NCBI GenBank assembly: GCA_949281375.1
Contig: CASDLT010000040.1
Coordinates: 62,001 to 126,000, forward strand
Source of the DNA: an uncultured Nitrosomonas sp.
GTDB taxonomy: Bacteria; Pseudomonadota; Gammaproteobacteria; Burkholderiales; Nitrosomonadaceae
DNA length: 64,000 nucleotides
Direction: 5' to 3'
Below, piece after piece: positions 1 to 64,000 of the stretch. The notes under the pieces were generated by a model, which worked only from the letters and a program-made list of their open reading frames with translations, searched no databases and was not told where the DNA came from. The first letter of the stretch is position 1. Every line of letters begins with the position of its first letter. The position numbers were made by a program, and so were the translations under genes.

Positions 1-1038
1 TACACGTCTCTATTCAATCCGCAGGTGCTCCAGGCACTCAGCGGTATCGCCTGGTGGGCGATCATGATTTTTGTGTGGATCGCTGGTATTGAACTGGACT
101 TGAAAAAAAGCTGGCAGGACAGGCGGGATAGCTGCATTACTGCCGGATTGGCATTGAGTTGCCCGCTGTTATTGGGATGCCTTGCCGCAGTCATGCTGAT
201 GACATTCATTGGTGCTGACTGGATAGGCCCCAAGGGAAGCGATTGGCAGTTTATCATTGGCGTGGGGATGGCCTGTGCAGTAACTGCCTTGCCCATCCTC
301 ATCCTGTTGATGGAAAAGCTGAACATTCTGCGCGAGCCGATCGGTCAGCGGATCATGCGTTATGCCAGTCTCGATGACATCGCCATCTGGATTGTGTTAT
401 CGCTGGTTCTGCTCGATTGGGACAGAGTCAGTCTTCAAACAATATTCCTGGTCAGTTTTATCCTCATCAGTTTTTTATTCCGCAAGCTAATGCTTTCGCT
501 TCAAGAGAGCGACCGCTGGTATGTGAGTTTCATTTGGTTGGGGATCTGCGGTTTAGCGTCGGACTGGGCAGGTTTGCATTTCATGGTTGGGGCATTTCTG
601 GCGGGTGTGGTCATGGATTCTGATTGGTTTAATCAGGAGGACATGGATAAATTGCGTCACTTTGTGATGATGACGATGTTACCGGTATATTTTATGAGTA
701 CTGGCTTGCGTACCAATTGGGAAATGGATGGCCTCGCGGTATTAGTTGCGGCTGGCATATTGCTGTTTGCGTCGATAGCGGGAAAAATTGCAGGTACTTA
801 TGCGGCTGGCAAAATCCTCAAATGGGAAAAGGGCGAGGCATGGATTATTGGTTGGTTGCTGCAAACCAAGGCCCTGATCATGATCGTTTTTGCTAACGTG
901 TTGCTGGATAAACAAATCATTACCAGTCAGACATTCACAGCATTGCTGGTGATGGCGGTGATCAGCACCATGCTTACAGTCCCTGTCGTGACGCCGAAGT
1001 TACATCAATATAGGCACTTGATTTTTAAATCGAAATAG
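1..1038 (+). CDS. CPA2-family cation/proton antiporter, 5' end missing
   Basis: This is an integral membrane protein of the Kef/Na+:H+ antiporter fold (CPA2). The reading frame is open from base 1, so the gene begins before the window and only the C-terminal part (about 345 residues) is visible. About ten hydrophobic segments can be seen, with charged polar helices such as ILREPIGQRIMRYASLDDIAIW, whose Asp pair is typical of the ion-binding core of this family. No TrkA-N or CBS tail follows, so it resembles the short antiporters. A hairpin with a T-tract 41 nt after the stop suggests that its transcript ends before the polyene operon. The transported ion cannot be told from sequence. Confidence 0.8.
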   Translation, partial: YTSLFNPQVLQALSGIAWWAIMIFVWIAGIELDLKKSWQDRRDSCITAGLALSCPLLLGCLAAVMLMTFIGADWIGPKGSDWQFIIGVGMACAVTALPILILLMEKLNILREPIGQRIMRYASLDDIAIWIVLSLVLLDWDRVSLQTIFLVSFILISFLFRKLMLSLQESDRWYVSFIWLGICGLASDWAGLHFMVGAFLAGVVMDSDWFNQEDMDKLRHFVMMTMLPVYFMSTGLRTNWEMDGLAVLVAAGILLFASIAGKIAGTYAAGKILKWEKGEAWIIGWLLQTKALIMIVFANVLLDKQIITSQTFTALLVMAVISTMLTVPVVTPKLHQYRHLIFKSK

Positions 1039-1078
1039 AAAATCCCTGATGCTAGGGGACTTGTGCTGCCGAACCGTA

Positions 1079-1119
1079 GGCTGATCGAATGCGCAATTCG
1101 AGCCGATCGATTTTTTTTT
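1079..1119 (+). terminator. Rho-independent terminator after the antiporter gene
   Basis: A 6-bp stem TCGAAT/ATTCGA (1085-1090 with 1096-1101) is extended by GGC/GCC around a 3-nt bulge and is followed after six bases by nine T (1111-1119). It lies 41 nt after the antiporter stop and separates it from the polyene operon. Confidence 0.6.
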
Positions 1120-1419
1120 CAGCGTTAAAACAGGATGATCCACAAAAATCATGGCGATTATAATCGTTCAATTACAACCAGGATTGTTGAAGAAATGGTC
1201 GACGAATAGGGTGATTTCTCTGTCTTTACAAATACAAATGGTCCATTGTAATATGAGTCCCACTTTTAACCGGGACAACAGTCTCTTGCTGAAATGTATC
1301 GAATAATCAAAGAACTAATATCTGGTTGCTAACGATATATCTGCAATCACAGTTCTCTCTATTACTGACGTATTAGATACCCCATACATTCAAAAATTGA
1401 ATCCACCCATATTAAAGAG
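1120..1419. other. Non-coding upstream region of the plus-strand polyene operon
   Basis: No credible gene is seen between the antiporter terminator and the first ACP start. The stretch is AT-rich and must hold the operon promoter. A perfect 12-bp palindrome CGATTATAATCG (1155-1166) contains a consensus -10 hexamer on both strands but has no good -35, so I do not call it a promoter. Confidence 0.5.
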
Positions 1420-1707
1420 ATGAATAATTCTATCGATAACGCTTCCTTGATCTCATCTTTTGAAAGGGAAGTTGCCAGTCTTATTGTGTTGACATTAAAT
1501 CTTGAAGTTGCGTCGGATCATATAGATCCTGATTTACCCTTGTATGGGGACGGTCTGGGGCTTGATTCAATTGATATTCTGGAACTGGCGTTAGCGGTAT
1601 CCAAACAGTACGGGTTTCAGATAAAGTCGGATGACCCCGAAAACAAAACCATTTTTAGTTCATTACGGCATCTTGCGGCTTACATCGCAACGAATCGCAC
1701 TAAATAA
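1420..1707 (+). CDS. Acyl carrier protein of the aryl polyene pathway
   Basis: A 95-residue carrier protein. The phosphopantetheine attachment site is Ser50 in GLGLDSIDILEL, a textbook DS(I/L) motif at the start of helix II. In xanthomonadin synthesis the equivalent ACP (XanC) carries the 3-hydroxybenzoyl starter and the growing polyene. It is the first gene of the plus-strand operon and directly abuts the next gene (TAA then GTG). AAAGAG lies immediately before the ATG. Assignment to the aryl polyene pathway rests on the ligase, ketosynthase and chorismatase nearby. Being an ACP is close to certain; its precise cargo is inferred. Confidence 0.9.
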   Translation: MNNSIDNASLISSFEREVASLIVLTLNLEVASDHIDPDLPLYGDGLGLDSIDILELALAVSKQYGFQIKSDDPENKTIFSSLRHLAAYIATNRTK

Positions 1708-2262
1708 GTGCGTAAACTCCATCTTGCCGCTACTACGATCTCGATGAAACCATTGTTGAAAACCAGCGCCAGTAAAATCATAACGATGACAATAACCGCA
1801 ATTGCCGCAATAGTAGGTTATCCGCTATTGATGCATCATTTTTTACACAGCGGGCAATACCAGGATTTAGCATGGATTTATCTTTTGCAGTTCATCGTGA
1901 CGCAGCTATTACTGTCGGCCGTTTTTGCTTCGACGTTGATTCCAAGCAAAACGCCGTTGATTACTCACTTTGCTCAAATGGCGTATGGATTGGAGCTGCC
2001 ATCAGAAATAGGCCTTTATTGCAGAAATGCAACGTGGGCGTGGGCTTTATTTTTCGTGGCGTTGGCTTTGATCAGTATCATGTTGTACTTTTTCGCGACG
2101 GCAGCAGTCTGGTCTTTTTTTTGTAATATATTGTATTTTCCACTGATTGCGATGATGTTCGTGGCTGAGTATGTCGTTCGCTGCTATTCCTTGCCTCATC
2201 TCAAAAGATTGCCGATTCTGAAAGGATGGAATCTCTACTGGGAAAACAAAAAATCTTCCTGA
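1708..2262 (+). CDS. Small integral membrane protein (COG4648-like) of aryl polyene clusters
   Basis: A 184-residue protein with about four hydrophobic segments (near residues 24-46, 52-76, 105-130 and 135-152) and no recognisable catalytic motif. Proteins of this size and topology, annotated COG4648, accompany ACP and ligase genes in aryl polyene clusters; their biochemical role is not known to me. The GTG at 1708 abuts the ACP stop, suggesting translational coupling; the ATG at 1744 (residue 13) is an alternative start. It could help anchor the synthesis machinery to the inner membrane, which is inference only. Confidence 0.7.
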   Translation: MRKLHLAATTISMKPLLKTSASKIITMTITAIAAIVGYPLLMHHFLHSGQYQDLAWIYLLQFIVTQLLLSAVFASTLIPSKTPLITHFAQMAYGLELPSEIGLYCRNATWAWALFFVALALISIMLYFFATAAVWSFFCNILYFPLIAMMFVAEYVVRCYSLPHLKRLPILKGWNLYWENKKSS

Positions 2263-2283
2263 CAGCTGCCGTCAAGCCAGTTT

Positions 2284-3711
2284 ATGCCTAAGCTGATTGC
2301 CCACCCAGCACCGGAAGCAATAATTGCTTATACCCATCATCAGGCGCTGACGGCCAACGATTTTCTACGCGACTGCGTCTGGCTGGCAACCCAGTTGCCA
2401 CGCCAACGTTATTTACTGAATTTTTGCAAGAACCGGTATCTATTCGCCGTTGGTATGGGAGCGGCGGCCTTGAACCAGCAAACGATGTTGTTACCGCCCA
2501 CCTATAATCAAGGCATGCTTTCGCAATTGCAGCAAAACTATCCTGACCTGTATGTTCTCCATGATCAAAACATGCCTGAAATATCCGATTTTCTACGTTT
2601 CAAGGTGGCGTATCCGGTGATGCCAGATCATCCTGGTTGTGAGTTTTCAAGGGATTTGGAAAAAGCGTTTTCAGTCCCTGAAATTCCTGCTGATCATGTG
2701 ATGGCGTATGTATTTACTTCAGGCTCTACCGGGCAGCCTGTTCCTCATGCCAAAACATGGGGTAGCATGACACGCAACGCTCAGGCGCAATTGCGCAGAA
2801 TCGGGGAAGATGTGAATTTTCTGAATCAAATGTTTACTGTTCTGGCTACCGTGCCTCCGCAACATATGTATGGACTGGAGTCGAGTGTATTAATCGCCCT
2901 GCTCGGGGGGCAGGCATTCAGTGCTGCGCATCCCTTTTTTTCGCAGGACATTTGCACTGAACTGGAGCGTTTGCCGCGACCGCGTGTTCTAGTGAGCACA
3001 CCGTTTCATCTCAGTGCATGGATGGACAGTGGTATGGAATTACCCGCAGTGGATCTGATCATCAGCGCAACTGCGCCTCTGAGCATTCAATTGGCTGAAA
3101 GTATCGAAGCAAAATTTCAGATTCCCGTTCAAGAAATATATGGCTGCACGGAAACAGGACAGATCGCTACACGGCTGCCCACGGCAAATCAGGCGTGGCA
3201 AACCTATGGCCAGGTGGAGATTATCCAAATCGATGGCGAAAATGATAGTCAGGGTAGCGTGGTGGCGCAGGGTGATTATATTTCTGCACCTACAGAACTC
3301 AACGATGTGCTCGAAGTTATCGATAAGAATCACTTCAGATTACTGGGACGCAAGGTCGATCAGGTGAATATAGCGGGAAAAAGAAGCTCATTGGGCTATT
3401 TAAATTATCAGTTGAATTCTATCGACGGGGTAAGGGATGGCGTATTTTTCATTCCGGATACGGCGGATGCGTTGAAAGAAAAGCGTGGTGAAACCCGTCT
3501 GATCGCTTTTGTGGTCGCTGCGGGCATCAGTAAGGCTGACATTCTGAACGCCCTGCGCTGCCGTATCGATGCAGCATTCATGCCCCGACCGCTTTTTATC
3601 GTCAACGAATTGCCCCGTAATAGCACAGGCAAGCTTCCGCAACACGTACTGGCAGAGCTTGCTCAACAATTACAAGCGGAGCAAAGTGTCTCAGAAACCC
3701 AAAAGCAATAG
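2284..3711 (+). CDS. AMP-forming aryl/acyl-ACP ligase (starter-loading enzyme)
   Basis: A 475-residue member of the adenylate-forming superfamily. The phosphate-binding loop FTSGSTGQP is at about residues 144-152, the YGCTETG motif at about 285, and the C-terminal catalytic Lys lies in RNSTGKLPQ near 455. It probably activates 3-hydroxybenzoate with ATP and loads it on the adjacent ACP, as XanA2 does for XanC in Xanthomonas. In many aryl polyene clusters this ligase is followed by or fused to a FabZ-like dehydratase; none is present here and the protein ends normally after the ligase domain. It is in the operon between the membrane protein and a LABLAT acyltransferase. Confidence 0.85.
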   Translation: MPKLIAHPAPEAIIAYTHHQALTANDFLRDCVWLATQLPRQRYLLNFCKNRYLFAVGMGAAALNQQTMLLPPTYNQGMLSQLQQNYPDLYVLHDQNMPEISDFLRFKVAYPVMPDHPGCEFSRDLEKAFSVPEIPADHVMAYVFTSGSTGQPVPHAKTWGSMTRNAQAQLRRIGEDVNFLNQMFTVLATVPPQHMYGLESSVLIALLGGQAFSAAHPFFSQDICTELERLPRPRVLVSTPFHLSAWMDSGMELPAVDLIISATAPLSIQLAESIEAKFQIPVQEIYGCTETGQIATRLPTANQAWQTYGQVEIIQIDGENDSQGSVVAQGDYISAPTELNDVLEVIDKNHFRLLGRKVDQVNIAGKRSSLGYLNYQLNSIDGVRDGVFFIPDTADALKEKRGETRLIAFVVAAGISKADILNALRCRIDAAFMPRPLFIVNELPRNSTGKLPQHVLAELAQQLQAEQSVSETQKQ

Positions 3712-3853
3712 CTTAGGTGCTTTTTTTAGCGATGCTTGCCTGAATGAGACAACCGCCATCAGGATCTTTAGAATGATCAATCGAGTAATCTGCGCGGAGC
3801 TGTTTCCGCAGGATGTGTTATGTTGGCTAACAGCGGATGAGAACGAACATTGA
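3688..3853 (+). CDS. Possible small protein (55 aa) between ligase and acyltransferase
   Basis: A GTG at 3688, preceded at good distance by GGAG, opens a 55-codon frame that overlaps the end of the ligase by 24 nt, fills the 125-nt gap and ends in tandem TGA codons overlapping the next gene. The product is neutral to slightly acidic, with the segment IRIFRMINRVICAELF in its middle. I recognise no family. Position and ribosome-binding site favour translation, but it may be chance; it is too short to be the missing dehydratase. Confidence 0.3.
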
Positions 3854-4793
3854 TGAATCTGGCAGTATCCCTGAAAAAATGACTGAGACAAAAACCGATG
3901 ACGATTGGATGAAACGCAAAGAGCGCGGCAGTCTCGTACTGTTACGCTTACTGGTTTGGCTGAGTTTGTTTGGTGGGCGGAATTTTGCGAGGCTGCTGCT
4001 CTATCCCATCAGTTTGTATTTCCTGTTGGCTGCGACACAAGCCCGGCACGCTTCACGCCAATATTTGCAGAAAGTTCTCGGCAGGACGGTGCGCTGGAGC
4101 GATATTTTCAGGCATTTCTTTTGTTTTGCAGCGATATCGCTCGACCGGGTTTATTTTTTGAACGGTCAGGTGCAGCAATTTTCTCTAACTTTAGAGAACG
4201 AGCATCTTTTGCACGCGGCGATGGAGCAACATGACGGAATTTTCCTGTTCGGTGCACATATGGGCAGCTTTGAAGCGCTGCGCGCTTTGGGACATCAACA
4301 TACGGATCGCACGCTGGTGCAGTTGATGTATCAGGAAAATGCAAAAAAACTCAGTCAAGTATTGGCCGCCATCAATCCAGCACTCCAGCATGAGATCATA
4401 CCATTAGGTAATTTGGAGACGATGATGCGAGTACATGAGGCGCTGAAGCGAGGGGCAATGATTGGTATATTGGCAGACCGCACATTGCAGCAGACACATC
4501 TTAAAAAGCAACGTTTTCTGGGAGAAGATGCCGCTTTTTCTGAAAGCGCCTTCCGTCTTGCAGCGATATTGCGCAAGCCTGTGTTGTTGATGCTGGGTGT
4601 ATATCTGGGGAGAAATCAATACCGGTTGTTGTTTGAAGAGATCTATGATTTTTCGAACATGCAGCAAGAACAAGCTCAGGCTGTAACGGCAGCACGCGAA
4701 CGATACGTGGATTTGCTGGCGAAATATTGTCGGGAATATCCCTACAACTGGTTTAATTTTTATGATTTCTGGCAAACGTCATGCAAAGAATGA
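3837..4793 (+). CDS. LpxL/LABLAT-type lysophospholipid acyltransferase
   Basis: A 318-residue membrane-associated acyltransferase of the LpxL/HtrB (LABLAT) fold. The catalytic HxxxxE motif is seen in GAHMGSFEAL (near residue 140) and the family-typical ILADR segment near 215. The N-terminal part has one hydrophobic anchor (YPISLYFLLA). In aryl polyene clusters an acyltransferase of this type is thought to help attach the polyene to its lipid or glycolipid carrier; the exact acyl donor and acceptor are unknown. The start is uncertain: ATG 3837 or ATG 3879 (residue 15). Its end overlaps the LolA-like gene by 13 nt, so it is clearly part of the operon. Confidence 0.8.
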   Translation: MRTNIDESGSIPEKMTETKTDDDWMKRKERGSLVLLRLLVWLSLFGGRNFARLLLYPISLYFLLAATQARHASRQYLQKVLGRTVRWSDIFRHFFCFAAISLDRVYFLNGQVQQFSLTLENEHLLHAAMEQHDGIFLFGAHMGSFEALRALGHQHTDRTLVQLMYQENAKKLSQVLAAINPALQHEIIPLGNLETMMRVHEALKRGAMIGILADRTLQQTHLKKQRFLGEDAAFSESAFRLAAILRKPVLLMLGVYLGRNQYRLLFEEIYDFSNMQQEQAQAVTAARERYVDLLAKYCREYPYNWFNFYDFWQTSCKE

Positions 4794-5377
4794 GTCAATA
4801 TCGATATTGGTTTGCGATACTTATATTTTCGTTTCCCTTCAACCTTTTTGCTCAAATGGAAACTGATCAAATCAGCCTCAACCAATTGATGCAGTTCATG
4901 GCCAAGCATAAAGAAATTCATGCAACTTTTGTTGAAAGTAAATACATTAAGGGTATCGATGTCCCGCTGGAGTCGTCTGGAGATTTAATGTTCATGGCTC
5001 CTTCAACCATGGTCAGACATACGCTGCAACCCAAACCGGAGATGCTCAAGCTGACCGGCGACACCATGACGGTAGAGCGCATGGGTAAGACACACAGCCT
5101 GCATATTAATGACTATCCCGAAATCAGTCTTCACTTTGAAGGAGTGCGGGCTTTATTGGCAGGGGATGCCGAACGGTTGAACTATCTTTACCATGTTGAT
5201 TTGACCGGCACTTTTTTGGACTGGAAGCTGGTGCTGAGGCCCTTGCAGCAGGACAGCGCCCTGAAATCGCTGAATCTGCTCGGAAGCCATGACCGTGTAA
5301 ATTCGGTTGAAGTACATTTGAACGATGGTGATTATTCGATTATGCAGGTCAGCAGAAAAAACACCGTTGATGATTAG
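4781..5377 (+). CDS. LolA-like outer-membrane lipoprotein carrier homologue
   Basis: A 198-residue protein with a hydrophobic N-terminus (residues 8-24) ending in FAQ, probably a signal peptide. The remainder resembles LolA: a start of the type LMQFMAKHKEIHATFVESK and strands with SSGDLMFMAPSTMVRHT. Aryl polyene clusters usually carry a LolA homologue beside an MMPL exporter; the pair is thought to pass the polyene lipid across the periplasm. The gene overlaps the preceding acyltransferase by 13 nt and precedes the MMPL exporter by 59 nt, matching that gene order. The lipid-carrier role here is inferred from family and context. Confidence 0.8.
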   Translation: MQRMSQYRYWFAILIFSFPFNLFAQMETDQISLNQLMQFMAKHKEIHATFVESKYIKGIDVPLESSGDLMFMAPSTMVRHTLQPKPEMLKLTGDTMTVERMGKTHSLHINDYPEISLHFEGVRALLAGDAERLNYLYHVDLTGTFLDWKLVLRPLQQDSALKSLNLLGSHDRVNSVEVHLNDGDYSIMQVSRKNTVDD

Positions 5378-5436
5378 GATAGGTTCCAATCCGATTGTGA
5401 ATGATTTGCTGTATGGTCTGTAGAAAGTAAAACCCG

Positions 5437-7824
5437 ATGCCTGTTACCCAAAACAATCATTTCGTGCCACGAATGCTGTGGTTATTGTGTGTTGTTCTAT
5501 GTGGCTGGGTCATAGCCCACACTGACTACAGAACGGATTTGTCAGTTTTTCTGCCTTCCGCGCCCAACCAGAAGGAAATGATGTTGCTGGGGCAATTGCA
5601 GAATGGCGCGGCAAGCCGCATTCTTTTGGTCGGCATTGAAGGAAGTACTACTGACACGCTTGCTCAGATTGGCAAATCGTTTGCAGCAAAATTGAGAAAT
5701 AACGCCGTTTTTTCTCATGTGTTGAATGATCAGAATGTCATGGATCCTGCCGAGCAAGAACTGATCTATACCTATCGATACTTATTATCCCCAAACACAG
5801 GCCCTGAACTCTTCGCCCCAAAAAACCTCGAAACCGTCATTTATGCCAATTTACTGGAACTTTCTTCCGCTTCGGGGCTATTGAGCAAATCGCTTTTCAT
5901 GCGCGATCCTACTGGAGAAGTCATGGCTCTGGTCGATCGGCTGATTCCTGTGCAGGGTCCGCAAACCCTCAATGGTCAGTGGTTCAATGCTCAGGGCGAG
6001 CGCGCATTGCTGCTGGTGCAATTAGCCAGTGCTGGTACCGATATCAAAGCACAGGAAGCTGCTTTGCAGTTCATGCAAACCAGTTTCAAAGATGTGGTGC
6101 AATCGTTTCAAACGCAGAATCCGGAAAACTCCCAAAAAATTAACACTATCCGGCTGGTGGTCAGTGGCCCTGCGAGTTTTGCAGTCTCAACGCAGAATAT
6201 CATCGAGCAGGAAGCCTTTCGTCTAGCAGGGATAGGACTGATTCTGATCATCACCATTTTGCTCTATGTGTTGCGCAATCTTAAGCTGCTGCTTGCGGGT
6301 TTATTGCCTGTTTTTAGCGGAGTGGTAGCTGGAATTGCGGCTGTAAGCCTGGGGTTTGGCAGCGTGCATGCGATGACAATCGGTTTTGGCATTACGTTGA
6401 TTGGAGAATCCATAGACTATTCCATTTATTTCTTTTTGCAGCGTTCACAAATTAGAAATAACCCCATCTTCTGGCGTACGGTAGGTCTAGGCGTCATGAC
6501 GTCCATTTGCGGTTTTTCGACGATGTTGTTTTCCGGTTTTACCGGCCTGATGCAATTGGCTACTTTCTCGATTGTCGGTCTTGTGGCAGCCGTAATCTGC
6601 ACCCGATGGGTCTTGCCCACGGTATTGCCGCAACGGCTATCAATTCATGATCTCAGTCCCGCTGGAGCATGGCTCAGGCAAATGATGAAGAAGGGTCATC
6701 TGTTCAGGTATCTCATATGGTTTTTAACGCTAAGTGCCTTGCTGTTGCTTGTAAGCAGGCAGGATCATCTGTGGAGCTACGAATTAAATGATCTAAGTCC
6801 GATACCGGCAGCATTGCTTGATTTGGACGGTGAATTGCGGGCCGACATGGGTGCAGCCGATGTGCGGCATATGCTATTGCTGCAAGACACGACGCAAGAG
6901 CAGGTTTTGCAACGCTGCGAGCAATTTTTGCCCCGACTGGATGCGCTCGTTGCACAGGGTCTGCTGGGAGCCTATCAGGCGCCGTGTGCTTATTTGCCGA
7001 GCCAGGCCAGGCAAGAACAGCGTCAGCAAGCGCTCCCAGATCAACATCAATTAGAAAAAACGCTTCAAGAGGCCACCCATGCGCTGCCCATCGCCTTGCA
7101 AAGTTTGCAAGGTTTCGTCGAGGATGTCGCCAACAGCAAGGCATTGCCTTTGCTACGCTCAGAAAAGCTGGAAAACAGCACATTCGGAATCACGCTGGGT
7201 GTCACACTTTATCCGGTAAAAGTAAACGAGGGCCGCGTTTATCATGCGTTGATACAATTACAAGCGCCACTGCAAGAAGGTAAAGCCGTAAGCATCCATC
7301 ATGATGCGTTGCAGTCGGAATTAGTCGATATATTGGATGAGCAATCGGTATTATTGGATCTGAAAGAAGATTTCAATTCAATCTATAAGACGTATTTGAA
7401 TAAAATCCTGAAGTACTCTGCCGCTGGTTTTATGGTGATCATTGTTTTACTGTTAATCATGCTGCGATCCTTACAAACAACCTTATTGGTCATTTTACCT
7501 TTGGCCTGTGCGATAATTTTTGTGACCGCGTTGCTGCACATGTTGGGTTCTCAGTTGAATCTACTGAATATTATTGGTTTATTGCTGGTCTTTGCTGTGG
7601 GTTCAAATTATGCGTTGTTTTTCAGTTCTTCTCAAAGTAATATGACGCTGGCGTCGCTGCTGCTGGCCACGACAACTACTGTAATTGGATATGGGGTGCT
7701 GATTTTTTCGCAAATTCCTATCTTACAGACGATCGGTGTTACGGTTGGATCGGGAGTCTTTCTGGCGCTGGTTTTTTCTGCCCTGATGGCGCCCGGCACA
7801 ATGAGGAACTCTGGACTTCATTAA
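5437..7824 (+). CDS. MMPL/RND-family exporter of aryl polyene clusters
   Basis: A 795-residue inner-membrane transporter with the internal two-fold repeat of RND proteins: one N-terminal helix (about residues 12-29), a large periplasmic loop, a helix bundle (265-385), a second entry helix (about 422-440), a second large loop, and a final bundle (660-790). The size and the adjacent LolA-like gene match the predicted exporters of aryl polyene and xanthomonadin clusters. It most likely moves the finished aryl polyene lipid from the inner membrane towards the outer membrane. The next gene starts 10 nt downstream. Confidence 0.85.
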   Translation: MPVTQNNHFVPRMLWLLCVVLCGWVIAHTDYRTDLSVFLPSAPNQKEMMLLGQLQNGAASRILLVGIEGSTTDTLAQIGKSFAAKLRNNAVFSHVLNDQNVMDPAEQELIYTYRYLLSPNTGPELFAPKNLETVIYANLLELSSASGLLSKSLFMRDPTGEVMALVDRLIPVQGPQTLNGQWFNAQGERALLLVQLASAGTDIKAQEAALQFMQTSFKDVVQSFQTQNPENSQKINTIRLVVSGPASFAVSTQNIIEQEAFRLAGIGLILIITILLYVLRNLKLLLAGLLPVFSGVVAGIAAVSLGFGSVHAMTIGFGITLIGESIDYSIYFFLQRSQIRNNPIFWRTVGLGVMTSICGFSTMLFSGFTGLMQLATFSIVGLVAAVICTRWVLPTVLPQRLSIHDLSPAGAWLRQMMKKGHLFRYLIWFLTLSALLLLVSRQDHLWSYELNDLSPIPAALLDLDGELRADMGAADVRHMLLLQDTTQEQVLQRCEQFLPRLDALVAQGLLGAYQAPCAYLPSQARQEQRQQALPDQHQLEKTLQEATHALPIALQSLQGFVEDVANSKALPLLRSEKLENSTFGITLGVTLYPVKVNEGRVYHALIQLQAPLQEGKAVSIHHDALQSELVDILDEQSVLLDLKEDFNSIYKTYLNKILKYSAAGFMVIIVLLLIMLRSLQTTLLVILPLACAIIFVTALLHMLGSQLNLLNIIGLLLVFAVGSNYALFFSSSQSNMTLASLLLATTTTVIGYGVLIFSQIPILQTIGVTVGSGVFLALVFSALMAPGTMRNSGLH

Positions 7825-7834
7825 TCAAGACTAA

Positions 7835-8632
7835 ATGGGTACTTCGACGGTTTATCACTATAGCGGGCTGTTGCGTATCAGTATCGTGGTGCACGCACTG
7901 GCATTTTGTCTATTTTTTGTGCCGGCTGGATGGCTTTATGCATTATTCCTCGTGTTTGGCAATCATGTCGTTCTGGTCGTCCAGGGTTTGTGGCCTCGCA
8001 GTCAGTGGCTGGGTGCAAACATCACGCGCGTGCCTCAGGCGAAAGCAGGAAATGCCGTGTATATCACGATCGATGATGGCCCTTGTCCCGAAGTGACTCC
8101 AAAAGTGTTGCAGATTCTCGAACAATATCATGCGAAAGCGACTTTTTTCTGCATTGGCAAGCGTGTGCAGCTGCATCCGGATTTGGCAAAAGCAATCGTA
8201 GCGGCGGGCCATAAACTGGAGAACCACAGTATGATGCATAGTCATGCTTTTTCGTTGTGGGGTACACAAAAAATATACCGGGATGTAGTCAGCGCGCAGA
8301 CTGTGATCCAAGCAGCGACGGATACTCCACCACAATATTTTCGTGCACCAGCCGGCCTACGAAATATTTTCCTGGATAGGGTGTTGCAGAAGCTCGGATT
8401 GCGTCTGGTCAGCTGGACACGCCGCGGTTTTGATACGCGTCAGCGTAATGCAGGCGTTGTTCTTGATGGCTTGTGCAGAAATTTGCTGGCGGGCGATATA
8501 TTGCTGTTACATGATGGTAACGCGGCTCACACCTGCAGTGGCAAGGCGGTGATTGTGGAGGTATTGCCGGTATTGTTGCAGACATTGTTTGACAACAACC
8601 TCAGACCTGATGTGTTGCCAGAAGGTTTGTAG
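7835..8632 (+). CDS. NodB-type polysaccharide deacetylase, membrane-anchored
   Basis: A 265-residue protein. Two hydrophobic stretches (about residues 14-30 and 34-50) precede a NodB homology domain. Motif 1 is TIDDGP with Asp80/Asp81 and motif 2 is HSMMH with His131 and His135, so the base and metal ligands are kept; FRAPAG corresponds to motif 3 and LLLHDG to a later one. The family removes N-acetyl groups from GlcNAc-type sugars. Inside this operon it could deacetylate the head-group sugar added by the GT2 enzyme encoded at 12969-13739. That link is inference; the fold and metal site are clear. Confidence 0.85.
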   Translation: MGTSTVYHYSGLLRISIVVHALAFCLFFVPAGWLYALFLVFGNHVVLVVQGLWPRSQWLGANITRVPQAKAGNAVYITIDDGPCPEVTPKVLQILEQYHAKATFFCIGKRVQLHPDLAKAIVAAGHKLENHSMMHSHAFSLWGTQKIYRDVVSAQTVIQAATDTPPQYFRAPAGLRNIFLDRVLQKLGLRLVSWTRRGFDTRQRNAGVVLDGLCRNLLAGDILLLHDGNAAHTCSGKAVIVEVLPVLLQTLFDNNLRPDVLPEGL

Positions 8633-8665
8633 ATATTGCCTCTCTAACTCAATGGATTACCCGGA

Positions 8666-9376
8666 ATGGGTCATTTTTTTTCCCCTGAACTCCTTGATCA
8701 TATCTGTAACCCTTACCAGCGAGCAGGCAAGTTTGCCTGGCATTTCGCCCGAGGCAAATTGAAGCGAGATCCGGTTTTTGCGCATATTGTGAAAGCCGGC
8801 TATATCACTCGTCATGCCCGCGTACTGGACATTGGATGCGGGCAGGGTTTGCTGGCTGCTTTGCTGTGTGGAATGGGCGATTACGCGCAAGGTCATGGCG
8901 AACAAAAGGCAGATGTCACGGGGATCTCAATCACTGGAATCGAACTCATGCGCAACGACGTGATCCGAGCGCAGCAAGCGCTGCATGGTTTTGGTTCGCG
9001 CATTCAGATCATCCATGGCGATATGCGCCAGACTCATTTTGGAAGTGCAGATATCGTTGTAATTCTGGATGTTTTGCATTACGTACCCTATGGCGCACAA
9101 ACCGACATACTGAAGCGCGTATATGCGTGTTTATCCTCGGGAGGAAAACTTTTGCTTCGTGTGGGTGATGCTTCAGCAGGTCTGCCCTTTTTTTTCAGCA
9201 AATGGGTGGATGCCGTGGTTTTCGCTTTGCGGGGACATACATCGGTTCGCGTCTATTGCCGTTCATTGACTGAATGGAAAGACCAGCTTGAGACAATCGG
9301 TTTCAAGGTCGCGGATATCCCCATGCATCAGGGAACGCCTTTTGCCAATATACTTCTGCATTGCCAGAAAACTTGA
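8666..9376 (+). CDS. SAM-dependent methyltransferase (class I)
   Basis: A 236-residue class I methyltransferase. Motif I is VLDIGCGQG (residues 53-61), the acidic residue of motif II is the Glu in GIELMRN, and post-I strands follow (IVVILDVLHYVPYG). It sits between the deacetylase and the ketosynthase. Methylation of the aryl head group or of the end carboxyl is a known tailoring step in aryl polyenes, so such a role is reasonable. A second, unrelated-looking methyltransferase is encoded at 12185-12961. Substrate not determinable from sequence. Confidence 0.8.
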   Translation: MGHFFSPELLDHICNPYQRAGKFAWHFARGKLKRDPVFAHIVKAGYITRHARVLDIGCGQGLLAALLCGMGDYAQGHGEQKADVTGISITGIELMRNDVIRAQQALHGFGSRIQIIHGDMRQTHFGSADIVVILDVLHYVPYGAQTDILKRVYACLSSGGKLLLRVGDASAGLPFFFSKWVDAVVFALRGHTSVRVYCRSLTEWKDQLETIGFKVADIPMHQGTPFANILLHCQKT

Positions 9377-9406
9377 TTACCCGGGTGAGTTTTATCTGAA
9401 TTGCCT

Positions 9407-10615
9407 ATGAGAGGCCGAGCATTTTTATCTCTGTCCGCATTTACCGCAACGTCCTGTCTGGGTAACGGTGTGGCGCCTTTGCGCTCCAGGCTTCTGGCGC
9501 AGCAGGGTGGTCTGACGTCTTGTCAGTTTGAGGCCGTTGATCTGGATACCTATGTCGGCATCACGAACATCACCGATGATGAAGTGTTCTTACCTGCTGC
9601 GCTGCAGGATTTTGATTGCCGCAACAATAGACTGGCTTATTTGGGCTTGCAGCAGGATAGCTTTATCGATGCCGTCGATAAGGCGAAATGTCAATTCGAT
9701 AAACACAGGATTGGCGTATTTCTCGGTACCAGCACGTCGGGAATGCTGCAGACCGAAAAGGGATATCTCGAGCTTGATCCGCAAACGGGGGCATTACCTT
9801 CCTGGGTTAATTATCGATACGCCCAGAATACCGGCTCGGTGGCGCATTTTGTTCGTCTGGCATTGGGCGTGGCAGGGCCAGCTGCTGTGGTGTCTACAGC
9901 GTGTTCCTCCAGCGCGAAAGTGTTTGCGATGGCGCAGCGCATGTTGCTGCTGGGCGCAATTGATGCTGCCATTGTGGGCGGAGTTGATAGTTTGTGCCTG
10001 ACGACACTCTATGGATTTCACTCATTGCAATTGCTCTCTCAACATCCATGCAAGCCGTATGACGCCAACAGAGACGGTATTTCGATCGGTGAGGCGGCGG
10101 TTTTCGCGCTTTTAACACACGATGATGAGCATACGCCTTCAGGAAGTTTATTGATCAAGGGGGTGGGCGAAAGCAGCGATGCGTATCATATGTCCAGTCC
10201 TCATCCACAAGGCCTGGGTGCTTGCCAAGCCATGCGCTCAGCTTTACAGCAGGCGCGGCTTGCTGCATCGGACATCGACTATATTCACCTGCATGGCACT
10301 GCCACAAAGAATAACGATGCGATAGAGAGTATCGCGGTTTCGGCAGTTTTTGATGACATGCCGCCTGCAAGCTCAACCAAAGGTGCGACAGGACATTGCT
10401 TGGGCGCGGCAGGGGCATTGAATGTGGTCATTGGCGCGGTGGCCTTGCAGCAACAGATTGCATGGGGCAGCATCGGTACTGAAGAATTGGATGCCGCCCT
10501 CCCTCGGATCCATTATCAGGTGCATAATGCCGCCCGGCCCATAAGGCATGTGCTCAGTAATTCATTGGGTTTTGGAGGCTCTAATTGCAGCCTCGTTTTG
10601 GGGCTGAAAGACTAG
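9407..10615 (+). CDS. Beta-ketoacyl-ACP synthase (FabF-like, catalytic)
   Basis: A 402-residue ketosynthase; I prefer ATG 9407 over the TTG two codons upstream. The catalytic triad is intact: Cys166 in STACSSSA, His296 in HLHGTAT and His330 in KGATGHCLGAAG, followed by the C-terminal NSLGFGGSN loop. It would extend the aryl starter by malonyl-ACP condensation to build the conjugated chain. It is followed by a ketosynthase-like protein without the full triad, so the two are likely a KS/chain-length-factor heterodimer as in type II aryl polyene synthases. It is the only complete ketosynthase in the window; standard clusters often encode more than one. Confidence 0.9.
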   Translation: MRGRAFLSLSAFTATSCLGNGVAPLRSRLLAQQGGLTSCQFEAVDLDTYVGITNITDDEVFLPAALQDFDCRNNRLAYLGLQQDSFIDAVDKAKCQFDKHRIGVFLGTSTSGMLQTEKGYLELDPQTGALPSWVNYRYAQNTGSVAHFVRLALGVAGPAAVVSTACSSSAKVFAMAQRMLLLGAIDAAIVGGVDSLCLTTLYGFHSLQLLSQHPCKPYDANRDGISIGEAAVFALLTHDDEHTPSGSLLIKGVGESSDAYHMSSPHPQGLGACQAMRSALQQARLAASDIDYIHLHGTATKNNDAIESIAVSAVFDDMPPASSTKGATGHCLGAAGALNVVIGAVALQQQIAWGSIGTEELDAALPRIHYQVHNAARPIRHVLSNSLGFGGSNCSLVLGLKD

Positions 10616-10617
10616 AT

Positions 10618-11463
10618 ATGAGGGAATGTGCTGATTTTTTCGAAGGTGCGTTACAGTGTCATGTGCTGAGTATCGGTCTACTGGGGCCCGGTTTGCCCGA
10701 CTGGAATGTGGCCCAGTCAGTCTTGAGTGGGAAGCATAGCTATCAGCGGGCAGATTTCGAAATTCCAGTGGTCACGTGGTTGCCTCCCACGGAACGCCGG
10801 CGGGTGGGAAAAATGGTTCGTCTTGCGCTGACCGTCGGGAACGCTGCAGTACAAGCCGCATCTATCGAGGCCCGCCAGTTGGCAACGGTATTCACTTCCT
10901 CTTCAGGAGACGGAGACAATTGCGATGCGATCTTCACGACGCTCGCGCATACTGAAAAAAGTGAGCGGTTCATTTCACCAACGCGTTTTCATAATTCCGT
11001 TCATAATGCCCCCGCAGGTTACTGGAGCATTGCGAATCAATGTATGTTGCCATCGACCAGTTTGTGTGCATATGATTCAAGTTTTGCGGCTGGCCTTGTA
11101 GAAGCCTGTAGTCAGGCGCTGTGGTCGGATGAGCCGATTTTATTGATATCCAGTGATGTCGTGTATCCCTATCCGCTGAGTGACATACGCCCCATAGGCT
11201 GCAATTTTGCTGTGGCCATGGTGTTAACTGCAGTCGCAACCGACGTTGCACTGGCAAAATTGACATTGCGGTATGTGGCTGAATCGGAGACCCGAATGGA
11301 AAACCAGGAATTAGATGAAGTGCGTCGTTCCAATCCGAGTGCGCGCTGCCTGCCTTTGCTGCAAGCGATAGCCCGCAAAGTCCTGCATGATGATCGCGCT
11401 GTTTCAGACACAGTTCACCTTGAATACGTCGAGCCTTTAACGCTTGAAGTAGCTGTCGATTAA
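10618..11463 (+). CDS. Ketosynthase-like chain-length factor partner
   Basis: A 281-residue protein resembling the short N-terminal beta-ketoacyl synthase domain family (PF13723-like) found as a non-catalytic partner in aryl polyene clusters. SFHNSVHNAPAGYWSIA-like residues around 140 are the recognisable signature (FHNSVHNAPAGY), and the position of the catalytic Cys falls in SLCAYDSSFAAG. It is much shorter than a full ketosynthase and lacks the paired catalytic His motifs. ATG 10618 lies just after the preceding stop; a longer start at 10585 would overlap the ketosynthase. Most likely it dimerises with the upstream ketosynthase and sets chain length. Confidence 0.75.
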   Translation: MRECADFFEGALQCHVLSIGLLGPGLPDWNVAQSVLSGKHSYQRADFEIPVVTWLPPTERRRVGKMVRLALTVGNAAVQAASIEARQLATVFTSSSGDGDNCDAIFTTLAHTEKSERFISPTRFHNSVHNAPAGYWSIANQCMLPSTSLCAYDSSFAAGLVEACSQALWSDEPILLISSDVVYPYPLSDIRPIGCNFAVAMVLTAVATDVALAKLTLRYVAESETRMENQELDEVRRSNPSARCLPLLQAIARKVLHDDRAVSDTVHLEYVEPLTLEVAVD

Positions 11464-12192
11464 ATGCACGATAAAATTCATGCACTGGTCACTGGCGGCA
11501 GTGGAACCATCGGAACCGCCATTAGCCATTCACTGGCGCAAGCGGGATATCACGTCTACATTCAGGCCAACCAGAACTTTCAAAAAGCGCAAGACGTGGC
11601 GTATCGATTGCGCGAACAGGGATTATCGGCAAGCGCACTGGCCTTTGATGTGACCAATGCCGAGCAGGCGCGTCAGGTGCTGGAAGAATTGACTGGACAA
11701 ACACCCATACACATATTGGTCAATAATGCCGGAATACATGACGATGCCATATTTCCTGCCATGCAGCAGCAGCAATGGCAGCGGGTTATCGATGTGTCGT
11801 TGAATGGTTTTTTTAATGTCACCCAACCGTTGGTCATGCCGATGATTCGCAGCCGTTTTGGCCGTATCGTCAGTGTTTCGTCAATTGCCGCAATGATCGG
11901 GAATAAAGGACAGGTCAATTATGCTGCGGCCAAAGCGGCGCTGCATGGTGCCAGCAAATCCTTGGCCCTGGAACTTGCCAGCCGCAATATAACGGTGAAT
12001 GTCGTGGCGCCGGGTATCATCGCCTCGCCGATGATCGCGAATGCTTTCGACGCCAAGACAATTGCACATCTTGTGCCGATGAAACGAGCGGGTGAGCCTG
12101 AAGAAGTGGCCAGCCTGGTGGCTTTTTTATGCAGCCGTAGCGCGAGCTATATTACGGGGCAGGTCATTTCTGTGAATGGCGGAATCATCTAA
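11464..12192 (+). CDS. 3-oxoacyl-ACP reductase (FabG-like SDR)
   Basis: A 242-residue short-chain dehydrogenase/reductase. The nucleotide-binding glycine motif is GGSGTIG (11-17), NNAG is at 87-90, catalytic Ser at 139/140 and Tyr153-xxx-Lys157 in YAAAK. It would reduce the beta-keto group after each condensation with NADPH. It directly follows the ketosynthase pair (no gap after TAA) and is the last gene of the plus-strand operon. Its last 8 bp overlap the last 8 bp of the convergent methyltransferase gene. The next step of the cycle, dehydration, has no gene here. Confidence 0.9.
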
Positions 12193-12961
12193 ATCCAGAC
12201 TGTTGTTTTACCGCCTGATATTCTGAAAAGATTCTCAATTCACGGTGCTGCTTCACGCCGGAAAAGCCGACGTTCTCCAGTGTCTGAAGGATTCTCCGGG
12301 GAGGAACACAGGCCTCTATACTGTCCCAGTAATATCTCCATAGTTTGGATGTTTCGCCTGTCGTGGAAATAGCTCTTGCGAGCAGCGGAACGAGCGTGCG
12401 CATGTAAGTCTTCAGTAGGACGGATCCGAGTCGTGTTTCGGGTCGGGTAATTTCAAGAATGCATAGCTTACCCCCTGGCTTGAGCACTCTGAGATATTCA
12501 CCAAATACCTGTTCCAAATTACTCACATGACGAAGCGCATAACCCATACTCAGAAAATCAAAGCTATTGTCAGGAAAAGGAATGTGTTCTGCCCGTCCAC
12601 CAATCAATGTTGCCTTTCTCAACAAAGTGCTTGCCTGCAGCATGCCTAAACTCGGATCAAGACCGGTCAGTAACTCTGATGAGCCGATTATTTCAATGGC
12701 CTGAGCTGCTAATAATCCTGTGCCGCAACCGACATCCAGGATCTCCATCCCAGATTGGAGCCCCGCGCGCTTCAGTGCTTGACCGCGGTACCATTGACCG
12801 GTGCCAAGCGCTAGGAGGTGTTCGATACGGTCGTAATCGACACTGGTCGTATCGAACATATCGCGTATGAAGCTGGCGCGTTCCTCTTCAGTTGTGTAAT
12901 AGCCTGCGATGGGCTGATGAGGCGCCTTTATGGAACGGTTGGATTGCTCTGAATCAGGCAT
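12185..12961 (-). CDS. UbiE-like SAM-dependent methyltransferase
   Basis: A 258-residue class I methyltransferase. Motif I is ILDVGCGTG (residues 74-82), followed by Asp (GLDPS) in motif II and the UbiE-like stretches [13 protein letters not shown] and [14 protein letters not shown]. Its overall pattern resembles the ubiquinone/menaquinone C-methyltransferases, but the context argues for polyene or aryl head-group methylation. It is the last gene of the minus-strand operon and lies 7 nt after the glycosyltransferase stop. The 3' end overlaps the convergent FabG gene by 8 bp. Confidence 0.85.
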
Positions 12962-12968
12962 GATCAGG

Positions 12969-13739
12969 TTATGCGTCGAATTTGCGCCACAATAGCAGAG
13001 GCAAGCGGATGATAAAACCTGCGATAAGACGGATGTGCATTCCTGTTAATAGCGCGTTGTCACGCCAATAGTTGAAATGCGATACGCCCCCCTCATCAGC
13101 ATTCAAATATTTTACTGGCGCATCGACGTTGATTGGACGGATATTTTTCCAGCATAAGCGGACCACTGCTTCGATATCAAAATCGAAGCGGCGCATAAAG
13201 CGATGTGTTTGCATGATGTGTAGAAGCGGAGCAATGGGGTAAACGCGGAAACCGTAAAGACAATCGCCGATGCCCATCCACAGGGTATCAAGATTGGCGA
13301 GGAAATTGGAGATTTTGCGTCCCTGGACGCGAAGCTGAGGCGCGCTGTCATCAAAGACGGGCTTGCCAAGTATCATGTTGGCAGGATGCTCTTCCGAGAT
13401 TTTCATAAAGCGCGGAATGAGGTAGGCCGGATGCTGTCCATCGGCATCCATCGTTAATGCATGCGTAAATCCCGAATCCAGCGCTTGTTGCAGACCTGCC
13501 ATCAAAGCCGCGCCTTTCCCCTGATTGAAAGGCATGACGATGACCTTCAGATTCGGAATATCTTCGCTCATCTTTTGAAGAATGACTGTGCTGCCGTCGG
13601 TGCTGCCGTCACTGACTACCCATACCGGCTGCCATTGTGCCAAGGCTTCCTGAACGGTGCGGACAATCAAGTCGCCAGGATTATAACTGGGTATAAGCAG
13701 CACGTGACTGGTGGAGGGAGTCGTCAAGGGCATGGTCAT
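12969..13739 (-). CDS. GT2-family glycosyltransferase
   Basis: A 256-residue GT-A-fold glycosyltransferase. The N-terminal IPSYNPGD motif (16-23), VVSDGSTDGS (41-50) and the metal-binding DAD of MDADGQHP (98-100) are all present. One or two hydrophobic segments near the C-terminus (MHIRLIAGFIIRLPLLLW) suggest membrane contact. Glycosyltransferases of this type accompany an acyltransferase in aryl polyene clusters, and in some species the two are fused; here they are separate genes that overlap by 59 nt. It probably transfers a sugar to the polyene or its lipid carrier. Confidence 0.85.
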   Translation of the reverse strand: MTMPLTTPSTSHVLLIPSYNPGDLIVRTVQEALAQWQPVWVVSDGSTDGSTVILQKMSEDIPNLKVIVMPFNQGKGAALMAGLQQALDSGFTHALTMDADGQHPAYLIPRFMKISEEHPANMILGKPVFDDSAPQLRVQGRKISNFLANLDTLWMGIGDCLYGFRVYPIAPLLHIMQTHRFMRRFDFDIEAVVRLCWKNIRPINVDAPVKYLNADEGGVSHFNYWRDNALLTGMHIRLIAGFIIRLPLLLWRKFDA

Positions 13740-14451
13740 AATAATTTTGCAAAAGACTGATCATTTCTGCTGTTTTGCTGGCAGGTTCGAAACGTTTACC
13801 CAGAACCGCTTTGAAATAGATGGGAAAGGGCGGCGCTTTCCAGATAGGCCAATGCTTGGACAGATAGGGCGAATCAGTGAGCAGCAGAACCGTTTGAATG
13901 GGGGACTGAGCTTTGGTGCTGATCAGCCCGATGCCCGCCTTCAGGCGATTAATGGGAAACTCCACTGTTCGGGTGCCTTCAGGAAAAATCAGCAGGTTAC
14001 TGCCACTTTGGAGTTCCTTGACTGATCTGCGAACCATTTTTTTGATGGAATCGTTTCGTACGTAACCAGCCAGCATGGCGCCGGAATGTAAAAAAATATT
14101 GTTCCAGAGGCTGGCTTTCATGAGACAACTGGTATTTTTGATGCGAGACAGCATTAACAGCGCATCCAGCATAGTAGGATGGTTGGGGGCGATAATAAGT
14201 CCTTTTTCTGCATTCAGTATATCAAGTGCTCGTAAATCTAAATGTACGAGGCCTAACCGGTAGCATCCGTTCAAGAAGAGCCGAAAAACAAAACTGTTCA
14301 GCTTCCTTCCAAATTTTCTTCCGATGTCAGACGGTAAAAGATAATAAAGAAAAAAAACTGAGAAATTTCCCACCAGTAACATCAGAGCCAGCCATAGCAG
14401 CATGATATAAAACACGACGACATGAAAAAAACGCAAGACATGTGTTGTCAT
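13681..14451 (-). CDS. PlsC-like 1-acyl-glycerol-phosphate acyltransferase
   Basis: A 256-residue lysophospholipid acyltransferase. The catalytic NHxxxxD box is NHPTMLD (His91, Asp96) and the glycerol-phosphate binding motif FPEGTRT starts at about 156. A hydrophobic N-terminus (10-36) anchors it in the membrane. Aryl polyenes of the xanthomonadin and E. coli type are lipid-linked, and clusters normally carry a PlsC-like enzyme with this presumed role. The gene starts 1 nt after the chorismatase stop and overlaps the glycosyltransferase by 59 nt, so all three are one transcript. Confidence 0.85.
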   Translation of the reverse strand: MTTHVLRFFHVVVFYIMLLWLALMLLVGNFSVFFLYYLLPSDIGRKFGRKLNSFVFRLFLNGCYRLGLVHLDLRALDILNAEKGLIIAPNHPTMLDALLMLSRIKNTSCLMKASLWNNIFLHSGAMLAGYVRNDSIKKMVRRSVKELQSGSNLLIFPEGTRTVEFPINRLKAGIGLISTKAQSPIQTVLLLTDSPYLSKHWPIWKAPPFPIYFKAVLGKRFEPASKTAEMISLLQNYYDHALDDSLHQSRAAYTQL

Positions 14452-14452
14452 T

Positions 14453-15487
14453 TTAGGCGATTTTCATTTTCCCGGATTCAGGAGTGCGATAATTCGCGCT
14501 CGCTTCAATCTCTACCAATAGTTCGGTTCTGCAAATATCGGCCTTCACAAATACGGCTTGCCTGATGCCCGCCTGCTGTAAAACGGTTCGGACGGTTTCC
14601 AGGTGTTCGGGCAAGCGGATATACACGCGCCAGAAAAGCTCATTCAAACCCAGGGAATAAGGAAAATCCATGGGACCTGCTGAGTCGTTCATCATGATTC
14701 GATTGGCCTGTGCCAGTATGGTATTCAGATTTTGCAATGTTTCATAGGCTTGTGCCCGAATATCATGTTGGTGGCGCGACTCATGACCCACGATGCTCGC
14801 AGTGCCACTGAGAAAAAGTGCTGCGCCAGCATCATGACGAAGAAGCGTGGCGCGTGAAAAAAGCGGAGGGACAATTCCGTATTGTTCAGGATAAGAACTG
14901 GAATTCATCTGTCGCGGATTTTCGATGTAGGACGGTTTACGAGTTGACGCCAAGAAAGCGATCCTGAGCGTATCGTCGAAAGATCCCAGGGCGCAGGCCG
15001 CGGGATACCCATCATTGATGATCTGACTAAAATCGTCAAAAGCTTTTTTCCTGCCCATATTAAATAAACGATAGCGCTCAGTCATGAGTTCATCTTCATT
15101 GATATGAGGTACAAAATTCCATATACGTAAAAGATGTGGGACATGCAATGTCAGGCACAATTGCAGCATTGCCCGATAAGCCTGTCGAGTTGCCTGTTCC
15201 AGTCGTTCTGAACCGGATCGCTGTTCAGTTTCGATATATCCGAATATAAATTCCCGTGTTTGGCTATATCGAATCGTTCCAAGAGGTAAAGTACATTCAT
15301 GTGTTGCGGACAGCGCATCGGTCAAGAACAATTCGTTTAATTCGGTTTTTCCTGCCAATGCAGATAATGGTAATTGCACTACAGTCCCTTCGTCCGTACT
15401 CAATCCATGGGTATGGCAAATGCCTCCCAGCACGTGCTGACTTTGCTTCAGTTGCTGTGCTGATGGCGAAATAATCAGCGTCTCCAT
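14453..15487 (-). CDS. xanB2: XanB2-like chorismatase (3-/4-hydroxybenzoate-forming)
   Basis: A 344-residue protein of the chorismatase family (formerly called pteridine-dependent dioxygenases; FkbO, Hyg5, XanB2). Family-typical segments are FGYIET (82-87), RIWNFVPHINE (121-131), RYRLFNMGR (138-146), LASTRKPSYIENPRQ (179-193) and FLSGTASIVGHES (225-237), with the RidA-like C-terminal half ending in ELLVEIEA. XanB2 of Xanthomonas converts chorismate to 3-hydroxybenzoate and 4-hydroxybenzoate; 3-hydroxybenzoate is the xanthomonadin starter. Its presence inside the island ties the pathway to that starter rather than to the 4-hydroxyphenyl starters made by tyrosine ammonia-lyase-type routes. Whether it gives 3-HBA, 4-HBA or both cannot be settled by eye. 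Confidence 0.88.
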   Translation of the reverse strand: METLIISPSAQQLKQSQHVLGGICHTHGLSTDEGTVVQLPLSALAGKTELNELFLTDALSATHECTLPLGTIRYSQTREFIFGYIETEQRSGSERLEQATRQAYRAMLQLCLTLHVPHLLRIWNFVPHINEDELMTERYRLFNMGRKKAFDDFSQIINDGYPAACALGSFDDTLRIAFLASTRKPSYIENPRQMNSSSYPEQYGIVPPLFSRATLLRHDAGAALFLSGTASIVGHESRHQHDIRAQAYETLQNLNTILAQANRIMMNDSAGPMDFPYSLGLNELFWRVYIRLPEHLETVRTVLQQAGIRQAVFVKADICRTELLVEIEASANYRTPESGKMKIA

Positions 15488-15611
15488 ACTGCACCATGCC
15501 CTTTCACAAATTCGGGGGAATTGATTATTTTTACGTCAATGAACTGAGAAGAGAGTTTTATGAGGTACAACGCTGCAAAACCAATTTCAGACGACAGACT
15601 ATCCGGATATC

Positions 15612-16961
15612 TCACTGCACGGCGCTGTCTACATCACGAATATTTTGAGCACGCCGCTTCATCGCTGCCCAGGTACGTTTTAAATTCATTAATGATGACA
15701 AATAATATATTACTTTGAAAGCATACAATGACGGCCAGATTTTGGGATTGTCGAAAATATCACCTGACAGGACGCTGAGGATGCTTTCTTTCGTTTTCAG
15801 TACATTACGCGGGTGCATAAACAATTCCCGTATCATCGGATTGGTGACTCGATGAATAAACCATGAAAATTCCTTGGGCCCATGCGTGATGACATGCTGA
15901 AACTCTTTAAGTCTAACAGGAGCCTGAGCAGGCTCTTTTAAAACTGCTTCAACGACTTCTGCTCCTTTGAAAGCGCTATTCATCGCCAGCATGACGCCCG
16001 ACGAAAAGACCGGGTCGACGAATGCGTAGGCGTCACCAATCATGATGAATCGTTCGCCATGGGAGATCGTGCTTGAGTATGAGTAATTGCCAGTCGCATA
16101 CGTTTCAGATACCAGTTCCGCATGCGTCATGCGTTCAGCCAATTGTGGGCTCAAGTTGATGGTATCCCATAGAAAATCATCCAGAGGCTTTTTACGGGAA
16201 TGCAGGTAATATGGCCAGCAGACCGCGCCCACGCTGGTCGTGCCATCGGCGAGGGGAATAAACCAGAACCAGCCATGCTCGAACCAAAAGATGGAAATGT
16301 ATCCTTCTTTGTCTCCAGGCAGCCGGGTAGCATGATCAAAATGTCCAAAAATCGCAGAGCTACTATGTTTTTTGTCTTTTTGCTTGGTCTTGTATTTATT
16401 GGCCAGAAAAGTATCTCGTCCAGAAGCATCCACAATGAATTTTGCTTCGAAAGACTTGGTTTGTCCGATGGGTATTTCTGCGCGGATTCGGATAGGGGCA
16501 GCATGGTTATCGTCCATTTCGATATCCCGAACGCGACAATTTTCTAACGTTTGTACTCCTTTACTTGCCGCATTTCGAAACAATATCTCATCAAATTCTG
16601 AACGCCTGACCTGATAAGCCCAGGACAGCTCCTTATTCCAGCTCTCTGAGAATTCAATCTGGGAAACATGATCGTGATCGGGTGAATTAAATTCTATGCC
16701 AAGTTTCAGCATGCCAATTTTTTTTATTTCTTCGGCAACGCCCAGTCGTTCCAATAGAGGCATGTTAGCGGGCAGAAGCGATTCACCAATATGAAATCGC
16801 GGATGCTCCTCTTTTTCCAGCATAATCACATCGAAGCCTTTTTCAGCCAGCAATGTGGCGCAGGTTGATCCAGCAGGGCCGCCGCCTATGACGAGCACAT
16901 CGCAATGCGTCAACATGGTTGACTCCGGTTTCGGTTTGATCTCTGATGGGGTGTTGTCCAT
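15612..16961 (-). CDS. Flavin-dependent halogenase (first copy)
   Basis: A 449-residue FAD enzyme. All signatures of flavin-dependent halogenases are visible: GGGPAG (26-31) for FAD binding, Lys86 in LKLGIEF at the position of the catalytic Lys, WFWFIP (231-236) as WxWxIP, and FVDPVFSSG (314-322) as FxxPxxSxG. These motifs separate halogenases from ordinary monooxygenases. Xanthomonadins are brominated aryl polyenes and their clusters carry a halogenase, so the likely substrate is the hydroxybenzoyl unit or polyene. No flavin reductase is encoded nearby; reduced FAD would come from elsewhere. It is 124 nt upstream of the chorismatase and 283 nt downstream of the ligase gene, so it may have its own promoter. 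Confidence 0.87.
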   Translation of the reverse strand: MDNTPSEIKPKPESTMLTHCDVLVIGGGPAGSTCATLLAEKGFDVIMLEKEEHPRFHIGESLLPANMPLLERLGVAEEIKKIGMLKLGIEFNSPDHDHVSQIEFSESWNKELSWAYQVRRSEFDEILFRNAASKGVQTLENCRVRDIEMDDNHAAPIRIRAEIPIGQTKSFEAKFIVDASGRDTFLANKYKTKQKDKKHSSSAIFGHFDHATRLPGDKEGYISIFWFEHGWFWFIPLADGTTSVGAVCWPYYLHSRKKPLDDFLWDTINLSPQLAERMTHAELVSETYATGNYSYSSTISHGERFIMIGDAYAFVDPVFSSGVMLAMNSAFKGAEVVEAVLKEPAQAPVRLKEFQHVITHGPKEFSWFIHRVTNPMIRELFMHPRNVLKTKESILSVLSGDIFDNPKIWPSLYAFKVIYYLSSLMNLKRTWAAMKRRAQNIRDVDSAVQ

Positions 16962-17244
16962 CTTCGGCTATTCCTTATGTCAATGGCATAGAAGAAAAGG
17001 GGTCTTTATCACTATGAAATATACTGAATGTTAATTATTTAATCAAACCTGCCATAGATCGCCCGACAGGCGAGGAAAAGGTTGCCATTGCCTCAAAAGA
17101 GCGTCTACATAGGAACGCGATGTCGATTCCAACTTGATCACAGCACTGGTCGAGTGCGAATGCAGCATTTTTCTGCGTTGTCTCAGAAATGAAATTCTGT
17201 GTCACATTTCTTTAGAAAGGATCGAAGCGTAATCTTCAATCAAA

Positions 17245-18696
17245 CTAATACCGGATCAGCTTTTGACTGTAGGTCATGGGCAATTCTTTGACAAAATTTA
17301 TCTTTTGAGGGATTTTATAGGGTGAGAGGCGATTCCGGCAAAAGTTGATCAATTCCTCTACATCAAATGATTTCTGACCCTCATACAAAACAATATCTGC
17401 CTGAACGCGCTCACCTAAAAAGCTGTGCATATAGCCGCTTATCCGGCACAGCTTAACAGCAGGATGTTGATTCAAAACAGCTTCCACTTCTTCCGGAAAT
17501 ACTTTATTGCCCGCTACATTGATCATGCTTTTTTTTCTTCCTGCTATTTGTATCAGTCCATCAGCATCCATGGCAGCGAGATCGCCCGTATTAAACCAGC
17601 CATTTTTTAGAATTTCTTCGCGGGGGCTGGGAGGATCAAGATAACCATCCAGCATCCCGGGACCTCGTATGAAGAGAAGTCCCGTTTCTCCAGCAGGCAG
17701 AGGATTTCCCTGGTCATTGACGATTTGTGCCTGGTAATTTGGAAGAACATGGCCGATTGCATCAGGATGGTCCTTGTTATTTTTAAGATTGAGGATGGGA
17801 AGCCCAATTTCGATGATGCCATAGGCCTGACTGACGGGAATATCAAATCGTTCGGCAAACTTTTGACATTCCGCCCTGGTAATGGAAACAGATGTTGAGA
17901 TCACGCGTTTCAGAGAAGGCATTTTTCGGCCACTGTGATCTTGAACCAAGAGACGTATGTGCAAGGGTGAACAGTAAAGCAATGATGACTGGTAGCGGTT
18001 GGTGTTTTCGATGAGGGTATCCGCCATCGAGTTCTTACAAATGACGATGCTGCTTCCATATCGCAGATAAAGAATAATCGTTACCACGAAATGATAGGCC
18101 ATGGAAAGAACCCAGGTAATAGTGTCTGCCGGGCCAAGCTGGAGGGCTTGATTGGCGGATTCAGTCCGTTCTGCAATGCTTTCATGAGAAAGCACGACGC
18201 CTTTGGAAATGCGGGTAGTGCCGGAGGTGAAGCGAACCAAGGCTGGGTTTTTGACGTGGGCTGCAAAGTGGATGCTCTTGTTAGCATCCATCGATAAGAA
18301 TAAACGCCATTCCTGGTGAGCGAACGGGATTATTTCCAAGGTGTTATCAAAATGCGCTCTAGTGGTTTGATCAGCTAATATCGCGTATAAGCCCGTCGTT
18401 TTGATGATTTCATTGACTTCATCAGTCGTTATCTGATTGGAAAGCGGAATGACCACAGCACCGCATTCCATCACGGCAAAGCATTGTGCAATGAAATAGC
18501 GACTGTTTTTCCCGATGACAGCCACCCCGAGATGAGGAGCGATGCCCCATGCTTTAAGGCGCGCGGCAATTTGTCCAACCAGCGCTTCTAGCTCGGCATA
18601 CGTCACCATGCCCCATTCGTCGGTCATCGAGGTGTTATTCGGCCAGCGTTGTGCAGACTGATACAGGAAATTCGGGACTTTCAGCATGGTTTTCAT
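17245..18696 (-). CDS. AMP-forming ligase of the second carrier-protein module
   Basis: A 483-residue adenylate-forming enzyme. The P-loop FTSGTTRISKG is at 156-166, YGIIEIG replaces the usual YGxTE (near 300), TGD lies in WFNTGDLA, and the catalytic Lys is in the last residues (SQKLIRY). It is clearly different from the ligase encoded at 2284-3711. Its start overlaps the FAD oxidoreductase stop by 4 nt, in a tight ACP, acyltransferase, oxidoreductase, ligase block. It probably loads a carboxylic acid onto the ACP encoded at 21252-21614. The acid cannot be named; the changed YGxTE-type motif is worth noting. Confidence 0.82.
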   Translation of the reverse strand: MKTMLKVPNFLYQSAQRWPNNTSMTDEWGMVTYAELEALVGQIAARLKAWGIAPHLGVAVIGKNSRYFIAQCFAVMECGAVVIPLSNQITTDEVNEIIKTTGLYAILADQTTRAHFDNTLEIIPFAHQEWRLFLSMDANKSIHFAAHVKNPALVRFTSGTTRISKGVVLSHESIAERTESANQALQLGPADTITWVLSMAYHFVVTIILYLRYGSSIVICKNSMADTLIENTNRYQSSLLYCSPLHIRLLVQDHSGRKMPSLKRVISTSVSITRAECQKFAERFDIPVSQAYGIIEIGLPILNLKNNKDHPDAIGHVLPNYQAQIVNDQGNPLPAGETGLLFIRGPGMLDGYLDPPSPREEILKNGWFNTGDLAAMDADGLIQIAGRKKSMINVAGNKVFPEEVEAVLNQHPAVKLCRISGYMHSFLGERVQADIVLYEGQKSFDVEELINFCRNRLSPYKIPQKINFVKELPMTYSQKLIRY

Positions 18697-19964
18697 TCAG
18701 GAAAGAGCGATCGTTGGACAGTGGCTATGATGATCTCGTAACAATCGTTATTGATAATACCTGCCGCGAGATGACCGGCCGCATATCCCGTCATTAAACA
18801 CGTCCCGATGACTCTGGCGCTGGCCAGTGCTTCTTCAGTAGCCGAGATGTTTCTACCGGCAAATAATAAATTTTTTGAGGCGGCTGACTGAAGTGCTCTT
18901 CCCGGTACGTCGTAGTGATCATTGAATGAGAAATACTCCAGGTGAGGTTTCTTTCCAGGTATCCAGAATTCGATGGGCCAAGTGCCTCGAGCCACCGCAT
19001 CCTCTACTTTTCGGCAATTGATGACGTCTTCCTTTGTCAGAATGGTTTTTCCGACATTCCTCGGGCCGGTACGGATGCCCACTTCGGGGGCTATCATCGA
19101 TAGCGCGGCATTTTTGAACAATGGGTTGTGGGTTTGCAAGTAATGCACAATTTCAGCCACTGCGTATCTGGCAGACAATTGCAATCGCGTTATCTCGAAG
19201 GGATCGTTTCCTATTTCTGAAGAAAGTCCTAGCTTGAAAACAGCCCGATTCAATTTCAGGCTCCCAGGAATGACGGACAGCATTTCGGAGTGTTGTGAAT
19301 ACAATCCGCTATCAATTCCTTTGCGAATGCTGCGTAAAAGGCTTAGGCGAAGTTTCTGCTCATCATCGGTTGCAATGTCCGTCATGATAAAAGTCTGAGC
19401 GGTGGCCTGGTAGGTTTGATTTTCGACAGTGTCGATGCCCGCAAGACGTGCAACGATACATTCACCTGAGGTGTCGATCACGACGCCGGGATGAAAAGTA
19501 ACGGCACGATTATGAATCATGGCGCCGACTTTCCGAATGCAATGATCCTCTCGTTCAACCTGCATTAAATGAGCGTCCAGGTAAAGCGTTACTTTGCTTT
19601 GTTGTACGACTTCATCGCATAGTTGGATAAATGCGTAATGATCATAAGGCAGGAAGCGAAGGCCATTGTTATAAAAAAAGGGCGAGGAATTACTCAAGAT
19701 CTCCAGTTTTTCTGCAAAAATGCGCGGAAAGCCATCGACCGCATATCTGACAACGGGATCGTCGTTGCGATAATAGAGTCCGCACACGGTGCCCACATAA
19801 GCGGCAGTTGCCTTGCCGCCAAGAATGGTGTTTTTTTCCAGTAAAACGACCCTCGCTCCTGTCTCTGCTGCACCTGCCGCTGCGGCGATACCGGCTGAAC
19901 CGCCGCCGATGATCAGAACGTCGGGGTGAATTAGGGTGCTGGCAGTAAAAAACGGTTCATCCAA
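18693..19964 (-). CDS. FAD-dependent oxidoreductase (FAD_oxidored family)
   Basis: A 423-residue flavoprotein. The Rossmann motif IIGGGSAGIAAA is at 18-29 with a following EK (VVLLEKN), the family-typical CGLYY loop, and a C-terminal FAD motif LLFAGRNISATEEALASARVIGTCLMTGYAAGHLAA of which LLFAGRNIS is the core. This is the FAD_oxidored (PF12831-like) family, not an acyl-CoA dehydrogenase. The start must be TTG 19964, which overlaps the upstream stop by 8 nt. In this operon it may oxidise or desaturate a carrier-bound substrate. The reaction is unknown. Confidence 0.75.
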   Translation of the reverse strand: MDEPFFTASTLIHPDVLIIGGGSAGIAAAAGAAETGARVVLLEKNTILGGKATAAYVGTVCGLYYRNDDPVVRYAVDGFPRIFAEKLEILSNSSPFFYNNGLRFLPYDHYAFIQLCDEVVQQSKVTLYLDAHLMQVEREDHCIRKVGAMIHNRAVTFHPGVVIDTSGECIVARLAGIDTVENQTYQATAQTFIMTDIATDDEQKLRLSLLRSIRKGIDSGLYSQHSEMLSVIPGSLKLNRAVFKLGLSSEIGNDPFEITRLQLSARYAVAEIVHYLQTHNPLFKNAALSMIAPEVGIRTGPRNVGKTILTKEDVINCRKVEDAVARGTWPIEFWIPGKKPHLEYFSFNDHYDVPGRALQSAASKNLLFAGRNISATEEALASARVIGTCLMTGYAAGHLAAGIINNDCYEIIIATVQRSLFPE

Positions 19965-21255
19965 AAAGATTTTTCCGTAAAGATGACTCGAACCAGAAAA
20001 TATCTTCCTTGCTCACAGTGGTTTCGGTGTAGGCAATAATGGCGTGAAGCTTCTGCTGGAAATCCATGAAGATAATGGTAAAACCTGGGTGGCTGCTATT
20101 GGGAGGATAATGAATGGCATTACTGACGGGTAACCCGCAGAAAACATTAAAATCATCCAGCGTTTTGCCGGTATCGGAAAAAAAGAAGCTGGCCAGCGCG
20201 CCGTGGGTGGGAGATTTGACAATTTTTTCATATAACCACAGCGGAACCCTCAGCAACAGATCCATCATAATACTAAAACTGGCTGGAATGTCTTTGCGCA
20301 TTTGGTTGATCATTTGTTGCTGGATAACAGTAACGGTTTTTTGCAGGGTTTCCAGGTGCTGAGGAAAAAGCCGGTAAAACAAATACGATAGGTGATTTCC
20401 GACGACTGGGCCGAAGGCGCCTTTTTTTCTGTTATTGTGAGGAACAGGCACCCAAATTGCGGTGACCGTTTTTCCCTTGCGTTTAAGCAAATCACTAAAG
20501 CTGTGCATGCACGCCGCAAGCAAAAATGGACTTCTTCCGAATCGAGCGCCGGCATGTTTACAGTGGACAGCGATTTGCTCAGTTTCTGCTTCAGAGAAAT
20601 ACAGCGTGTGATAGGAATTGGCTTGCCGGCTGCAGCTTTCTCCCAAAAAAGAGATCGGCATGGATTTTTTTTCAAAAAAAATGAAATCCCTGGTTTTCTG
20701 CGTTTGCTTCAATTGCTCAATGAGAGCGAAGGGTGAATTTTTTGAGGCAAATAGCTGTATTGGTTGATCACCCAGAGCATCTCCCAAATAACGCACTAAA
20801 AATTCTGCGCCCTGAGCATCCATCAATAGGTGGCTCCAAGTGAACAACAGAGTCGTGTGGCCGTGTTCACCATGGATCAAATCAAATTGAAAGGGCGGGT
20901 CGTCACGAAGTTGAATATCTCTCGCGAAAAGCGCTTTGAGGATGCCGTCATCCTTTCGGGATACCTCAAACTTTTCGATCGTAATGGGATGCGTCGATGG
21001 TATCCGTATCCATTCAGGCAACTGGAGTGGCCACTGCTTTTTTAACCGCAACGAATGTAACCAGCAGAAAATCGGATCGCCGTTGAGAGCTTGTTTCAAT
21101 TGATCGATATCCAATTGTCCTTCTACAGTTACCGCAAAACGGCCGACATTGCCCTGCAGCCCATACCTGCGATGGTGTCTGTCGAGCAACAGCTGGAAAT
21201 AATCCGACCCGCTCAGTAACAGCGTGTCGGGCAATGCTGATTCATCGGGAGTCAT
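19957..21255 (-). CDS. Condensation-domain-like acyltransferase
   Basis: A 432-residue protein of the CoA-dependent acyltransferase/NRPS condensation superfamily. The active-site motif reads SHLLMDAQG, with His142 and Asp146 matching the second His and the Asp of HHxxxDG. A DFxxF-like latch is not obvious, so it is divergent. Stand-alone enzymes of this fold (PapA-like, VinM-like) move acyl or aminoacyl groups from carrier proteins to alcohol or amine acceptors. Its start overlaps the ACP stop by 4 nt, so it probably uses that ACP as donor. I infer that it makes an ester or amide on the polyene or its lipid, but nothing in the sequence names the acceptor. Confidence 0.7.
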   Translation of the reverse strand: MTPDESALPDTLLLSGSDYFQLLLDRHHRRYGLQGNVGRFAVTVEGQLDIDQLKQALNGDPIFCWLHSLRLKKQWPLQLPEWIRIPSTHPITIEKFEVSRKDDGILKALFARDIQLRDDPPFQFDLIHGEHGHTTLLFTWSHLLMDAQGAEFLVRYLGDALGDQPIQLFASKNSPFALIEQLKQTQKTRDFIFFEKKSMPISFLGESCSRQANSYHTLYFSEAETEQIAVHCKHAGARFGRSPFLLAACMHSFSDLLKRKGKTVTAIWVPVPHNNRKKGAFGPVVGNHLSYLFYRLFPQHLETLQKTVTVIQQQMINQMRKDIPASFSIMMDLLLRVPLWLYEKIVKSPTHGALASFFFSDTGKTLDDFNVFCGLPVSNAIHYPPNSSHPGFTIIFMDFQQKLHAIIAYTETTVSKEDIFWFESSLRKNLFG

Positions 21256-21614
21256 GAAAGCTGTTGGTGGACGTAATTTGCCAGCGTTTCTGAAGAACAG
21301 ATATTTTCTTGACTGAGCGCCTCATCAGAGAGTTGCAATTGGTATTGCCGCTCTACGAAAAGAATTATTTCGATCAATGAAAATGAATCGAGACCCAAAC
21401 GCTCCAAAGGCGTTGCTGGTGTGACTTCAATGCCACTTGCCACGAGATGACTGCGAATGAAAAAACAGATGTTTTCAGCGATCGCCGAGGAAGAAATGGG
21501 GGTTGTCATGCGTAACGCAGGATGTTTGAGTGTTGGGTTGATTGGGGAATAATCAGATGCATTGTCCAGTCCCTTGAGAATCAATTTATCATTAACTATT
21601 TGTGTGAGGGTCAT
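21252..21614 (-). CDS. Second acyl carrier protein
   Basis: A 120-residue carrier protein with the attachment Ser77 in RLGLDSFSLIEI. The helical core begins near residue 36 (MTTPISSSAIAENI), so the true start may be that internal ATG, giving about 85 residues. This ACP differs in sequence from the one encoded at 1420-1707 and leads the minus-strand block with the condensation-like enzyme, FAD oxidoreductase and ligase. An extended -10 promoter is visible 91 nt upstream. It defines a second loading line in the same island. Confidence 0.85.
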   Translation of the reverse strand: MTLTQIVNDKLILKGLDNASDYSPINPTLKHPALRMTTPISSSAIAENICFFIRSHLVASGIEVTPATPLERLGLDSFSLIEIILFVERQYQLQLSDEALSQENICSSETLANYVHQQLS

Positions 21615-21704
21615 GATTTTTCATGGATTCATTCGTAAACTTTCACACAACTCCTTAATGTTCATTAGCTTAAAACCGCATCCGATGTGCTAATAATGGG
21701 GGTT

Positions 21705-21713
21705 ATTATATCA
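21705..21713 (-). promoter_or_regulatory. Extended -10 promoter for the ACP operon (minus strand)
   Basis: On the minus strand the sequence reads TGATATAAT, a perfect TATAAT with the upstream TGn extension. No convincing -35 is seen at 16-18 nt, which is tolerated with an extended -10. Transcription would start near 21698 and give a leader of about 84 nt before the ACP gene. Confidence 0.5.
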
Positions 21714-22062
21714 AAGCGAATTTCTCTGATGATGGTCATTTTTATGGTTAATTAGCAGGTTGGCAATGATATATATGCTAAGTTGATGACGTACGATGAC
21801 CGCGGATGGATTGAACAGTGGATCTCGAGGATATATTCGGCCCATCTGAAAAGAGTGGCGAAAGTCGGTGAAAAGAAGCGAAGTCAATTCATTAGGAATT
21901 TACCAAACATGCAATGGAAAATCGCTCGGTTCCCACTCAGCCAGGTGCTCGATAAAATCTGGCATCTGGCTCAAAACGCTCATTCATTATTCGTCGAGTA
22001 TTCGAGACGATCAGGATTTATTCAGATCGTCATTCGTTGTTTTTCCCGCGTCTAATTGCCGG
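21714..22062. other. Non-coding stretch between ACP operon and lipoprotein gene
   Basis: Short open frames on the plus strand at 21783-22140 have no ribosome-binding site, no family resemblance and overlap each other; I take them as chance. Apart from the ACP-operon promoter at its left edge I see no further structure. Confidence 0.4.
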
Positions 22063-22674
22063 TTATTTTGTGTATACGATAAGATTTTTGGTGACTGGAT
22101 CGGTGACGATGTCCTTGACCTGACCCTTTTCATTCCATAGCAATTGATATTCGCTGAAGCTGTCAATCCACATTCGCCATAATGGCGCATCCATAGTTGG
22201 ATTTTCATCCGTTAAGGGATAACCAACCGACATGATGACCTGCTCCTTGGTCATGCCATTCATTACTTTGCCAAGTTTAATGGCGTTCTGTATTTCCTTT
22301 GGAAAGGTCGCCAGTTTCATGTTAGGGTCTTCGGGGACAATAATTCGTCTTACATATTGCTCAAGCGATAGGGATTTGCGTGTGTAATCCTGACCCAGGC
22401 GCATCGGTTTGCCGCCCAGATTCAGATGGGCGCGGTTTCGCCCATACTCGGTCACTGAAGCGGGAGTTCCTAGCGGAATCATGTTCCACTTGGTATACGT
22501 CAGCTCGCTTATCCAGTCTCCGCCACCCTCATTGCGTAAATTACAACAGGTATACCCGGAGATAAGCGGAATAGTTTCGTTGGTACTGCCTAGCGTCCCA
22601 GTTGAACTGCATCCCACTATCAACACACTGCTGAGCATCAATATGACGATAAAGCCAAGGTTCTTAATTTTCAT
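22063..22674 (-). CDS. BamE-like (SmpA/OmlA fold) lipoprotein
   Basis: A 203-residue lipoprotein. The signal peptide ends in the lipobox VGCSS (Cys about 22). The C-terminal third carries the pattern GKVMNGMTKEQVIMSVGYPL, which is the helix-turn typical of the BamE/SmpA fold, followed by strands with WRMWID and YQLLWNEKGQVKDI. It is longer than BamE itself and has a family-unknown N-terminal part with a CC pair. A good AGGGGAG ribosome-binding site precedes the ATG. Placed between the two halogenase operons, it could be an envelope partner of the polyene lipid, but this is only positional. Confidence 0.7.
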   Translation of the reverse strand: MKIKNLGFIVILMLSSVLIVGCSSTGTLGSTNETIPLISGYTCCNLRNEGGGDWISELTYTKWNMIPLGTPASVTEYGRNRAHLNLGGKPMRLGQDYTRKSLSLEQYVRRIIVPEDPNMKLATFPKEIQNAIKLGKVMNGMTKEQVIMSVGYPLTDENPTMDAPLWRMWIDSFSEYQLLWNEKGQVKDIVTDPVTKNLIVYTK

Positions 22675-22796
22675 TCATACTCCCCTTTGTTTTCTTTGAA
22701 CGATCAATGTGCGGCATAAGCGTTTTGTTTATACTGGAGATTTGACCAAATCTGATGATTTTTAAGGTAAGGCGTACTCATTTTTGCAGCGGCAAT

Positions 22797-22858
22797 AAAA
22801 AAATGCCCAATAAACAAGGCCACACATAGGTTGATCATAGCATAGAAAATCATTGGGC
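22797..22858 (-). terminator. Possible terminator after the second halogenase gene
   Basis: On the minus strand GCCCAAT pairs with ATTGGGC (22852-22858 with 22805-22811) and is followed by a seven-T tract. The 40-nt loop is large, so it is weak. It lies 84 nt after the halogenase stop and before the lipoprotein gene. Confidence 0.35.
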
Positions 22859-22941
22859 TTGGTTTCAAGAAGGTCTCGCAGAATACTAGGCCTCGACATC
22901 AAAAATTGTGCCATTCGAATAACATGAACAATGCGCCCACA

Positions 22942-24207
22942 CTAATGAATCATCAATTCACGCGGATCTTCCCCTTTCATGCCATATGCAGTAATGAAAC
23001 GCAGCAAGCCTACGCTGTAGGGCGATGTTGAAGCTGCGCCGCTGAAAATTCGTCCCATATGCTTGTCGATATGCGGGTAGAGCAGTTTAACCATAAGATT
23101 ATTTTTCATGTTTTGCCCGACTTTGAAACATGTGAACAGGCGGCCATCATAATAATAACTGACAATTTCTTGCCAGATCCGCAAATGATGTTTTTCATCA
23201 TTTTCATACTGCTGAAATGCTGCCTGTGATCCGTCGCAGATGGTTTTGGCCAGCTTGAAAGCGCCTTGCATGCCGAGGAAGAGCCCACTCGAAAACACGG
23301 GATCAATGAATCCTGCCGTATCCCCAACCAGCACCCAGCCATTGCCGAACATCCGTTCAGAAATTAACTGGTAATTGGTATATTCCATTACAGGCGTAAT
23401 TCGTTGTGCGTCAGCAGCTACCGTTTTCAACACGGAATCCTGCTTCAGCAAATTGTCATACCGTTCCTCTTTGGATGCGCCGAACTTCGGCAAATGCTGC
23501 GAATTGATCACCATCCCCAACGAAACGCGTCCTGGCAGCGGAATGCGCCAACTCCAGCCATGATCCAGCCGGGTCGTGTGCACATGACCTTGGTAATCCA
23601 GATGGGTTTGATCGACATGAGCAAATAAGGCGGTATCCTTACGAGTACCTTCTTTACTGGCAATGTTGAGCAGTTTCGGCAGCAAGCGCACCCGACCCGT
23701 TGCATCGACAATCAAATCCGGATGCTGCGCAAAGAAGCCGTCGGTTTCGGCAAGCGTATCCGTGGTCAAGGTAACTTTCTCAGTATTGGGAGTGCACTCC
23801 AGGTTTGCAGGGGCTTCATAAATCTTGGCGCCATTCTTTTTTGCTGCGTCTAATAAAGCAATGTCGAACTGATCGCGCGGCACATTATAGGCATAAGTTG
23901 CCGTAGTGCCCGTGAGGTTTTTGAAGAAGAACGAAAAATTGATATCTTTGCTCAAATTAAAGGTCGCCCCGGGCTTGAACATACTAAAGCCGCGGATCGC
24001 GTCTTCCACGCCAAGAGTTTGCAACATTGGAATAACAGCCGGCACAAGTGATTCGCCCACGATCAGCGGCGCATTTTTGGGTTTATGCCACATGGCTACC
24101 TGCAAACCAGCCCGGCACAACAAAATTGCCAGTGCACAGGCGGCAGGTCCGCCACCCAATATGGCGACAGTTTTAATCTTCTGGTGAGGGGGATTGGCGG
24201 GATTCAT
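22942..24207 (-). CDS. Flavin-dependent halogenase (second copy)
   Basis: A 421-residue FAD enzyme; ATG 24207 is preferred to a TTG two codons upstream. Motifs: ILGGGPAA (16-23), Lys78 in FKPGATF at the catalytic Lys position, WSWRIP (218-223) and FIDPVFSSG (300-308). The last three are the halogenase signature. The sequence is clearly diverged from the copy encoded at 15612-16961, especially in the C-terminal third, so the two probably act on different positions or substrates. It is transcribed alone, upstream of the lipoprotein gene and separated from it by a terminator-like hairpin. Confidence 0.85.
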   Translation of the reverse strand: MNPANPPHQKIKTVAILGGGPAACALAILLCRAGLQVAMWHKPKNAPLIVGESLVPAVIPMLQTLGVEDAIRGFSMFKPGATFNLSKDINFSFFFKNLTGTTATYAYNVPRDQFDIALLDAAKKNGAKIYEAPANLECTPNTEKVTLTTDTLAETDGFFAQHPDLIVDATGRVRLLPKLLNIASKEGTRKDTALFAHVDQTHLDYQGHVHTTRLDHGWSWRIPLPGRVSLGMVINSQHLPKFGASKEERYDNLLKQDSVLKTVAADAQRITPVMEYTNYQLISERMFGNGWVLVGDTAGFIDPVFSSGLFLGMQGAFKLAKTICDGSQAAFQQYENDEKHHLRIWQEIVSYYYDGRLFTCFKVGQNMKNNLMVKLLYPHIDKHMGRIFSGAASTSPYSVGLLRFITAYGMKGEDPRELMIH

Positions 24208-24685
24208 ACACAATCGAATTGAGAATTCAAGAATTTTGAAAAGGCAGCGAGCGGCGGTTGGACAAAACTAGATTCAGTCAAACATGGCAGTGTATTCATG
24301 ATGAATGAGTTTCCTGAAATGATTAAACTCAGCATGATTGGGGCGCGTTGTTGTCCGGGAAATATAAAAAAACCTAGCGAAATGTAACATATCCAAGCCT
24401 CTGATACGAGTAATTATTATTTGAATCCGGCAGTTAAGTTTTTATGACTAACATCTATCATTTTCCCTCGTGACAAATCAAGCTCAGTTCCTGGGTTACT
24501 ATGAATTCGATTTCAATGCCGCATGAATGAAATGTATTCTGAAACTTATCGAGCTTCCCGTGCCTATGACATAGTAAAAGATCGTTTGCCTGAGTACTGC
24601 GCGGGAATTTTCCGGAAAGTGGAGGCCTTCGATTTGATGGATCGGGTATATGCCAGATGCCATATTAGCGTAAAATGCCGTCAAC
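24208..24685. other. Non-coding stretch between halogenase gene and tRNA-Arg
   Basis: AT-rich, with no supported gene. It should contain the halogenase promoter (minus strand) and the tRNA promoter; TAAAAT at 24671-24676 lies at a fitting distance before the tRNA but has no clear -35. Short frames at 24499-24723 run into the tRNA and are chance. Confidence 0.4.
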
Positions 24686-24758
24686 GCCCTGGTAGCTCAG
24701 TGGATAGAGCAACCCCCTCCTAAGGGGTAGGTCGCACGTTCGATTCGTGTTCAGGGCG
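24686..24758 (+). tRNA. tRNA-Arg (anticodon CCU)
   Basis: A complete cloverleaf. The acceptor arm pairs GCCCTGG with TCAGGGC, the D arm is GCTC/GAGC, the anticodon stem is ACCCC/GGGGT with loop CTCCTAA (anticodon CCT at 24719-24721), and the T arm is GCACG TTCGATT CGTGT. Discriminator G at 24758; the 3' CCA is not fully encoded (CCC follows). It decodes AGG. The gene borders the polyene island. Confidence 0.93.
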
Positions 24759-25105
24759 CCCGGTCAATCAAAGGTGATCAAAACCAGGACACTTCCGGTA
24801 AAACCCATCTTCTTCGCTGTTCACAAACACTCCGGAAAGCTCATGCAAATTTTTTCCAAATTGTAATTACAAGCAACGTTGCCTGGGGCGGATAATAAAT
24901 CAACGTTAGAATAGCGCGGCTGCAAATAAGCTGTAAATTTGAGTGCTGAGGAAATACTGATTAATTCACTGGAGCAGCGAATTAATCAGCGTTTCATAAA
25001 TTAGTGTTTGAAGATGGAGTGCAGGCTTATATAGGTTATCAAAGCAAAAGGTGATAATTTTTCATAGAGTTATTGCTCTGATCTTTTAAAGGATCTGAAA
25101 ATACA
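24759..25105. other. Non-coding stretch downstream of tRNA-Arg
   Basis: No gene is seen. The region holds the MITE-like inverted repeat at 24951-24995 and the leader of the VIT-family gene. Confidence 0.4.
24951..24995. repeat. Short MITE/REP-like inverted repeat
   Basis: The left arm GAAATACTGATTAATTC (24951-24967) and the right arm GAATTAATCAGCGTTTC (24979-24995) pair at 15 of 17 positions around an 11-nt centre. Arms with the same core (CTGATTAATT) flank a longer element at 48477-48632, so this is probably a dispersed mobile-derived family. Confidence 0.6.
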
Positions 25106-25795
25106 ATGAGTGAATTTGAAATTCATAGATCCCATCGATCGGGGTGGTTACGCGCTGCTGTTCTGGGTGCTAATGATGGCATTGTTTCAACCGCAAGTCT
25201 TATCATAGGAGTTGCGGCAGCCCAACCCGTTCACGCTGATATTATTCTTGCGGGTGTTGCAGGACTGGTTGCCGGAGCCATGTCTATGGCTGCTGGTGAG
25301 TATGTATCGGTAAGCTCCCAGTCAGATGCAGAGATGGCAGATCTTGATCGTGAAAAACAATCCTTGAACGATAACTATGCCGATGAATTGAAAGAATTGG
25401 CGAATATATATATGACTCGGGGGCTTGATTCAAATTTAGCGCATGTGGTCGCCGAGAAGCTAATGGCGCATGATGCGTTAGGAGCCCACGCAAAAGATGA
25501 GCTAGGCCTGGCAGAGAGGACTCTGGCGCGTCCTCTTCAGGCGGCAATCTTTTCTGCAGGTACATTTACAATCGGTGCCGCCTTGCCTTTGTTTGTCGCA
25601 TGGAATATGTCTGGCATACAGCTAATACCATCAGTAGCGTTATCCTCTCTTGTTTTCTTGGCCACTTTAGGCGCTCTTGCAGCCCGTGCAGGCGGGGCTA
25701 AAATGTTCAAGGGTGCAATCAGAGTAACATTCTGGGGAGCACTCGCGATGATTTTAACTGCAGCCGTAGGGAGATGGTTGGGCGTAGCTGTTTGA
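25106..25795 (+). CDS. VIT1/CCC1-family Fe2+/Mn2+ transporter
   Basis: A 229-residue membrane protein. The N-terminal segment SGWLRAAVLGANDGIVSTASLIIGVAAA (its core GANDGIVST at about 21-29) and the following AGAMSMAAGEYVSVSSQSDAE region with its Met and Glu residues are the VIT1/CCC1 signature. The central acidic helix pair is the metal-binding domain and three hydrophobic segments follow. The family exports or sequesters Fe2+ and Mn2+. It stands alone, 28 nt tail-to-tail from the haem-tagged barrel gene. Confidence 0.9.
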   Translation: MSEFEIHRSHRSGWLRAAVLGANDGIVSTASLIIGVAAAQPVHADIILAGVAGLVAGAMSMAAGEYVSVSSQSDAEMADLDREKQSLNDNYADELKELANIYMTRGLDSNLAHVVAEKLMAHDALGAHAKDELGLAERTLARPLQAAIFSAGTFTIGAALPLFVAWNMSGIQLIPSVALSSLVFLATLGALAARAGGAKMFKGAIRVTFWGALAMILTAAVGRWLGVAV

Positions 25796-25823
25796 TCGTC
25801 CCATTCAGATCAATTCAGCCTTG

Positions 25824-27188
25824 TCAGAAAGCTAGCCACCCATTGAAATAGACCAAATCATTTCCAGCTCCATTGCGACCAAATCCATCGTAGTTATGGT
25901 GTGATCCGTTAAATTGGAAATTGTGAATATATTGCGCAGCGAGCCTTAGATTGGCAAGCGTCGCTAGAGTCGACGCAGACTTACCGAACGGGGTATAGCT
26001 CACTTCGACAGTGAATGATTGGCTGTTAGGTTTGCCGGTTCGGCTACCGCTGATTGGCTCATCCGCGCTAAAAATAACTTGATCCTTGGTGCCTGTAGTT
26101 TGAGTATAGAATAGGTTTAAACCGTATGTTTGCAAGAAAGTGTAACCTGCTCTAATTTTCGCAATATCCAGACTGCTGAATTTTTTCTCGGCTAATCCTA
26201 GCGCCACACTTGCGTTCATATCACGTTGTTCTCTGAGATAAGTGGCATTGAGCTCAAAAATATGCGACATATCTCCCAAATATTGATAAGTTGTGTCAAA
26301 CCCATAATCGTAATAGCTATCAGTACCTGAGCCTTGTAGTCTCTGAGGATTGACGCTGGCCTGCAGACCATAGGCCCCAATTGATCCATATTGACCATTC
26401 CAGTTATGTTGCAATGCCACCCTCCAATAAGGAGCCCCGCCATTAATTCTATTTTGTTCAGAATCAAATGTTCCAATTCCTTTTTGAGCATTCTTGGGGA
26501 GCATGGTATAACCGCCTGCTTCAATATATAAAAGATCCTTCCACATGACGTATCCGGTTGCTCCAATAACTTGACTTCCAAGCGAATCAATTAACGGACC
26601 AGCAGAAGGCGTGGGTGCAAGTTCTGAAGATGCCCAAGGAAATCCCCAGGCCGGGGTCGTATTCCAGAGGTCGGATACTGAAGGAGAGTTATTGGTAGAA
26701 ATACCGTACACCAAGTGATTGTTACTCAAGGTAGACTGATTAGCCATGCGGATGTCTGCATTGTCTAATTCCCACTTGTCTTCAACCCCGCCATAAGTCC
26801 CTTGAACGAAAGCGCCGAGATTGGATGTAATTCGGCCAGCATAGAAAACTGAGGCTTCATCGATGGTGTTGTTGTTGTTACGGCCATATCGTTCTGCCGC
26901 ACCACCCGGCTGATCGTTCATGGTATGTGTGAACGATCCACGAATCATTCCACTGATTGGCGGTAAATATTTCAATGTGCTGCCGGTTTCTTTCTTTGCC
27001 GTATAACCGTTTAATTTGAAGTTTCTTCCAGTCGGCGTTAAATTAGGCCCAAAAGATTGAACATGACAAGAACTGCATGGCATGCCAGTTTGCCGGGCAA
27101 AACTTGGCATGGCCATACTATCAAAACTAAATAGTAAGATGCTGCATACCATTAAAGCTGAGTACAGACACTGTTTGGATAAAATCAC
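25824..27188 (-). CDS. Exported c-type-haem-tagged outer-membrane barrel protein
   Basis: A 454-residue protein starting at GTG 27188 behind a good AGGAG site. Signal peptide to about residue 26 (SMA), then a single haem c site CSSCH (Cys38, Cys41, His42) and about 390 residues rich in alternating aromatic strands, ending in a terminal Phe (FNGWLAF) as in outer-membrane beta barrels. Such CxxCH-plus-barrel proteins are known in iron- and ammonia-oxidising bacteria and may be involved in electron transfer at the outer membrane; function here is inferred. A Met after the haem site as second ligand is not obvious. Confidence 0.8.
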   Translation of the reverse strand: MILSKQCLYSALMVCSILLFSFDSMAMPSFARQTGMPCSSCHVQSFGPNLTPTGRNFKLNGYTAKKETGSTLKYLPPISGMIRGSFTHTMNDQPGGAAERYGRNNNNTIDEASVFYAGRITSNLGAFVQGTYGGVEDKWELDNADIRMANQSTLSNNHLVYGISTNNSPSVSDLWNTTPAWGFPWASSELAPTPSAGPLIDSLGSQVIGATGYVMWKDLLYIEAGGYTMLPKNAQKGIGTFDSEQNRINGGAPYWRVALQHNWNGQYGSIGAYGLQASVNPQRLQGSGTDSYYDYGFDTTYQYLGDMSHIFELNATYLREQRDMNASVALGLAEKKFSSLDIAKIRAGYTFLQTYGLNLFYTQTTGTKDQVIFSADEPISGSRTGKPNSQSFTVEVSYTPFGKSASTLATLANLRLAAQYIHNFQFNGSHHNYDGFGRNGAGNDLVYFNGWLAF

Positions 27189-27840
27189 AACGGGCTCCTC
27201 AGAAGATATTCATCAAAGAATTGGTAGAGAATGGGAATTCTGCTAAGCCAATAAAGCTCATTGATTGGAATGATTTAGAACGATCGTCACATGTCATTAT
27301 TGGCGACGATATTATGTTCTTGGTTATCTCAATCTTTTGTGAAGTGAAATGATCAATAATTGAATTTCTTGTGAAGAAGATCGGCTGGCGTTAGTTTCGG
27401 AAAGTAACGCCGTATTTTTCAGGCGACTGATCTTTATGAGAACTACGTGAAATTCAATCCAGAATATGCTGCAGAAAGAATTGTATTTTTAGAGCGTAAA
27501 CAAATCGCAGGTATGGAATTCGCTAGTTTCAATGGCAGAGCAGTTCATGCCCAAAGATCAGGCATCATTTCTGAAATATTTGTGAATTTCGGATGCTTTA
27601 AGGAGCGCCACACTTTTAACTTATACAAATTTATTGAATTCAAGCCAGCTTTTTGGCATGTTTGACTTGAAAAAGGATTGTGGAGTTATAAAGAAATTAC
27701 TAGATTGGTTGTGGATGGATGTGCTCTTCAACCACTATCCGAACTCCTTTGTTCGAAATCCATGTTTGGCAAGTCAATTCATTGTGATGCATCGAACAGA
27801 TTTGTACGGACCTTGGTTTCGTTATTTATCCCATTGTCTG
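27189..27840. other. 650-nt region without a recognisable gene
   Basis: It holds the upstream region of the haem-barrel gene (minus strand) and a terminator-like hairpin on the plus strand at 27387-27419 that follows no gene. Frames of 60-72 codons at 27447-27860 overlap one another and match no family. A small RNA ending at the hairpin is possible. Confidence 0.4.
27387..27419 (+). terminator. Orphan terminator-like hairpin
   Basis: GGCGTTA (27387-27393) pairs perfectly with TAACGCC (27405-27411) around an 11-nt loop, followed by GTATTTTT. No coding gene lies upstream on this strand, so it may end a small RNA. Confidence 0.5.
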
Positions 27841-30800
27841 TCATGACGGTGACCGATTGATAAAACGCAGCAGAATCTGATGCAATTCTTCCGGATCGAA
27901 TGGTTTCGGCAGGAATGCATTCATACCGGCGAGCATGAAGCTTTGCTGATCGGATTCCATGACATTGGCGGTCAGGGCTACGATAGGAATCGTTAAGTGC
28001 ATATCTTGACGAATGTGCCTCGCAGCTTCCATTCCATCCATGACGGGCATCTGGATATCCATAAAAATAAGATCATACGGATGCTTTGCTGATTTCAGCA
28101 AATTGATGCATTCGTCGCCGTTCTGCGCAACGCTTACGGTAATCCCCCAATTTCCCAGCAATTCGGACATGAGCAGTTGATTGAATTCATTGTCTTCCGC
28201 AACTAGAACGTGCGCGTTAGATAATTGCTGATGTACATCGTCGATCATATTCTTCTGACCCATCTCCTGTTCGATTTTTTTGTCTAACAACATGATAATG
28301 GCATCACACAAGCTCACTGTGGTAAATGGTCTGATGAGGGTGCCGATTCTATTTTTCTCAATTTCTTCAGAAAACATAACATCCATGGTATCTGTAATCA
28401 ACAGTATTTTTGCCTTCCGATCAGTGGACAACAGGTTTTCGATGTCCCGAACAATCTTAGGATGGTGCGGATCCTGCTTTCTCAGCGTAATCAACAACAG
28501 ATCCACTCCCGATGATCTGGATCCCCAAATCTGTTTGATCGTATGAGTACCGGTGACGGCGCTTACGACATTACATCCGATCGACATCATAATCTCCTGA
28601 GTGACATTTCTGCTCATTGCATGATCGTCGACAATCATTACGCTCAATGAATGCATTGAATCAGGTATTGCGATCCAGGGTGCAGTTACCTCATCAGCTT
28701 GCTGCAACTGGACGGTGCATTGAAAATGACTGCCTTTGCCGTATTCACTTTCAACATCGATGGTGCCGTTCATTTGCTGCGCCAATCGTCTTGAAATGGA
28801 TAAGCCCAGCCCGGTGCCGCCAAAACGGCGTGTAATGGTCGTGTCGGCCTGAGAAAAAGCTTGAAAAAGCGTTCCCATCTGCTCGGTTTTTATCCCTATG
28901 CCAGTATCCCTCACGCTAAAAATGAGTGTAACGATTTCAGGCTGATCGGTGGCCTCGGTGAAAATCCGGATGATGACTTCACCATGGTCGGTAAATTTGA
29001 TTGCATTATTGGTGAGATTGACGAATATCTGACTCAGCCTGATGGGATCTCCGACGAAATGGCGAGGCACAGCGGGTTCGACATAAAAAAACACATCAAT
29101 TGCTTTATCGAGCGCAGCGGTTGAAGCCATTACGGCTAAATTCTCGAGAATGCTATTCAAATCGAAGCGTACGTGATCCAATTCAATCTTGTTGGCTTCA
29201 ATTTTGGAATAATCGAGGATGTCATTGATGACGCCCAGTAGTATGTTTGATGAGCCTTCTATATTGCGAAGATACATATTCTGGTGTGAATCGAGTGCGG
29301 TTTTGCCCAGCAAGTGAACCATCCCCGATACGACATTCATCGGCGTGCGGATTTCGTGCGACATCATTGCCAAGAATCGGGTTTTGGCAATATTGGCGGC
29401 TTCTGCTTGCTGGCGAGCTTCTATCAGTAATGCTTCGCGCTCTTTCAGATCGGTAATATCCTGATGAGTGCCGAACATCATCAACGGCTTTCCATCGTCA
29501 GTCCAACTCAATACTTTGCCGCGATCCAGAACCCAGATCCAGTGTCCGTGCTTGTGGCGCATGCGTGCTTCGACTTCATAATAGGAAAGCTTTCCAGCAA
29601 AATGAGCTTTCAGAAGTGCTTCGGATTTCTGCAAATCATCCGGGTGAGCAAATGTAAGCCATGTTTCAATCGAAATCGGCCCCAGTTCATCCAGCCGGTA
29701 TCCGATAATCTGGGCCCAGCGTTCATTGAAAATGACTTTCCCAGTCTGCACGTTCCATTCCCATGTGCCGATATGCGTGCCTTCAATGATATTTGACAAA
29801 CGCATACGCTGATATTCCAATTCTTTTTGACGCAATTTACGGCGGGTTATATCGCGCGATGAGGCGTATATGAATTTCTTGCCTGAAATTTCGATGCCAC
29901 GCGCATTGATTTCAACATCTAGAATGGCGCCATCCTTGCGTTGATGCAGTGTTTCGAAAACACGGGGTGAATGCAGGATTTCCCGCGCAACACCGATCAA
30001 TTTATCCTTTGGAATCTTGGCATCCCAATCCTTTACATTAAGCCGCGCCGTCTCTTCATAGGAATACCCCAGCATTTTGGCGAATGAGCGGCTGAAATGC
30101 ACGATATTGCCGTCAGTATCCAGAATATGGATGCCGTCACTGGCAGAATCCAGCAAAGCTTCGAATCGTAATGAAGCATTCTTGAGTTCGGTGATATTGG
30201 TAGCGTAGCCATTCCAGATGATACTGCCATCGTCCTGCCTTTCAGGTTTGGATTGGGCATGAAGCCAGCGTATTTCGCCCTTTTCGACAATAATTCGGAA
30301 TTCAAAATACCAATCGCTCAATAAGTCTGCTGATTCCCTGATCGATCGATCAAGTTTGTCCGCGTCCTCCGGATGAATGATGGCGAGAATCGGTGCAGCA
30401 TCCTTGATCACAGCTTCCGGCGATATTCCCATGAGTGTCTGTAGTCCTTTGCTGGCGAAAGGCACGCAACTGTGTCCGTCGGGAAAAAGCTGAAACTGAT
30501 AGATAAATCCTGGAATGCTATTGGATAAATCTTCTAGAAAGGCATGGTTTCTGACTAATTGATTTTCCAGGTTTCTGCAGGCAGTAATATCGATCAGGTC
30601 AATGAGATATTGCTGATCGGCGGCATCGGATTTGAACAACGAAGCCGTTGCGACTAACGTGCATGTGAGACCGCTCTTGCTTTGAGCCGTAATATCGAGC
30701 GGTTCGAAATCGGTATTTTCATGCAGCGCTGTCAGTTGGCGCTGAGCCCATAAGGCGATTACCATTTTGCGATAGGCAGGATCTGGAAATGCTCGCCGTC

Positions 30801-31857
30801 CCCATTCGTACAGTGTCGGAATATCGTCAAGTGTATACCCCAGCAATCGCGTGAATGACTTATTCACAAAAAGAACATGGCGATCATCGCAAATCACCTT
30901 GGGAATTGGCGATAAATTAATCATGGCGTAGAGCTTGGTTCTACTGTCGTTCAGTTCAGATGTTACCCTGGCGTTCTCGGCAAACAATACGCTGACGAAT
31001 TGCGCCGTCAGCGAAATGCCGAGGATAAAAATGTTCATGTCGAAAATGTGGGGGCTTTGATTTACGACAAAAGGCCCATAGCCATGTGCAGTATCATACA
31101 AGGATAATCCTGTGATGCCGCTGCAGATCAACGATACGATAGCTAATCCGCTCTTTACCGCCACCCAGATCAATAAGGGCACATAAATCACCAGCGCCAG
31201 CGAAACGCTGCCGAAGACCGTGCTGCCAAATACCAGCCAGGTAGCCGGCAGAATCAATGCAATCGGAAAAGCTGCAGCGCGAATCGACTGGGCAAGAAAG
31301 GCGAGCCGATGGGATTGAGCCCCAATGGTCAATAGAATGGGAGTAATCAGGAATTGCCCCATACAATTCCCAATCCACCAAAACGACCATGCTTGAAGCA
31401 GGTCTGGCGACTTCTGAATGGCTCCAAAGAACCACAAAATCGCGATTCCAAATGTGGCGCTGAAGGGTTGCAGAATTAAGAAGATCATGACCAGCAACCG
31501 GCTGAAATCGCGAATACTGTCGAGGCTTGGACTGAGATTCCAGCGCCGGAACAGGAATACACCGATGATGGCTTCAATGCTGTTGGTGGCTGCAATCAGA
31601 AAAGAAGGTAAAAATTCTAGATCGGTATATAACGCAAGCCCCAATTGACCCACGAAAACTCCCGGCCAGACCTGCGGACCCCATCGAATAGCTGCAGCAA
31701 GCGCGATTCCCTCCGCCACAAAAAACACCGGCGTGACGATATGATTTGAAACGGTTGCTAAAAAACTGAGATAACCACAAGTAAAGTACAAAACAGCCAA
31801 TAACGGCCATTGAAAGAAATATCGACGATAAGTCGCTAGAGAGTAATGGCTCGGCAT
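27841..31857 (-). CDS. MASE1/PAS hybrid sensor histidine kinase
   Basis: A 1338-residue hybrid kinase. Order: eight-helix MASE1-like membrane sensor (about 10-295), four PAS-type domains (about 305-430, 440-560, 565-680, 685-810), HisKA with His834 in FLAMMSHEIRTPMN, HATPase with DTGIG (984-988) and GTGLGLS, a first receiver-like domain (1070-1190), and a second receiver (1215-1335) with phospho-acceptor Asp1267 in LIFMDIQMPVMDG. The first receiver has the acidic pair (VDD) but a Thr-Leu stretch where the Asp should be (LLLITL), so it cannot be phosphorylated in the usual way. No response regulator or Hpt gene is adjacent, so the output is unknown. Confidence 0.92.
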   Translation of the reverse strand: MPSHYSLATYRRYFFQWPLLAVLYFTCGYLSFLATVSNHIVTPVFFVAEGIALAAAIRWGPQVWPGVFVGQLGLALYTDLEFLPSFLIAATNSIEAIIGVFLFRRWNLSPSLDSIRDFSRLLVMIFLILQPFSATFGIAILWFFGAIQKSPDLLQAWSFWWIGNCMGQFLITPILLTIGAQSHRLAFLAQSIRAAAFPIALILPATWLVFGSTVFGSVSLALVIYVPLLIWVAVKSGLAIVSLICSGITGLSLYDTAHGYGPFVVNQSPHIFDMNIFILGISLTAQFVSVLFAENARVTSELNDSRTKLYAMINLSPIPKVICDDRHVLFVNKSFTRLLGYTLDDIPTLYEWGRRAFPDPAYRKMVIALWAQRQLTALHENTDFEPLDITAQSKSGLTCTLVATASLFKSDAADQQYLIDLIDITACRNLENQLVRNHAFLEDLSNSIPGFIYQFQLFPDGHSCVPFASKGLQTLMGISPEAVIKDAAPILAIIHPEDADKLDRSIRESADLLSDWYFEFRIIVEKGEIRWLHAQSKPERQDDGSIIWNGYATNITELKNASLRFEALLDSASDGIHILDTDGNIVHFSRSFAKMLGYSYEETARLNVKDWDAKIPKDKLIGVAREILHSPRVFETLHQRKDGAILDVEINARGIEISGKKFIYASSRDITRRKLRQKELEYQRMRLSNIIEGTHIGTWEWNVQTGKVIFNERWAQIIGYRLDELGPISIETWLTFAHPDDLQKSEALLKAHFAGKLSYYEVEARMRHKHGHWIWVLDRGKVLSWTDDGKPLMMFGTHQDITDLKEREALLIEARQQAEAANIAKTRFLAMMSHEIRTPMNVVSGMVHLLGKTALDSHQNMYLRNIEGSSNILLGVINDILDYSKIEANKIELDHVRFDLNSILENLAVMASTAALDKAIDVFFYVEPAVPRHFVGDPIRLSQIFVNLTNNAIKFTDHGEVIIRIFTEATDQPEIVTLIFSVRDTGIGIKTEQMGTLFQAFSQADTTITRRFGGTGLGLSISRRLAQQMNGTIDVESEYGKGSHFQCTVQLQQADEVTAPWIAIPDSMHSLSVMIVDDHAMSRNVTQEIMMSIGCNVVSAVTGTHTIKQIWGSRSSGVDLLLITLRKQDPHHPKIVRDIENLLSTDRKAKILLITDTMDVMFSEEIEKNRIGTLIRPFTTVSLCDAIIMLLDKKIEQEMGQKNMIDDVHQQLSNAHVLVAEDNEFNQLLMSELLGNWGITVSVAQNGDECINLLKSAKHPYDLIFMDIQMPVMDGMEAARHIRQDMHLTIPIVALTANVMESDQQSFMLAGMNAFLPKPFDPEELHQILLRFINRSPS

Positions 31858-32347
31858 GAACTGGAATCGTAAGGTTCAATGGAAAAAATCATTTTGAGAT
31901 GTTCGGTCGAAAAACGATCGAATTACCAAAAAAGACCGGGATTTTTGTCGAGTATGAGTTGCCACCGTCCTTTAAAATCATTTTTCTTCCCATGACGAGA
32001 TCCCTGTTGCAAAATTCAGTGACTTGCCTCAGCAATGATCAAATGCAGCGGCAATAATACTTCCTTTCATCAAGAAAGGTAAATCTGACAGATTTTCAGG
32101 AAAGTTCTGAGATGAATGATGGGCGATAGCAAGGAGAATTTCAGCTTATGCAGGCAGGGGGATGTTCGTGCATCTGCTCAGTCTGAATTTTTTTTATTAT
32201 GCGTGAGCGGCGCAATATTTGAGAGCCACATCGCCAAGGAACCATTATACTTTCGCTGAATCTGATAAACGCAATCCTGTTATCATTGAAGCTCGCGTAT
32301 CTGTAGGCCCTTTACTGTTGTGCGCGCAACCATTCTTCTGGATAACC
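31858..32347. other. Non-coding stretch between kinase and zinc peptidase genes
   Basis: Divergent upstream region of both genes, with no supported ORF once the peptidase start is set at 32348. A small imperfect hairpin with a following T8 tract (about 32154-32195) is visible but has four unpaired G in the stem, so I do not call it a terminator. Confidence 0.4.
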
Positions 32348-33037
32348 ATGCTTTATTTCGCTGTAATTGTTGTCATTCTGCTTACGATATTAATAGTCGG
32401 GCCTGCATATTGGGTCAAGCATACGCTCGCAAAATACAGTCATCCGGATGACCGTTATCCCGGAACGGGTAGTGAATTAGCGCGTATTTTGCTGGATTGG
32501 GCGAATCTGCAAGCCGTCAAGGTCGAATTATCCGAGGTGGGTGATCATTATGATCCGATAGCCAAAGCTGTCCGGCTCACGGCTGACAAATTCCATGGCA
32601 GATCACTGACAGCTATTACCGTGGCAGCGCATGAAGTCGGGCATGCCATCCAAGATCGGGATGGTTATCTGCCGTTAAAATTCCGCACTCGCCTTGTGCA
32701 GATCGTCGGTCCGGCAGAAAAACTGGGGGCTGCGATCCTGATGATTGCTCCCGTCGTCACTGTACTGACCCGCGCACCAGCGGCCGGGGCGTTGTTCTTG
32801 CTGGGAGGATTGTTGACACTGGGTAGTACAGCCGTGATACATTTGGTGACATTGCCCATGGAATTGCACGCTAGTTTCGCACGCGCCCTGCCCATGCTGG
32901 AGCACGGCAAGTATGTGTTTCAGGAAGATATCCCACATGCACGAAGAATCCTTCGTGCTGCAGCATTGACCTATGTTTCAGCTTCCCTGATGACGCTTCT
33001 CAATATTGGCCGATGGTGGGCCATATTGAGACGGTAA
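32348..33037 (+). CDS. YugP-like neutral zinc metallopeptidase
   Basis: A 229-residue membrane protein of the PF04298 (YugP) family. The zinc site is AHEVGHAIQ (HExxH). An N-terminal helix (LYFAVIVVILLTILIVGPAYW) is followed by the peptidase domain and two C-terminal hydrophobic segments (near 125-175). I set the start at ATG 32348 because homologues begin MxYF at the membrane helix; the frame continues 43 codons upstream without resemblance to anything. The biological substrate is unknown. Confidence 0.85.
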   Translation: MLYFAVIVVILLTILIVGPAYWVKHTLAKYSHPDDRYPGTGSELARILLDWANLQAVKVELSEVGDHYDPIAKAVRLTADKFHGRSLTAITVAAHEVGHAIQDRDGYLPLKFRTRLVQIVGPAEKLGAAILMIAPVVTVLTRAPAAGALFLLGGLLTLGSTAVIHLVTLPMELHASFARALPMLEHGKYVFQEDIPHARRILRAAALTYVSASLMTLLNIGRWWAILRR

Positions 33038-33094
33038 ACGTTGTAAAAAGGCGTGGAATGACTGTATCTGGAAGGATTCTGCACGGACTTTGTC

Positions 33095-33123
33095 TTGACC
33101 CTGTGAAATAAGCCACTTACCAT
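33095..33123 (+). promoter_or_regulatory. Sigma-70-type promoter for the secretion/pilus operon
   Basis: TTGACC (33095-33100) and TACCAT (33118-33123) are separated by exactly 17 nt. Start would be near 33130, about 64 nt before gspG. A second -10-like TAGAAT at 33159-33164 lacks a good -35. Confidence 0.45.
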
Positions 33124-33193
33124 GCGTATTTATCGTTAATCAATCATTTAGCCCGTAGTAGAATATTCCGAAATTTTAAGTTAGAGGACTCAT

Positions 33194-33628
33194 ATGATGC
33201 ATTTGATCAGACAGCAATCAGTCAAGGCAGTACGTGGTTTTACATTGCTCGAGCTGCTTGTTGTAATGGTGATCATAGGTTTGCTTGCGGCCTATGTCGG
33301 ACCGAAGTATTTTTCGCAAGTGGGTAAATCGGAAATAAAAATGGCGCAAGCGCAAATTGACGGACTCGAAAAAGCGCTGCATCAATATCGCCTCGACGTC
33401 GGCAGTTATCCGGCAACCGAGCAAGGATTGGCGGCATTGGTGACCCGCCCCAGTAATGAAGCCAGATGGCAAGGTCCTTATTTGTCAAAAACGCCGCCTC
33501 CAGATCCATGGGGACGCCCTTACATCTACAAATATCCTGGCGAGCGTGCAGAATTCGACTTGATGTCGCTTGGAAAAGACGGTCAGCCAGGCGGTGAAGG
33601 CGAAGCTGCGGATATCAAAAATTGGTAA
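33194..33628 (+). CDS. gspG: Type II secretion major pseudopilin GspG
   Basis: A 144-residue major pseudopilin. The prepilin peptidase site is RG|FTLLELLVVMVIIGLLAA (Glu5 of the mature protein present). The C-terminal domain has the GspG hallmarks YPATEQGLAAL, PPPDPWGRPYIYKYPG and DLMSLGKDGQPGGEGEAADI, which form the calcium-binding loop. It is the first gene of the operon, unlike classical gsp operons where G follows D, E and F. Three further pseudopilin genes close the operon. Confidence 0.95.
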   Translation: MMHLIRQQSVKAVRGFTLLELLVVMVIIGLLAAYVGPKYFSQVGKSEIKMAQAQIDGLEKALHQYRLDVGSYPATEQGLAALVTRPSNEARWQGPYLSKTPPPDPWGRPYIYKYPGERAEFDLMSLGKDGQPGGEGEAADIKNW

Positions 33629-33637
33629 TGACTGGTC

Positions 33638-34822
33638 ATGCGGTATGAAGTCAAAGCAGTAATGTCCGGTCAAGGCACCGTGTACCTCGAACTGGAAGCC
33701 AACAGCGAAGAAGAAGCGCGCTTGCAGGTCACCGACCAGGGCGGCATGGTGCTGAGTGTGCGGCGCAGTTTTTCAGGTTTTTCACTGAAAACCCGCCATC
33801 ATTTTCCGCTGGTCCATTTCAGTCAGGAGTTACTGTCGTTACAAACCGCTGGGCTTAGTCTGGTGGAAGGTATTGAGACCTTGCTCGAGAAAGAGCAGGA
33901 CGCGAGCAATCGCAAAATCATTCAGAATCTGCTGACCCGGCTTTATGAGGGGGTGACTTTTTCGCAAGCACTGGAAGAGTATCCACTCGCATTCCCACCC
34001 TTGTACATCGCTACGGTTCGCGCCAGCGAGCGCACCGGCGATCTGCCTGAAGCGCTGACACGATTTATTTCTTACCAGACGCAAATGGATTTCGTGCGAA
34101 AAAAATTGGTCGGCGCATCCATTTATCCGGTGCTGTTATTGGTCGTGGGCTTTCTGGTATCGATTTTTCTCATGGTGTTCGTGGTTCCCAAGTTCAGCGC
34201 AATTTATGACGATATGGGCAGTGATTTGCCGTGGATGTCGTTGCTATTGATCAAATGGGGGCAGTTCGTGCATGAACGCGGTTTTGAGCTGGCGATCATC
34301 GCCGTAGCCGCAGTGGCGATGATTTTTTACACCGTCAGCCGTTCTTCCTTCCGAGCCAGTGTGCTGCGGTTATTATGGCGTATTCCCGCAATCGGTGAAC
34401 ATATGCGTGTCTACCAGCTGGCGCGTTTCTATAAAACACTCGGTATGCTGCTGCGCGGTGGAATTCCGATCACGCAAGCGCTGGAAATGGTCAGCGGCTT
34501 GCTGCAATCTCATCTGCGGCCAAAAGTGGAAGCCGCAGCGAAACATATCCGTGAAGGTAAAACAATCTCCAGCGCGATGGAACAGGAAGGACTCACAACC
34601 GCAGTAGGCAATCGCATGCTTCGCGTCGGAGAACGCACCGGACTGATGGGAGACATGATGGAACGCATCGGAAACTTTCATGACGAGGAAATCGCCCGCT
34701 GGGTCGAATGGACCACCAAGCTGATTGAACCGCTGCTGATGGCATTCATCGGCATTATCATTGGCGGCATTATCATACTTATGTATATGCCCATTTTTGA
34801 ATTGGCTGGAAGCATCAATTGA
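33638..34822 (+). CDS. gspF: Type II secretion/type IV pilus inner-membrane protein GspF
   Basis: A 394-residue platform protein. Two GspF repeats (PF00482) are visible: the first around FSQELLSLQTAGLSLVEGIETLL to RTGDLPEALTRFISYQ and the second around YQLARFYKTLGMLLRGGIPITQALEMV to ERTGLMGDMMERIGNFHDEE. Three membrane helices lie at about 168-190, 217-240 and 365-387. It couples the ATPase GspE to pseudopilus assembly. Its TGA overlaps the gspE ATG by one base (TGATG). Confidence 0.95.
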   Translation: MRYEVKAVMSGQGTVYLELEANSEEEARLQVTDQGGMVLSVRRSFSGFSLKTRHHFPLVHFSQELLSLQTAGLSLVEGIETLLEKEQDASNRKIIQNLLTRLYEGVTFSQALEEYPLAFPPLYIATVRASERTGDLPEALTRFISYQTQMDFVRKKLVGASIYPVLLLVVGFLVSIFLMVFVVPKFSAIYDDMGSDLPWMSLLLIKWGQFVHERGFELAIIAVAAVAMIFYTVSRSSFRASVLRLLWRIPAIGEHMRVYQLARFYKTLGMLLRGGIPITQALEMVSGLLQSHLRPKVEAAAKHIREGKTISSAMEQEGLTTAVGNRMLRVGERTGLMGDMMERIGNFHDEEIARWVEWTTKLIEPLLMAFIGIIIGGIIILMYMPIFELAGSIN

Positions 34823-36510
34823 TGGAGACAACGCTCATCCCGGAAAATAAGCCACCGATCAACCTGAATGATCTGATCGGTGCAAGAAAAAGAGCCTTGA
34901 GTCAGGGCATTTCAGTGATTCAGGCTTTGGAAGACGCCGGCGGCTATACGCCGGATGAATTGACCCAGCAGCTCGGACAATTGTTGCACATGCCTGCGCT
35001 GGAGATGAAAACGATCCATACACTGACGCCGGCATTCGACATGTTGCCCTTTGCCGAAGCCATCATTCATGAATGTGCGTTGTTTCGTCATGAACAGCGT
35101 TATCTGCTCGCGGTCAGCAACCCCTTTTCTCATAAATTACGCGCCTGGGCGGAAGAGCGTTTCAATCTGCCGGTGGAATGGCGTATCGTGCATCCGGGTG
35201 ATTTAACCGCATTCTTTGCTCAGCAGGAAAAAACCATGCGCGCCATGGATCAGGTTCTGCACACGACCGAGCTGGACAAGATGCAAAGCGGTATTGAAGA
35301 TTTATCGCTGAAAAGTATCAACGAAGGCACCAGCCAAGTCGTCAGGCTAGTTCATTCTACGCTCTACGATGCCCATAAATCCCAGGCCAGTGACATTCAT
35401 CTGGAGATGACGGTCGGTGCGCTTTCGATCAAATACCGCATCGATGGCGTGTTGACATCGATCGGCGTGATTCAGGGCGGAGATCTGGCCGAGCAGGTAA
35501 TCTCCCGCATCAAAGTCATGTCCGAACTGGACATTGCGGAACGCCGCGTACCGCAGGATGGCCGCTTCAAGATCTCCATCCAAGGAAGGGAAATCGATTT
35601 CCGCGTCTCGATCATGCCAAGCATTTTCGGTGAAGATGCGGTATTGCGTATTCTTGATCGCCAAGCGCTGTCCGATCATATTGAAGGGTTGACGTTGAAT
35701 CAGTTAGGATTCAATGCGGCGGCCATCGCGAGCATCCGCCGGCTGAGTGCGGAACCTTATGGCATGCTGCTGGTAACTGGACCGACGGGCAGCGGCAAGA
35801 CCACATCTTTGTATGCCGCGATTTCCGAAGTCAACAAAGGCAGTGATAAGATCATTACCATCGAGGATCCGATCGAGTATCAACTGCCGGGCGTGCTGCA
35901 AATTCCCGTCAATGAGAAAAAAGGACTGACCTTTGCACGCGGCTTGCGTTCGATATTGCGGCATGATCCGGACAAGATCATGGTCGGAGAGATCCGCGAC
36001 GCCGAAACTGCGCAGATTGCGATCCAGGCCGCGCTGACCGGACATTTGGTATTCACGACCGTGCATGCCAATAACGTGTTTGACGTCATTGGCCGTTTTT
36101 CACATATGGGGGTCGATCCTTACAGTTTCGTATCGGCATTGAATGGAATTGCTGCGCAGCGGCTGGTACGCCTGTTATGCCCGCATTGTTCGGTCGACGA
36201 GCAGCCGACCGAGGAATTGCTGACGGATTCAGGAATTCCGGCCGATACCGTGAATCAATACCATTTTCGCAGTGGCAAGGGCTGCGGCCAATGCCGTGGA
36301 AGCGGCTACCGGGGCCGCAATGCGATTGCTGAAATTCTGCTCCTGAATGATGAAATTCGTGAGCTCATCGTGGCCCAGGAGCCTATACGCCGCATCAAGG
36401 AAGCCGCTCGCAACAATGGCACGCGTTTTCTGCGGGAAGCGGCGCTGGATATGGTCAAGCAAGGATTAACCAGTTTGGAGGAGGCCAACCGTGTCACGAT
36501 TGTGGCGTGA
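34822..36510 (+). CDS. gspE: Type II secretion/pilus assembly ATPase GspE
   Basis: A 562-residue hexameric ATPase. N-terminal MshEN-type domain (about 20-140), then the ATPase with Walker A GPTGSGKTT (about 320-328), Asp box (IITIEDPIEY), Walker B (KIMVGEIRDAETA) and His box (GHLVFTTVHANN). A zinc-binding module follows with CPHC and CGQC pairs. ATG 34822 is chosen because it overlaps the gspF stop; a TTG sits one codon upstream. It powers pseudopilus or pilus extension at the cytoplasmic face. Confidence 0.95.
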   Translation: METTLIPENKPPINLNDLIGARKRALSQGISVIQALEDAGGYTPDELTQQLGQLLHMPALEMKTIHTLTPAFDMLPFAEAIIHECALFRHEQRYLLAVSNPFSHKLRAWAEERFNLPVEWRIVHPGDLTAFFAQQEKTMRAMDQVLHTTELDKMQSGIEDLSLKSINEGTSQVVRLVHSTLYDAHKSQASDIHLEMTVGALSIKYRIDGVLTSIGVIQGGDLAEQVISRIKVMSELDIAERRVPQDGRFKISIQGREIDFRVSIMPSIFGEDAVLRILDRQALSDHIEGLTLNQLGFNAAAIASIRRLSAEPYGMLLVTGPTGSGKTTSLYAAISEVNKGSDKIITIEDPIEYQLPGVLQIPVNEKKGLTFARGLRSILRHDPDKIMVGEIRDAETAQIAIQAALTGHLVFTTVHANNVFDVIGRFSHMGVDPYSFVSALNGIAAQRLVRLLCPHCSVDEQPTEELLTDSGIPADTVNQYHFRSGKGCGQCRGSGYRGRNAIAEILLLNDEIRELIVAQEPIRRIKEAARNNGTRFLREAALDMVKQGLTSLEEANRVTIVA

Positions 36511-37324
36511 TCAGATTCAGGTTTTTCTTGCGCCTGAGCGGCTGGATTTAGCCCGTTTCTCGCGCGGGTTAAAACCGGTGCAAACGGCAAAGGCCACTGC
36601 GCATTGCCAGCCTTTGCAGGGTGTTGTCGCCTGGCAATCTGTCTTGCAGCAGTTGGAAAAAAATTTGACCGACGCCGCCGGTACAGAGCTGTCGATTATG
36701 TTATCGAATCACTTCGTGCGCTACGTGACGCTGCCTCCTCAGGCAGAGATCGCGAGCCCTGAAGAGGTCAAATCCTATGCTCATTTTCGCATGCGGGAAA
36801 TTTATGCTGAACGGATGGATGCCTGGGTGCTGAGCATCAGCGAATGGCATCCCATCCGGGGCGCCGTTTGCGCGGCGATTCCCAGGGTACTGATGACTCA
36901 ACTGGAAGAGATGGCGGCGCGACATCAAAGTAAACTCAAGAATATCGAGCCTTATCTGACGTCCGTCTATGATCATTGGCAAAAGCTGCTGAATGGCAAT
37001 ACGCTATACTTCACCGTGATAGAAACCGGCAGGATCTGCGTTGCCATTCTGATCAATGGAATCTGGCACAGTATCCGCAATCAGCGGATTTTAAACAGTG
37101 TCACCGATGAATTACTAGCGATATTGGATCAGGAGGCGGTTTTTCTGGGCAATAAGGAAACTGTGGAGTCTGTCTATCTATTTGCGCCCGAACATTCGCA
37201 TTTGGCCTTACCGGCTGATTGTGGCTGGAACCTCGTGTCGATCCCAACTGAACAGATACCTATTCCGGCTCACTATCCATCGGTAAATGCCGGCAATTCC
37301 GAGATTGATCAATGTCCCGCCTGA
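36491..37324 (+). CDS. PilM/GspL-N-like (MshI-like) assembly protein
   Basis: A 277-residue cytoplasmic protein with no membrane segment. Starts at GTG 36491 with a strong GGAGG site inside the gspE end (20-nt overlap). The segment LSIMLSNHFVRYVTLPPQAEIASPEEVKSYAHFRM resembles the actin-like N-terminal domain of PilM/GspL; the ATP-binding motifs are weak. The position after the ATPase and before a PilN-like gene matches the PilM-N-O-P order of type IV pilus and MSH systems. It should connect the ATPase to the inner-membrane ring. Confidence 0.65.
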   Translation: MSRLWRDQIQVFLAPERLDLARFSRGLKPVQTAKATAHCQPLQGVVAWQSVLQQLEKNLTDAAGTELSIMLSNHFVRYVTLPPQAEIASPEEVKSYAHFRMREIYAERMDAWVLSISEWHPIRGAVCAAIPRVLMTQLEEMAARHQSKLKNIEPYLTSVYDHWQKLLNGNTLYFTVIETGRICVAILINGIWHSIRNQRILNSVTDELLAILDQEAVFLGNKETVESVYLFAPEHSHLALPADCGWNLVSIPTEQIPIPAHYPSVNAGNSEIDQCPA

Positions 37325-37848
37325 AATTAAAATTTCCGTATCAGGAACAGTCAATTCCGCAGGTTGATTATGCGATATTGCTGATCGGTTTGCTGATCGT
37401 GATCGGTATTTTTATGCAATACCGGCATGTTACCGAAGAAGTCAATTACTGGAGCAGCCGGGTCGAGCGCCTCGAGAAACAACAGCAGCAGAAAAATGCG
37501 CCGCGCAACCGGTCAGCCCGTGTCAAAGAATTCAGCCAGGAAATCCGTAAAGAAATCGCGCAAGCCAACACGATTCTGGATCAACTGAATTTACCGTGGG
37601 AGTCGCTGTTTGATTCCATAGAATCCGCCTCGACTGAGCATATCGCTTTATTATCCTTGCAGCCGAATGTCGGTAATCGTACATTGCGCATCAGCGGTGA
37701 AGCCAGAAGCATGTCCGAATTGCTCGACTTTGTCGAAGCGCTGGAACGCGAAGCAGTTTTTGAGAATGTGCATTTATTGAACTATAAAATTAAGCAAGAC
37801 AATCCGCACCGCCCGATCATTTTTCTTCTGACAGCCACATGGATTTGA
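37312..37848 (+). CDS. PilN/GspL-C-like inner-membrane assembly protein
   Basis: A 178-residue protein with one N-terminal membrane helix (YAILLIGLLIVIGIFMQY) and then a coiled coil (NYWSSRVERLEKQQQQK) and a small ferredoxin-like domain with the ISGEARSMSELLDFVEALE segment typical of PilN (Fimbrial assembly PF05137). It overlaps both neighbours by 13 and 10 nt. It should form the periplasmic ring with the next protein. Confidence 0.75.
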   Translation: MSRLKLKFPYQEQSIPQVDYAILLIGLLIVIGIFMQYRHVTEEVNYWSSRVERLEKQQQQKNAPRNRSARVKEFSQEIRKEIAQANTILDQLNLPWESLFDSIESASTEHIALLSLQPNVGNRTLRISGEARSMSELLDFVEALEREAVFENVHLLNYKIKQDNPHRPIIFLLTATWI

Positions 37849-38432
37849 AACGCCTGAATACTGAAACACTGTCTGCGCAGTTGAATCAATGGTTGCCGCA
37901 GTTGCGCTGGCAAATCGGACGGCTCGGTACCCCCGGAAAGATCGGCATCGGCTTGCTCGTGGTCTCAGGTATTTATTTCTTTTCGGCGGTCGCGCCGCAG
38001 GAAACGATGTTGCAGCAACTCAAGGAGCGCGCCGAAACGTTACAGATCCAGGCTCAGAAACCCACTACGGGCGATGCCGAAGTCGGCAAAAAAATGACCG
38101 GCGATCAAGCGCTGCAGGCATTCTATGATTTCTTTCCGATGATCGACTCGTCGCCGTTCTGGATTCGTGAATTGGTGCGCATTGCGAAGAAACATAACGT
38201 GGAATTGAGCAGCAGCGAATACCGCCTGATCAATGAACAGGATGCCCGGTTGGCGCGCTATGAGATGGTATTGCCGATCCGCGGCAGTTATGCCCAGATT
38301 CGCGCTTTCATTGCCGATGCGCTCGAATCAGTGCCCGCGATAGCCATTTCCGCGATTGCAATCAAGCGCGACGTCGTGTCGTCGGATCGACTCGAACTGC
38401 GGCTCGAAATTAATCTTTTTCTGAACAAATAA
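37839..38432 (+). CDS. PilO/GspM-like inner-membrane assembly protein
   Basis: A 197-residue bitopic protein: a cytoplasmic start, one helix (IGIGLLVVSGIYFFSAV), a coiled coil (QLKERAETLQIQAQK) and a C-terminal ferredoxin-like domain with ELSSSEYRLINEQDARLARYEM and a PIRGSYAQIRAFIADALE stretch. Size, topology and position next to a PilN-like protein fit PilO/GspM. It probably heterodimerises with the PilN-like product. Confidence 0.72.
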   Translation: MDLKRLNTETLSAQLNQWLPQLRWQIGRLGTPGKIGIGLLVVSGIYFFSAVAPQETMLQQLKERAETLQIQAQKPTTGDAEVGKKMTGDQALQAFYDFFPMIDSSPFWIRELVRIAKKHNVELSSSEYRLINEQDARLARYEMVLPIRGSYAQIRAFIADALESVPAIAISAIAIKRDVVSSDRLELRLEINLFLNK

Positions 38433-38436
38433 CTCG

Positions 38437-39015
38437 ATGGATTCTGCTGAAAAGAAACGTAAACTGCTATTGGGTGGCGCGCTCCTTGCCACCTTGATCG
38501 CCGTGATTCTGGTCGAGGAAGAGCCGGATGAGGAAGGCGCAATCTCGTCTGCGGTCGAGCCGCTGCAATCCGCGAAATCAGGCAATGACCGTAACAAAGC
38601 ACAGGAAAAGAATACCGAATACCTGGACATCAGCAAGCTCGGCCAGCGAACATTCGATCCATCGGCCGGCAAGCTGTTTGTCTCCAAGAACTGGACTCCC
38701 AAAAAACCAGCCCTCACTCTGGAAGAACAGGCCGCCAAGGCCGAAGAACAACGCGCAAAAGCAGACGCGCCACCCCCCGCTCCCACCGCTCCCCCATTGC
38801 AATTCAAATACGCCGGTAAAGCGATTTCGGAAAATCAAACCTGGGTTTTTCTTTCCCGCTCAGGAGAAAATCACATCGCCAAGATCGGTGGAAAAGTGAC
38901 TGATCAATATCGACTGGACGCCATCAATGACACAGCAATCACCTTGACCTATTTGCCGCTGAATATCAAACAAACCCTCACCATCACTAACAAATTGGCA
39001 GGAAATATCCAATGA
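38437..39015 (+). CDS. GspC/PilP-like periplasmic connector protein
   Basis: A 192-residue protein: one N-terminal helix (LLLGGALLATLIAVILV), an acidic and Pro-rich linker (PPPAPTAPP, about 110-120) and a small C-terminal beta domain (PPLQFKYAGKAISENQTWVFL to the end) of the PilP/GspC homology-region type. Such proteins bridge the inner-membrane ring and the secretin. The stop overlaps the secretin start (ATGA). Confidence 0.7.
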   Translation: MDSAEKKRKLLLGGALLATLIAVILVEEEPDEEGAISSAVEPLQSAKSGNDRNKAQEKNTEYLDISKLGQRTFDPSAGKLFVSKNWTPKKPALTLEEQAAKAEEQRAKADAPPPAPTAPPLQFKYAGKAISENQTWVFLSRSGENHIAKIGGKVTDQYRLDAINDTAITLTYLPLNIKQTLTITNKLAGNIQ

Positions 39016-41330
39016 AAAGCTGGAAAATCATTGTTCTGAGCATATTGCTCGCGATAACGACCGGATGTGCAATCAATAACCGGACTTTCGGCACTCGAAA
39101 TATGGCATTTGATGACGGGCAGAAGCTAATTGCTGCGGGAAAATTTGAAAGTGGTTTGGAAAAACTCGAACAAGCTGCGCGTGAAGAACCTGAAAATCAG
39201 GAGATTCGCACTGTATTGATCCGGTTGCGAGAGGAAGTACTCAGTAAAATTCTCCTTGAAGCAGATAGTCAGCGCTTCTCTGGTAATTTGGATCAGTCAG
39301 AAAAACAATATCAACGTATCCTAAATGTTTATCCTTTTCATGAGCGTGCCAAGGAAGGCTTGGAGGCATTGCAATTAGAACGCCGTCATATCGCTGCTGT
39401 TAATTCTGCTAGGGAATTATTGGCAAAAAATGATTTAAGTAGTGCAGAAGCCCTTGTACGTGCGGTATTGCAAGAAAATCCTCAGCAATCTCATGCCCGG
39501 CAACTGATCACAGAAATCAATTCTCAATTGTCGCGTCCCGAGGTTACACATCTAGCACTGGAATCTGCTTTCAAAAAATCAGTCACGATGGAATTCAAGG
39601 ATACCGATCTTAAGTCAGTGTTTGAATTGATGGCGCGAACTGCAGGCATTAATTTTGTGTTCGACAAGGATATACGCCAAGACACCAAGATTTCGATATT
39701 TGTGAAGAATAACACCATTGAGGATATTCTCAAGCTGATCCTGACAACCAATCAGATGGCGTACAAAGTGCTGAACAATAATTCGTTGTTGATTTATCCG
39801 AATACACCGGCCAAGCAGAAAGATTATCAGGAACTGGTTGTGCGCAGCTTTCAGATAGCTTATACCGATGTGAAGCAAATGGTTGCGATGGTCAGAGGTA
39901 TCGTCAAAGCCAAGGATATATATGTCAATGAACAACTCAATCTTTTTGTGATGCGAGATACACTCGAAGCCATCAGATTGACGGAGCGACTGGTAACATT
40001 GAATGATTTGGCCGAACCTGAAGTTATGTTGGATGTGGCTGTTCTCGAAGTAACACGTAATAACAATTTTCTTGTGGGGCCGAAATTTCCTCAATCTGTG
40101 ACATTCAGCGGCTTAACCAGTGCAGCACCAGGGGCAGGTGCGATAACAGATATTGCAAGCCAGGCCATACTGAATCAAATTGGTTCTCAGAATTTAGGTC
40201 TTAAGAGTTTCGTCATTAGTAATCAGGCCGTGATTGATTTTGCCCAGAGCGTTACTAATGCAGATATATTGGCAAATCCCAGAATACGAGTAAGTAATAA
40301 AGAAAAAGCAAAAATTCACATTGGAACTAAACAGCCAGTATTTACGGCGAATGTTCAACCAGGGGTTAATTCAATCGTTACATCAACCCCAACGTTCATC
40401 GATGTTGGTATTAAGTTGGATGTAGAGCCACGAATTGGTTTGAATGATGATGTTACGATGAAAGTGACTCTTGAAGTTAGTAGCATAACTGGTGAAGTTT
40501 CCGGTCCTTCTGCAGGAGGTGCAACGCCCCCAAAAGCCCCCATACTAGGAACACGAAATACTGAGACTATGTTGACTTTAAAAGACGGAGAAACGCAGGT
40601 AATAGCAGGACTTATCCAAAATAACGATAAGCGAGCAGTAAATGGTCTCGCAGGCTTATTAAACATTCCTGGTTTGGATAGATTGACATCAAGTCAAAAG
40701 GTGGATAGAGAAAAAACGGAGGTTATACTATTAATTACTCCTCGAATTATCCGCAATCTTCCCAAACGAAATAACTTCGAAAGCGAATACCACTTCGGTA
40801 CCGCCAGTGAAGCCGGTAAGTTACCTGTTAAAATCGACAAAACCAAAGCGCAATCGCTGGCGATTACTCCGGGTGGTGTAGGCCAGGCTTCTGCACGAGG
40901 GGGGGCTAACCCGTTCGCAGCGCAGGTTGACGAAGATGCTCCGAATCCATTCGCGAGAGCAGCCGCGGCATCGGCATCGTCGACGCCGTCCTTGACGCTG
41001 CAGGCGCCGACCAATGTCGGACTGGATAAGGAGTTTTCGGTCAATGTCCGTTTGGTTGGCGCGAAAGCCACGACCAATACAGAGCTTCAGTTCAGTTACG
41101 ATTCCGGTTCATTCGAACTGCTGGATGGCGGGCCTAAGTCCGGTTCGCGCAGCATACGCCTGGGCAAGGATCAGATTGCCGGACTGGCGACGCAATTGCG
41201 CTTCAAAGTCATCGCCACTGCGGCCGGTACTGGGGAGGTCAGTATCCAAAGCGCTAACGGGGAAGATATTGAACATGGCGATGCGGTCGATGTCACATTG
41301 CCGCCACCGGCCACGATCAATTTTAAATGA
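39012..41330 (+). CDS. gspD: Secretin GspD-like with TPR head and cohesin tail
   Basis: A 772-residue outer-membrane channel protein. The N-terminus has a lipoprotein-like signal (ILLAITTGC). TPR-like repeats occupy about 30-170, an STN/N0-type domain (MEFKDTDLKSVFELMARTAGINFVFDK) about 190-260, an N1-type domain to about 350, and the secretin core about 340-600 with the conserved LGTRNTETMLTLKDGETQVIAGL region. A linker and a cohesin-like beta domain (about 655-772, SLTLQAPTNVGLDKEFSVNVRLVG) close the protein. This architecture is common in beta-proteobacterial secretins. The DNA from about 39.1 to 40.75 kb is markedly AT-richer than the rest of the gene. Confidence 0.9.
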   Translation: MKSWKIIVLSILLAITTGCAINNRTFGTRNMAFDDGQKLIAAGKFESGLEKLEQAAREEPENQEIRTVLIRLREEVLSKILLEADSQRFSGNLDQSEKQYQRILNVYPFHERAKEGLEALQLERRHIAAVNSARELLAKNDLSSAEALVRAVLQENPQQSHARQLITEINSQLSRPEVTHLALESAFKKSVTMEFKDTDLKSVFELMARTAGINFVFDKDIRQDTKISIFVKNNTIEDILKLILTTNQMAYKVLNNNSLLIYPNTPAKQKDYQELVVRSFQIAYTDVKQMVAMVRGIVKAKDIYVNEQLNLFVMRDTLEAIRLTERLVTLNDLAEPEVMLDVAVLEVTRNNNFLVGPKFPQSVTFSGLTSAAPGAGAITDIASQAILNQIGSQNLGLKSFVISNQAVIDFAQSVTNADILANPRIRVSNKEKAKIHIGTKQPVFTANVQPGVNSIVTSTPTFIDVGIKLDVEPRIGLNDDVTMKVTLEVSSITGEVSGPSAGGATPPKAPILGTRNTETMLTLKDGETQVIAGLIQNNDKRAVNGLAGLLNIPGLDRLTSSQKVDREKTEVILLITPRIIRNLPKRNNFESEYHFGTASEAGKLPVKIDKTKAQSLAITPGGVGQASARGGANPFAAQVDEDAPNPFARAAAASASSTPSLTLQAPTNVGLDKEFSVNVRLVGAKATTNTELQFSYDSGSFELLDGGPKSGSRSIRLGKDQIAGLATQLRFKVIATAAGTGEVSIQSANGEDIEHGDAVDVTLPPPATINFK

Positions 41331-41839
41331 TGGCTTCGTTTCGATGGATGAAACGGCATCGAGGATTCACGCTGATCGAATTGATGATCGTGGTCGCCAT
41401 CATGGCAATTCTGGCTACCGCAGCGTTACCATTCCGCGAAATGATGGTCAAGCGTGAAAAGGAGCAGGAATTGCGCACCGCGCTGCGGCAGATCAGAACA
41501 GCCATCGACGCTTATAAACAGGCAGCGGACGATGGCCGCGTCGCCAAAAAAGCCGATGAAACCGGTTATCCGCCCCGGTTGGAAGAGTTATTCATCGGCG
41601 TACCCGATATCAAAAGCACCGACAAGAAAGTCATTTATTTTCTGCGCCGCCTGCCGCGGGATCCGATGTTCGTCGAGCCAGATCTCGTTGGCGCTACAGT
41701 CACGCCTGCTGTCGATACCTGGGGGAAACGCAGTTATGAAAGCCCTTTTGACAGCCCCAAGGCAGGCGATGACGTGTATGACGTCTTTTCCATGTCCGAA
41801 ACCATCGGTTTGAATGGCATTCCGTACCGGGAGTGGTAG
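41327..41839 (+). CDS. Pseudopilin (GspG/H-like)
   Basis: A 170-residue type IV pilin-like protein. Cleavage motif RG|FTLIELMIVVAIMAILATAALP with Glu5 present, then a long helix (MMVKREKEQELRTALRQIRTAIDAYKQAADDG) and a C-terminal domain ending PYREW. ATG 41327 and 41330 are tandem and overlap the gspD stop. It and the next two genes encode the minor or accessory pseudopilins of the apparatus. Confidence 0.88.
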   Translation: MMASFRWMKRHRGFTLIELMIVVAIMAILATAALPFREMMVKREKEQELRTALRQIRTAIDAYKQAADDGRVAKKADETGYPPRLEELFIGVPDIKSTDKKVIYFLRRLPRDPMFVEPDLVGATVTPAVDTWGKRSYESPFDSPKAGDDVYDVFSMSETIGLNGIPYREW

Positions 41840-41844
41840 AGTTT

Positions 41845-42228
41845 ATGAGCAAAGAGTGGCGGCAGAAAGGTTTCACGCTCATCGAGTTGTTGGTGGTCAT
41901 GGCGATTATTGCAACGTTATTGACCATCGTCGCGCCGCGTTATTTCAATTCCCTGGAGAAAGCCAAAGAATCCGTGCTGCGGCAGGATCTGGGCATCATG
42001 CGCAATGCCATCGATCAATTTTATTCGGATTTCGGTAAATATCCGCTCGATCTGCAGGAACTGGTTGACAAAGGCTATATGCGCAACCTGCCAACGGATC
42101 CTTTTACCGAACGAAAGGATAGCTGGGTCGAAGTGCCTCCCAAGAATCTGACTGAGGCCGGCGTCTACGATGTGCACAGCGGTTACAATGGACGGGCGTC
42201 AGACGGTACGTTCTATGAAGAATGGTAA
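41845..42228 (+). CDS. Pseudopilin (GspG-like)
   Basis: A 127-residue type IV pilin-like protein. Cleavage motif KG|FTLIELLVVMAIIATLLTIVAP with Glu5, helix (SLEKAKESVLRQDLGIMRNAIDQFYSDFGKYP) and a short C-terminal domain with LQELVDKGYMRNLPTDPF and an ending FYEEW. ATG 41845 is preferred to a GTG four codons upstream. It resembles major pseudopilins more than minor ones. Confidence 0.88.
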   Translation: MSKEWRQKGFTLIELLVVMAIIATLLTIVAPRYFNSLEKAKESVLRQDLGIMRNAIDQFYSDFGKYPLDLQELVDKGYMRNLPTDPFTERKDSWVEVPPKNLTEAGVYDVHSGYNGRASDGTFYEEW

Positions 42229-43228
42229 TAGCCCGTATTCGTCATTGATTAGCACTCCTGCGCATTCACAACAGGGTTTCGTGTATCTATGGGCATTGTT
42301 TTCGGTGGTGCTGGCGGGAGTGGCCATGGCTGGCGCCGGGCAGATGTGGCAGGTGAAATCCCAACGGGACAAGGAGGCGGAATTGCTATTCATCGGCGAA
42401 GAATTCCGCAAAGCGATCATGTCCTATCACAACGCCAACAAACAGTATCCAAGTACGCTGGAAGATTTGCTGAAGGACAGCCGTTCGATCAACATTAAAC
42501 GCCATTTGCGCAAGATATACGTCGATCCGATGACCAACACCACTGACTGGGGTCTGGTGGACGAACCGCCGCCGGCGACAACGGCTGCGACTTCGAAAGC
42601 TGATTCGGCACAAAGTAAAGGTTCAACCAGCGGCAGTGGCGGAACCTCATCCAGTAGCTCGAATTCTACCGCAGGTACCGGCAGCGCCAACTCATCGGCA
42701 ACCAATCCCAATCCATCGTCCGCGCTCAATCAAACCGGCAGTACCGGGCAGAATACGGCGACGGGTCAAACCTCGGCGACAAATCCAGGTTCGAATGTTG
42801 GCACGACCCCCGACAGCAAACCGCCCACCACCAGCAGTTCAGGCATGAGTTCCAGCATAGGCACGAAAATCACCGGCGTTTACAGCTTATCCGAAAGGAA
42901 ACCGATCAAGAAAGACCGCTTTCCGGAACAATATGCCAAATTCAAAGAGGCATTGAATTACCGCGACTGGCAATTCGTCTATAAGCCGGGTGCCGGCACA
43001 TCGGACAAGAGCGGAACAGGGAGTGGATCCTCTGCTTCTTCGCCAAAATCTGGTGGTGCAGCAGCAAACTCGCCATTTTCGCCATCAACATCGCCATCTT
43101 CCGGCAGGGGATCGTCATCGTCACCGGGCGCATCGACTGGTACTTCGCCATTTGGCTCGCCTTCTCAGCCTTCGGCGCCCGGAGGCGGCGCCAGCTCGCC
43201 GTTTGGATCTTCTTCGAATGATGATTGA
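42215..43228 (+). CDS. Atypical pseudopilin-like protein with long Ser/Gly-rich tail
   Basis: A 337-residue protein; ATG 42215 overlaps the previous gene by 14 nt. The N-terminal QQGFVYLWALFSVVLAGVAMAG has the Gly-Phe of a prepilin site and a hydrophobic helix, but no Glu at mature position 5 (Leu is there). The following segment (KDKEAELLFIGEEFRKAIMSYHNANKQYP in spirit, with core EEFRKAIMSYH) is pilin-like. From about 125 on, two long Ser/Gly/Thr/Pro-rich low-complexity stretches surround a small conserved block (GTKITGVYSLSERKPIKKDRF to DWQFVYKP). Lack of Glu5 is a feature of GspK-type tip pseudopilins, so a tip role is possible. Confidence 0.65.
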   Translation: MKNGNSPYSSLISTPAHSQQGFVYLWALFSVVLAGVAMAGAGQMWQVKSQRDKEAELLFIGEEFRKAIMSYHNANKQYPSTLEDLLKDSRSINIKRHLRKIYVDPMTNTTDWGLVDEPPPATTAATSKADSAQSKGSTSGSGGTSSSSSNSTAGTGSANSSATNPNPSSALNQTGSTGQNTATGQTSATNPGSNVGTTPDSKPPTTSSSGMSSSIGTKITGVYSLSERKPIKKDRFPEQYAKFKEALNYRDWQFVYKPGAGTSDKSGTGSGSSASSPKSGGAAANSPFSPSTSPSSGRGSSSSPGASTGTSPFGSPSQPSAPGGGASSPFGSSSNDD

Positions 43229-43270
43229 TCAACGCTTAAACAGGGCTGCGCTGGATGGATTTTTACCCGC

Positions 43271-43289
43271 ACCTGTCTGAGGTTTTTTT
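43271..43289 (+). terminator. Weak terminator-like element after the pilus operon
   Basis: A 4-bp stem ACCT/AGGT with a 5-nt loop runs directly into seven T. The stem is short, so this is only a candidate end for the operon, 42 nt after the last stop. Confidence 0.25.
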
Positions 43290-43309
43290 GACGCTACAAG
43301 TTCAGGAAA

Positions 43310-43819
43310 TCAGCGCTGGCTGAGCTTACTGTCGAGATATTCGACCTTTACCTTGCCAATACCATGCAAGCCGATTTTTTTTGCCGCACCATGCGACAAA
43401 TCGATCAGCCTGCCTTTCTTGAAAGGCCCGCGGTCGTTGACGACGACATCGACATGGCGGCCATTGTGCAAATTGGTCACTCTCACCCTTGAAGGTAACG
43501 GTAAGGTTTTATGCGCAGCGGTCAAACCCTGCGGAGCGAAGCGGGTGCCCATCGCGGTGCGGTTGCCTGATTCCGAGCCATACCATGATGCCGTGCCCGT
43601 TTCGCGGTATCCCGCGGCTGTCGACAGCGGCACATAGGTGACGCCGCGGACGGTGTAAGGTCGATTATAAGCGGCCTTGGCGCTGGGTGCCTGATTGCCC
43701 GAAGTCGGTGCGCGGGAGGGAGGATCGGAGAACATCGAAGCGCAACCGCCCAGCAGTCCCAGGATCAGTATCATAATGCCCAATGACTTGCCAGAGATTG
43801 ATCGTGGTTGCGGCAACAT
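43310..43819 (-). CDS. rlpA: RlpA-like septal lipoprotein (DPBB domain)
   Basis: A 169-residue lipoprotein. Signal peptide ending in the lipobox LLGGCAS (Cys26) and then a double-psi beta-barrel domain with the family motifs ETGTASWYGSESGNRTAMG, FAPQGLTAAHKTLPLPS, VRVTNLHNGRHVDVVVNDRGPF (core VNDRGPF) and IDLSHGAAKKIG. The C-terminal SPOR domain of longer RlpA proteins is missing. RlpA cleaves denuded peptidoglycan glycans during septation. It is convergent with the pilus operon. Confidence 0.92.
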   Translation of the reverse strand: MLPQPRSISGKSLGIMILILGLLGGCASMFSDPPSRAPTSGNQAPSAKAAYNRPYTVRGVTYVPLSTAAGYRETGTASWYGSESGNRTAMGTRFAPQGLTAAHKTLPLPSRVRVTNLHNGRHVDVVVNDRGPFKKGRLIDLSHGAAKKIGLHGIGKVKVEYLDSKLSQR

Positions 43820-43922
43820 TCCGGATATTCATAGTCTATTGATAGATTGAATGGATTATAACCGGAAATAATCCTTCAAGAATGACTTGCTTCAGTAAAA
43901 GAAACATTGCGATAGGTTGTGG

Positions 43923-44975
43923 TTACCAGAATGGAAAGCGGATATCCACGGGCATGCCGTTGATCAACTGCGTCCTGACCGGCTCAATCAGCGCCACATG
44001 AGCCAGAATGGCCGAGCGTGGCGACTCCAGCAGGTTGGCTCCTTCGATCATTGATTTTTGCGTGATACCGGGAACGGAGACGATCCGTCCCTTTGCCATT
44101 TCTCCATTGGGAAATGCAATGGAAACGACCTGGTCGACTACTGCGCGATCATGATATTTGGGTGGAATGAACGCGGTGATATAGGCCTGTTCCGGGAAAA
44201 TGATATCCAATAATGGTTGTCCCTGCCCCAGGTATTCCCCCGATTGGACAAATAATTCCGTAACCAGTCCGGCTGACGGCGCGATCAAGGTCAATTGCTG
44301 TTTCTTCAGCCCAAGGCCATCGAGTTCGAGCGATAATTCATTGATACGGCTGCTCATCTGGCGGATTTCTGCGGACATGCCATGATCGCGGGACTGAGCA
44401 GTCTGTTGCAATGCCAAGCTTTGCAGTGCGCTGCCATATTGATTGCGGGCGGTGGCGATTTCCGCCTGGGTGGCCGCGCCTTGCTTGAACAGTGCTTCAT
44501 ATTGCTGCAAACGATGCTGATAAAATTTCGCCTGTTGTTGCGCAAAGCGGAGTAACTGCATCGAATGAGATGAAGCATTTCCCGGTTGACCGAGCAATTT
44601 GCCGCGTTCTTGATTCAAGAAATCGACTTCAGTGATGAGCCGTTGATGACGATCTTCTAGCGCCATGTTATGCAGAACCGCCAATGGCTGATCTTTCTGC
44701 ACGGTTTGCAATGGCTTGACGAAGAACTCCTGAACATAGCCGTCGACAGATGAGCGCACGCGGATATTTGGCACGGCAACCCGTCCGTCCGCCTTCATCA
44801 CGATGATCTCCAATAAGGTCAATCCGATCAGGTACAGCAACGGAACACTGGCAATGAGGACGATCAGATACCAGCGCCAGGCAATTCTGGCTCGTTTTGC
44901 TGCGCCGTAATGGATACGGACGCCCCGATCCTGGTCGGGTATTTTCTGTTCCGGTTGATTAAAACGGATTTTCAT
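43923..44975 (-). CDS. HlyD-family membrane-fusion protein
   Basis: A 350-residue periplasmic adaptor. One N-terminal helix (WYLIVLIASVPLLYLIGLTLLEIIVM, about 35-60) is followed by a biotinyl-lipoyl half (VRSSVDGYVQEFFVKPLQTVQKDQPLAVLHN), a coiled-coil hairpin (about 110-215) and the second lipoyl half (LIAPSAGLVTELFVQSGEYLGQGQPLLDII). It is the last gene of the GT2/TolC-GH/HlyD operon and overlaps the TolC-like gene by 17 nt. It should link the inner-membrane synthase to the outer-membrane channel for polysaccharide export. Confidence 0.88.
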   Translation of the reverse strand: MKIRFNQPEQKIPDQDRGVRIHYGAAKRARIAWRWYLIVLIASVPLLYLIGLTLLEIIVMKADGRVAVPNIRVRSSVDGYVQEFFVKPLQTVQKDQPLAVLHNMALEDRHQRLITEVDFLNQERGKLLGQPGNASSHSMQLLRFAQQQAKFYQHRLQQYEALFKQGAATQAEIATARNQYGSALQSLALQQTAQSRDHGMSAEIRQMSSRINELSLELDGLGLKKQQLTLIAPSAGLVTELFVQSGEYLGQGQPLLDIIFPEQAYITAFIPPKYHDRAVVDQVVSIAFPNGEMAKGRIVSVPGITQKSMIEGANLLESPRSAILAHVALIEPVRTQLINGMPVDIRFPFW

Positions 44976-47130
44976 CGATAAAGGCCTCCCAATCTTTCCA
45001 TGACTGAATCACAAGTCCATTAAAGTTCGATGCTTGCAATTGATTCTGCAATTGCTGCATTGCATGTCTGAATGCTGGTTGAGATTTATGCGCATAGCTG
45101 TTCTCCGGTTCCAGTTCGGGCTCCAGGCTTTGAGCAAGGCTGAAACGCAATTCAGGGAACCGTTGCATTGCCGGTTGCAGGGCAGCCACCACATTCGCAA
45201 TGTTGATCGAGTAGTACATGACTGTGACTTCCGCTACGCCCATCGCTTCAAATTGGCACAGCACGCAGATTCCGAGTGAAGATTCGGGAGCCAGATAGCG
45301 GTGGTGGACACTCACCGCGACCGGCCACGGCGAAAAAGCTACCGTTTGGCGAATGGTTTCGGCGAATTCCTTCAGCGTTTTTTTATCTATCTGCGCATCA
45401 CTAAGTTGTTCCGGTTCAATATCGAGATGCAAGCCGTCGAAATGAATGTGTTTTAATTTTTTAATGATGCCCAGCAAATGTGGTCGCTCTTCGGGAAGTA
45501 TCCAATAGGGATCGCCCAGTAATAATTCCACGCTGATGCCATTGCGTCGCGCATGCTGCAGGAAATTTTTCAGATGCACCGGTTTTGCTGCGACCGCGTT
45601 GATCTGGCGGGCATTCAATGACAGCAAAATGCGGCTGACTCCTAGCTTTCTGGTTTTTTTCCAGAAATTGGCGCGGGCCTGAACCTCGCCATAGTTCCAT
45701 ACATAGACCGAATATTTTGCCGAATTCGCTTCAGCCTGGACAGGTGCTCGCTGCTGCGAATCGGGCGTCTGTTCGGATGTGCTGTTATGTTGCTCGAAGT
45801 ATTGCCGGGCGTTTTGCAGCGGCTCGAGAATGCTTGATCGTTCGGCTTGCGGGTTCACTGGGTCAGCGCCATTGCTCACTGAAGACAAGAACTGGCGCAA
45901 GCGGATATGGAGCTTCCATTGTTCAGATTCGGCTTCGACATATTCCAGCGCAGTGCGGTAATAGGTATTGATGGCCTGAATGTATTTTTCAATGACATCG
46001 CCATCCAATGCATGCAGTCGCAAATACCGTTCACGCACCGATTCTCTCGCCGCGTCCAGGCGCGTATGTTGAAAGCGGATTTGTTGGACGAGTTGATGAT
46101 AACGGCCTAGCATGGATTTGAACTCCAGATCCAGTTCCTGTTCACGGCGGCTAAGTTCGGTCTGGAAGCTGACAAGTTGACTGCCCAGCCGGGATTGCTC
46201 GTGTTTGCGATAACTCACGATTTCCAGCGGCATCCTGAAATTGAAGCCGACCGCACCGCCATAGCCGAACTGTGATGACTCTGGCGAAGGATGAGGAATG
46301 GCAGGGCCGCCAAACGCCACCAGCGATAAATCCGAATCAATGCCTTGCCAGTGTTCCGTTTCGCGGATTTTGCGCAGATGGTCGATCTGGGCCTGAAGGA
46401 TCAATAAATCAGGTTGTTGAACATCCGCTGATGCCTCACGTGCAACATCGCTCAATCCAGGCTTGATGGCTTCAAATGGCGGAATTGTGAGAGTGGTCAA
46501 ATGCATGAGCCGGGTCAGCGCCTGATCACGATTGTGGATGAATTCCAACTGCGCACGTTCGGCGCGTTCGAACGCAGAAATAAATTCAAAATAATCCGAC
46601 ATCAGCAGTAAGCCGGTCTGATTCCGCTGCTGCAGCACTTTCTCCACGCCAAGATTACGCAGGTTTATGAACGTTTCGGTCAACGTCAGCATTTTCTGCG
46701 CGCTCCAGTAAGCGGCATAGTTCTCTTCCATCATGAGTGCGGCCAATCGCTTGCTCCAGTCATGGCGTATCGTTTCAATCTGCACTTGCGTCGCAGCGTC
46801 GCTGATGGCGCGGTTCTGGCGCTCGGCGCTACCGAGCAGCGGATAACGAAGACCGATGCGTGCTAACGGATCAAAGAAGCGTCCGAATGGCTCGCGAGCA
46901 AACGGGCTTTTCTGATAACCGCCAGAAACCGTTCCAAATACTTCCCATCCTTTCTGAGCCTCATTCGCCTGTAAATGATACTGCTGAGCTTCCAGATCGG
47001 CCTTGGTTTTGAGCACCGAAGCCGCTTGATCCAGATAGGACTGGAATTCCGTCAATCGTCTGATTTGCGCTTCCGCATGCACCGTCATCGCGTTCAGAAT
47101 CAATACTAGAAAAAAGCCATGAATTTTCAC
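44959..47130 (-). CDS. TolC-like outer-membrane protein fused to a TIM-barrel glycoside hydrolase-like domain
   Basis: A 723-residue fusion. Signal peptide to about residue 19. Residues about 20-420 are TolC-like: long heptad helices (ETLAALMMEENYAAYWSAQKMLTLTE-type) and two repeats around 25-210 and 240-415. A Gln/Pro/Ser linker covers about 425-472. Residues 473-723 look like a TIM barrel with the strand motif FDGLHLDIEPE (564-574), which resembles the acidic DxxxDxE active-site strand of GH18-like enzymes, followed by VAVSVHHRYL and VTVMYYSINI. The start is GTG overlapping the synthase stop (GTGA). A channel and a polymer-processing enzyme joined in one chain, beside a GT2 synthase and HlyD, is unusual. 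Confidence 0.8.
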   Translation of the reverse strand: MKIHGFFLVLILNAMTVHAEAQIRRLTEFQSYLDQAASVLKTKADLEAQQYHLQANEAQKGWEVFGTVSGGYQKSPFAREPFGRFFDPLARIGLRYPLLGSAERQNRAISDAATQVQIETIRHDWSKRLAALMMEENYAAYWSAQKMLTLTETFINLRNLGVEKVLQQRNQTGLLLMSDYFEFISAFERAERAQLEFIHNRDQALTRLMHLTTLTIPPFEAIKPGLSDVAREASADVQQPDLLILQAQIDHLRKIRETEHWQGIDSDLSLVAFGGPAIPHPSPESSQFGYGGAVGFNFRMPLEIVSYRKHEQSRLGSQLVSFQTELSRREQELDLEFKSMLGRYHQLVQQIRFQHTRLDAARESVRERYLRLHALDGDVIEKYIQAINTYYRTALEYVEAESEQWKLHIRLRQFLSSVSNGADPVNPQAERSSILEPLQNARQYFEQHNSTSEQTPDSQQRAPVQAEANSAKYSVYVWNYGEVQARANFWKKTRKLGVSRILLSLNARQINAVAAKPVHLKNFLQHARRNGISVELLLGDPYWILPEERPHLLGIIKKLKHIHFDGLHLDIEPEQLSDAQIDKKTLKEFAETIRQTVAFSPWPVAVSVHHRYLAPESSLGICVLCQFEAMGVAEVTVMYYSINIANVVAALQPAMQRFPELRFSLAQSLEPELEPENSYAHKSQPAFRHAMQQLQNQLQASNFNGLVIQSWKDWEAFIDENPF

Positions 47131-48455
47131 TGTTTACCCTTTTTGAGCACCCAGAAGGGCGCCATTGCAGAATCCAGATGACCTTTGTTGAGAATTTGAT
47201 TGGAAATCGCCACAGCGCTCCATAAACGCACTGCAAACTGAAACAAGGGATACACCGGAATGATCAGAATAACACTGCTGTCTCTTCGTGGCCGGTCTGA
47301 TATCACGGCCAAGTAGAGGACGAATTGAATCAGTGTCAGGCAGAGATAAAAGAGATAAACCAGCGTCATGCTGGCCAGGAAGAAAGGCAAAGGCAACACC
47401 ACGATCATGTAGATCATGTACAGCACAATGGTGAAAGGCATGACGATCTGGAACAAAATGCCATACCACAGAATAAAGATGAAATTCTTCCAGCCCATGA
47501 TCGCCGCGGAAATTCCCAATCGATGCTTATTGGCATAGATATATAGCAGATCACCATCCCAGCGCAGCCGTTGCTTCAGGAAATCGGTCAGTTTTTCAGG
47601 TACATCGGTATGCGACACCGCACCCGGTTCGAATTCAAAACGCAATTCCGGATGACGACCCTGGTATTGCTTGATCCTTAACGTGAGATCAAGATCTTCT
47701 GCGGTGCCGGTGTTCCATCCACCGATCTTGTGGAGAAAGGATTTTCTGAAAATGCCGAATGCACCCGGAACATTATTTATGACGTTGATTTCCGTTAGAC
47801 CCAATTTGCCGGCCTGCATGCTGAGCATATACTCCAGGCTCTGCAGGAGGGTCACGATCGATGCGCGGGCGTTACGCACCCGCATAGGGCCGGTGACTGC
47901 AACTACATTCTCGTTTTGGAAATGGGCGCTGGCGCGTTGCACCATTTGATTATCGAAGGAGGTATCGCCATCCAGCGCCAGAAGAATGTCTCCTGTGGCA
48001 CGGCTCAATCCTGCGTTCAACGATGACACACGGCCGCCCCGCTGAATCTTCGGAATGATGATCAAAGTCCGTTTTGGATACCGTGAAATTCCCGGCAGCA
48101 GGTCTTTCAATGCCTGATACGTGACCTGATTGCGTTGCACGCCATCGACCATGGCGATAATTTCTATATGCCCGGAATAGGTTTGTTCCAATAAAGAAAC
48201 CACCGTGTTTTGAACAGCCTGACCCTCGGCATAACAGGTAATGGCGCAGGTGACTTTGGGTGTATATGGAGGAGCGAAGGGTGTTGCATAACTGACTCTG
48301 GCGGTATAGCGGAAAACCCCAAACCAGCTTATTACATACAATGGCAGTTCCAGAAACAGCACGAACGGCACAAACATCAGCAAATAGGGAACGATGCCCT
48401 GATCCTGAATAAAGAATGCGCAAAGAACCTGCCACGTTTGGGATAACGTCTGCAT
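47127..48455 (-). CDS. Processive GT2 polysaccharide synthase
   Basis: A 442-residue membrane glycosyltransferase of the cellulose/hyaluronan/poly-GlcNAc synthase type. One or two N-terminal helices (20-48), then the GT-A domain with DGD (162-164), TAED (251-254, catalytic base region) and QRLRW (295-299, the QxxRW motif of processive synthases), and three to four C-terminal helices (310-410). It should polymerise a nucleotide sugar and thread the polymer through the membrane. No PilZ domain is present. Upstream lies the zinc-ribbon/GGDEF-like gene across a MITE-like element; downstream TolC-GH and HlyD. Confidence 0.9.
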   Translation of the reverse strand: MQTLSQTWQVLCAFFIQDQGIVPYLLMFVPFVLFLELPLYVISWFGVFRYTARVSYATPFAPPYTPKVTCAITCYAEGQAVQNTVVSLLEQTYSGHIEIIAMVDGVQRNQVTYQALKDLLPGISRYPKRTLIIIPKIQRGGRVSSLNAGLSRATGDILLALDGDTSFDNQMVQRASAHFQNENVVAVTGPMRVRNARASIVTLLQSLEYMLSMQAGKLGLTEINVINNVPGAFGIFRKSFLHKIGGWNTGTAEDLDLTLRIKQYQGRHPELRFEFEPGAVSHTDVPEKLTDFLKQRLRWDGDLLYIYANKHRLGISAAIMGWKNFIFILWYGILFQIVMPFTIVLYMIYMIVVLPLPFFLASMTLVYLFYLCLTLIQFVLYLAVISDRPRRDSSVILIIPVYPLFQFAVRLWSAVAISNQILNKGHLDSAMAPFWVLKKGKQ

Positions 48456-48476
48456 AACTCTCCTTTTTAAGCTGAT

Positions 48477-48632
48477 CTAAGGAACCGCTGATTAATTTGC
48501 TGCACGAGCGAATCGCTTCATTGCGCGGTACTCGCTCTCTCGCCTATCGTGTTGTGTTGATATGTTCGGTTGCTGCGTTCCATGCGCTTTACGGTTCATC
48601 CCATTCGCCGAATTAATCAGCATTTCCCTAAG
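48477..48632. mobile_element. MITE-like element with terminal inverted repeats
   Basis: A non-coding element of about 155 bp. Left arm CTAAGGAACCGCTGATTAAT... and right arm ...GAATTAATCAGCATTTCCCTAAG are inverted copies (core GCTGATTAATT/AATTAATCAGC with outer AGGAA/TTTCC). The interior has no ORF. The right arm covers the stop codon of the zinc-ribbon protein. The shorter element at 24951-24995 shares the arms. No transposase is in the window. Confidence 0.6.
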
Positions 48633-50016
48633 CCAATTCGCCTTGTAGTCTTGCTAGCAACAGTTCTGCATTTTCTTGATTCGATACTTGCGCTGAAGTG
48701 GTGCTGATGAAACGGCAGTCGAGCTTTCTATTGCTATCTTCCAGCAATAGCTTGACATTGTTCTCAATGCGTTGATGAACCACTTTGACGCCTGGTCCAT
48801 CCGTTTGCGGCAATAACAACCACAGCATGTTCTCGGCGGTGCGTGTCGACAAATCGGGCGTGCGCAGCATCGTTCTGACCCGCTGTGCAAACGATTCCAG
48901 CATTTGTAACAATTTGGCATGGCCAAACATGGTGGAAAGTTCAGGTAAATTCGCAAAATAAATACCGAAGATACTGAACGTGATGTCTCGATAGCGACGG
49001 GATGAAATCAGCAGCCAGTTAAGATCATGGACAAATAAATCCTTTGAAATGAAATTGAGCTGATCAAAGCTGGAGGCGACATCAAATACTTCCCCGCGAA
49101 TTGCGATGATTCGTCCGCGCTCGCTCAGGCGCCAGCCCTGGATCTTGTTTTCGGTCAGTTCTTCCGGCGCCATTTCTTTTTCACACATTGCGCATCGAAC
49201 CGTGACGTTACTGTCGACAAAGGTATAGCTGCAGGACAGGCAATGGTGATTCTCGATAGGGCGGTCGTAATCGCTGCCGATATGTCGCAATTGAGTGGTG
49301 CATTTGGGGCACATGAGCGCGCCACTGTGAAAAAATTTGTCCTGAATATCGACATAGCCGCAGGTAAAACAATGGATGGATGGTTGCAGCCGGATATCGA
49401 GTGACTGGCAGTTGGGGCAAACATCGATGAAGCTTAGATGAGAAGAATGACAAAATTTGCATTCGCGCTGACGGTCGATCAAGCCGGCCGGTTCCAGCAG
49501 TTTGGTATTGGCCAGGCTTCGCAGCCATTCAAAAGACCCGAACCGGTCCTGGCTGAGCGCATCCAGCAAAGGATAACGGTAATAACGCGGGGACTGCCAT
49601 TCATGAGTTGGAAGCAGAGTGAAATTGGGCCTCAACCATAAGTATTTAATGAGCCGGCCTAATTCCGAAACGTGGGTTTCACTGTTTTTATAAGCATTCA
49701 GCAAATTAAAGTAGTGTTCAATATCTGATTTAAGTTGCTGCGGAGGTGGTAATTGCCCATCCGAAAGATTGGCGATTAAAGCGGGAAGGTCGTCGCTGAC
49801 AAAACACAGCGAGGTGTACAGATCGCCATTGCGACGTATGCCATTCACTAATTTGGTGGTGTACTCAGAATCACCCGCTATGTGTATCGCAGAGGGTTCA
49901 ATGTGCTCCATTTTCCAGTCGGAGACATCGTGAAAGTAATGGGTTTGAAAGGCGGTGCTGTATTGATCGGAAAGACTTATTTTTTCTTGTGAAAAGACTA
50001 TAAGTTTATCGCTCAT
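48628..50016 (-). CDS. TackOD1-like zinc-ribbon protein with degenerate GGDEF domain
   Basis: A 462-residue protein. Residues about 1-180 have no motif I recognise. Residues 185-280 hold six CxxC pairs (Cys186/189, 200/203, 216/219, 236/239, 259/262, 275/278), which make three zinc ribbons in tandem. The C-terminal part (about 330-460) has a GGDEF-like fold pattern but ENMLWLLLP where GG(D/E)EF should be, so no diguanylate cyclase activity is expected. The arrangement recalls the TackOD1 output domain described in archaeal and some bacterial signalling proteins. It lies upstream of the polysaccharide synthase genes on the same strand and may regulate them. Start ATG 50016. Confidence 0.7.
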   Translation of the reverse strand: MSDKLIVFSQEKISLSDQYSTAFQTHYFHDVSDWKMEHIEPSAIHIAGDSEYTTKLVNGIRRNGDLYTSLCFVSDDLPALIANLSDGQLPPPQQLKSDIEHYFNLLNAYKNSETHVSELGRLIKYLWLRPNFTLLPTHEWQSPRYYRYPLLDALSQDRFGSFEWLRSLANTKLLEPAGLIDRQRECKFCHSSHLSFIDVCPNCQSLDIRLQPSIHCFTCGYVDIQDKFFHSGALMCPKCTTQLRHIGSDYDRPIENHHCLSCSYTFVDSNVTVRCAMCEKEMAPEELTENKIQGWRLSERGRIIAIRGEVFDVASSFDQLNFISKDLFVHDLNWLLISSRRYRDITFSIFGIYFANLPELSTMFGHAKLLQMLESFAQRVRTMLRTPDLSTRTAENMLWLLLPQTDGPGVKVVHQRIENNVKLLLEDSNRKLDCRFISTTSAQVSNQENAELLLARLQGELA

Positions 50017-50232
50017 TGATTCTCATGACGTTGAATTAGAAAATCTGCCCTCACTGGTTTTCGAAGGTAAAACATTCAATCTTGTAAGTCAACACGAACA
50101 CTTTATTCTTGCCAGGATTCATAGAAATTTTTTAACTTATTGACAAAAATAACCATTCAATCCAATGAAAATTTCACAATGTCAGAAAAGCAGATAGTAG
50201 GAAGAGCTACCGATGCTATGTGCATGCTGCGA

Positions 50233-51537
50233 TCAGAAGAGGTACCTCAAATTAATGCCGCCGCCCCAATCCGGGCTGCGATCTGAAAAGCCTTTCAAGC
50301 CGTAGATGTTGAGTCTGAATTGATTGCTGACGCGTTGTGACAGATAAAGCGAGAGGTCTCTGCTATCCTCCAGCCTGACTGGCGATTGTCCCATATTGTA
50401 GCTTGTGCCCAGCGTCACGCTGTCGGACATGCGGTAAGCCACGCCAGCAGCGCCATACAAGACATTATGGAATGTCAGACCGGAAGGATTCCCCAGTATG
50501 CGGTAACCAAATGTTGCGCTGAAAATGAATCTGGACATGGTCTTATATAAATCACCCTGAATCGCGTAATCAATTTGGCCAGTTCCCAGATTATGCTTCG
50601 CACTGGCGGTGGGAATCTTGAGGCGAGCGGTAATATCGAAGGCGATTCCTGACGGGGCATGATCGAGCATATTGTAACTAAAGGCGGTGACGACATCGCC
50701 GAGCCCGGATTGAGTTGTGCTCCTGAGGCCGGATTCGGTTCCCAGCGGAATACCGCCCACGAGAGCCAGAGCAGCAGTTTTGTTCTGCCTCAAGGGAGTG
50801 TCATTGTCATCTGATGAATCACTGTCATTGCTGCCGTTATCATCATTTCCACCGCCGCTGCCACTGTTACCTCCATCGTCGCCACCGCCGTCGCTACCAC
50901 TATTTCCACCGTCACCGCCACCGCTACCACTATTTCCACCGTCATCGCCACCGCCACCGCTACCACTATTTCCGCCGTCATCGTCACCGCCGCCACTGCC
51001 GCTGTTACCGCCGTCATCGTCGCCGCCACCACTGCCGCTGTTGCCGCCGTCATCGTCGCCACCGCCGCTGCCGCTGTTATCGTCATCGTCATCACCGCTA
51101 CCGTTGCCTCCGGAGCCGGAATTGCCGCCCGAGCTGGAATTGTCTTTGTTTCTGCCTGGGTTTTCCCCAGAACAATCCTCGCTGGCTTCATCACAAACGA
51201 CGATACCGCCGCCTATGCTTGAACCGCCGCCGATCGCACCGCCTCCGATGATGGTTCCGCGGCCATCGATACCGCCAATCCCCGGCCCCAATACATTCCC
51301 TGGCCCGGTGATGTTGAGATATGGAACGATGACTCTGAACGATGCGCGATCCTTATCGTAGCGGGCTGTGAAAGGCACATACCAGATGTCGGTGGAAGCA
51401 GCACCGCCATACTTGCCGGTGGTAAAGTCTGTGCCGGCACCGAAGCTGAATCCTTTAGCGCCGACGACGGTGGGGCTGCAAAGGAGGAACAGCAACAAAA
51501 GACGATTGATGGGTTGTAAAAAGACAAATGATTGCAT
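50233..51537 (-). CDS. Outer-membrane transporter-like barrel with Gly/Asp/Ser repeat insert
   Basis: A 434-residue exported protein if it starts at ATG 51537, which directly gives a good signal peptide (INRLLLLFLLCSPTVVGA|K); the frame runs 33 codons further upstream. The N-terminal and C-terminal parts (from about 255 on) have the amphipathic strand pattern and terminal Phe (NLRYLF) of outer-membrane barrels of the phenol-degradation/transporter type. Between them lies a Gly-rich stretch and then about 100 residues of a 12-residue GSGGGDDDGGNS-like repeat, encoded at 50821-51123. The acidic repeat might bind calcium. It is the third gene of the DUF6502/DUF5666 locus. Confidence 0.7.
   Translation of the reverse strand: MQSFVFLQPINRLLLLFLLCSPTVVGAKGFSFGAGTDFTTGKYGGAASTDIWYVPFTARYDKDRASFRVIVPYLNITGPGNVLGPGIGGIDGRGTIIGGGAIGGGSSIGGGIVVCDEASEDCSGENPGRNKDNSSSGGNSGSGGNGSGDDDDDNSGSGGGDDDGGNSGSGGGDDDGGNSGSGGGDDDGGNSGSGGGGDDGGNSGSGGGDGGNSGSDGGGDDGGNSGSGGGNDDNGSNDSDSSDDNDTPLRQNKTAALALVGGIPLGTESGLRSTTQSGLGDVVTAFSYNMLDHAPSGIAFDITARLKIPTASAKHNLGTGQIDYAIQGDLYKTMSRFIFSATFGYRILGNPSGLTFHNVLYGAAGVAYRMSDSVTLGTSYNMGQSPVRLEDSRDLSLYLSQRVSNQFRLNIYGLKGFSDRSPDWGGGINLRYLF
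50821..51123 (-). repeat. Coding tandem repeat (36-bp unit) in the transporter gene
   Basis: About seven imperfect 36-bp units encode the 12-residue GGDDDGGNSGSG motif, with shorter variants near one end. Such near-identical units are prone to slippage, so copy number may vary between strains. Confidence 0.75.
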
Positions 51538-51750
51538 GAACGTTGGCGGATGATTTTCAATGAGCGTGAGAGATAGTGACAGGAGGCTTGAAGAAGTGTC
51601 GATATTCCTACAATAATGGGTTATCTTTTCTTGCAAGAATAATACTAGATCTTTGAAAAGTAAATGAGTATTTCAATTTTGATGTGATATAAAAAAGGAT
51701 GTTTTGAGCGAGATGCTGCTAGCTCAATTTCATCATGATTTTGTGCTGGC

Positions 51751-53550
51751 TTAACGGTCAATTACGCGGTCATGGATGGGCCTGTCATGATGATGACTAT
51801 GATCACGAGCGCGATCGGGAATATCGATGGTATCGCGTACGCTATCCCGCAGATCATTGCTCGAGTTATCGCGCAGGTCAAGATTGTCCGGCTTCTCGGG
51901 TCTGTCTATCACTCGGTCGATGTGCGTGTGATCGATGCGCTTATCGTGATGTCCGCTATGATCGCGGTTCAATCCATCCCGTACATCCACATCCGCAGGT
52001 TTTTCCGGTTTGTCGTCCAGCTTATCGATTCTGTCCATCTGCAGGCGCTCATCCTGTGCTTTGCCGCCATCACGACCTGAATGATCCAGTTCTTTGAGAT
52101 CTCTCGAATGAGAATCGCCACCCGACGAATGATCCTTGCCTGAGCCCGAATCTCGATCGAGTTCCTTGCTGGAATCGTCTCTACCACCGCGACCGTGGCC
52201 GCTGCTGTCTTGGCTGGAATCTTTGTCCTCTTGCTTCGATTCCCTGTCGGAATCATTTCTGCTGCCTTTGCCGCTGTTATCGATTTGATTTTTTTCCATT
52301 CTTTCTTGAATTTGAATCGATAAATCCTGCTTGGTATCAATATGCTCAGCAATGATGCGCTGATCTGATCCTACCCGGCCGCTGATTTGGATGCGTTGTC
52401 CCAGCCGGAGCTCGTCCTTTCCATAAGCGGAAAGCTGGGTTCCGGAATCTACGGTGATGATCCGGTTACTTACGGTCAATTCTTTGCCATCAATTGCATG
52501 CACATATCCTTCGATGACAACTCTCTCGACGTTACCGAGGTTGTGGCGAGTAGGTTCAGGTTGAATATGCTGAGCCTTGATATGAGTACCTTCCCAGCGA
52601 CCTGCCACCTGTACTTCCATGCCTGGCGTGAGGGCGATCGCTGATGATTTGGGATCTTGATGGATACGCGTTCCATTGATTTCGAACCCATCGGCAACAA
52701 TTCCCGTCACATGCCCATTAATTTTGGCCTCTGCCTGCGGTGCGATTGCATCGATTCGTGACGCCATCACAATGCCGCCGGGCAATCGATGACCGCTGAC
52801 CTGCACCCAATCACCTGCCTTCAAGTTGAATAAGTGATCGTGCTGGCCGGCTTGGGCAACGTGGACGGTTTGTCCCAAAACATGCATTTGACGAGTCTCT
52901 GAATTCAGAATGCTGATCGGTCCAACCACGGCATGCATGACTGCAATGTTACGGGCTGTCAATTCGCGATCGGCTCCAACCGCATGTGCAGCAATGATTT
53001 GACCCACAGCCAGTTCGCGCAGGGTGGAGGGTTTTCCATCGACGGAAACCGGTGTGCTTGGGTCATAATGAATTTCCACGCCGTTGACGCATACACTTGC
53101 AAATCCGGTGATCGTGCCGACTATACCGGTGCCGCCGATTCCAGAATTGTCGACCGTATTTCCGGTGCCGCCAATTCCACCTCGCTCAGCATTGCCCGTG
53201 CCGCCGATTCCGCCGTCATGAAGACCCGTTCCGCCAATGCCCGAATCAGATGCGATGATTCCGGTGCCACCGATTCCGGATTGCGTGCTCGCCGATGAAT
53301 GAATTCCGGTTCCGCCGCTGCCGCCTGACTGAATGCCGGTGCCTCCAATGCCAGAATCCGATGCAATGACGCCGGTGCCGCCGATTCCTGATTGGTGAAG
53401 GAGTGCTGGATTAATCAGCGACGCGCTGACATCGCAGTTATTCTTTGCCAGTGCGTTGACTGAATAAATCAGGATCAGAAAAAAAATACCCATCACATAG
53501 ATAACATGTCGGGTAAGGCGGTATAACGTTGTCAATGCAATGAGAGCCAT
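51751..53550 (-). CDS. DUF5666-domain protein with GIGGTG repeats and charged tail
   Basis: A 599-residue exported protein. Hydrophobic N-terminus (residues 14-34, ending VNALA) followed by eight copies of a GIGGTG-type motif (about 54-143). Residues about 144-420 contain three to four DUF5666-like beta domains (for example VNGVEIHYDPSTPVSVDGKPSTLRELAVGQIIAAH and VIEGYVHAIDGKELTVSNRIITVDS). From about 425 the chain is highly charged and Ser/Asp/His-rich, ending with DHSHHHDRPIHDRV, which could bind metal. It follows the DUF6502 gene by 17 nt. I do not know a proven function for this combination. Confidence 0.75.
   Translation of the reverse strand: MALIALTTLYRLTRHVIYVMGIFFLILIYSVNALAKNNCDVSASLINPALLHQSGIGGTGVIASDSGIGGTGIQSGGSGGTGIHSSASTQSGIGGTGIIASDSGIGGTGLHDGGIGGTGNAERGGIGGTGNTVDNSGIGGTGIVGTITGFASVCVNGVEIHYDPSTPVSVDGKPSTLRELAVGQIIAAHAVGADRELTARNIAVMHAVVGPISILNSETRQMHVLGQTVHVAQAGQHDHLFNLKAGDWVQVSGHRLPGGIVMASRIDAIAPQAEAKINGHVTGIVADGFEINGTRIHQDPKSSAIALTPGMEVQVAGRWEGTHIKAQHIQPEPTRHNLGNVERVVIEGYVHAIDGKELTVSNRIITVDSGTQLSAYGKDELRLGQRIQISGRVGSDQRIIAEHIDTKQDLSIQIQERMEKNQIDNSGKGSRNDSDRESKQEDKDSSQDSSGHGRGGRDDSSKELDRDSGSGKDHSSGGDSHSRDLKELDHSGRDGGKAQDERLQMDRIDKLDDKPEKPADVDVRDGLNRDHSGHHDKRIDHTHIDRVIDRPEKPDNLDLRDNSSNDLRDSVRDTIDIPDRARDHSHHHDRPIHDRVIDR
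53122..53391 (-). repeat. Coding repeat encoding eight GIGGTG motifs
   Basis: Eight irregularly spaced units of the type SGIGGTG are encoded in the N-terminal region of the DUF5666 protein; the copy with GGSGGTG is the only one with a changed second residue. Confidence 0.75.
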
Positions 53551-53567
53551 GTGATGAGCTTAATGAT

Positions 53568-54452
53568 TTATTTATCAGCAGTATGATCTTGAGGATCTTT
53601 GGGTTCTGCCGGATTGGGGGATTCCGCTGGTTCGCTGAAGTAATAAATTCCAAAGGTCATTCGATACCGAGGGCCATTTTCAAGGGCGTCGTTTTTTTCC
53701 AATTCAGCGGCTTCCTTGTTTATGGCAAGTAAGGATTCCATTCCAAGCGTTTCTGATTTTTCACCTAACAATTTGACTGAATCGGCGCTCAATTCATCGT
53801 AGTAGACGCTACGCTCCATGAATGGCTGATTTTCTTCCAATAAGTTGCTGGTTGCGGCGGCGGCATGATCATGCAGGTTGTGGCCAAAGAAGAATACTTT
53901 TTCATCAAAGCCATGCACCGGAATAAACGCAGCAGTGTTGAGACATACCCGTTTTTGCTCATCAAATCGGGCGACACCAAGCCTCAACCATTCGTCCAGC
54001 ACTACCCGCGAGCGAATGTCACAGCTCACGTTGGTGACAAGTCCTTCGAATGAAATGTCTCCGCCTTCCCGGATAAATCGCGGGAGTGGCTTAGGCTGAT
54101 TATTCTCATCGAGAAACCGCTCGTCACTTGTCCATAAACTGACAAGACGCGCACCCATTGAAATCGAATGCGGAGCTGCATCGGTATTGGTGCGGGCGCA
54201 GTGGCGCAATCGTCGAATATCCTTGCGGTGTATGCCGGTCAGTAGACTCAAGTGGCTGTCAGTCGAAGGTTTTCCTGCAATCCTGAATTCCTTGTCTGCC
54301 ACCTCTACAAAAATATCCTTCAGCATATCTGACAAATAAGTGTAAGTGATTCCTTTTGCAAGCATTAATTTGATGAGGGGACGCAATACACGACGCAAGG
54401 CATTAACCAGCGCGGGTGAAAGTATTGAAATCGAGGGAAGTGTGCCGTGCAT
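53568..54452 (-). CDS. DUF6502-family protein, possible transcriptional regulator
   Basis: A 294-residue cytoplasmic protein. The N-terminal third (ALVNALRRVLRPLIKLMLAKGITYTYLSDMLKDIFVEVADKEF with STDSHLSLLTGIHRKDIRRLRH, of which LLTGIHRKDIRRL is the core) has a winged-helix-like pattern and is the DUF6502 signature. The C-terminal half is mixed and acidic. These proteins are found beside DUF5666 genes in beta- and gammaproteobacteria and are probably DNA-binding. It is divergent from the cupredoxin-propeller gene; the 220-nt region between them contains a strong promoter framed by direct repeats, so autoregulation or control of the neighbour is plausible. Confidence 0.7.
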   Translation of the reverse strand: MHGTLPSISILSPALVNALRRVLRPLIKLMLAKGITYTYLSDMLKDIFVEVADKEFRIAGKPSTDSHLSLLTGIHRKDIRRLRHCARTNTDAAPHSISMGARLVSLWTSDERFLDENNQPKPLPRFIREGGDISFEGLVTNVSCDIRSRVVLDEWLRLGVARFDEQKRVCLNTAAFIPVHGFDEKVFFFGHNLHDHAAAATSNLLEENQPFMERSVYYDELSADSVKLLGEKSETLGMESLLAINKEAAELEKNDALENGPRYRMTFGIYYFSEPAESPNPAEPKDPQDHTADK

Positions 54453-54542
54453 AATCAGAACCAGACTATTGGGTAAGAAACCAAAATTATATTAAATAAT
54501 AAAGTGAATAAATAGCGCAATAATAACATTATTCTTATTGTC

Positions 54543-54560
54543 GTGGGAAATTTTTACACA
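54543..54560 (+). promoter_or_regulatory. Operator-like direct repeat, copy 1
   Basis: GTGGGAAATTTTTACACA, 6 nt upstream of the -35 of the cupredoxin-propeller promoter. It matches copy 2 at 17 of 18 positions. Confidence 0.5.
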
Positions 54561-54565
54561 ATTGC

Positions 54566-54593
54566 TTGACATAAAATTTAACCTGTGTAATAT
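54566..54593 (+). promoter_or_regulatory. Sigma-70 promoter of the cupredoxin-propeller gene
   Basis: A perfect TTGACA (54566-54571) and TAATAT (54588-54593) are 16 nt apart. The start would be near 54600, inside or at the edge of operator-like copy 2, leaving a leader of about 73 nt. Confidence 0.55.
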
Positions 54594-54600
54594 GTGTTGT

Positions 54601-54618
54601 GTGGGAAATATTTACACA
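54601..54618 (+). promoter_or_regulatory. Operator-like direct repeat, copy 2
   Basis: GTGGGAAATATTTACACA, immediately downstream of the -10 and 58 nt from copy 1 start to start. Binding here would cover the transcription start, so repression is the natural reading. Confidence 0.5.
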
Positions 54619-54672
54619 TAAAGATAGTAATAATCAATAGTTAAATGCTAAACATTAATCTAGGAGGGTTTT

Positions 54673-56499
54673 GTGTTTAAAATGAATAAGAGCATTCAAA
54701 AAATTGCATATAGAACAATTTGTTCTTCGGCAATCTTAACGATGTTATCTGCAATGAATGCTTCAGCCGCGGATAACGAAATCAGATTTGAATTGACAGA
54801 CGATCCAGGTCGTTGGTTCGATACCGGAACAGCCGTGGCCGGCAATCGCTCGATTGCCATTGCCACCCCGGGCGTAAAAGTTAAGTTTTCCGGCAATTCC
54901 AACACAGTTCATACTCGATCTAGTTTGATTTATCCTACAGGTGCGGCTAACATGCCGTTCAACACAAAGCCCACCAAAGGTGGCGATGATGTCACGTTGA
55001 CTACCCCGGGTCTGTATGTATTCACATGTAGCATCCATCCTTACATGTTCGGCGCAGTCATAGTTGATGATCCAAGTACCCAAGGTCTAGATCTCGGCTC
55101 ATCGATCAGTCTGATCAATGGAATCAAGGTTCCGACCAGCAGCGATTTGGCTACACGCTTGCTGCGGACTTTCTTCATCGCGACCAATCCCCAGAACTGG
55201 CAAAACTATGCTAGCAACAAACCATGGCATGTCACTTATCCGGATGTGAATGTGCGTGTAGATGCCGGTGTCGTTAATTTGCCCCAGGTGTTGAACGCGC
55301 GTTATGGCAATGATATAGCTCTTGCTCCACTGAAAAACCCTACTACGCCAGCAGTCGGCGAAATTTGGGTAGCCACGCAGTTTGAAACGACCTCAAATAA
55401 ACGAAAACCTGGCACAGTTTCCAGAGTAGATGGAACATCCTGGCAGGTTACTCGAAAAGTAGCATTACCTTCGATCGACATGAATAATCCGCATAATATG
55501 TGGACTGATCGTGATCAAAAGGTCATTTATGCCACTCAATGGTTCGACAAGAAATTGACGGTTTACGACCGCAAGACTGGTGCTCTCATTCGCAACGTTT
55601 CAGTCGGTGAAGCACCTGCGCATGTCATGACACTGACCGACTCAGATCGGTTGCATATCACCAACAATGGCGATACCCGACCTGATTCAGTAATGGAATT
55701 ATCGCCGCTGGCGACGAATGTACTGCGTCGGATCAATATCGGGCGAGGCAATGCTCATGCTCATTGGATGAGCCATGACGGCAAAACCATGGTAACGCCC
55801 AATGTGCTCTCAGGTGATTCTACGCAATATAATTTTCACAGTGACTCGATTGACGCCATTACTAAAGTCAGCGGTCCGCTCAGCCATCCCCTGGCGACTG
55901 GCATGATGCCAGACGCCACCAAGTATTACGTGGCCAATCTGCTCGACAGCACCATAGCCGTCGTCAATATGGATACCCATAAGGTTGTCAAACACATCAA
56001 TTTGATTAAGGATTACAATCCCGTTACCGGCGCCATCAACGGACCGGTCGGTGCGTTGCCAATTCAGACCCCCGTGTCTCCGGATGGCAAGAATATGGTG
56101 ACTGCCAATACCCTGACGGGAACGATCACCGTGGTGGATACAAGCACTGATACCGTGGTTGCGATGTTGCCGTGTGATCCTGGTTGCCATGGTGTGCAAT
56201 ATGGCGCCAAGAAGGATGGCGGTTATTATGCGTATGTTTCCAGTAAATTTTCTAACCGGATGTTGGTGGTCGATCCAGATCCTAACAAGGATGGTAATCC
56301 CAAAGATGCCAAAATTGTCGGTACCGTAGGATTGTTCTCGAAAGCATCAACCGCCACGGATGATACTGTCAGCGGTAACCCAGGAATGGGCGGGCAAGGT
56401 ATACTTCCGATTCCAGTCGTCTATAACGGTTGGGTTCAAAATCTCCCTGCGGCCTGGGGAGATAAGTTGACCCCGGCGCAACGTAATCCGATTCAATAA
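54673..56499 (+). CDS. Exported cupredoxin/YVTN beta-propeller protein
   Basis: A 608-residue periplasmic protein. Starts at GTG 54673 behind AGGAGGG (ATG 54682 is an alternative). Signal peptide to about residue 32 (ASA|AD). Residues 35-135 form a cupredoxin domain with a complete type 1 copper set: His80, and Cys119, His122, Met125 in FTCSIHPYM. Residues about 200-560 are a YVTN-type propeller (VYDRKTGALIRNVSVGEAPAHVM, IAVVNMDTHKVVKHINL, ITVVDTSTDTVVAMLP). Blue-copper domains joined to propellers suggest electron transfer or copper handling in the periplasm; ammonia oxidisers are rich in such proteins. No enzyme activity can be assigned. Confidence 0.85.
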   Translation: MFKMNKSIQKIAYRTICSSAILTMLSAMNASAADNEIRFELTDDPGRWFDTGTAVAGNRSIAIATPGVKVKFSGNSNTVHTRSSLIYPTGAANMPFNTKPTKGGDDVTLTTPGLYVFTCSIHPYMFGAVIVDDPSTQGLDLGSSISLINGIKVPTSSDLATRLLRTFFIATNPQNWQNYASNKPWHVTYPDVNVRVDAGVVNLPQVLNARYGNDIALAPLKNPTTPAVGEIWVATQFETTSNKRKPGTVSRVDGTSWQVTRKVALPSIDMNNPHNMWTDRDQKVIYATQWFDKKLTVYDRKTGALIRNVSVGEAPAHVMTLTDSDRLHITNNGDTRPDSVMELSPLATNVLRRINIGRGNAHAHWMSHDGKTMVTPNVLSGDSTQYNFHSDSIDAITKVSGPLSHPLATGMMPDATKYYVANLLDSTIAVVNMDTHKVVKHINLIKDYNPVTGAINGPVGALPIQTPVSPDGKNMVTANTLTGTITVVDTSTDTVVAMLPCDPGCHGVQYGAKKDGGYYAYVSSKFSNRMLVVDPDPNKDGNPKDAKIVGTVGLFSKASTATDDTVSGNPGMGGQGILPIPVVYNGWVQNLPAAWGDKLTPAQRNPIQ

Positions 56500-56555
56500 T
56501 CCATTCTCACATAGATTGCTAAAATGTTAGATAACTGAGTGGATTCATGAGAATA

Positions 56556-56602
56556 TAAGGGGTGTTTGATAGCTCCCGATTGAGCACTCCTTATTAGCTT
56601 GA
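56556..56602 (+). other. Hairpin in the leader of the acidic secreted-protein gene
   Basis: TAAGGGGTG pairs with CACTCCTTA (one G-U) around a loop that itself contains GCTC/GAGC, giving two mutually exclusive folds. There is no T-tract. A strong AGGAGA site precedes the next ATG. It may be an end signal of the propeller transcript or a leader structure. Confidence 0.35.
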
Positions 56603-56624
56603 CTTAACTTAACAGGAGAAAATT

Positions 56625-57503
56625 ATGAGTACAGTAAACGATGATTCATCCAGCAGTAACAAACATTTTACATTTACGCTGGATGACAATGGCGATGTCA
56701 TCGCTTTTTTCGAAGTCGAAAATGGCGTAAGCACGGAAGAATCGATCGGAAGCGATGATATTTTTGAAGTCGATGGCACGACAATAACTCGTGTCAAATC
56801 AAGCTCCAATGACCCTGTGGAGATTGTCTATTCGGATCCCGAAGGAGATGGTACCTACGTCATCACGTCCGATTCCAGCAATACCGGCGGCGATGACAAT
56901 TCGGGCGGGGGCGGAAAAGGTTATAAATTCACCATCGCCGATGGCACAATCACTGAGGTTTTCGAAATCAAGGACGGCGAAGAAAAACCCGATCCCATTA
57001 GTGATTCCGAAACTTATGCTCTGGGCGATAACAACACTGTAGTGCGCACTGATTTATCAGAAATTGGTTCAGAAATTACCGTATACAATGATACCGATGG
57101 CGATGGCATTTATCATCGCTTCTCTGAGCAATGGGCGCCAGATACCTCCGGAGCCGGTCCATTCAAGATCGAGGATCGCCTAGTCTATACTGGCGACGAT
57201 GATAGCAACAAGATCGCTGTGCGCGATGGCGAAGATTGTCATGGTGGTGGCGGCAAGGATGATTTTGTGCTTCGTGAAGCCGGCAACTTGCGCATCGCAG
57301 ATTACAGCAACAGCGATGATGATCTGATCGTGTTCGATACAGGTCTCGGCTTGACCTCGAAAGAGGAAGTGCAAAGCTATGTCACTGATCTGCACTATGA
57401 AGGCGAAGATTTAGTCGTTGTTTTTGGCTCTGCTGCAACGGTTACGCTGGTGGGCGTGCCATCCGATCAAATTTCCTGGGATGATGTCTCAGTATTGAGC
57501 TGA
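56625..57503 (+). CDS. Acidic repeat protein with RTX-like C-terminus, likely type I secreted
   Basis: A 292-residue strongly acidic protein with no N-terminal signal. Two internal repeats: residues about 15-85 and 102-165 share the pattern FTLDDNGDVIAFFEVENG / FTIADGTITEVFEIKDG and SDPEGDGTYV / NDTDGDGIYH, with DxDGDG loops that may bind calcium. A Gly-rich bridge (GGDDNSGGGGKG) joins them. Residues about 205-292 look like a type I secretion C-terminus: one degenerate RTX nonapeptide (GGGGKDDFVL), a DLIVFDTGLG segment and a hydrophobic end (DDVSVLS). No secretion ATPase is near. The biological role is unknown. Confidence 0.65.
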   Translation: MSTVNDDSSSSNKHFTFTLDDNGDVIAFFEVENGVSTEESIGSDDIFEVDGTTITRVKSSSNDPVEIVYSDPEGDGTYVITSDSSNTGGDDNSGGGGKGYKFTIADGTITEVFEIKDGEEKPDPISDSETYALGDNNTVVRTDLSEIGSEITVYNDTDGDGIYHRFSEQWAPDTSGAGPFKIEDRLVYTGDDDSNKIAVRDGEDCHGGGGKDDFVLREAGNLRIADYSNSDDDLIVFDTGLGLTSKEEVQSYVTDLHYEGEDLVVVFGSAATVTLVGVPSDQISWDDVSVLS

Positions 57504-57514
57504 TCCTGACAGCC

Positions 57515-57545
57515 GCACAGTGAGGGAAGCCCCCTCAGGCTGTGC
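57515..57545 (+). terminator. Strong hairpin after the acidic protein gene (no T-tract)
   Basis: GCACAG-TGAGGG pairs with CCCTCA-CTGTGC, with a GG bulge on the 3' side and a 5-nt loop. It lies 12 nt after the stop. No T-tract follows, so it may stabilise the 3' end or work with the terminator just downstream. Confidence 0.45.
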
Positions 57546-57567
57546 AGCGATTCTTGAGTTTCAATCA

Positions 57568-57611
57568 ACCGTTAAACAGATTTGGCAATTTTACTGTTTA
57601 ACGGTATTTTT
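57568..57611 (+). terminator. Rho-independent terminator
   Basis: A perfect 12-bp stem ACCGTTAAACAG/CTGTTTAACGGT (57568-57579 with 57594-57605), a 14-nt loop and a following ATTTTT. It ends the transcript of the acidic protein gene. Confidence 0.8.
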
Positions 57612-57750
57612 CAAAGCACACCGATGATCTCTGCATGGTCTTGTTTGAGTTTCGATGGTTGAACTTTTCTGAGTCCATGCATCCTTATAGTAACGGCTAC
57701 CCTTAAACAGTAATCTCTACGTCTCATCCTATTCGCTAGGAACATTGAAC

Positions 57751-58824
57751 ATGAATACTTCTCTGATTAATCAAGCAAATTTGAAAAATAGCAAGATTGC
57801 TTACAGCGCCCGGAACGTAATGCTCGAATCGGTCGCTTCGTTATTGCGCGGAGATGATGTCATACCGAATAGTGGAGATATCGTTCTGGCGCGGATTACC
57901 AAGATTGGCCAGCTCACTGAGCTGGAATTGGCCAATGGCCGCCGCTCAGTGTTATTTGCCGACGATGAGATCATCGTCTGCTATGGTGATTGCCATGCCG
58001 CTGATCAGTATGACGCCCAAGTGCCGACTGATCTGGAATCCTGTGACCTGGTCGCTGCTGGCGGGATCGCTTCGCTGATCAATCATCGCCATGCCCATGC
58101 CAAACCGTCGACCATGCTTCAGCCAATAGGCTTGTTGGCAAATGGCGATCATCGCCGCATCAATTTAAAAGATACTGCGCTACCCAAAGTAGTCAGCCTG
58201 ATTTCGCGCCCTTATACCGTTGCCGTCGTGGGCACCTCGATTCACGGCGATAACACCATGGTCGCGGCAAACGTGATTCGCGGTCTTACCAAGGCTGGTT
58301 ATACCGTAGGAGCCGCCAAAATTACCGGTACTGCATCAGGCAGTGATACCTGGCTGATGATCGATGCCGGCGCGAGCATTGCGCTGGATATGACAGATGC
58401 CGGATTTCCTAGTACTCACCTCGTTTCGCCCGAGCAAGTGGATGGCATCATCGAAACATTGATGGCGCATCTCTGCGTGAGCCGGGTTGACGCCATCGTG
58501 ATCGAGGTCGGCGATGGTTTGTTTCAACGGGAGACAGCAGCAATGCTGGATTCCAAAATGTTCGCAAAAACTGTCGATGGCATCATTCTTGCCGCTGCGG
58601 ATGCCATGAGCGCTGTTTCCGGCGTGGAATCGCTGGTGAATAAAAAATTACCCATCATCGCACTGGGCGGTCATCTGATCGATTCTCCACTGGCAACCCT
58701 CGAAATCGTCAATGCCATCGGACTCCCGGTTTTAGACCGGATGGCGTTAGGCTCATCCGATATCGTCAACACCCTGCAAATTCCATTGCAGGAAAATATC
58801 TTTCATATTCAAACTGCATGCTGA
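57751..58824 (+). CDS. DUF1611-like P-loop protein with altered P-loop
   Basis: A 357-residue cytoplasmic protein; ATG 57751 preferred over TTG 57745. The N-terminal part (about 20-150) has a barrel-like domain; the C-terminal part resembles the DUF1611 NTPase domain: VAVVGTSIHGDNTMVAANVIRGLTKAGYTVGAAKITGTASGSD (core GTSIHGDNT at about 161-169) and later VDAIVIEVGDGLFQRETAAML. In the canonical motif (GTDxxxGKxT) Lys contacts phosphate; here it is replaced by Asp, so normal ATP hydrolysis is doubtful. Some DUF1611 proteins act as amino-acid epimerase/NTPase-type enzymes; I cannot assign a reaction. Confidence 0.65.
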   Translation: MNTSLINQANLKNSKIAYSARNVMLESVASLLRGDDVIPNSGDIVLARITKIGQLTELELANGRRSVLFADDEIIVCYGDCHAADQYDAQVPTDLESCDLVAAGGIASLINHRHAHAKPSTMLQPIGLLANGDHRRINLKDTALPKVVSLISRPYTVAVVGTSIHGDNTMVAANVIRGLTKAGYTVGAAKITGTASGSDTWLMIDAGASIALDMTDAGFPSTHLVSPEQVDGIIETLMAHLCVSRVDAIVIEVGDGLFQRETAAMLDSKMFAKTVDGIILAAADAMSAVSGVESLVNKKLPIIALGGHLIDSPLATLEIVNAIGLPVLDRMALGSSDIVNTLQIPLQENIFHIQTAC

Positions 58825-59088
58825 AGTGATTCTGAAAAAAACAAAAATCTAGCCGGTGGTCGCGATGGACGCTATTGGCGGGCCGGTCATTTCCTTGCTC
58901 TTCAAATCCACGGCTGTGCCCGAACGAAGTGATATCTCGGGAATAACGCTCCGGTTCATGCACGATTGACAGAATATTCATTTTCTTGTTGACAAACCTC
59001 CGCTGGAATCCTGAATATGTGGCATTCATCTGAAAATCGAGTTATTTTCAGTTTCTGGCTGTGCTTATTACGATATAAAGGGTGATCA

Positions 59089-60381
59089 TTGGAAGACATG
59101 TCGCTGCACCTCATGCTGATTGTGCTGGTGTTGTTGTTGATTTTATCAGGCTTCTTTTCTCTTTCCGAAACCAGCATGATGGCGATAAACCGTTACCGGT
59201 TGCGCCATCTGGCTAAACAGGGACATCGCGGCGCTCGCCTGACAGTCAAGCTGCTCGAAAGGACTGACCGATTGCTCGGCGTTATTCTATTGGGCAATAA
59301 TTTGCTGAATACCGCGTCGGCAACGTTAGTGGCCATTATTGTGGCGACATTGTTCGCGCAGGATGATTTTGCGTTGTTCATTGGAACAGTGGCGGTCACC
59401 TTCGCCATCCTGATATTCAGTGAGATCACGCCGAAAGTCATTGCGGCCGCTTATCCCGAACGAATCGCCTTGGCGGCCAGTTATGTGCTTACCCCGTTGC
59501 TCTTCATTTTTTATCCTATCGTCTGGTTCGTTAATTTGTTCGTGCGTGCCTTGCTGGTGCTGTTCCGGTTACAACCTCAGAGCGGTGAGCTTGATCAGAA
59601 AATAAGTACGGAAGAACTTAAAACGCTGGTTCTGGAAGGCGGACACTTCATCCAGCACAAGTATCAAAGCATGTTGCTGAATTTGTTCGATCTCGAAACC
59701 ATTACCGTGGATGACGTGATCGTGCCGAGAAGTCAAGTCGAAGCGATCGATCTGGACGCGGATGACGACGTCATTGAATCGCAATTACTGACCTGCCATC
59801 ACACGCGCTTGCCCATCTATCGTGAACGCATGGACAACATCGTCGGCTTCGTGCATGTGCGCAAGGTGCTCAATCAAATGCAGAATGGCAAAATTACGGC
59901 GGCGACGCTCGAAAAAGTCATGCGCAAACCTTATTTCATTCCGTCGGGCACGCCACTGTTCACGCAACTGCAACTCTTCCAGGAAAACCAGAAACGGGTC
60001 GGTCTGGTGGTTGATGAGTATGGTGAATGGATGGGCCTGATCACGCTGGAGGATATCATTGAGGAAATCATCGGCGAATTTACCACCCATGCGCCGACGC
60101 AAACCAGCGCATTCCAGAAACAGGATGATGGCAGCATCATTGTCGAAGGCGGGACGTTATTGAGGGAACTCAATCGAAAATTGAACGTTCAGTTTCCATT
60201 GGATGGCCCCAAAACATTGAATGGTTTGATTCTTGAACATTTTGAAGATATCCCGGAGGCTGGTATCGGACTCAATATCGCGGGATGTCCGATGGAAATT
60301 ATCCAGACCAAAAATCGCGTGGTGAAAACGGTCAAAATATTTCCATCTTTACTGACTTCAGAAACAAAGCCGGCTGATTGA
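59089..60381 (+). CDS. CNNM/CorC (HCC) family transport-associated protein
   Basis: A 430-residue membrane protein with a DUF21/CNNM transmembrane domain (about 1-170; [24 protein letters not shown]), a CBS pair (about 195-325; [47 protein letters not shown]) and a CorC_HlyC C-terminal domain (about 345-420). The family exports or regulates Mg2+/Co2+. The start is TTG 59089: the N-terminus [17 protein letters not shown] then aligns in length with E. coli YfjD-type proteins; ATG 59098 would cut three residues. An 8-bp AT-rich hairpin (59030-59051) lies in the leader. Confidence 0.92.
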
Positions 60382-60501
60382 TCGGTTGTTTTTTCTGAAA
60401 CTACAGCTTGGCTGCTTTGTCCTCATCATCCCTGTTGGACGAAAAGCATAAAAGCGGTTATCCTGTCGCCCGATCCATCGTATGAATGAACAATCACCCA
60501 C

Positions 60502-60578
60502 GCGCCCATAGCTCAGCTGGATAGAGTACCGCCCTCCGAAGGCGGGGGTCGCACGTTCGAATCGTGTTGGGCGCGCCA
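60502..60578 (+). tRNA. tRNA-Arg (anticodon CCG)
   Basis: Acceptor GCGCCCA/TGGGCGC, D arm GCTC/GAGT-type, anticodon stem CCGCC/GGCGG with loop CTCCGAA (anticodon CCG at 60536-60538), T arm GCACG TTCGAAT CGTGT, discriminator G and encoded CCA (60576-60578). It decodes CGG. Confidence 0.95.
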
Positions 60579-60641
60579 ATCCATCCATAAATCACTTGCC
60601 AATCGATATTAGTGGTCATTTTTTATTTGATCTTTGAAACA

Positions 60642-60652
60642 ACCGGTCGTAT
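60642..60652 (+). promoter_or_regulatory. Operator-like site upstream of the TetR gene
   Basis: ACCGGTCGTAT lies 9 nt before the tetR ATG. Its exact reverse complement is found at 61280-61290 before the DUF4242 gene. The neighbouring text GGTCATTTTTTAT (60614-60626) is also echoed at 61288-61299. This supports binding by the TetR protein. Confidence 0.6.
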
Positions 60653-60661
60653 TATACCAGT

Positions 60662-61258
60662 ATGTTAAAATCCAATAAAAAAGAATTTAATCGAGAAAGC
60701 CTCTTGAACCAGGGCGTTGTCTTTTTCATGAATCAAGGCTACCACGGCACCGGTCTGCAGGAGATTCTCGATGCGGTCAATGTTCCCAAAGGTTCTTTTT
60801 ATAACTATTTCAGCAGCAAGGAAGAATTTGGCGCGGCGGTCATCCAGCATTATATCGAGCCGTTCATTTCGCGATTGTCCGCACATCTCGAGCAGTCCAG
60901 TTCCGATGCGCTGGGAGCCATCCGGCGCTACTTTGACGAGCTGATTGTGGAACTCGAAGAAAACCAATTCAAAGGCGGATGCTTGCTGGGTAGCCTCATG
61001 GGAGAAATTGGCAGCACCAGCGACGTATGTCAGCAATCCCTGCAATCCGCCATCGCACGATATCGCGACTTATTGCAATCTGGCCTGGCTCAGGCGCAAC
61101 AGCAAGGATCGGTCAGAACGGACAAAACCTCCGCGGAAATGGCGGATTTGCTGATCAATGCGTGGCAAGGCGCGCTGTTGCGGATGCAAATAGAAAAATC
61201 TTCCGCGCCGGTCAAGCAATGCTGCCAGGATTTACTGAACGATTTTTTCATACGGTAA
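60662..61258 (+). CDS. TetR/AcrR-family regulator (AcuR/NemR-like)
   Basis: A 198-residue repressor. N-terminal helix-turn-helix: FFMNQGYHGTGLQEILDAVNVPKGSFYNYFSSKEEFGAAVI (core VPKGSFYNYFSSKEEF at about 39-54). The ligand domain has KGGCLLGSLMGEI, a stretch shared with AcuR/NemR-type regulators that sense reactive carbonyl or acrylate-type compounds through Cys. Operator-like sites lie before its own gene and before the DUF4242 gene downstream, so it probably controls both. Confidence 0.88.
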   Translation: MLKSNKKEFNRESLLNQGVVFFMNQGYHGTGLQEILDAVNVPKGSFYNYFSSKEEFGAAVIQHYIEPFISRLSAHLEQSSSDALGAIRRYFDELIVELEENQFKGGCLLGSLMGEIGSTSDVCQQSLQSAIARYRDLLQSGLAQAQQQGSVRTDKTSAEMADLLINAWQGALLRMQIEKSSAPVKQCCQDLLNDFFIR

Positions 61259-61279
61259 TTATTTTTTTTGCATTTAAGA

Positions 61280-61290
61280 ATACGACCGGT
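61280..61290 (-). promoter_or_regulatory. Operator-like site upstream of the DUF4242 gene
   Basis: ATACGACCGGT, the exact reverse complement of the site before tetR. It lies 30 nt before the DUF4242 start. Confidence 0.6.
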
Positions 61291-61319
61291 CATTTTTATC
61301 AAAAAGGAAAGAGAAAGAT

Positions 61320-61592
61320 ATGCCCAAATACATCATTGAACGAGAAATTTCCAGCGCTGGCTCGCTCACGCCCCAAGACCTCCAAGTCATTTCACAAAAA
61401 TCCTGCGCCATTCTCAACAACATGGGATCAAGCATCCGATGGCTGGAAAGTTACGTGACCGACAATAAAGTGTATTGCCTCTATATTGCGCCGGACGAGG
61501 CAGCTATCCGAATGCACGCAAAACAGGGTGAATTCCCTGTTACTCGCGTTGCGCAAATCCGATCCGTGATTGATCCGACTACAGCTGAATAG
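61320..61592 (+). CDS. DUF4242-family small protein
   Basis: A 90-residue ferredoxin-like protein. Family features are PKYIIEREI at the start, a central RWLESYVTDNKVYCLYIAPDEAAIRMHAKQGEFPVTRV (core YVTDNKVYCLYIAPDE) and a RVAQI end. A Streptomyces member (SCO4226) binds nickel. The ribosome-binding site AAAAGGAAAGAG is clear. It lies 61 nt downstream of the TetR gene behind an operator-like site. Confidence 0.85.
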   Translation: MPKYIIEREISSAGSLTPQDLQVISQKSCAILNNMGSSIRWLESYVTDNKVYCLYIAPDEAAIRMHAKQGEFPVTRVAQIRSVIDPTTAE

Positions 61593-61644
61593 TTTCGAGA
61601 ATTTCCTGTTAATCTGATAATCAACATTTTTTACGGAGGCAGCT

Positions 61645-63363
61645 ATGCATCCCCGAATTATTGTTTCCCCTTTTTTGGTGGCACTCTTAGCCGTCGCAAG
61701 TCCTGTTGCATCATGGGCCACGGCTGAGAAAGAAAATAACCAATCGCATACTGCCGCATCTGACGTGGCGCAGCAATCCAATGCAAAAGAACACTCCGCC
61801 CCCCGACTGCAAAATCTCGGCAACCACGCTTTTCCGGTCAGTACCAGCAATCCATTAGCGCAGCAATACATCAATCAAGGGCTCAATCTCGCCTTTGGAT
61901 TCAACCATGCCGAAGCACGCCATGCATTCCGCGAGGCGGCACGGTTGGATCCCGGTCTTGCGATGGCGTACTGGGGACAGGCGCTGGTGCTCGGCCCGAA
62001 CATAAACGCCATGATGGAGCCGAACGAAGAACCCCAGGCGCTGGAAATCATGCATCAGGCAAAATCCCTGATGACACGGGCTACCGAGAAGGAGCAAGCG
62101 CTTATCAACGCCCTTGAGAAACGCTACTCCGGCAAAGCCGAACAAAGAACCACCAATGACAAAGCTTACGCGGCAGCAATGCGTGACGTGCACCGACGTT
62201 TTCCGGATGACCCAGACATTGCGATGCTGTATGTCGAATCGATGATGGATCTGCGGCCGTGGGGTTATTGGATGCTCGACGGGATTCCCTATGAAGGCAC
62301 TGCCGAAATTGTCGCGCTGACAGAAGACGTACTGCGGCGTTACCCGAAACACCCCGGCGCCTTGCATATGCATATTCACCTGATAGAGCCGACATCGACG
62401 CCGGAACGCGCCGAGAAATCGGCTGATACGCTCCTTGAATTAATGCCTGAAGCAGGACATATGATCCATATGGCATCGCATATTTATCAACGCGTCGGAC
62501 GCTATGCCGATTCGATCAAAAGCAATCAAATGGCCATCACCGCGGACGAGTCTTACATCGCGCAAGATCATGCGCATGGCTTATATCCGATGGTTTACTA
62601 CCCGCACAATATTCATTTTCTGTGGTTTGCGGCGACATCGGATGGACAAAGTCAGCTTGCCATCGAATCAGCCAATGAAACTGCCCGTAAAATCGATGAT
62701 GACGTTCTAAAAGCGCTTCCGCTGACGGCAGTTTTCCGCGTGACACCGTATTGGGCGCTAGCGAGGTTCGGGCACTGGCAGGAAATTCTTGACCTCGCCC
62801 CGCCGCCATCGGTTAATGCTTTCCTGACCGGCAGTTGGCATTATGTGCGCGGCCTCGCGTGGGTGGCCACGAAGCAGCTGCAACAAGCCGAGCAGGAACT
62901 CGCGGCGCTGCGCAAAATCATGACGGATCCGCAGCTAGACCATCCTTTGTTGTCGAAAAACACCTCGAGCACCGTGCTTCGTATCGCCCCGGAAGTGCTT
63001 GCAGGCGAAATCGCGGCCGCGCAAGGGCAGTACGAGCAGGCTATTGCGTATCTTGAAAAGGCGGTGCGGCTGGAAGATGCGCTGATCTATACCGAACCAG
63101 CCGAATTTCATCTGCCTCCTCGGTTGGCATTGGGCGCGATTTTGTTGGAGTCGGGTCAACCGGCAGAAGCAGAAACAGTTTTCTGGGAAGACCTACGTCG
63201 TAATCGCAATAATGGTTGGGCGCTTTATGGCTTGATGCAGGCCATGCGCGCCCAAACAAAACACGATCAAGCAGTTCTGATCGAAGCGCGCTTCAAAAAA
63301 GCCTGGGAACGCGCCGATGTGACACTGACTGCCTCTCGCTTTGGGCGTCCGATCGAAAAATGA
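61645..63363 (+). CDS. Exported TPR-repeat protein
   Basis: A 572-residue exported protein with a signal peptide (cleavage near ASWATA, residue 27) and a GGAGG ribosome-binding site. TPR-like helices start at about 70 (QQYINQGLNLAFGFNHAEARHAFREAARLDPGLAMAYWGQALVLG, core NHAEARHAFREAARLDPG) and recur near 180-290 and 380-530. Histidine-rich elements (GALHMHIHLIEP, AGHMIHMASHIYQR) are typical of this large, uncharacterised family. It may share a promoter with the DUF4242 gene (52-nt gap). Confidence 0.8.
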   Translation: MHPRIIVSPFLVALLAVASPVASWATAEKENNQSHTAASDVAQQSNAKEHSAPRLQNLGNHAFPVSTSNPLAQQYINQGLNLAFGFNHAEARHAFREAARLDPGLAMAYWGQALVLGPNINAMMEPNEEPQALEIMHQAKSLMTRATEKEQALINALEKRYSGKAEQRTTNDKAYAAAMRDVHRRFPDDPDIAMLYVESMMDLRPWGYWMLDGIPYEGTAEIVALTEDVLRRYPKHPGALHMHIHLIEPTSTPERAEKSADTLLELMPEAGHMIHMASHIYQRVGRYADSIKSNQMAITADESYIAQDHAHGLYPMVYYPHNIHFLWFAATSDGQSQLAIESANETARKIDDDVLKALPLTAVFRVTPYWALARFGHWQEILDLAPPPSVNAFLTGSWHYVRGLAWVATKQLQQAEQELAALRKIMTDPQLDHPLLSKNTSSTVLRIAPEVLAGEIAAAQGQYEQAIAYLEKAVRLEDALIYTEPAEFHLPPRLALGAILLESGQPAEAETVFWEDLRRNRNNGWALYGLMQAMRAQTKHDQAVLIEARFKKAWERADVTLTASRFGRPIEK

Positions 63364-63671
63364 TTAGATTCCGTTAGAAAGAATCCGGCTACATAGTAGC
63401 TCCGATGGATTCCGTCAGAAATTGAACAGCGCATAGAGCGGCACGTAGAAAAATGCGCTGTATTCAATAAGAAATGTGGTGATCGGCGCATATCTTGCAT
63501 TTCATGCATTGAGGAGAATCCCGGGAGTCAGCAGCATATATTCTTCACTACGTTTATAATATCGATTATCAATGGGCCGCAATAAATAACATCGCTCAAG
63601 AAAAGTATTCTTGATTCTCGAGATGCTGATCCTGTTGTTTTCAACATCACGCAAGGCTAGGAAATATCTGA
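63364..63671. other. Non-coding stretch before riboflavin synthase
   Basis: No gene is seen. A near-repeat GATTCCGTYAGAAA occurs at about 63366 and 63408. TATAAT at 63555-63560 is a good -10 but without a clear -35. The conserved FMN riboswitch core is not present. Confidence 0.4.
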
Positions 63672-64000
63672 ATGTTTACCGGAATCATAGAAGCGATCGG
63701 GGAAATCAAGCGCACCCATCCCATCGCTGAACCCAGCAATCATGGGTTGAGTGTGTATATTTCCACTGGTGCTCTCGATCTGAGTGATATGAAGGTGGGA
63801 GACAGCGTGGCCGTGAATGGAGTGTGCTTGACGGTGACCGAGGCGATGGATGATGCGCTGGGTTTCGATGTGTCTCAGGAAACATTGCGTTGCACGCATG
63901 GGCTCGATCAGGTGGGCAAGCGCGTCAATTTGGAAAAGGCCATGCGCCTGTCTGATCGCTTGGGAGGTCACATGGTGAGCGGACATGTGGATGCGCTCGG
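63672..64000 (+). CDS. ribE: Riboflavin synthase alpha subunit, 3' end missing
   Basis: The first 109 residues of riboflavin synthase, running off the window. The N-terminal MFTGIIEAIGEI is the family signature, followed by VGDSVAVNGVCLTVTE, VSQETLR and the start of the second half motif GGHMVSGHVDA. The enzyme dismutates two molecules of 6,7-dimethyl-8-ribityllumazine into riboflavin. AGGA 12 nt upstream may serve as the ribosome-binding site. Confidence 0.95.
   Translation, partial: MFTGIIEAIGEIKRTHPIAEPSNHGLSVYISTGALDLSDMKVGDSVAVNGVCLTVTEAMDDALGFDVSQETLRCTHGLDQVGKRVNLEKAMRLSDRLGGHMVSGHVDAL

Follow-up and report, generated by a model that had tools for sequence, protein, structure and literature searches.

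The 608-residue protein studied here is encoded in the window, by which we mean the whole stretch of 64,000 nucleotides analysed from an uncultured Nitrosomonas sp., and it joins a predicted blue-copper (cupredoxin) domain to a seven-bladed YVTN propeller. On balance, we lean towards its being a periplasmic copper electron relay, with the propeller as a docking or substrate module. In favour of this explanation stand the conservation of the type 1 copper ligands, the electron-transfer-type fold, the seven-bladed propeller, the coupling of the family to multicopper oxidases (MCOs) and the AmoC of the own genome. Against it stand the occurrence of an MCO beside a stand-alone copy at only one locus of the own clade, neighbours that hint at a surface role, patchy presence among congeners, broken copies, the failure of the Pfam cupredoxin model and the presence of the propeller His/Gln pattern in a cupredoxin-free protein. 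The blue-copper-propeller fusion is a new combination of parts already known, and the more surprising result is the split MCO of the relatives.

The open reading frame occupies exactly the interval and strand assigned to it by an earlier sequence-only reading (Table 1). It starts with a GTG codon preceded by AGGAGG, and codon 4 is ATG; the single reverse-strand frame translated over the same interval shows stops throughout. The full-length AlphaFold2 model, built from 53 alignment rows, has a pLDDT of 92.8 and a pTM of 0.90. This alignment holds the window protein and 52 of the best-scoring 79 loci, with near-copies, partial proteins, L083 and L108 left out. The N-terminal helix of the model would be a signal peptide, with a cleavage site that is likewise predicted, and the protein would thus be secreted to the periplasm.

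Table 1. Features of the cupredoxin-propeller gene and its surroundings, in window positions. Conservation is given as rows of the 53-row alignment; neighbour counts are taken over all 79 homologous loci, many of which have cut flanks.
Feature	Position	Strand	Evidence and remarks
Outer-membrane-like protein	50233..51636	-	DUF3187 18.3 bits, below cut-off; relative nearby in 21/79 loci, Nitrosomonas and Nitrospira
DUF5666-repeat protein	51751..53550	-	PF18914 98.5 bits; relative nearby in 25/79 loci, Nitrosomonas and Nitrospira
DUF6502 gene, divergent	53568..54452	-	PF20112 105.3 bits; relative nearby in 21/79 loci
Two repeats GTGGGAAATWTTTACACA, at 54543 and 54601	54543..54618	+	Palindrome-like; flank TTGACA (54566) and TAATAT (54588), 16 bp spacing
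Coding sequence, 608 aa	54673..56499	+	Signal-peptide-like helix, cupredoxin, linker, seven-bladed YVTN propeller; from ORF translation, full model and alignment
Signal-peptide-like N-terminus	54673..54768	+	aa 1-32; helix aa 6-27 in model; pLDDT <50 at aa 24-33
Cupredoxin domain	54772..55077	+	aa 34-135; predicted model, pseudoazurin/plastocyanin matches
His80, putative type 1 copper ligand	54910..54912	+	52/53, 1 gap
Ligand loop C119-S-I-H122-P-Y-M125	55027..55047	+	Amicyanin-type spacing; C119, H122, M125 each 53/53
Seven-bladed propeller	55339..56463	+	About aa 223-597; blade 7 = strand 577-580 with strands 230-263; model strand list
His274	55492..55494	+	Start of innermost strand, blade 1; 53/53
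His317	55621..55623	+	Start of innermost strand, blade 2; 53/53
His362-x-His364	55756..55764	+	Innermost strand, blade 3; H362 53/53, H364 52/53
Gln465	56065..56067	+	Innermost strand, blade 5; 53/53
C501-DPG-C505-H506	56173..56190	+	Blade 6; H506 53/53; C501 and C505 each 49/53
Gln575	56395..56397	+	Just ahead of innermost strand, blade 7; 53/53
Downstream acidic protein	56625..57503	+	No Pfam/NCBIfam match; relative nearby in 24/79 loci

Residues His80, Cys119, His122 and Met125, which had been proposed as a complete type 1 copper site, are found at these very positions, and the full set is conserved in 52-53 of the 53 rows; the one gap, at His80, comes from L098, whose called start lies downstream of that position. 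Since the domain contains only one Cys (C119), it is not a CuA domain, and the four residues would bind a type 1 copper. The predicted model adopts the Greek-key cupredoxin fold and, when the cupredoxin and linker are modelled alone, has a pLDDT of 93.4; its structure matches include amicyanin and an archaeal cupredoxin as well as plastocyanins and pseudoazurins, the last two with a Z of about 11 over 88-114 residues. In a profile search with 44 domain rows, pseudoazurin 2ux6 came out on top (E 1.5e-6), and the cupredoxin domain of the Thermus scotoductus NirK, 6hbe, was matched as well (E 1.6e-4). By comparison, Pfam PF00127 gave 15.0 bits for the window protein, under its cut-off of 21.2, so that the domain is overlooked by routine Pfam annotation; we attribute this to limited sensitivity of the Pfam model and do not regard the score as a defining trait. 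The amicyanin equivalog TIGR02657 was not reached either (15.1 bits against a cut-off of 110.2).

Several known proteins share parts of this domain. The spacing of the CSIHPYM loop is that of amicyanin, and the predicted fold and 2His-Cys-Met set are those of amicyanin and pseudoazurin, 2ux6 being a pseudoazurin with an engineered amicyanin loop. However, these are single-domain carriers, whereas the window cupredoxin is fused to a propeller. In the three-domain NirK 6hbe, which carries an identical CSIHPYM loop, a cupredoxin is joined to a copper enzyme, and the Nitrosopumilus maritimus MCO 9cck has a C-terminal cupredoxin (9cck_A, Z 11.1 to the window domain), but the 6hbe and 9cck chains, of 451 and 409 aa, are too short to hold a propeller.

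The claim of a seven-blade-like propeller after the copper site is borne out by the strand list of the full model, in which blades 1 to 6 span residues 273-310, 315-354, 361-398, 406-443, 463-500 and 505-553, and N-terminal plus C-terminal strands close blade 7; in blade 3, only short pieces of the innermost strand are assigned (361, 365-366). The YVTN repeat model TIGR02276 scores 37.5 bits, above its cut-off of 27.85, and the best solved match is the YVTN surface-layer protein 1l0q (Z 38.3, rmsd 2.1, 296 residues). Further matches are 6-phosphogluconolactonases, hydrazine synthase beta (5c2v, Z 33.1) and nitrous oxide reductases (best 5i5j, Z 31.8), with many unrelated propellers near Z 30. 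The propeller fold is thus common to the window protein, 1l0q and 5c2v, the latter two of which are not known to carry a cupredoxin. Fold matches were rejected as evidence of function, because hydrazine synthase beta and the lactonases also match at this level; hydrazine synthase beta itself was discarded as an identity at 31.3 bits on NF052340, far below the cut-off of 560.

Within the propeller, five His and two Gln are nearly invariant and sit at, or just before, innermost strands, while the remaining His vary, H405 for instance being kept in only 31 of the 53 rows; this comparison used, besides the 53-row alignment, one from which three partial proteins and a YncE-like protein were left out. 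C501 and C505 probably form a disulfide, since the four rows without C505 are also those without C501. The His/Gln positions lie near what we take to be the copper-ligand places of nitrous oxide reductase, and they may form a shared site. A cupredoxin-free YncE-like YVTN protein on a Methylocystis plasmid (L036 8364-9470) has His/Gln at several matching positions, which means that the pattern is not unique to the cupredoxin-propeller architecture and that the propeller His cannot be judged against this protein as a negative control. The gene for this YVTN protein lies a few genes away from an MCO and cupredoxin-propeller pair.

These propeller data bear on the possibility that the protein is a pure electron carrier, whose propeller would be a docking scaffold with neither metal nor substrate of its own. 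We give this a minor but real chance: its best propeller matches are YVTN and lactonase propellers, led by 1l0q, and its cupredoxin matches are ordinary electron carriers, yet a scaffold has no obvious need for five His and two Gln kept nearly invariant near the starts of innermost strands.

The window protein had also been said to differ from multicopper oxidases, and on reading its translation the trinuclear motifs HxHG and HCHxxxH are indeed not seen. The coupling of the family to MCOs was found outside the window. The second copy in the own genome is a protein of 947 aa, in which Cu-oxidase_3 and Cu-oxidase_2 domains are followed by the cupredoxin and then by the propeller (L116 7949-10792, contig C28). 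Directly upstream of this fusion gene, with an overlap of 11 bases, lies a second two-domain MCO (L116 6880-7959), and the list of open reading frames places a response-regulator-like one just upstream of the MCO pair (6013-6732). The fusion forms fall on one side of a tree branch, so that fusions of the own-genome type may go back to one event. The arrangements in Methylocystis and Nitrospira are separate from it: on the Methylocystis plasmid a two-domain MCO gene, which keeps all four motifs in both domains, lies directly upstream of the cupredoxin-propeller gene; in Nitrospira loci L091, L103, L104 and L110 the gene directly upstream encodes an MCO whose length, about 660-710 aa, points to three domains; and in L108, also Nitrospira, the MCO and the cupredoxin-propeller read as one frame across a run of N. 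Among stand-alone Nitrosomonas loci, L058 (a N. communis MAG) has an MCO-like open reading frame of 329 aa that lies some 355 bases upstream of the copy and shares 26-30% identity with the query MCOs; no MCO turned up around the remaining stand-alone Nitrosomonas loci, so that, within the flanks searched, L058 is the sole case in the own clade.

The two chains of the fusion-type pairs have lost complementary copper motifs. Both domain-1 motifs are absent from all 31 fusion chains (B), which keep the domain-2 motifs HCHxxxHxxxxM (31/31) and H[TS]FHxHAH (30/31); conversely, the 29 readable upstream chains (A) all carry the two domain-1 motifs and lack both of those of domain 2. Among the fusion rows, L112 and L120 are of equal length and apparently the same contig, others are near-copies, the partner gene is missing at a contig end in L105 and L127 and truncated in L130, and that of L126, which begins in a run of N, was read separately. 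Because near-copies and one contig counted twice are included, the 29 pairs are not independent events; they span Nitrosomonas, Nitrosospira and one Nitrosocosmicus MAG (L113). The complementary loss, seen in every one of the 29 readable pairs with near-copies counted, implies from sequence that chains A and B would have one trinuclear site in common and work only together. Both the MCO parts of the fused relatives and the partner genes match type B two-domain MCOs (small laccases), from which the relatives differ in having their copper motifs split over two chains, and the window protein in having no MCO domain. Described two-domain MCO members are trimers, and a literature search for a heteromeric two-domain MCO retrieved nothing beyond a plant review. 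The paired chains would offer a clear-cut example, open to test, of a single metal site split between two gene products. One locus, L134 (G022), carries a tandem pair of MCO-cupredoxin-propeller fusions, and each of the two has an upstream partner of its own.

In these relatives the cupredoxin-propeller unit is either part of one chain with an MCO or the product of a directly adjacent gene, and we therefore propose that electrons probably pass there from the propeller side to the cupredoxin copper, and then through the MCO type 1 copper to the trinuclear site and to oxygen. The N-terminal cupredoxin would hold one type 1 copper and pass single electrons, while the propeller, through its conserved His/Gln, would either dock a partner or bind the electron source, which could be another metal or a small substrate. 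The window copy would be a stand-alone paralogue with the same cupredoxin-propeller unit; being without an MCO, it would have to pass its electrons to a separate partner. The suggestion that it could be an electron-transfer protein specific to ammonia oxidisers stands in part: the role is plausible, but the specificity does not agree with a wider taxonomic spread, as detailed below.

The surroundings of the gene offer a different hint. Its usual neighbours, namely, the DUF6502, DUF5666-repeat, outer-membrane-like and acidic proteins (Table 1), hint also at a surface role; the Nitrospira member of the outer-membrane-like neighbour matches Phenol_MetA_deg with 37.8 bits. In the window, this outer-membrane-like frame contains a long acidic Gly-Asp-Ser repeat insert, and other frames are open over the same interval as well, probably as an effect of the repeat. 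Between the divergent DUF6502 gene and the cupredoxin-propeller gene, the GTGGGAAATWTTTACACA repeats, together with TTGACA and TAATAT, are promoter- and operator-like in sequence; within 3 mismatches, GTGGGAAATWTTTACACA occurs at only two places in the window, and related sites at the same tolerance lie upstream of 12 of the 79 homologous loci (raw count). One reading would be a protein of copper storage, chaperoning or homeostasis at the cell surface, whose redox role would be secondary, a reading that could also draw on the signal-peptide-like start, the conserved His positions and the DUF5666 and outer-membrane-like relatives found in two phyla. We nevertheless regard it as quite unlikely, because a type 1 site that is complete, Met-ligated and strictly spaced speaks for electron transfer, and because relatives are coupled to MCOs.

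Nitrous oxide reductase (NosZ), whether of clade I, clade II or the lactonase-type clade III (L-NosZ), likewise combines a cupredoxin with a seven-bladed propeller bearing conserved His; however, its cupredoxin is a CuA domain with two Cys at the C-terminus, whereas that of the window protein is N-terminal, of type 1 and with one Cys, and its propeller has fewer conserved His. The difference in domain order and copper type noted in the sequence-only reading is thus real. The CuZ site is made of seven His, against five nearly invariant ones in the window propeller. Membership of L-NosZ was rejected, since the window protein scores 44.4 bits on NF052460, and the propeller alone 48.2, against a cut-off of 700; a genuine L-NosZ, L117, with its C-terminal CSHFC motif, reaches 767.5, and the cupredoxin-free Methylocystis YVTN protein scores above the window protein (97.6). 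A Nitrospira lactonase (L073:1140-2240) gave no L-NosZ match. Lactonase-type NosZ-like proteins have been described (PMC11033732). That the window protein is an enzyme of this kind, in which the propeller His would hold a reduced CuZ-like cluster fed by the cupredoxin, draws on the weak profile match and on the 5i5j propeller match, and is very improbable given the profile scores, the five His and the lack of CuA; a search for NosD found no match in the own genome, although no control genome reached the cut-off of that profile either.

The family is concentrated in nitrifiers. At E<=1e-40, it occurs, stand-alone or fused, in 32 of 37 genomes of the own genus, assigned to Nitrosomonas on the basis of the closest named relatives, and in none of 24 other genomes of the order, and a phylum-wide draw of 398 genomes returned two, the own genome and one congener. 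A copy with at least 62% identity over most of its length is present in 23 of the 37 congeners, one of these copies being broken (G030), and G008 (also seen as L056) has one intact and one broken copy. The relatives analysed are the best-scoring 79 distinct loci of 256 confirmed matching stretches, a choice that leaves distant forms under-represented. These 79 are mostly from Nitrosomonas, Nitrosospira and Nitrospira, and include two MAGs of 'Ca. Nitrosocosmicus', one labelled Nitrososphaera, two labelled Chloroflexi and one each with the labels Rokubacteriota, Acidobacteriaceae, Methylomirabilis, Methanoperedens and Betaproteobacteria. The archaeal membership may include binning errors; the gap in GC content between gene and flank is 6-8 points for L098, L105 and L113, and 2 points for L086.

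Specificity for ammonia oxidisers is too strong a claim in the light of PF02461, which we take to be the AmoA/PmoA family, archaeal AmoA presumably being another. Of 79 Nitrospira genomes, 45 have the family and 49 have PF02461, distributed as 32 with both, 13 with the family only, 17 with PF02461 only and 17 with neither (Fisher p 0.065, uncorrected for kinship), and on this table a simple link to ammonia oxidation within Nitrospira was rejected. These 13 of 45 family-bearing Nitrospira, together with the Methylocystis rosea plasmid copy, which is 43% identical, and the five of 37 congeners that lack the family, speak against exclusiveness. More broadly, PF02461 was found in 15 of the 31 genomes or records asked, many of them MAGs that may be incomplete, and in 0 of 7 genomes not labelled as nitrifiers (the Chloroflexi pair and the Rokubacteriota, Acidobacteriaceae, Methylomirabilis, Methanoperedens and Betaproteobacteria MAGs). 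The own genome is nonetheless that of an ammonia oxidiser, as its AmoC match (428.8 bits) indicates; PF02461 has no match in it, which is probably an assembly gap, since the AmoC matches are all at contig starts. A search of a phage collection gave no family match.

In a tree of 72 of the 79 loci plus three rows, whose root and several deep forks are unsure and in which the long Methylocystis branch (3.15) is unreliable, the window protein groups with its nearest named relative, from Nitrosomonas sp. JL21 (93% identity). The main Nitrosomonas/Nitrosospira stand-alone group adjoins the Nitrospira copies and a second Nitrosomonas group (L087, L088, L090) is placed elsewhere, a topology that suggests transfers. 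Decay, with the window protein as a paralogue of the MCO fusion that retains little of its function, would fit the broken copies and the absence of the family from some congeners, but is hardly credible for a protein with mostly 74-93% identity to named Nitrosomonas rows, complete ligand conservation and neighbours common to two phyla.

Ammonia oxidisers depend on periplasmic copper chemistry. A broader reading of the electron relay, which we consider unlikely when taken as a whole, is that the family forms a hitherto unrecognised periplasmic oxidase system of nitrifiers, composed of a two-chain MCO, a tethered cupredoxin and a propeller whose ligand would be either another metal or a small nitrogen substrate, nitric oxide for instance. 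As part of this same reading, one chain would contribute its domain 1 and the other its domain 2 to the trinuclear site, the latter chain also bearing the cupredoxin and the propeller, and the window protein would be a free arm of the system. Nitric oxide is a bold candidate, put forward because the enzyme that turns it into nitrite in ammonia oxidisers was reported as unidentified in 2020 (PMC6967387). Being concentrated in ammonia-oxidising bacteria and Nitrospira, and joined to MCOs in several lineages, members of the family are candidates for a side branch of the nitric-oxide-to-nitrite pathway. Their patchy presence argues against an essential step in that pathway, and the absence from five of 37 congeners, together with the broken copies in G008 and G030, makes an essential role unlikely. 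A literature search, whose coverage takes in few subscription papers, found no title or abstract opening that names the family.

Elsewhere in the window, the list of open reading frames shows a run at 1708-16961 that resembles an aryl-polyene type lipid or pigment cluster, and frames at 33194-43228 like those of a type II secretion/pseudopilin operon.
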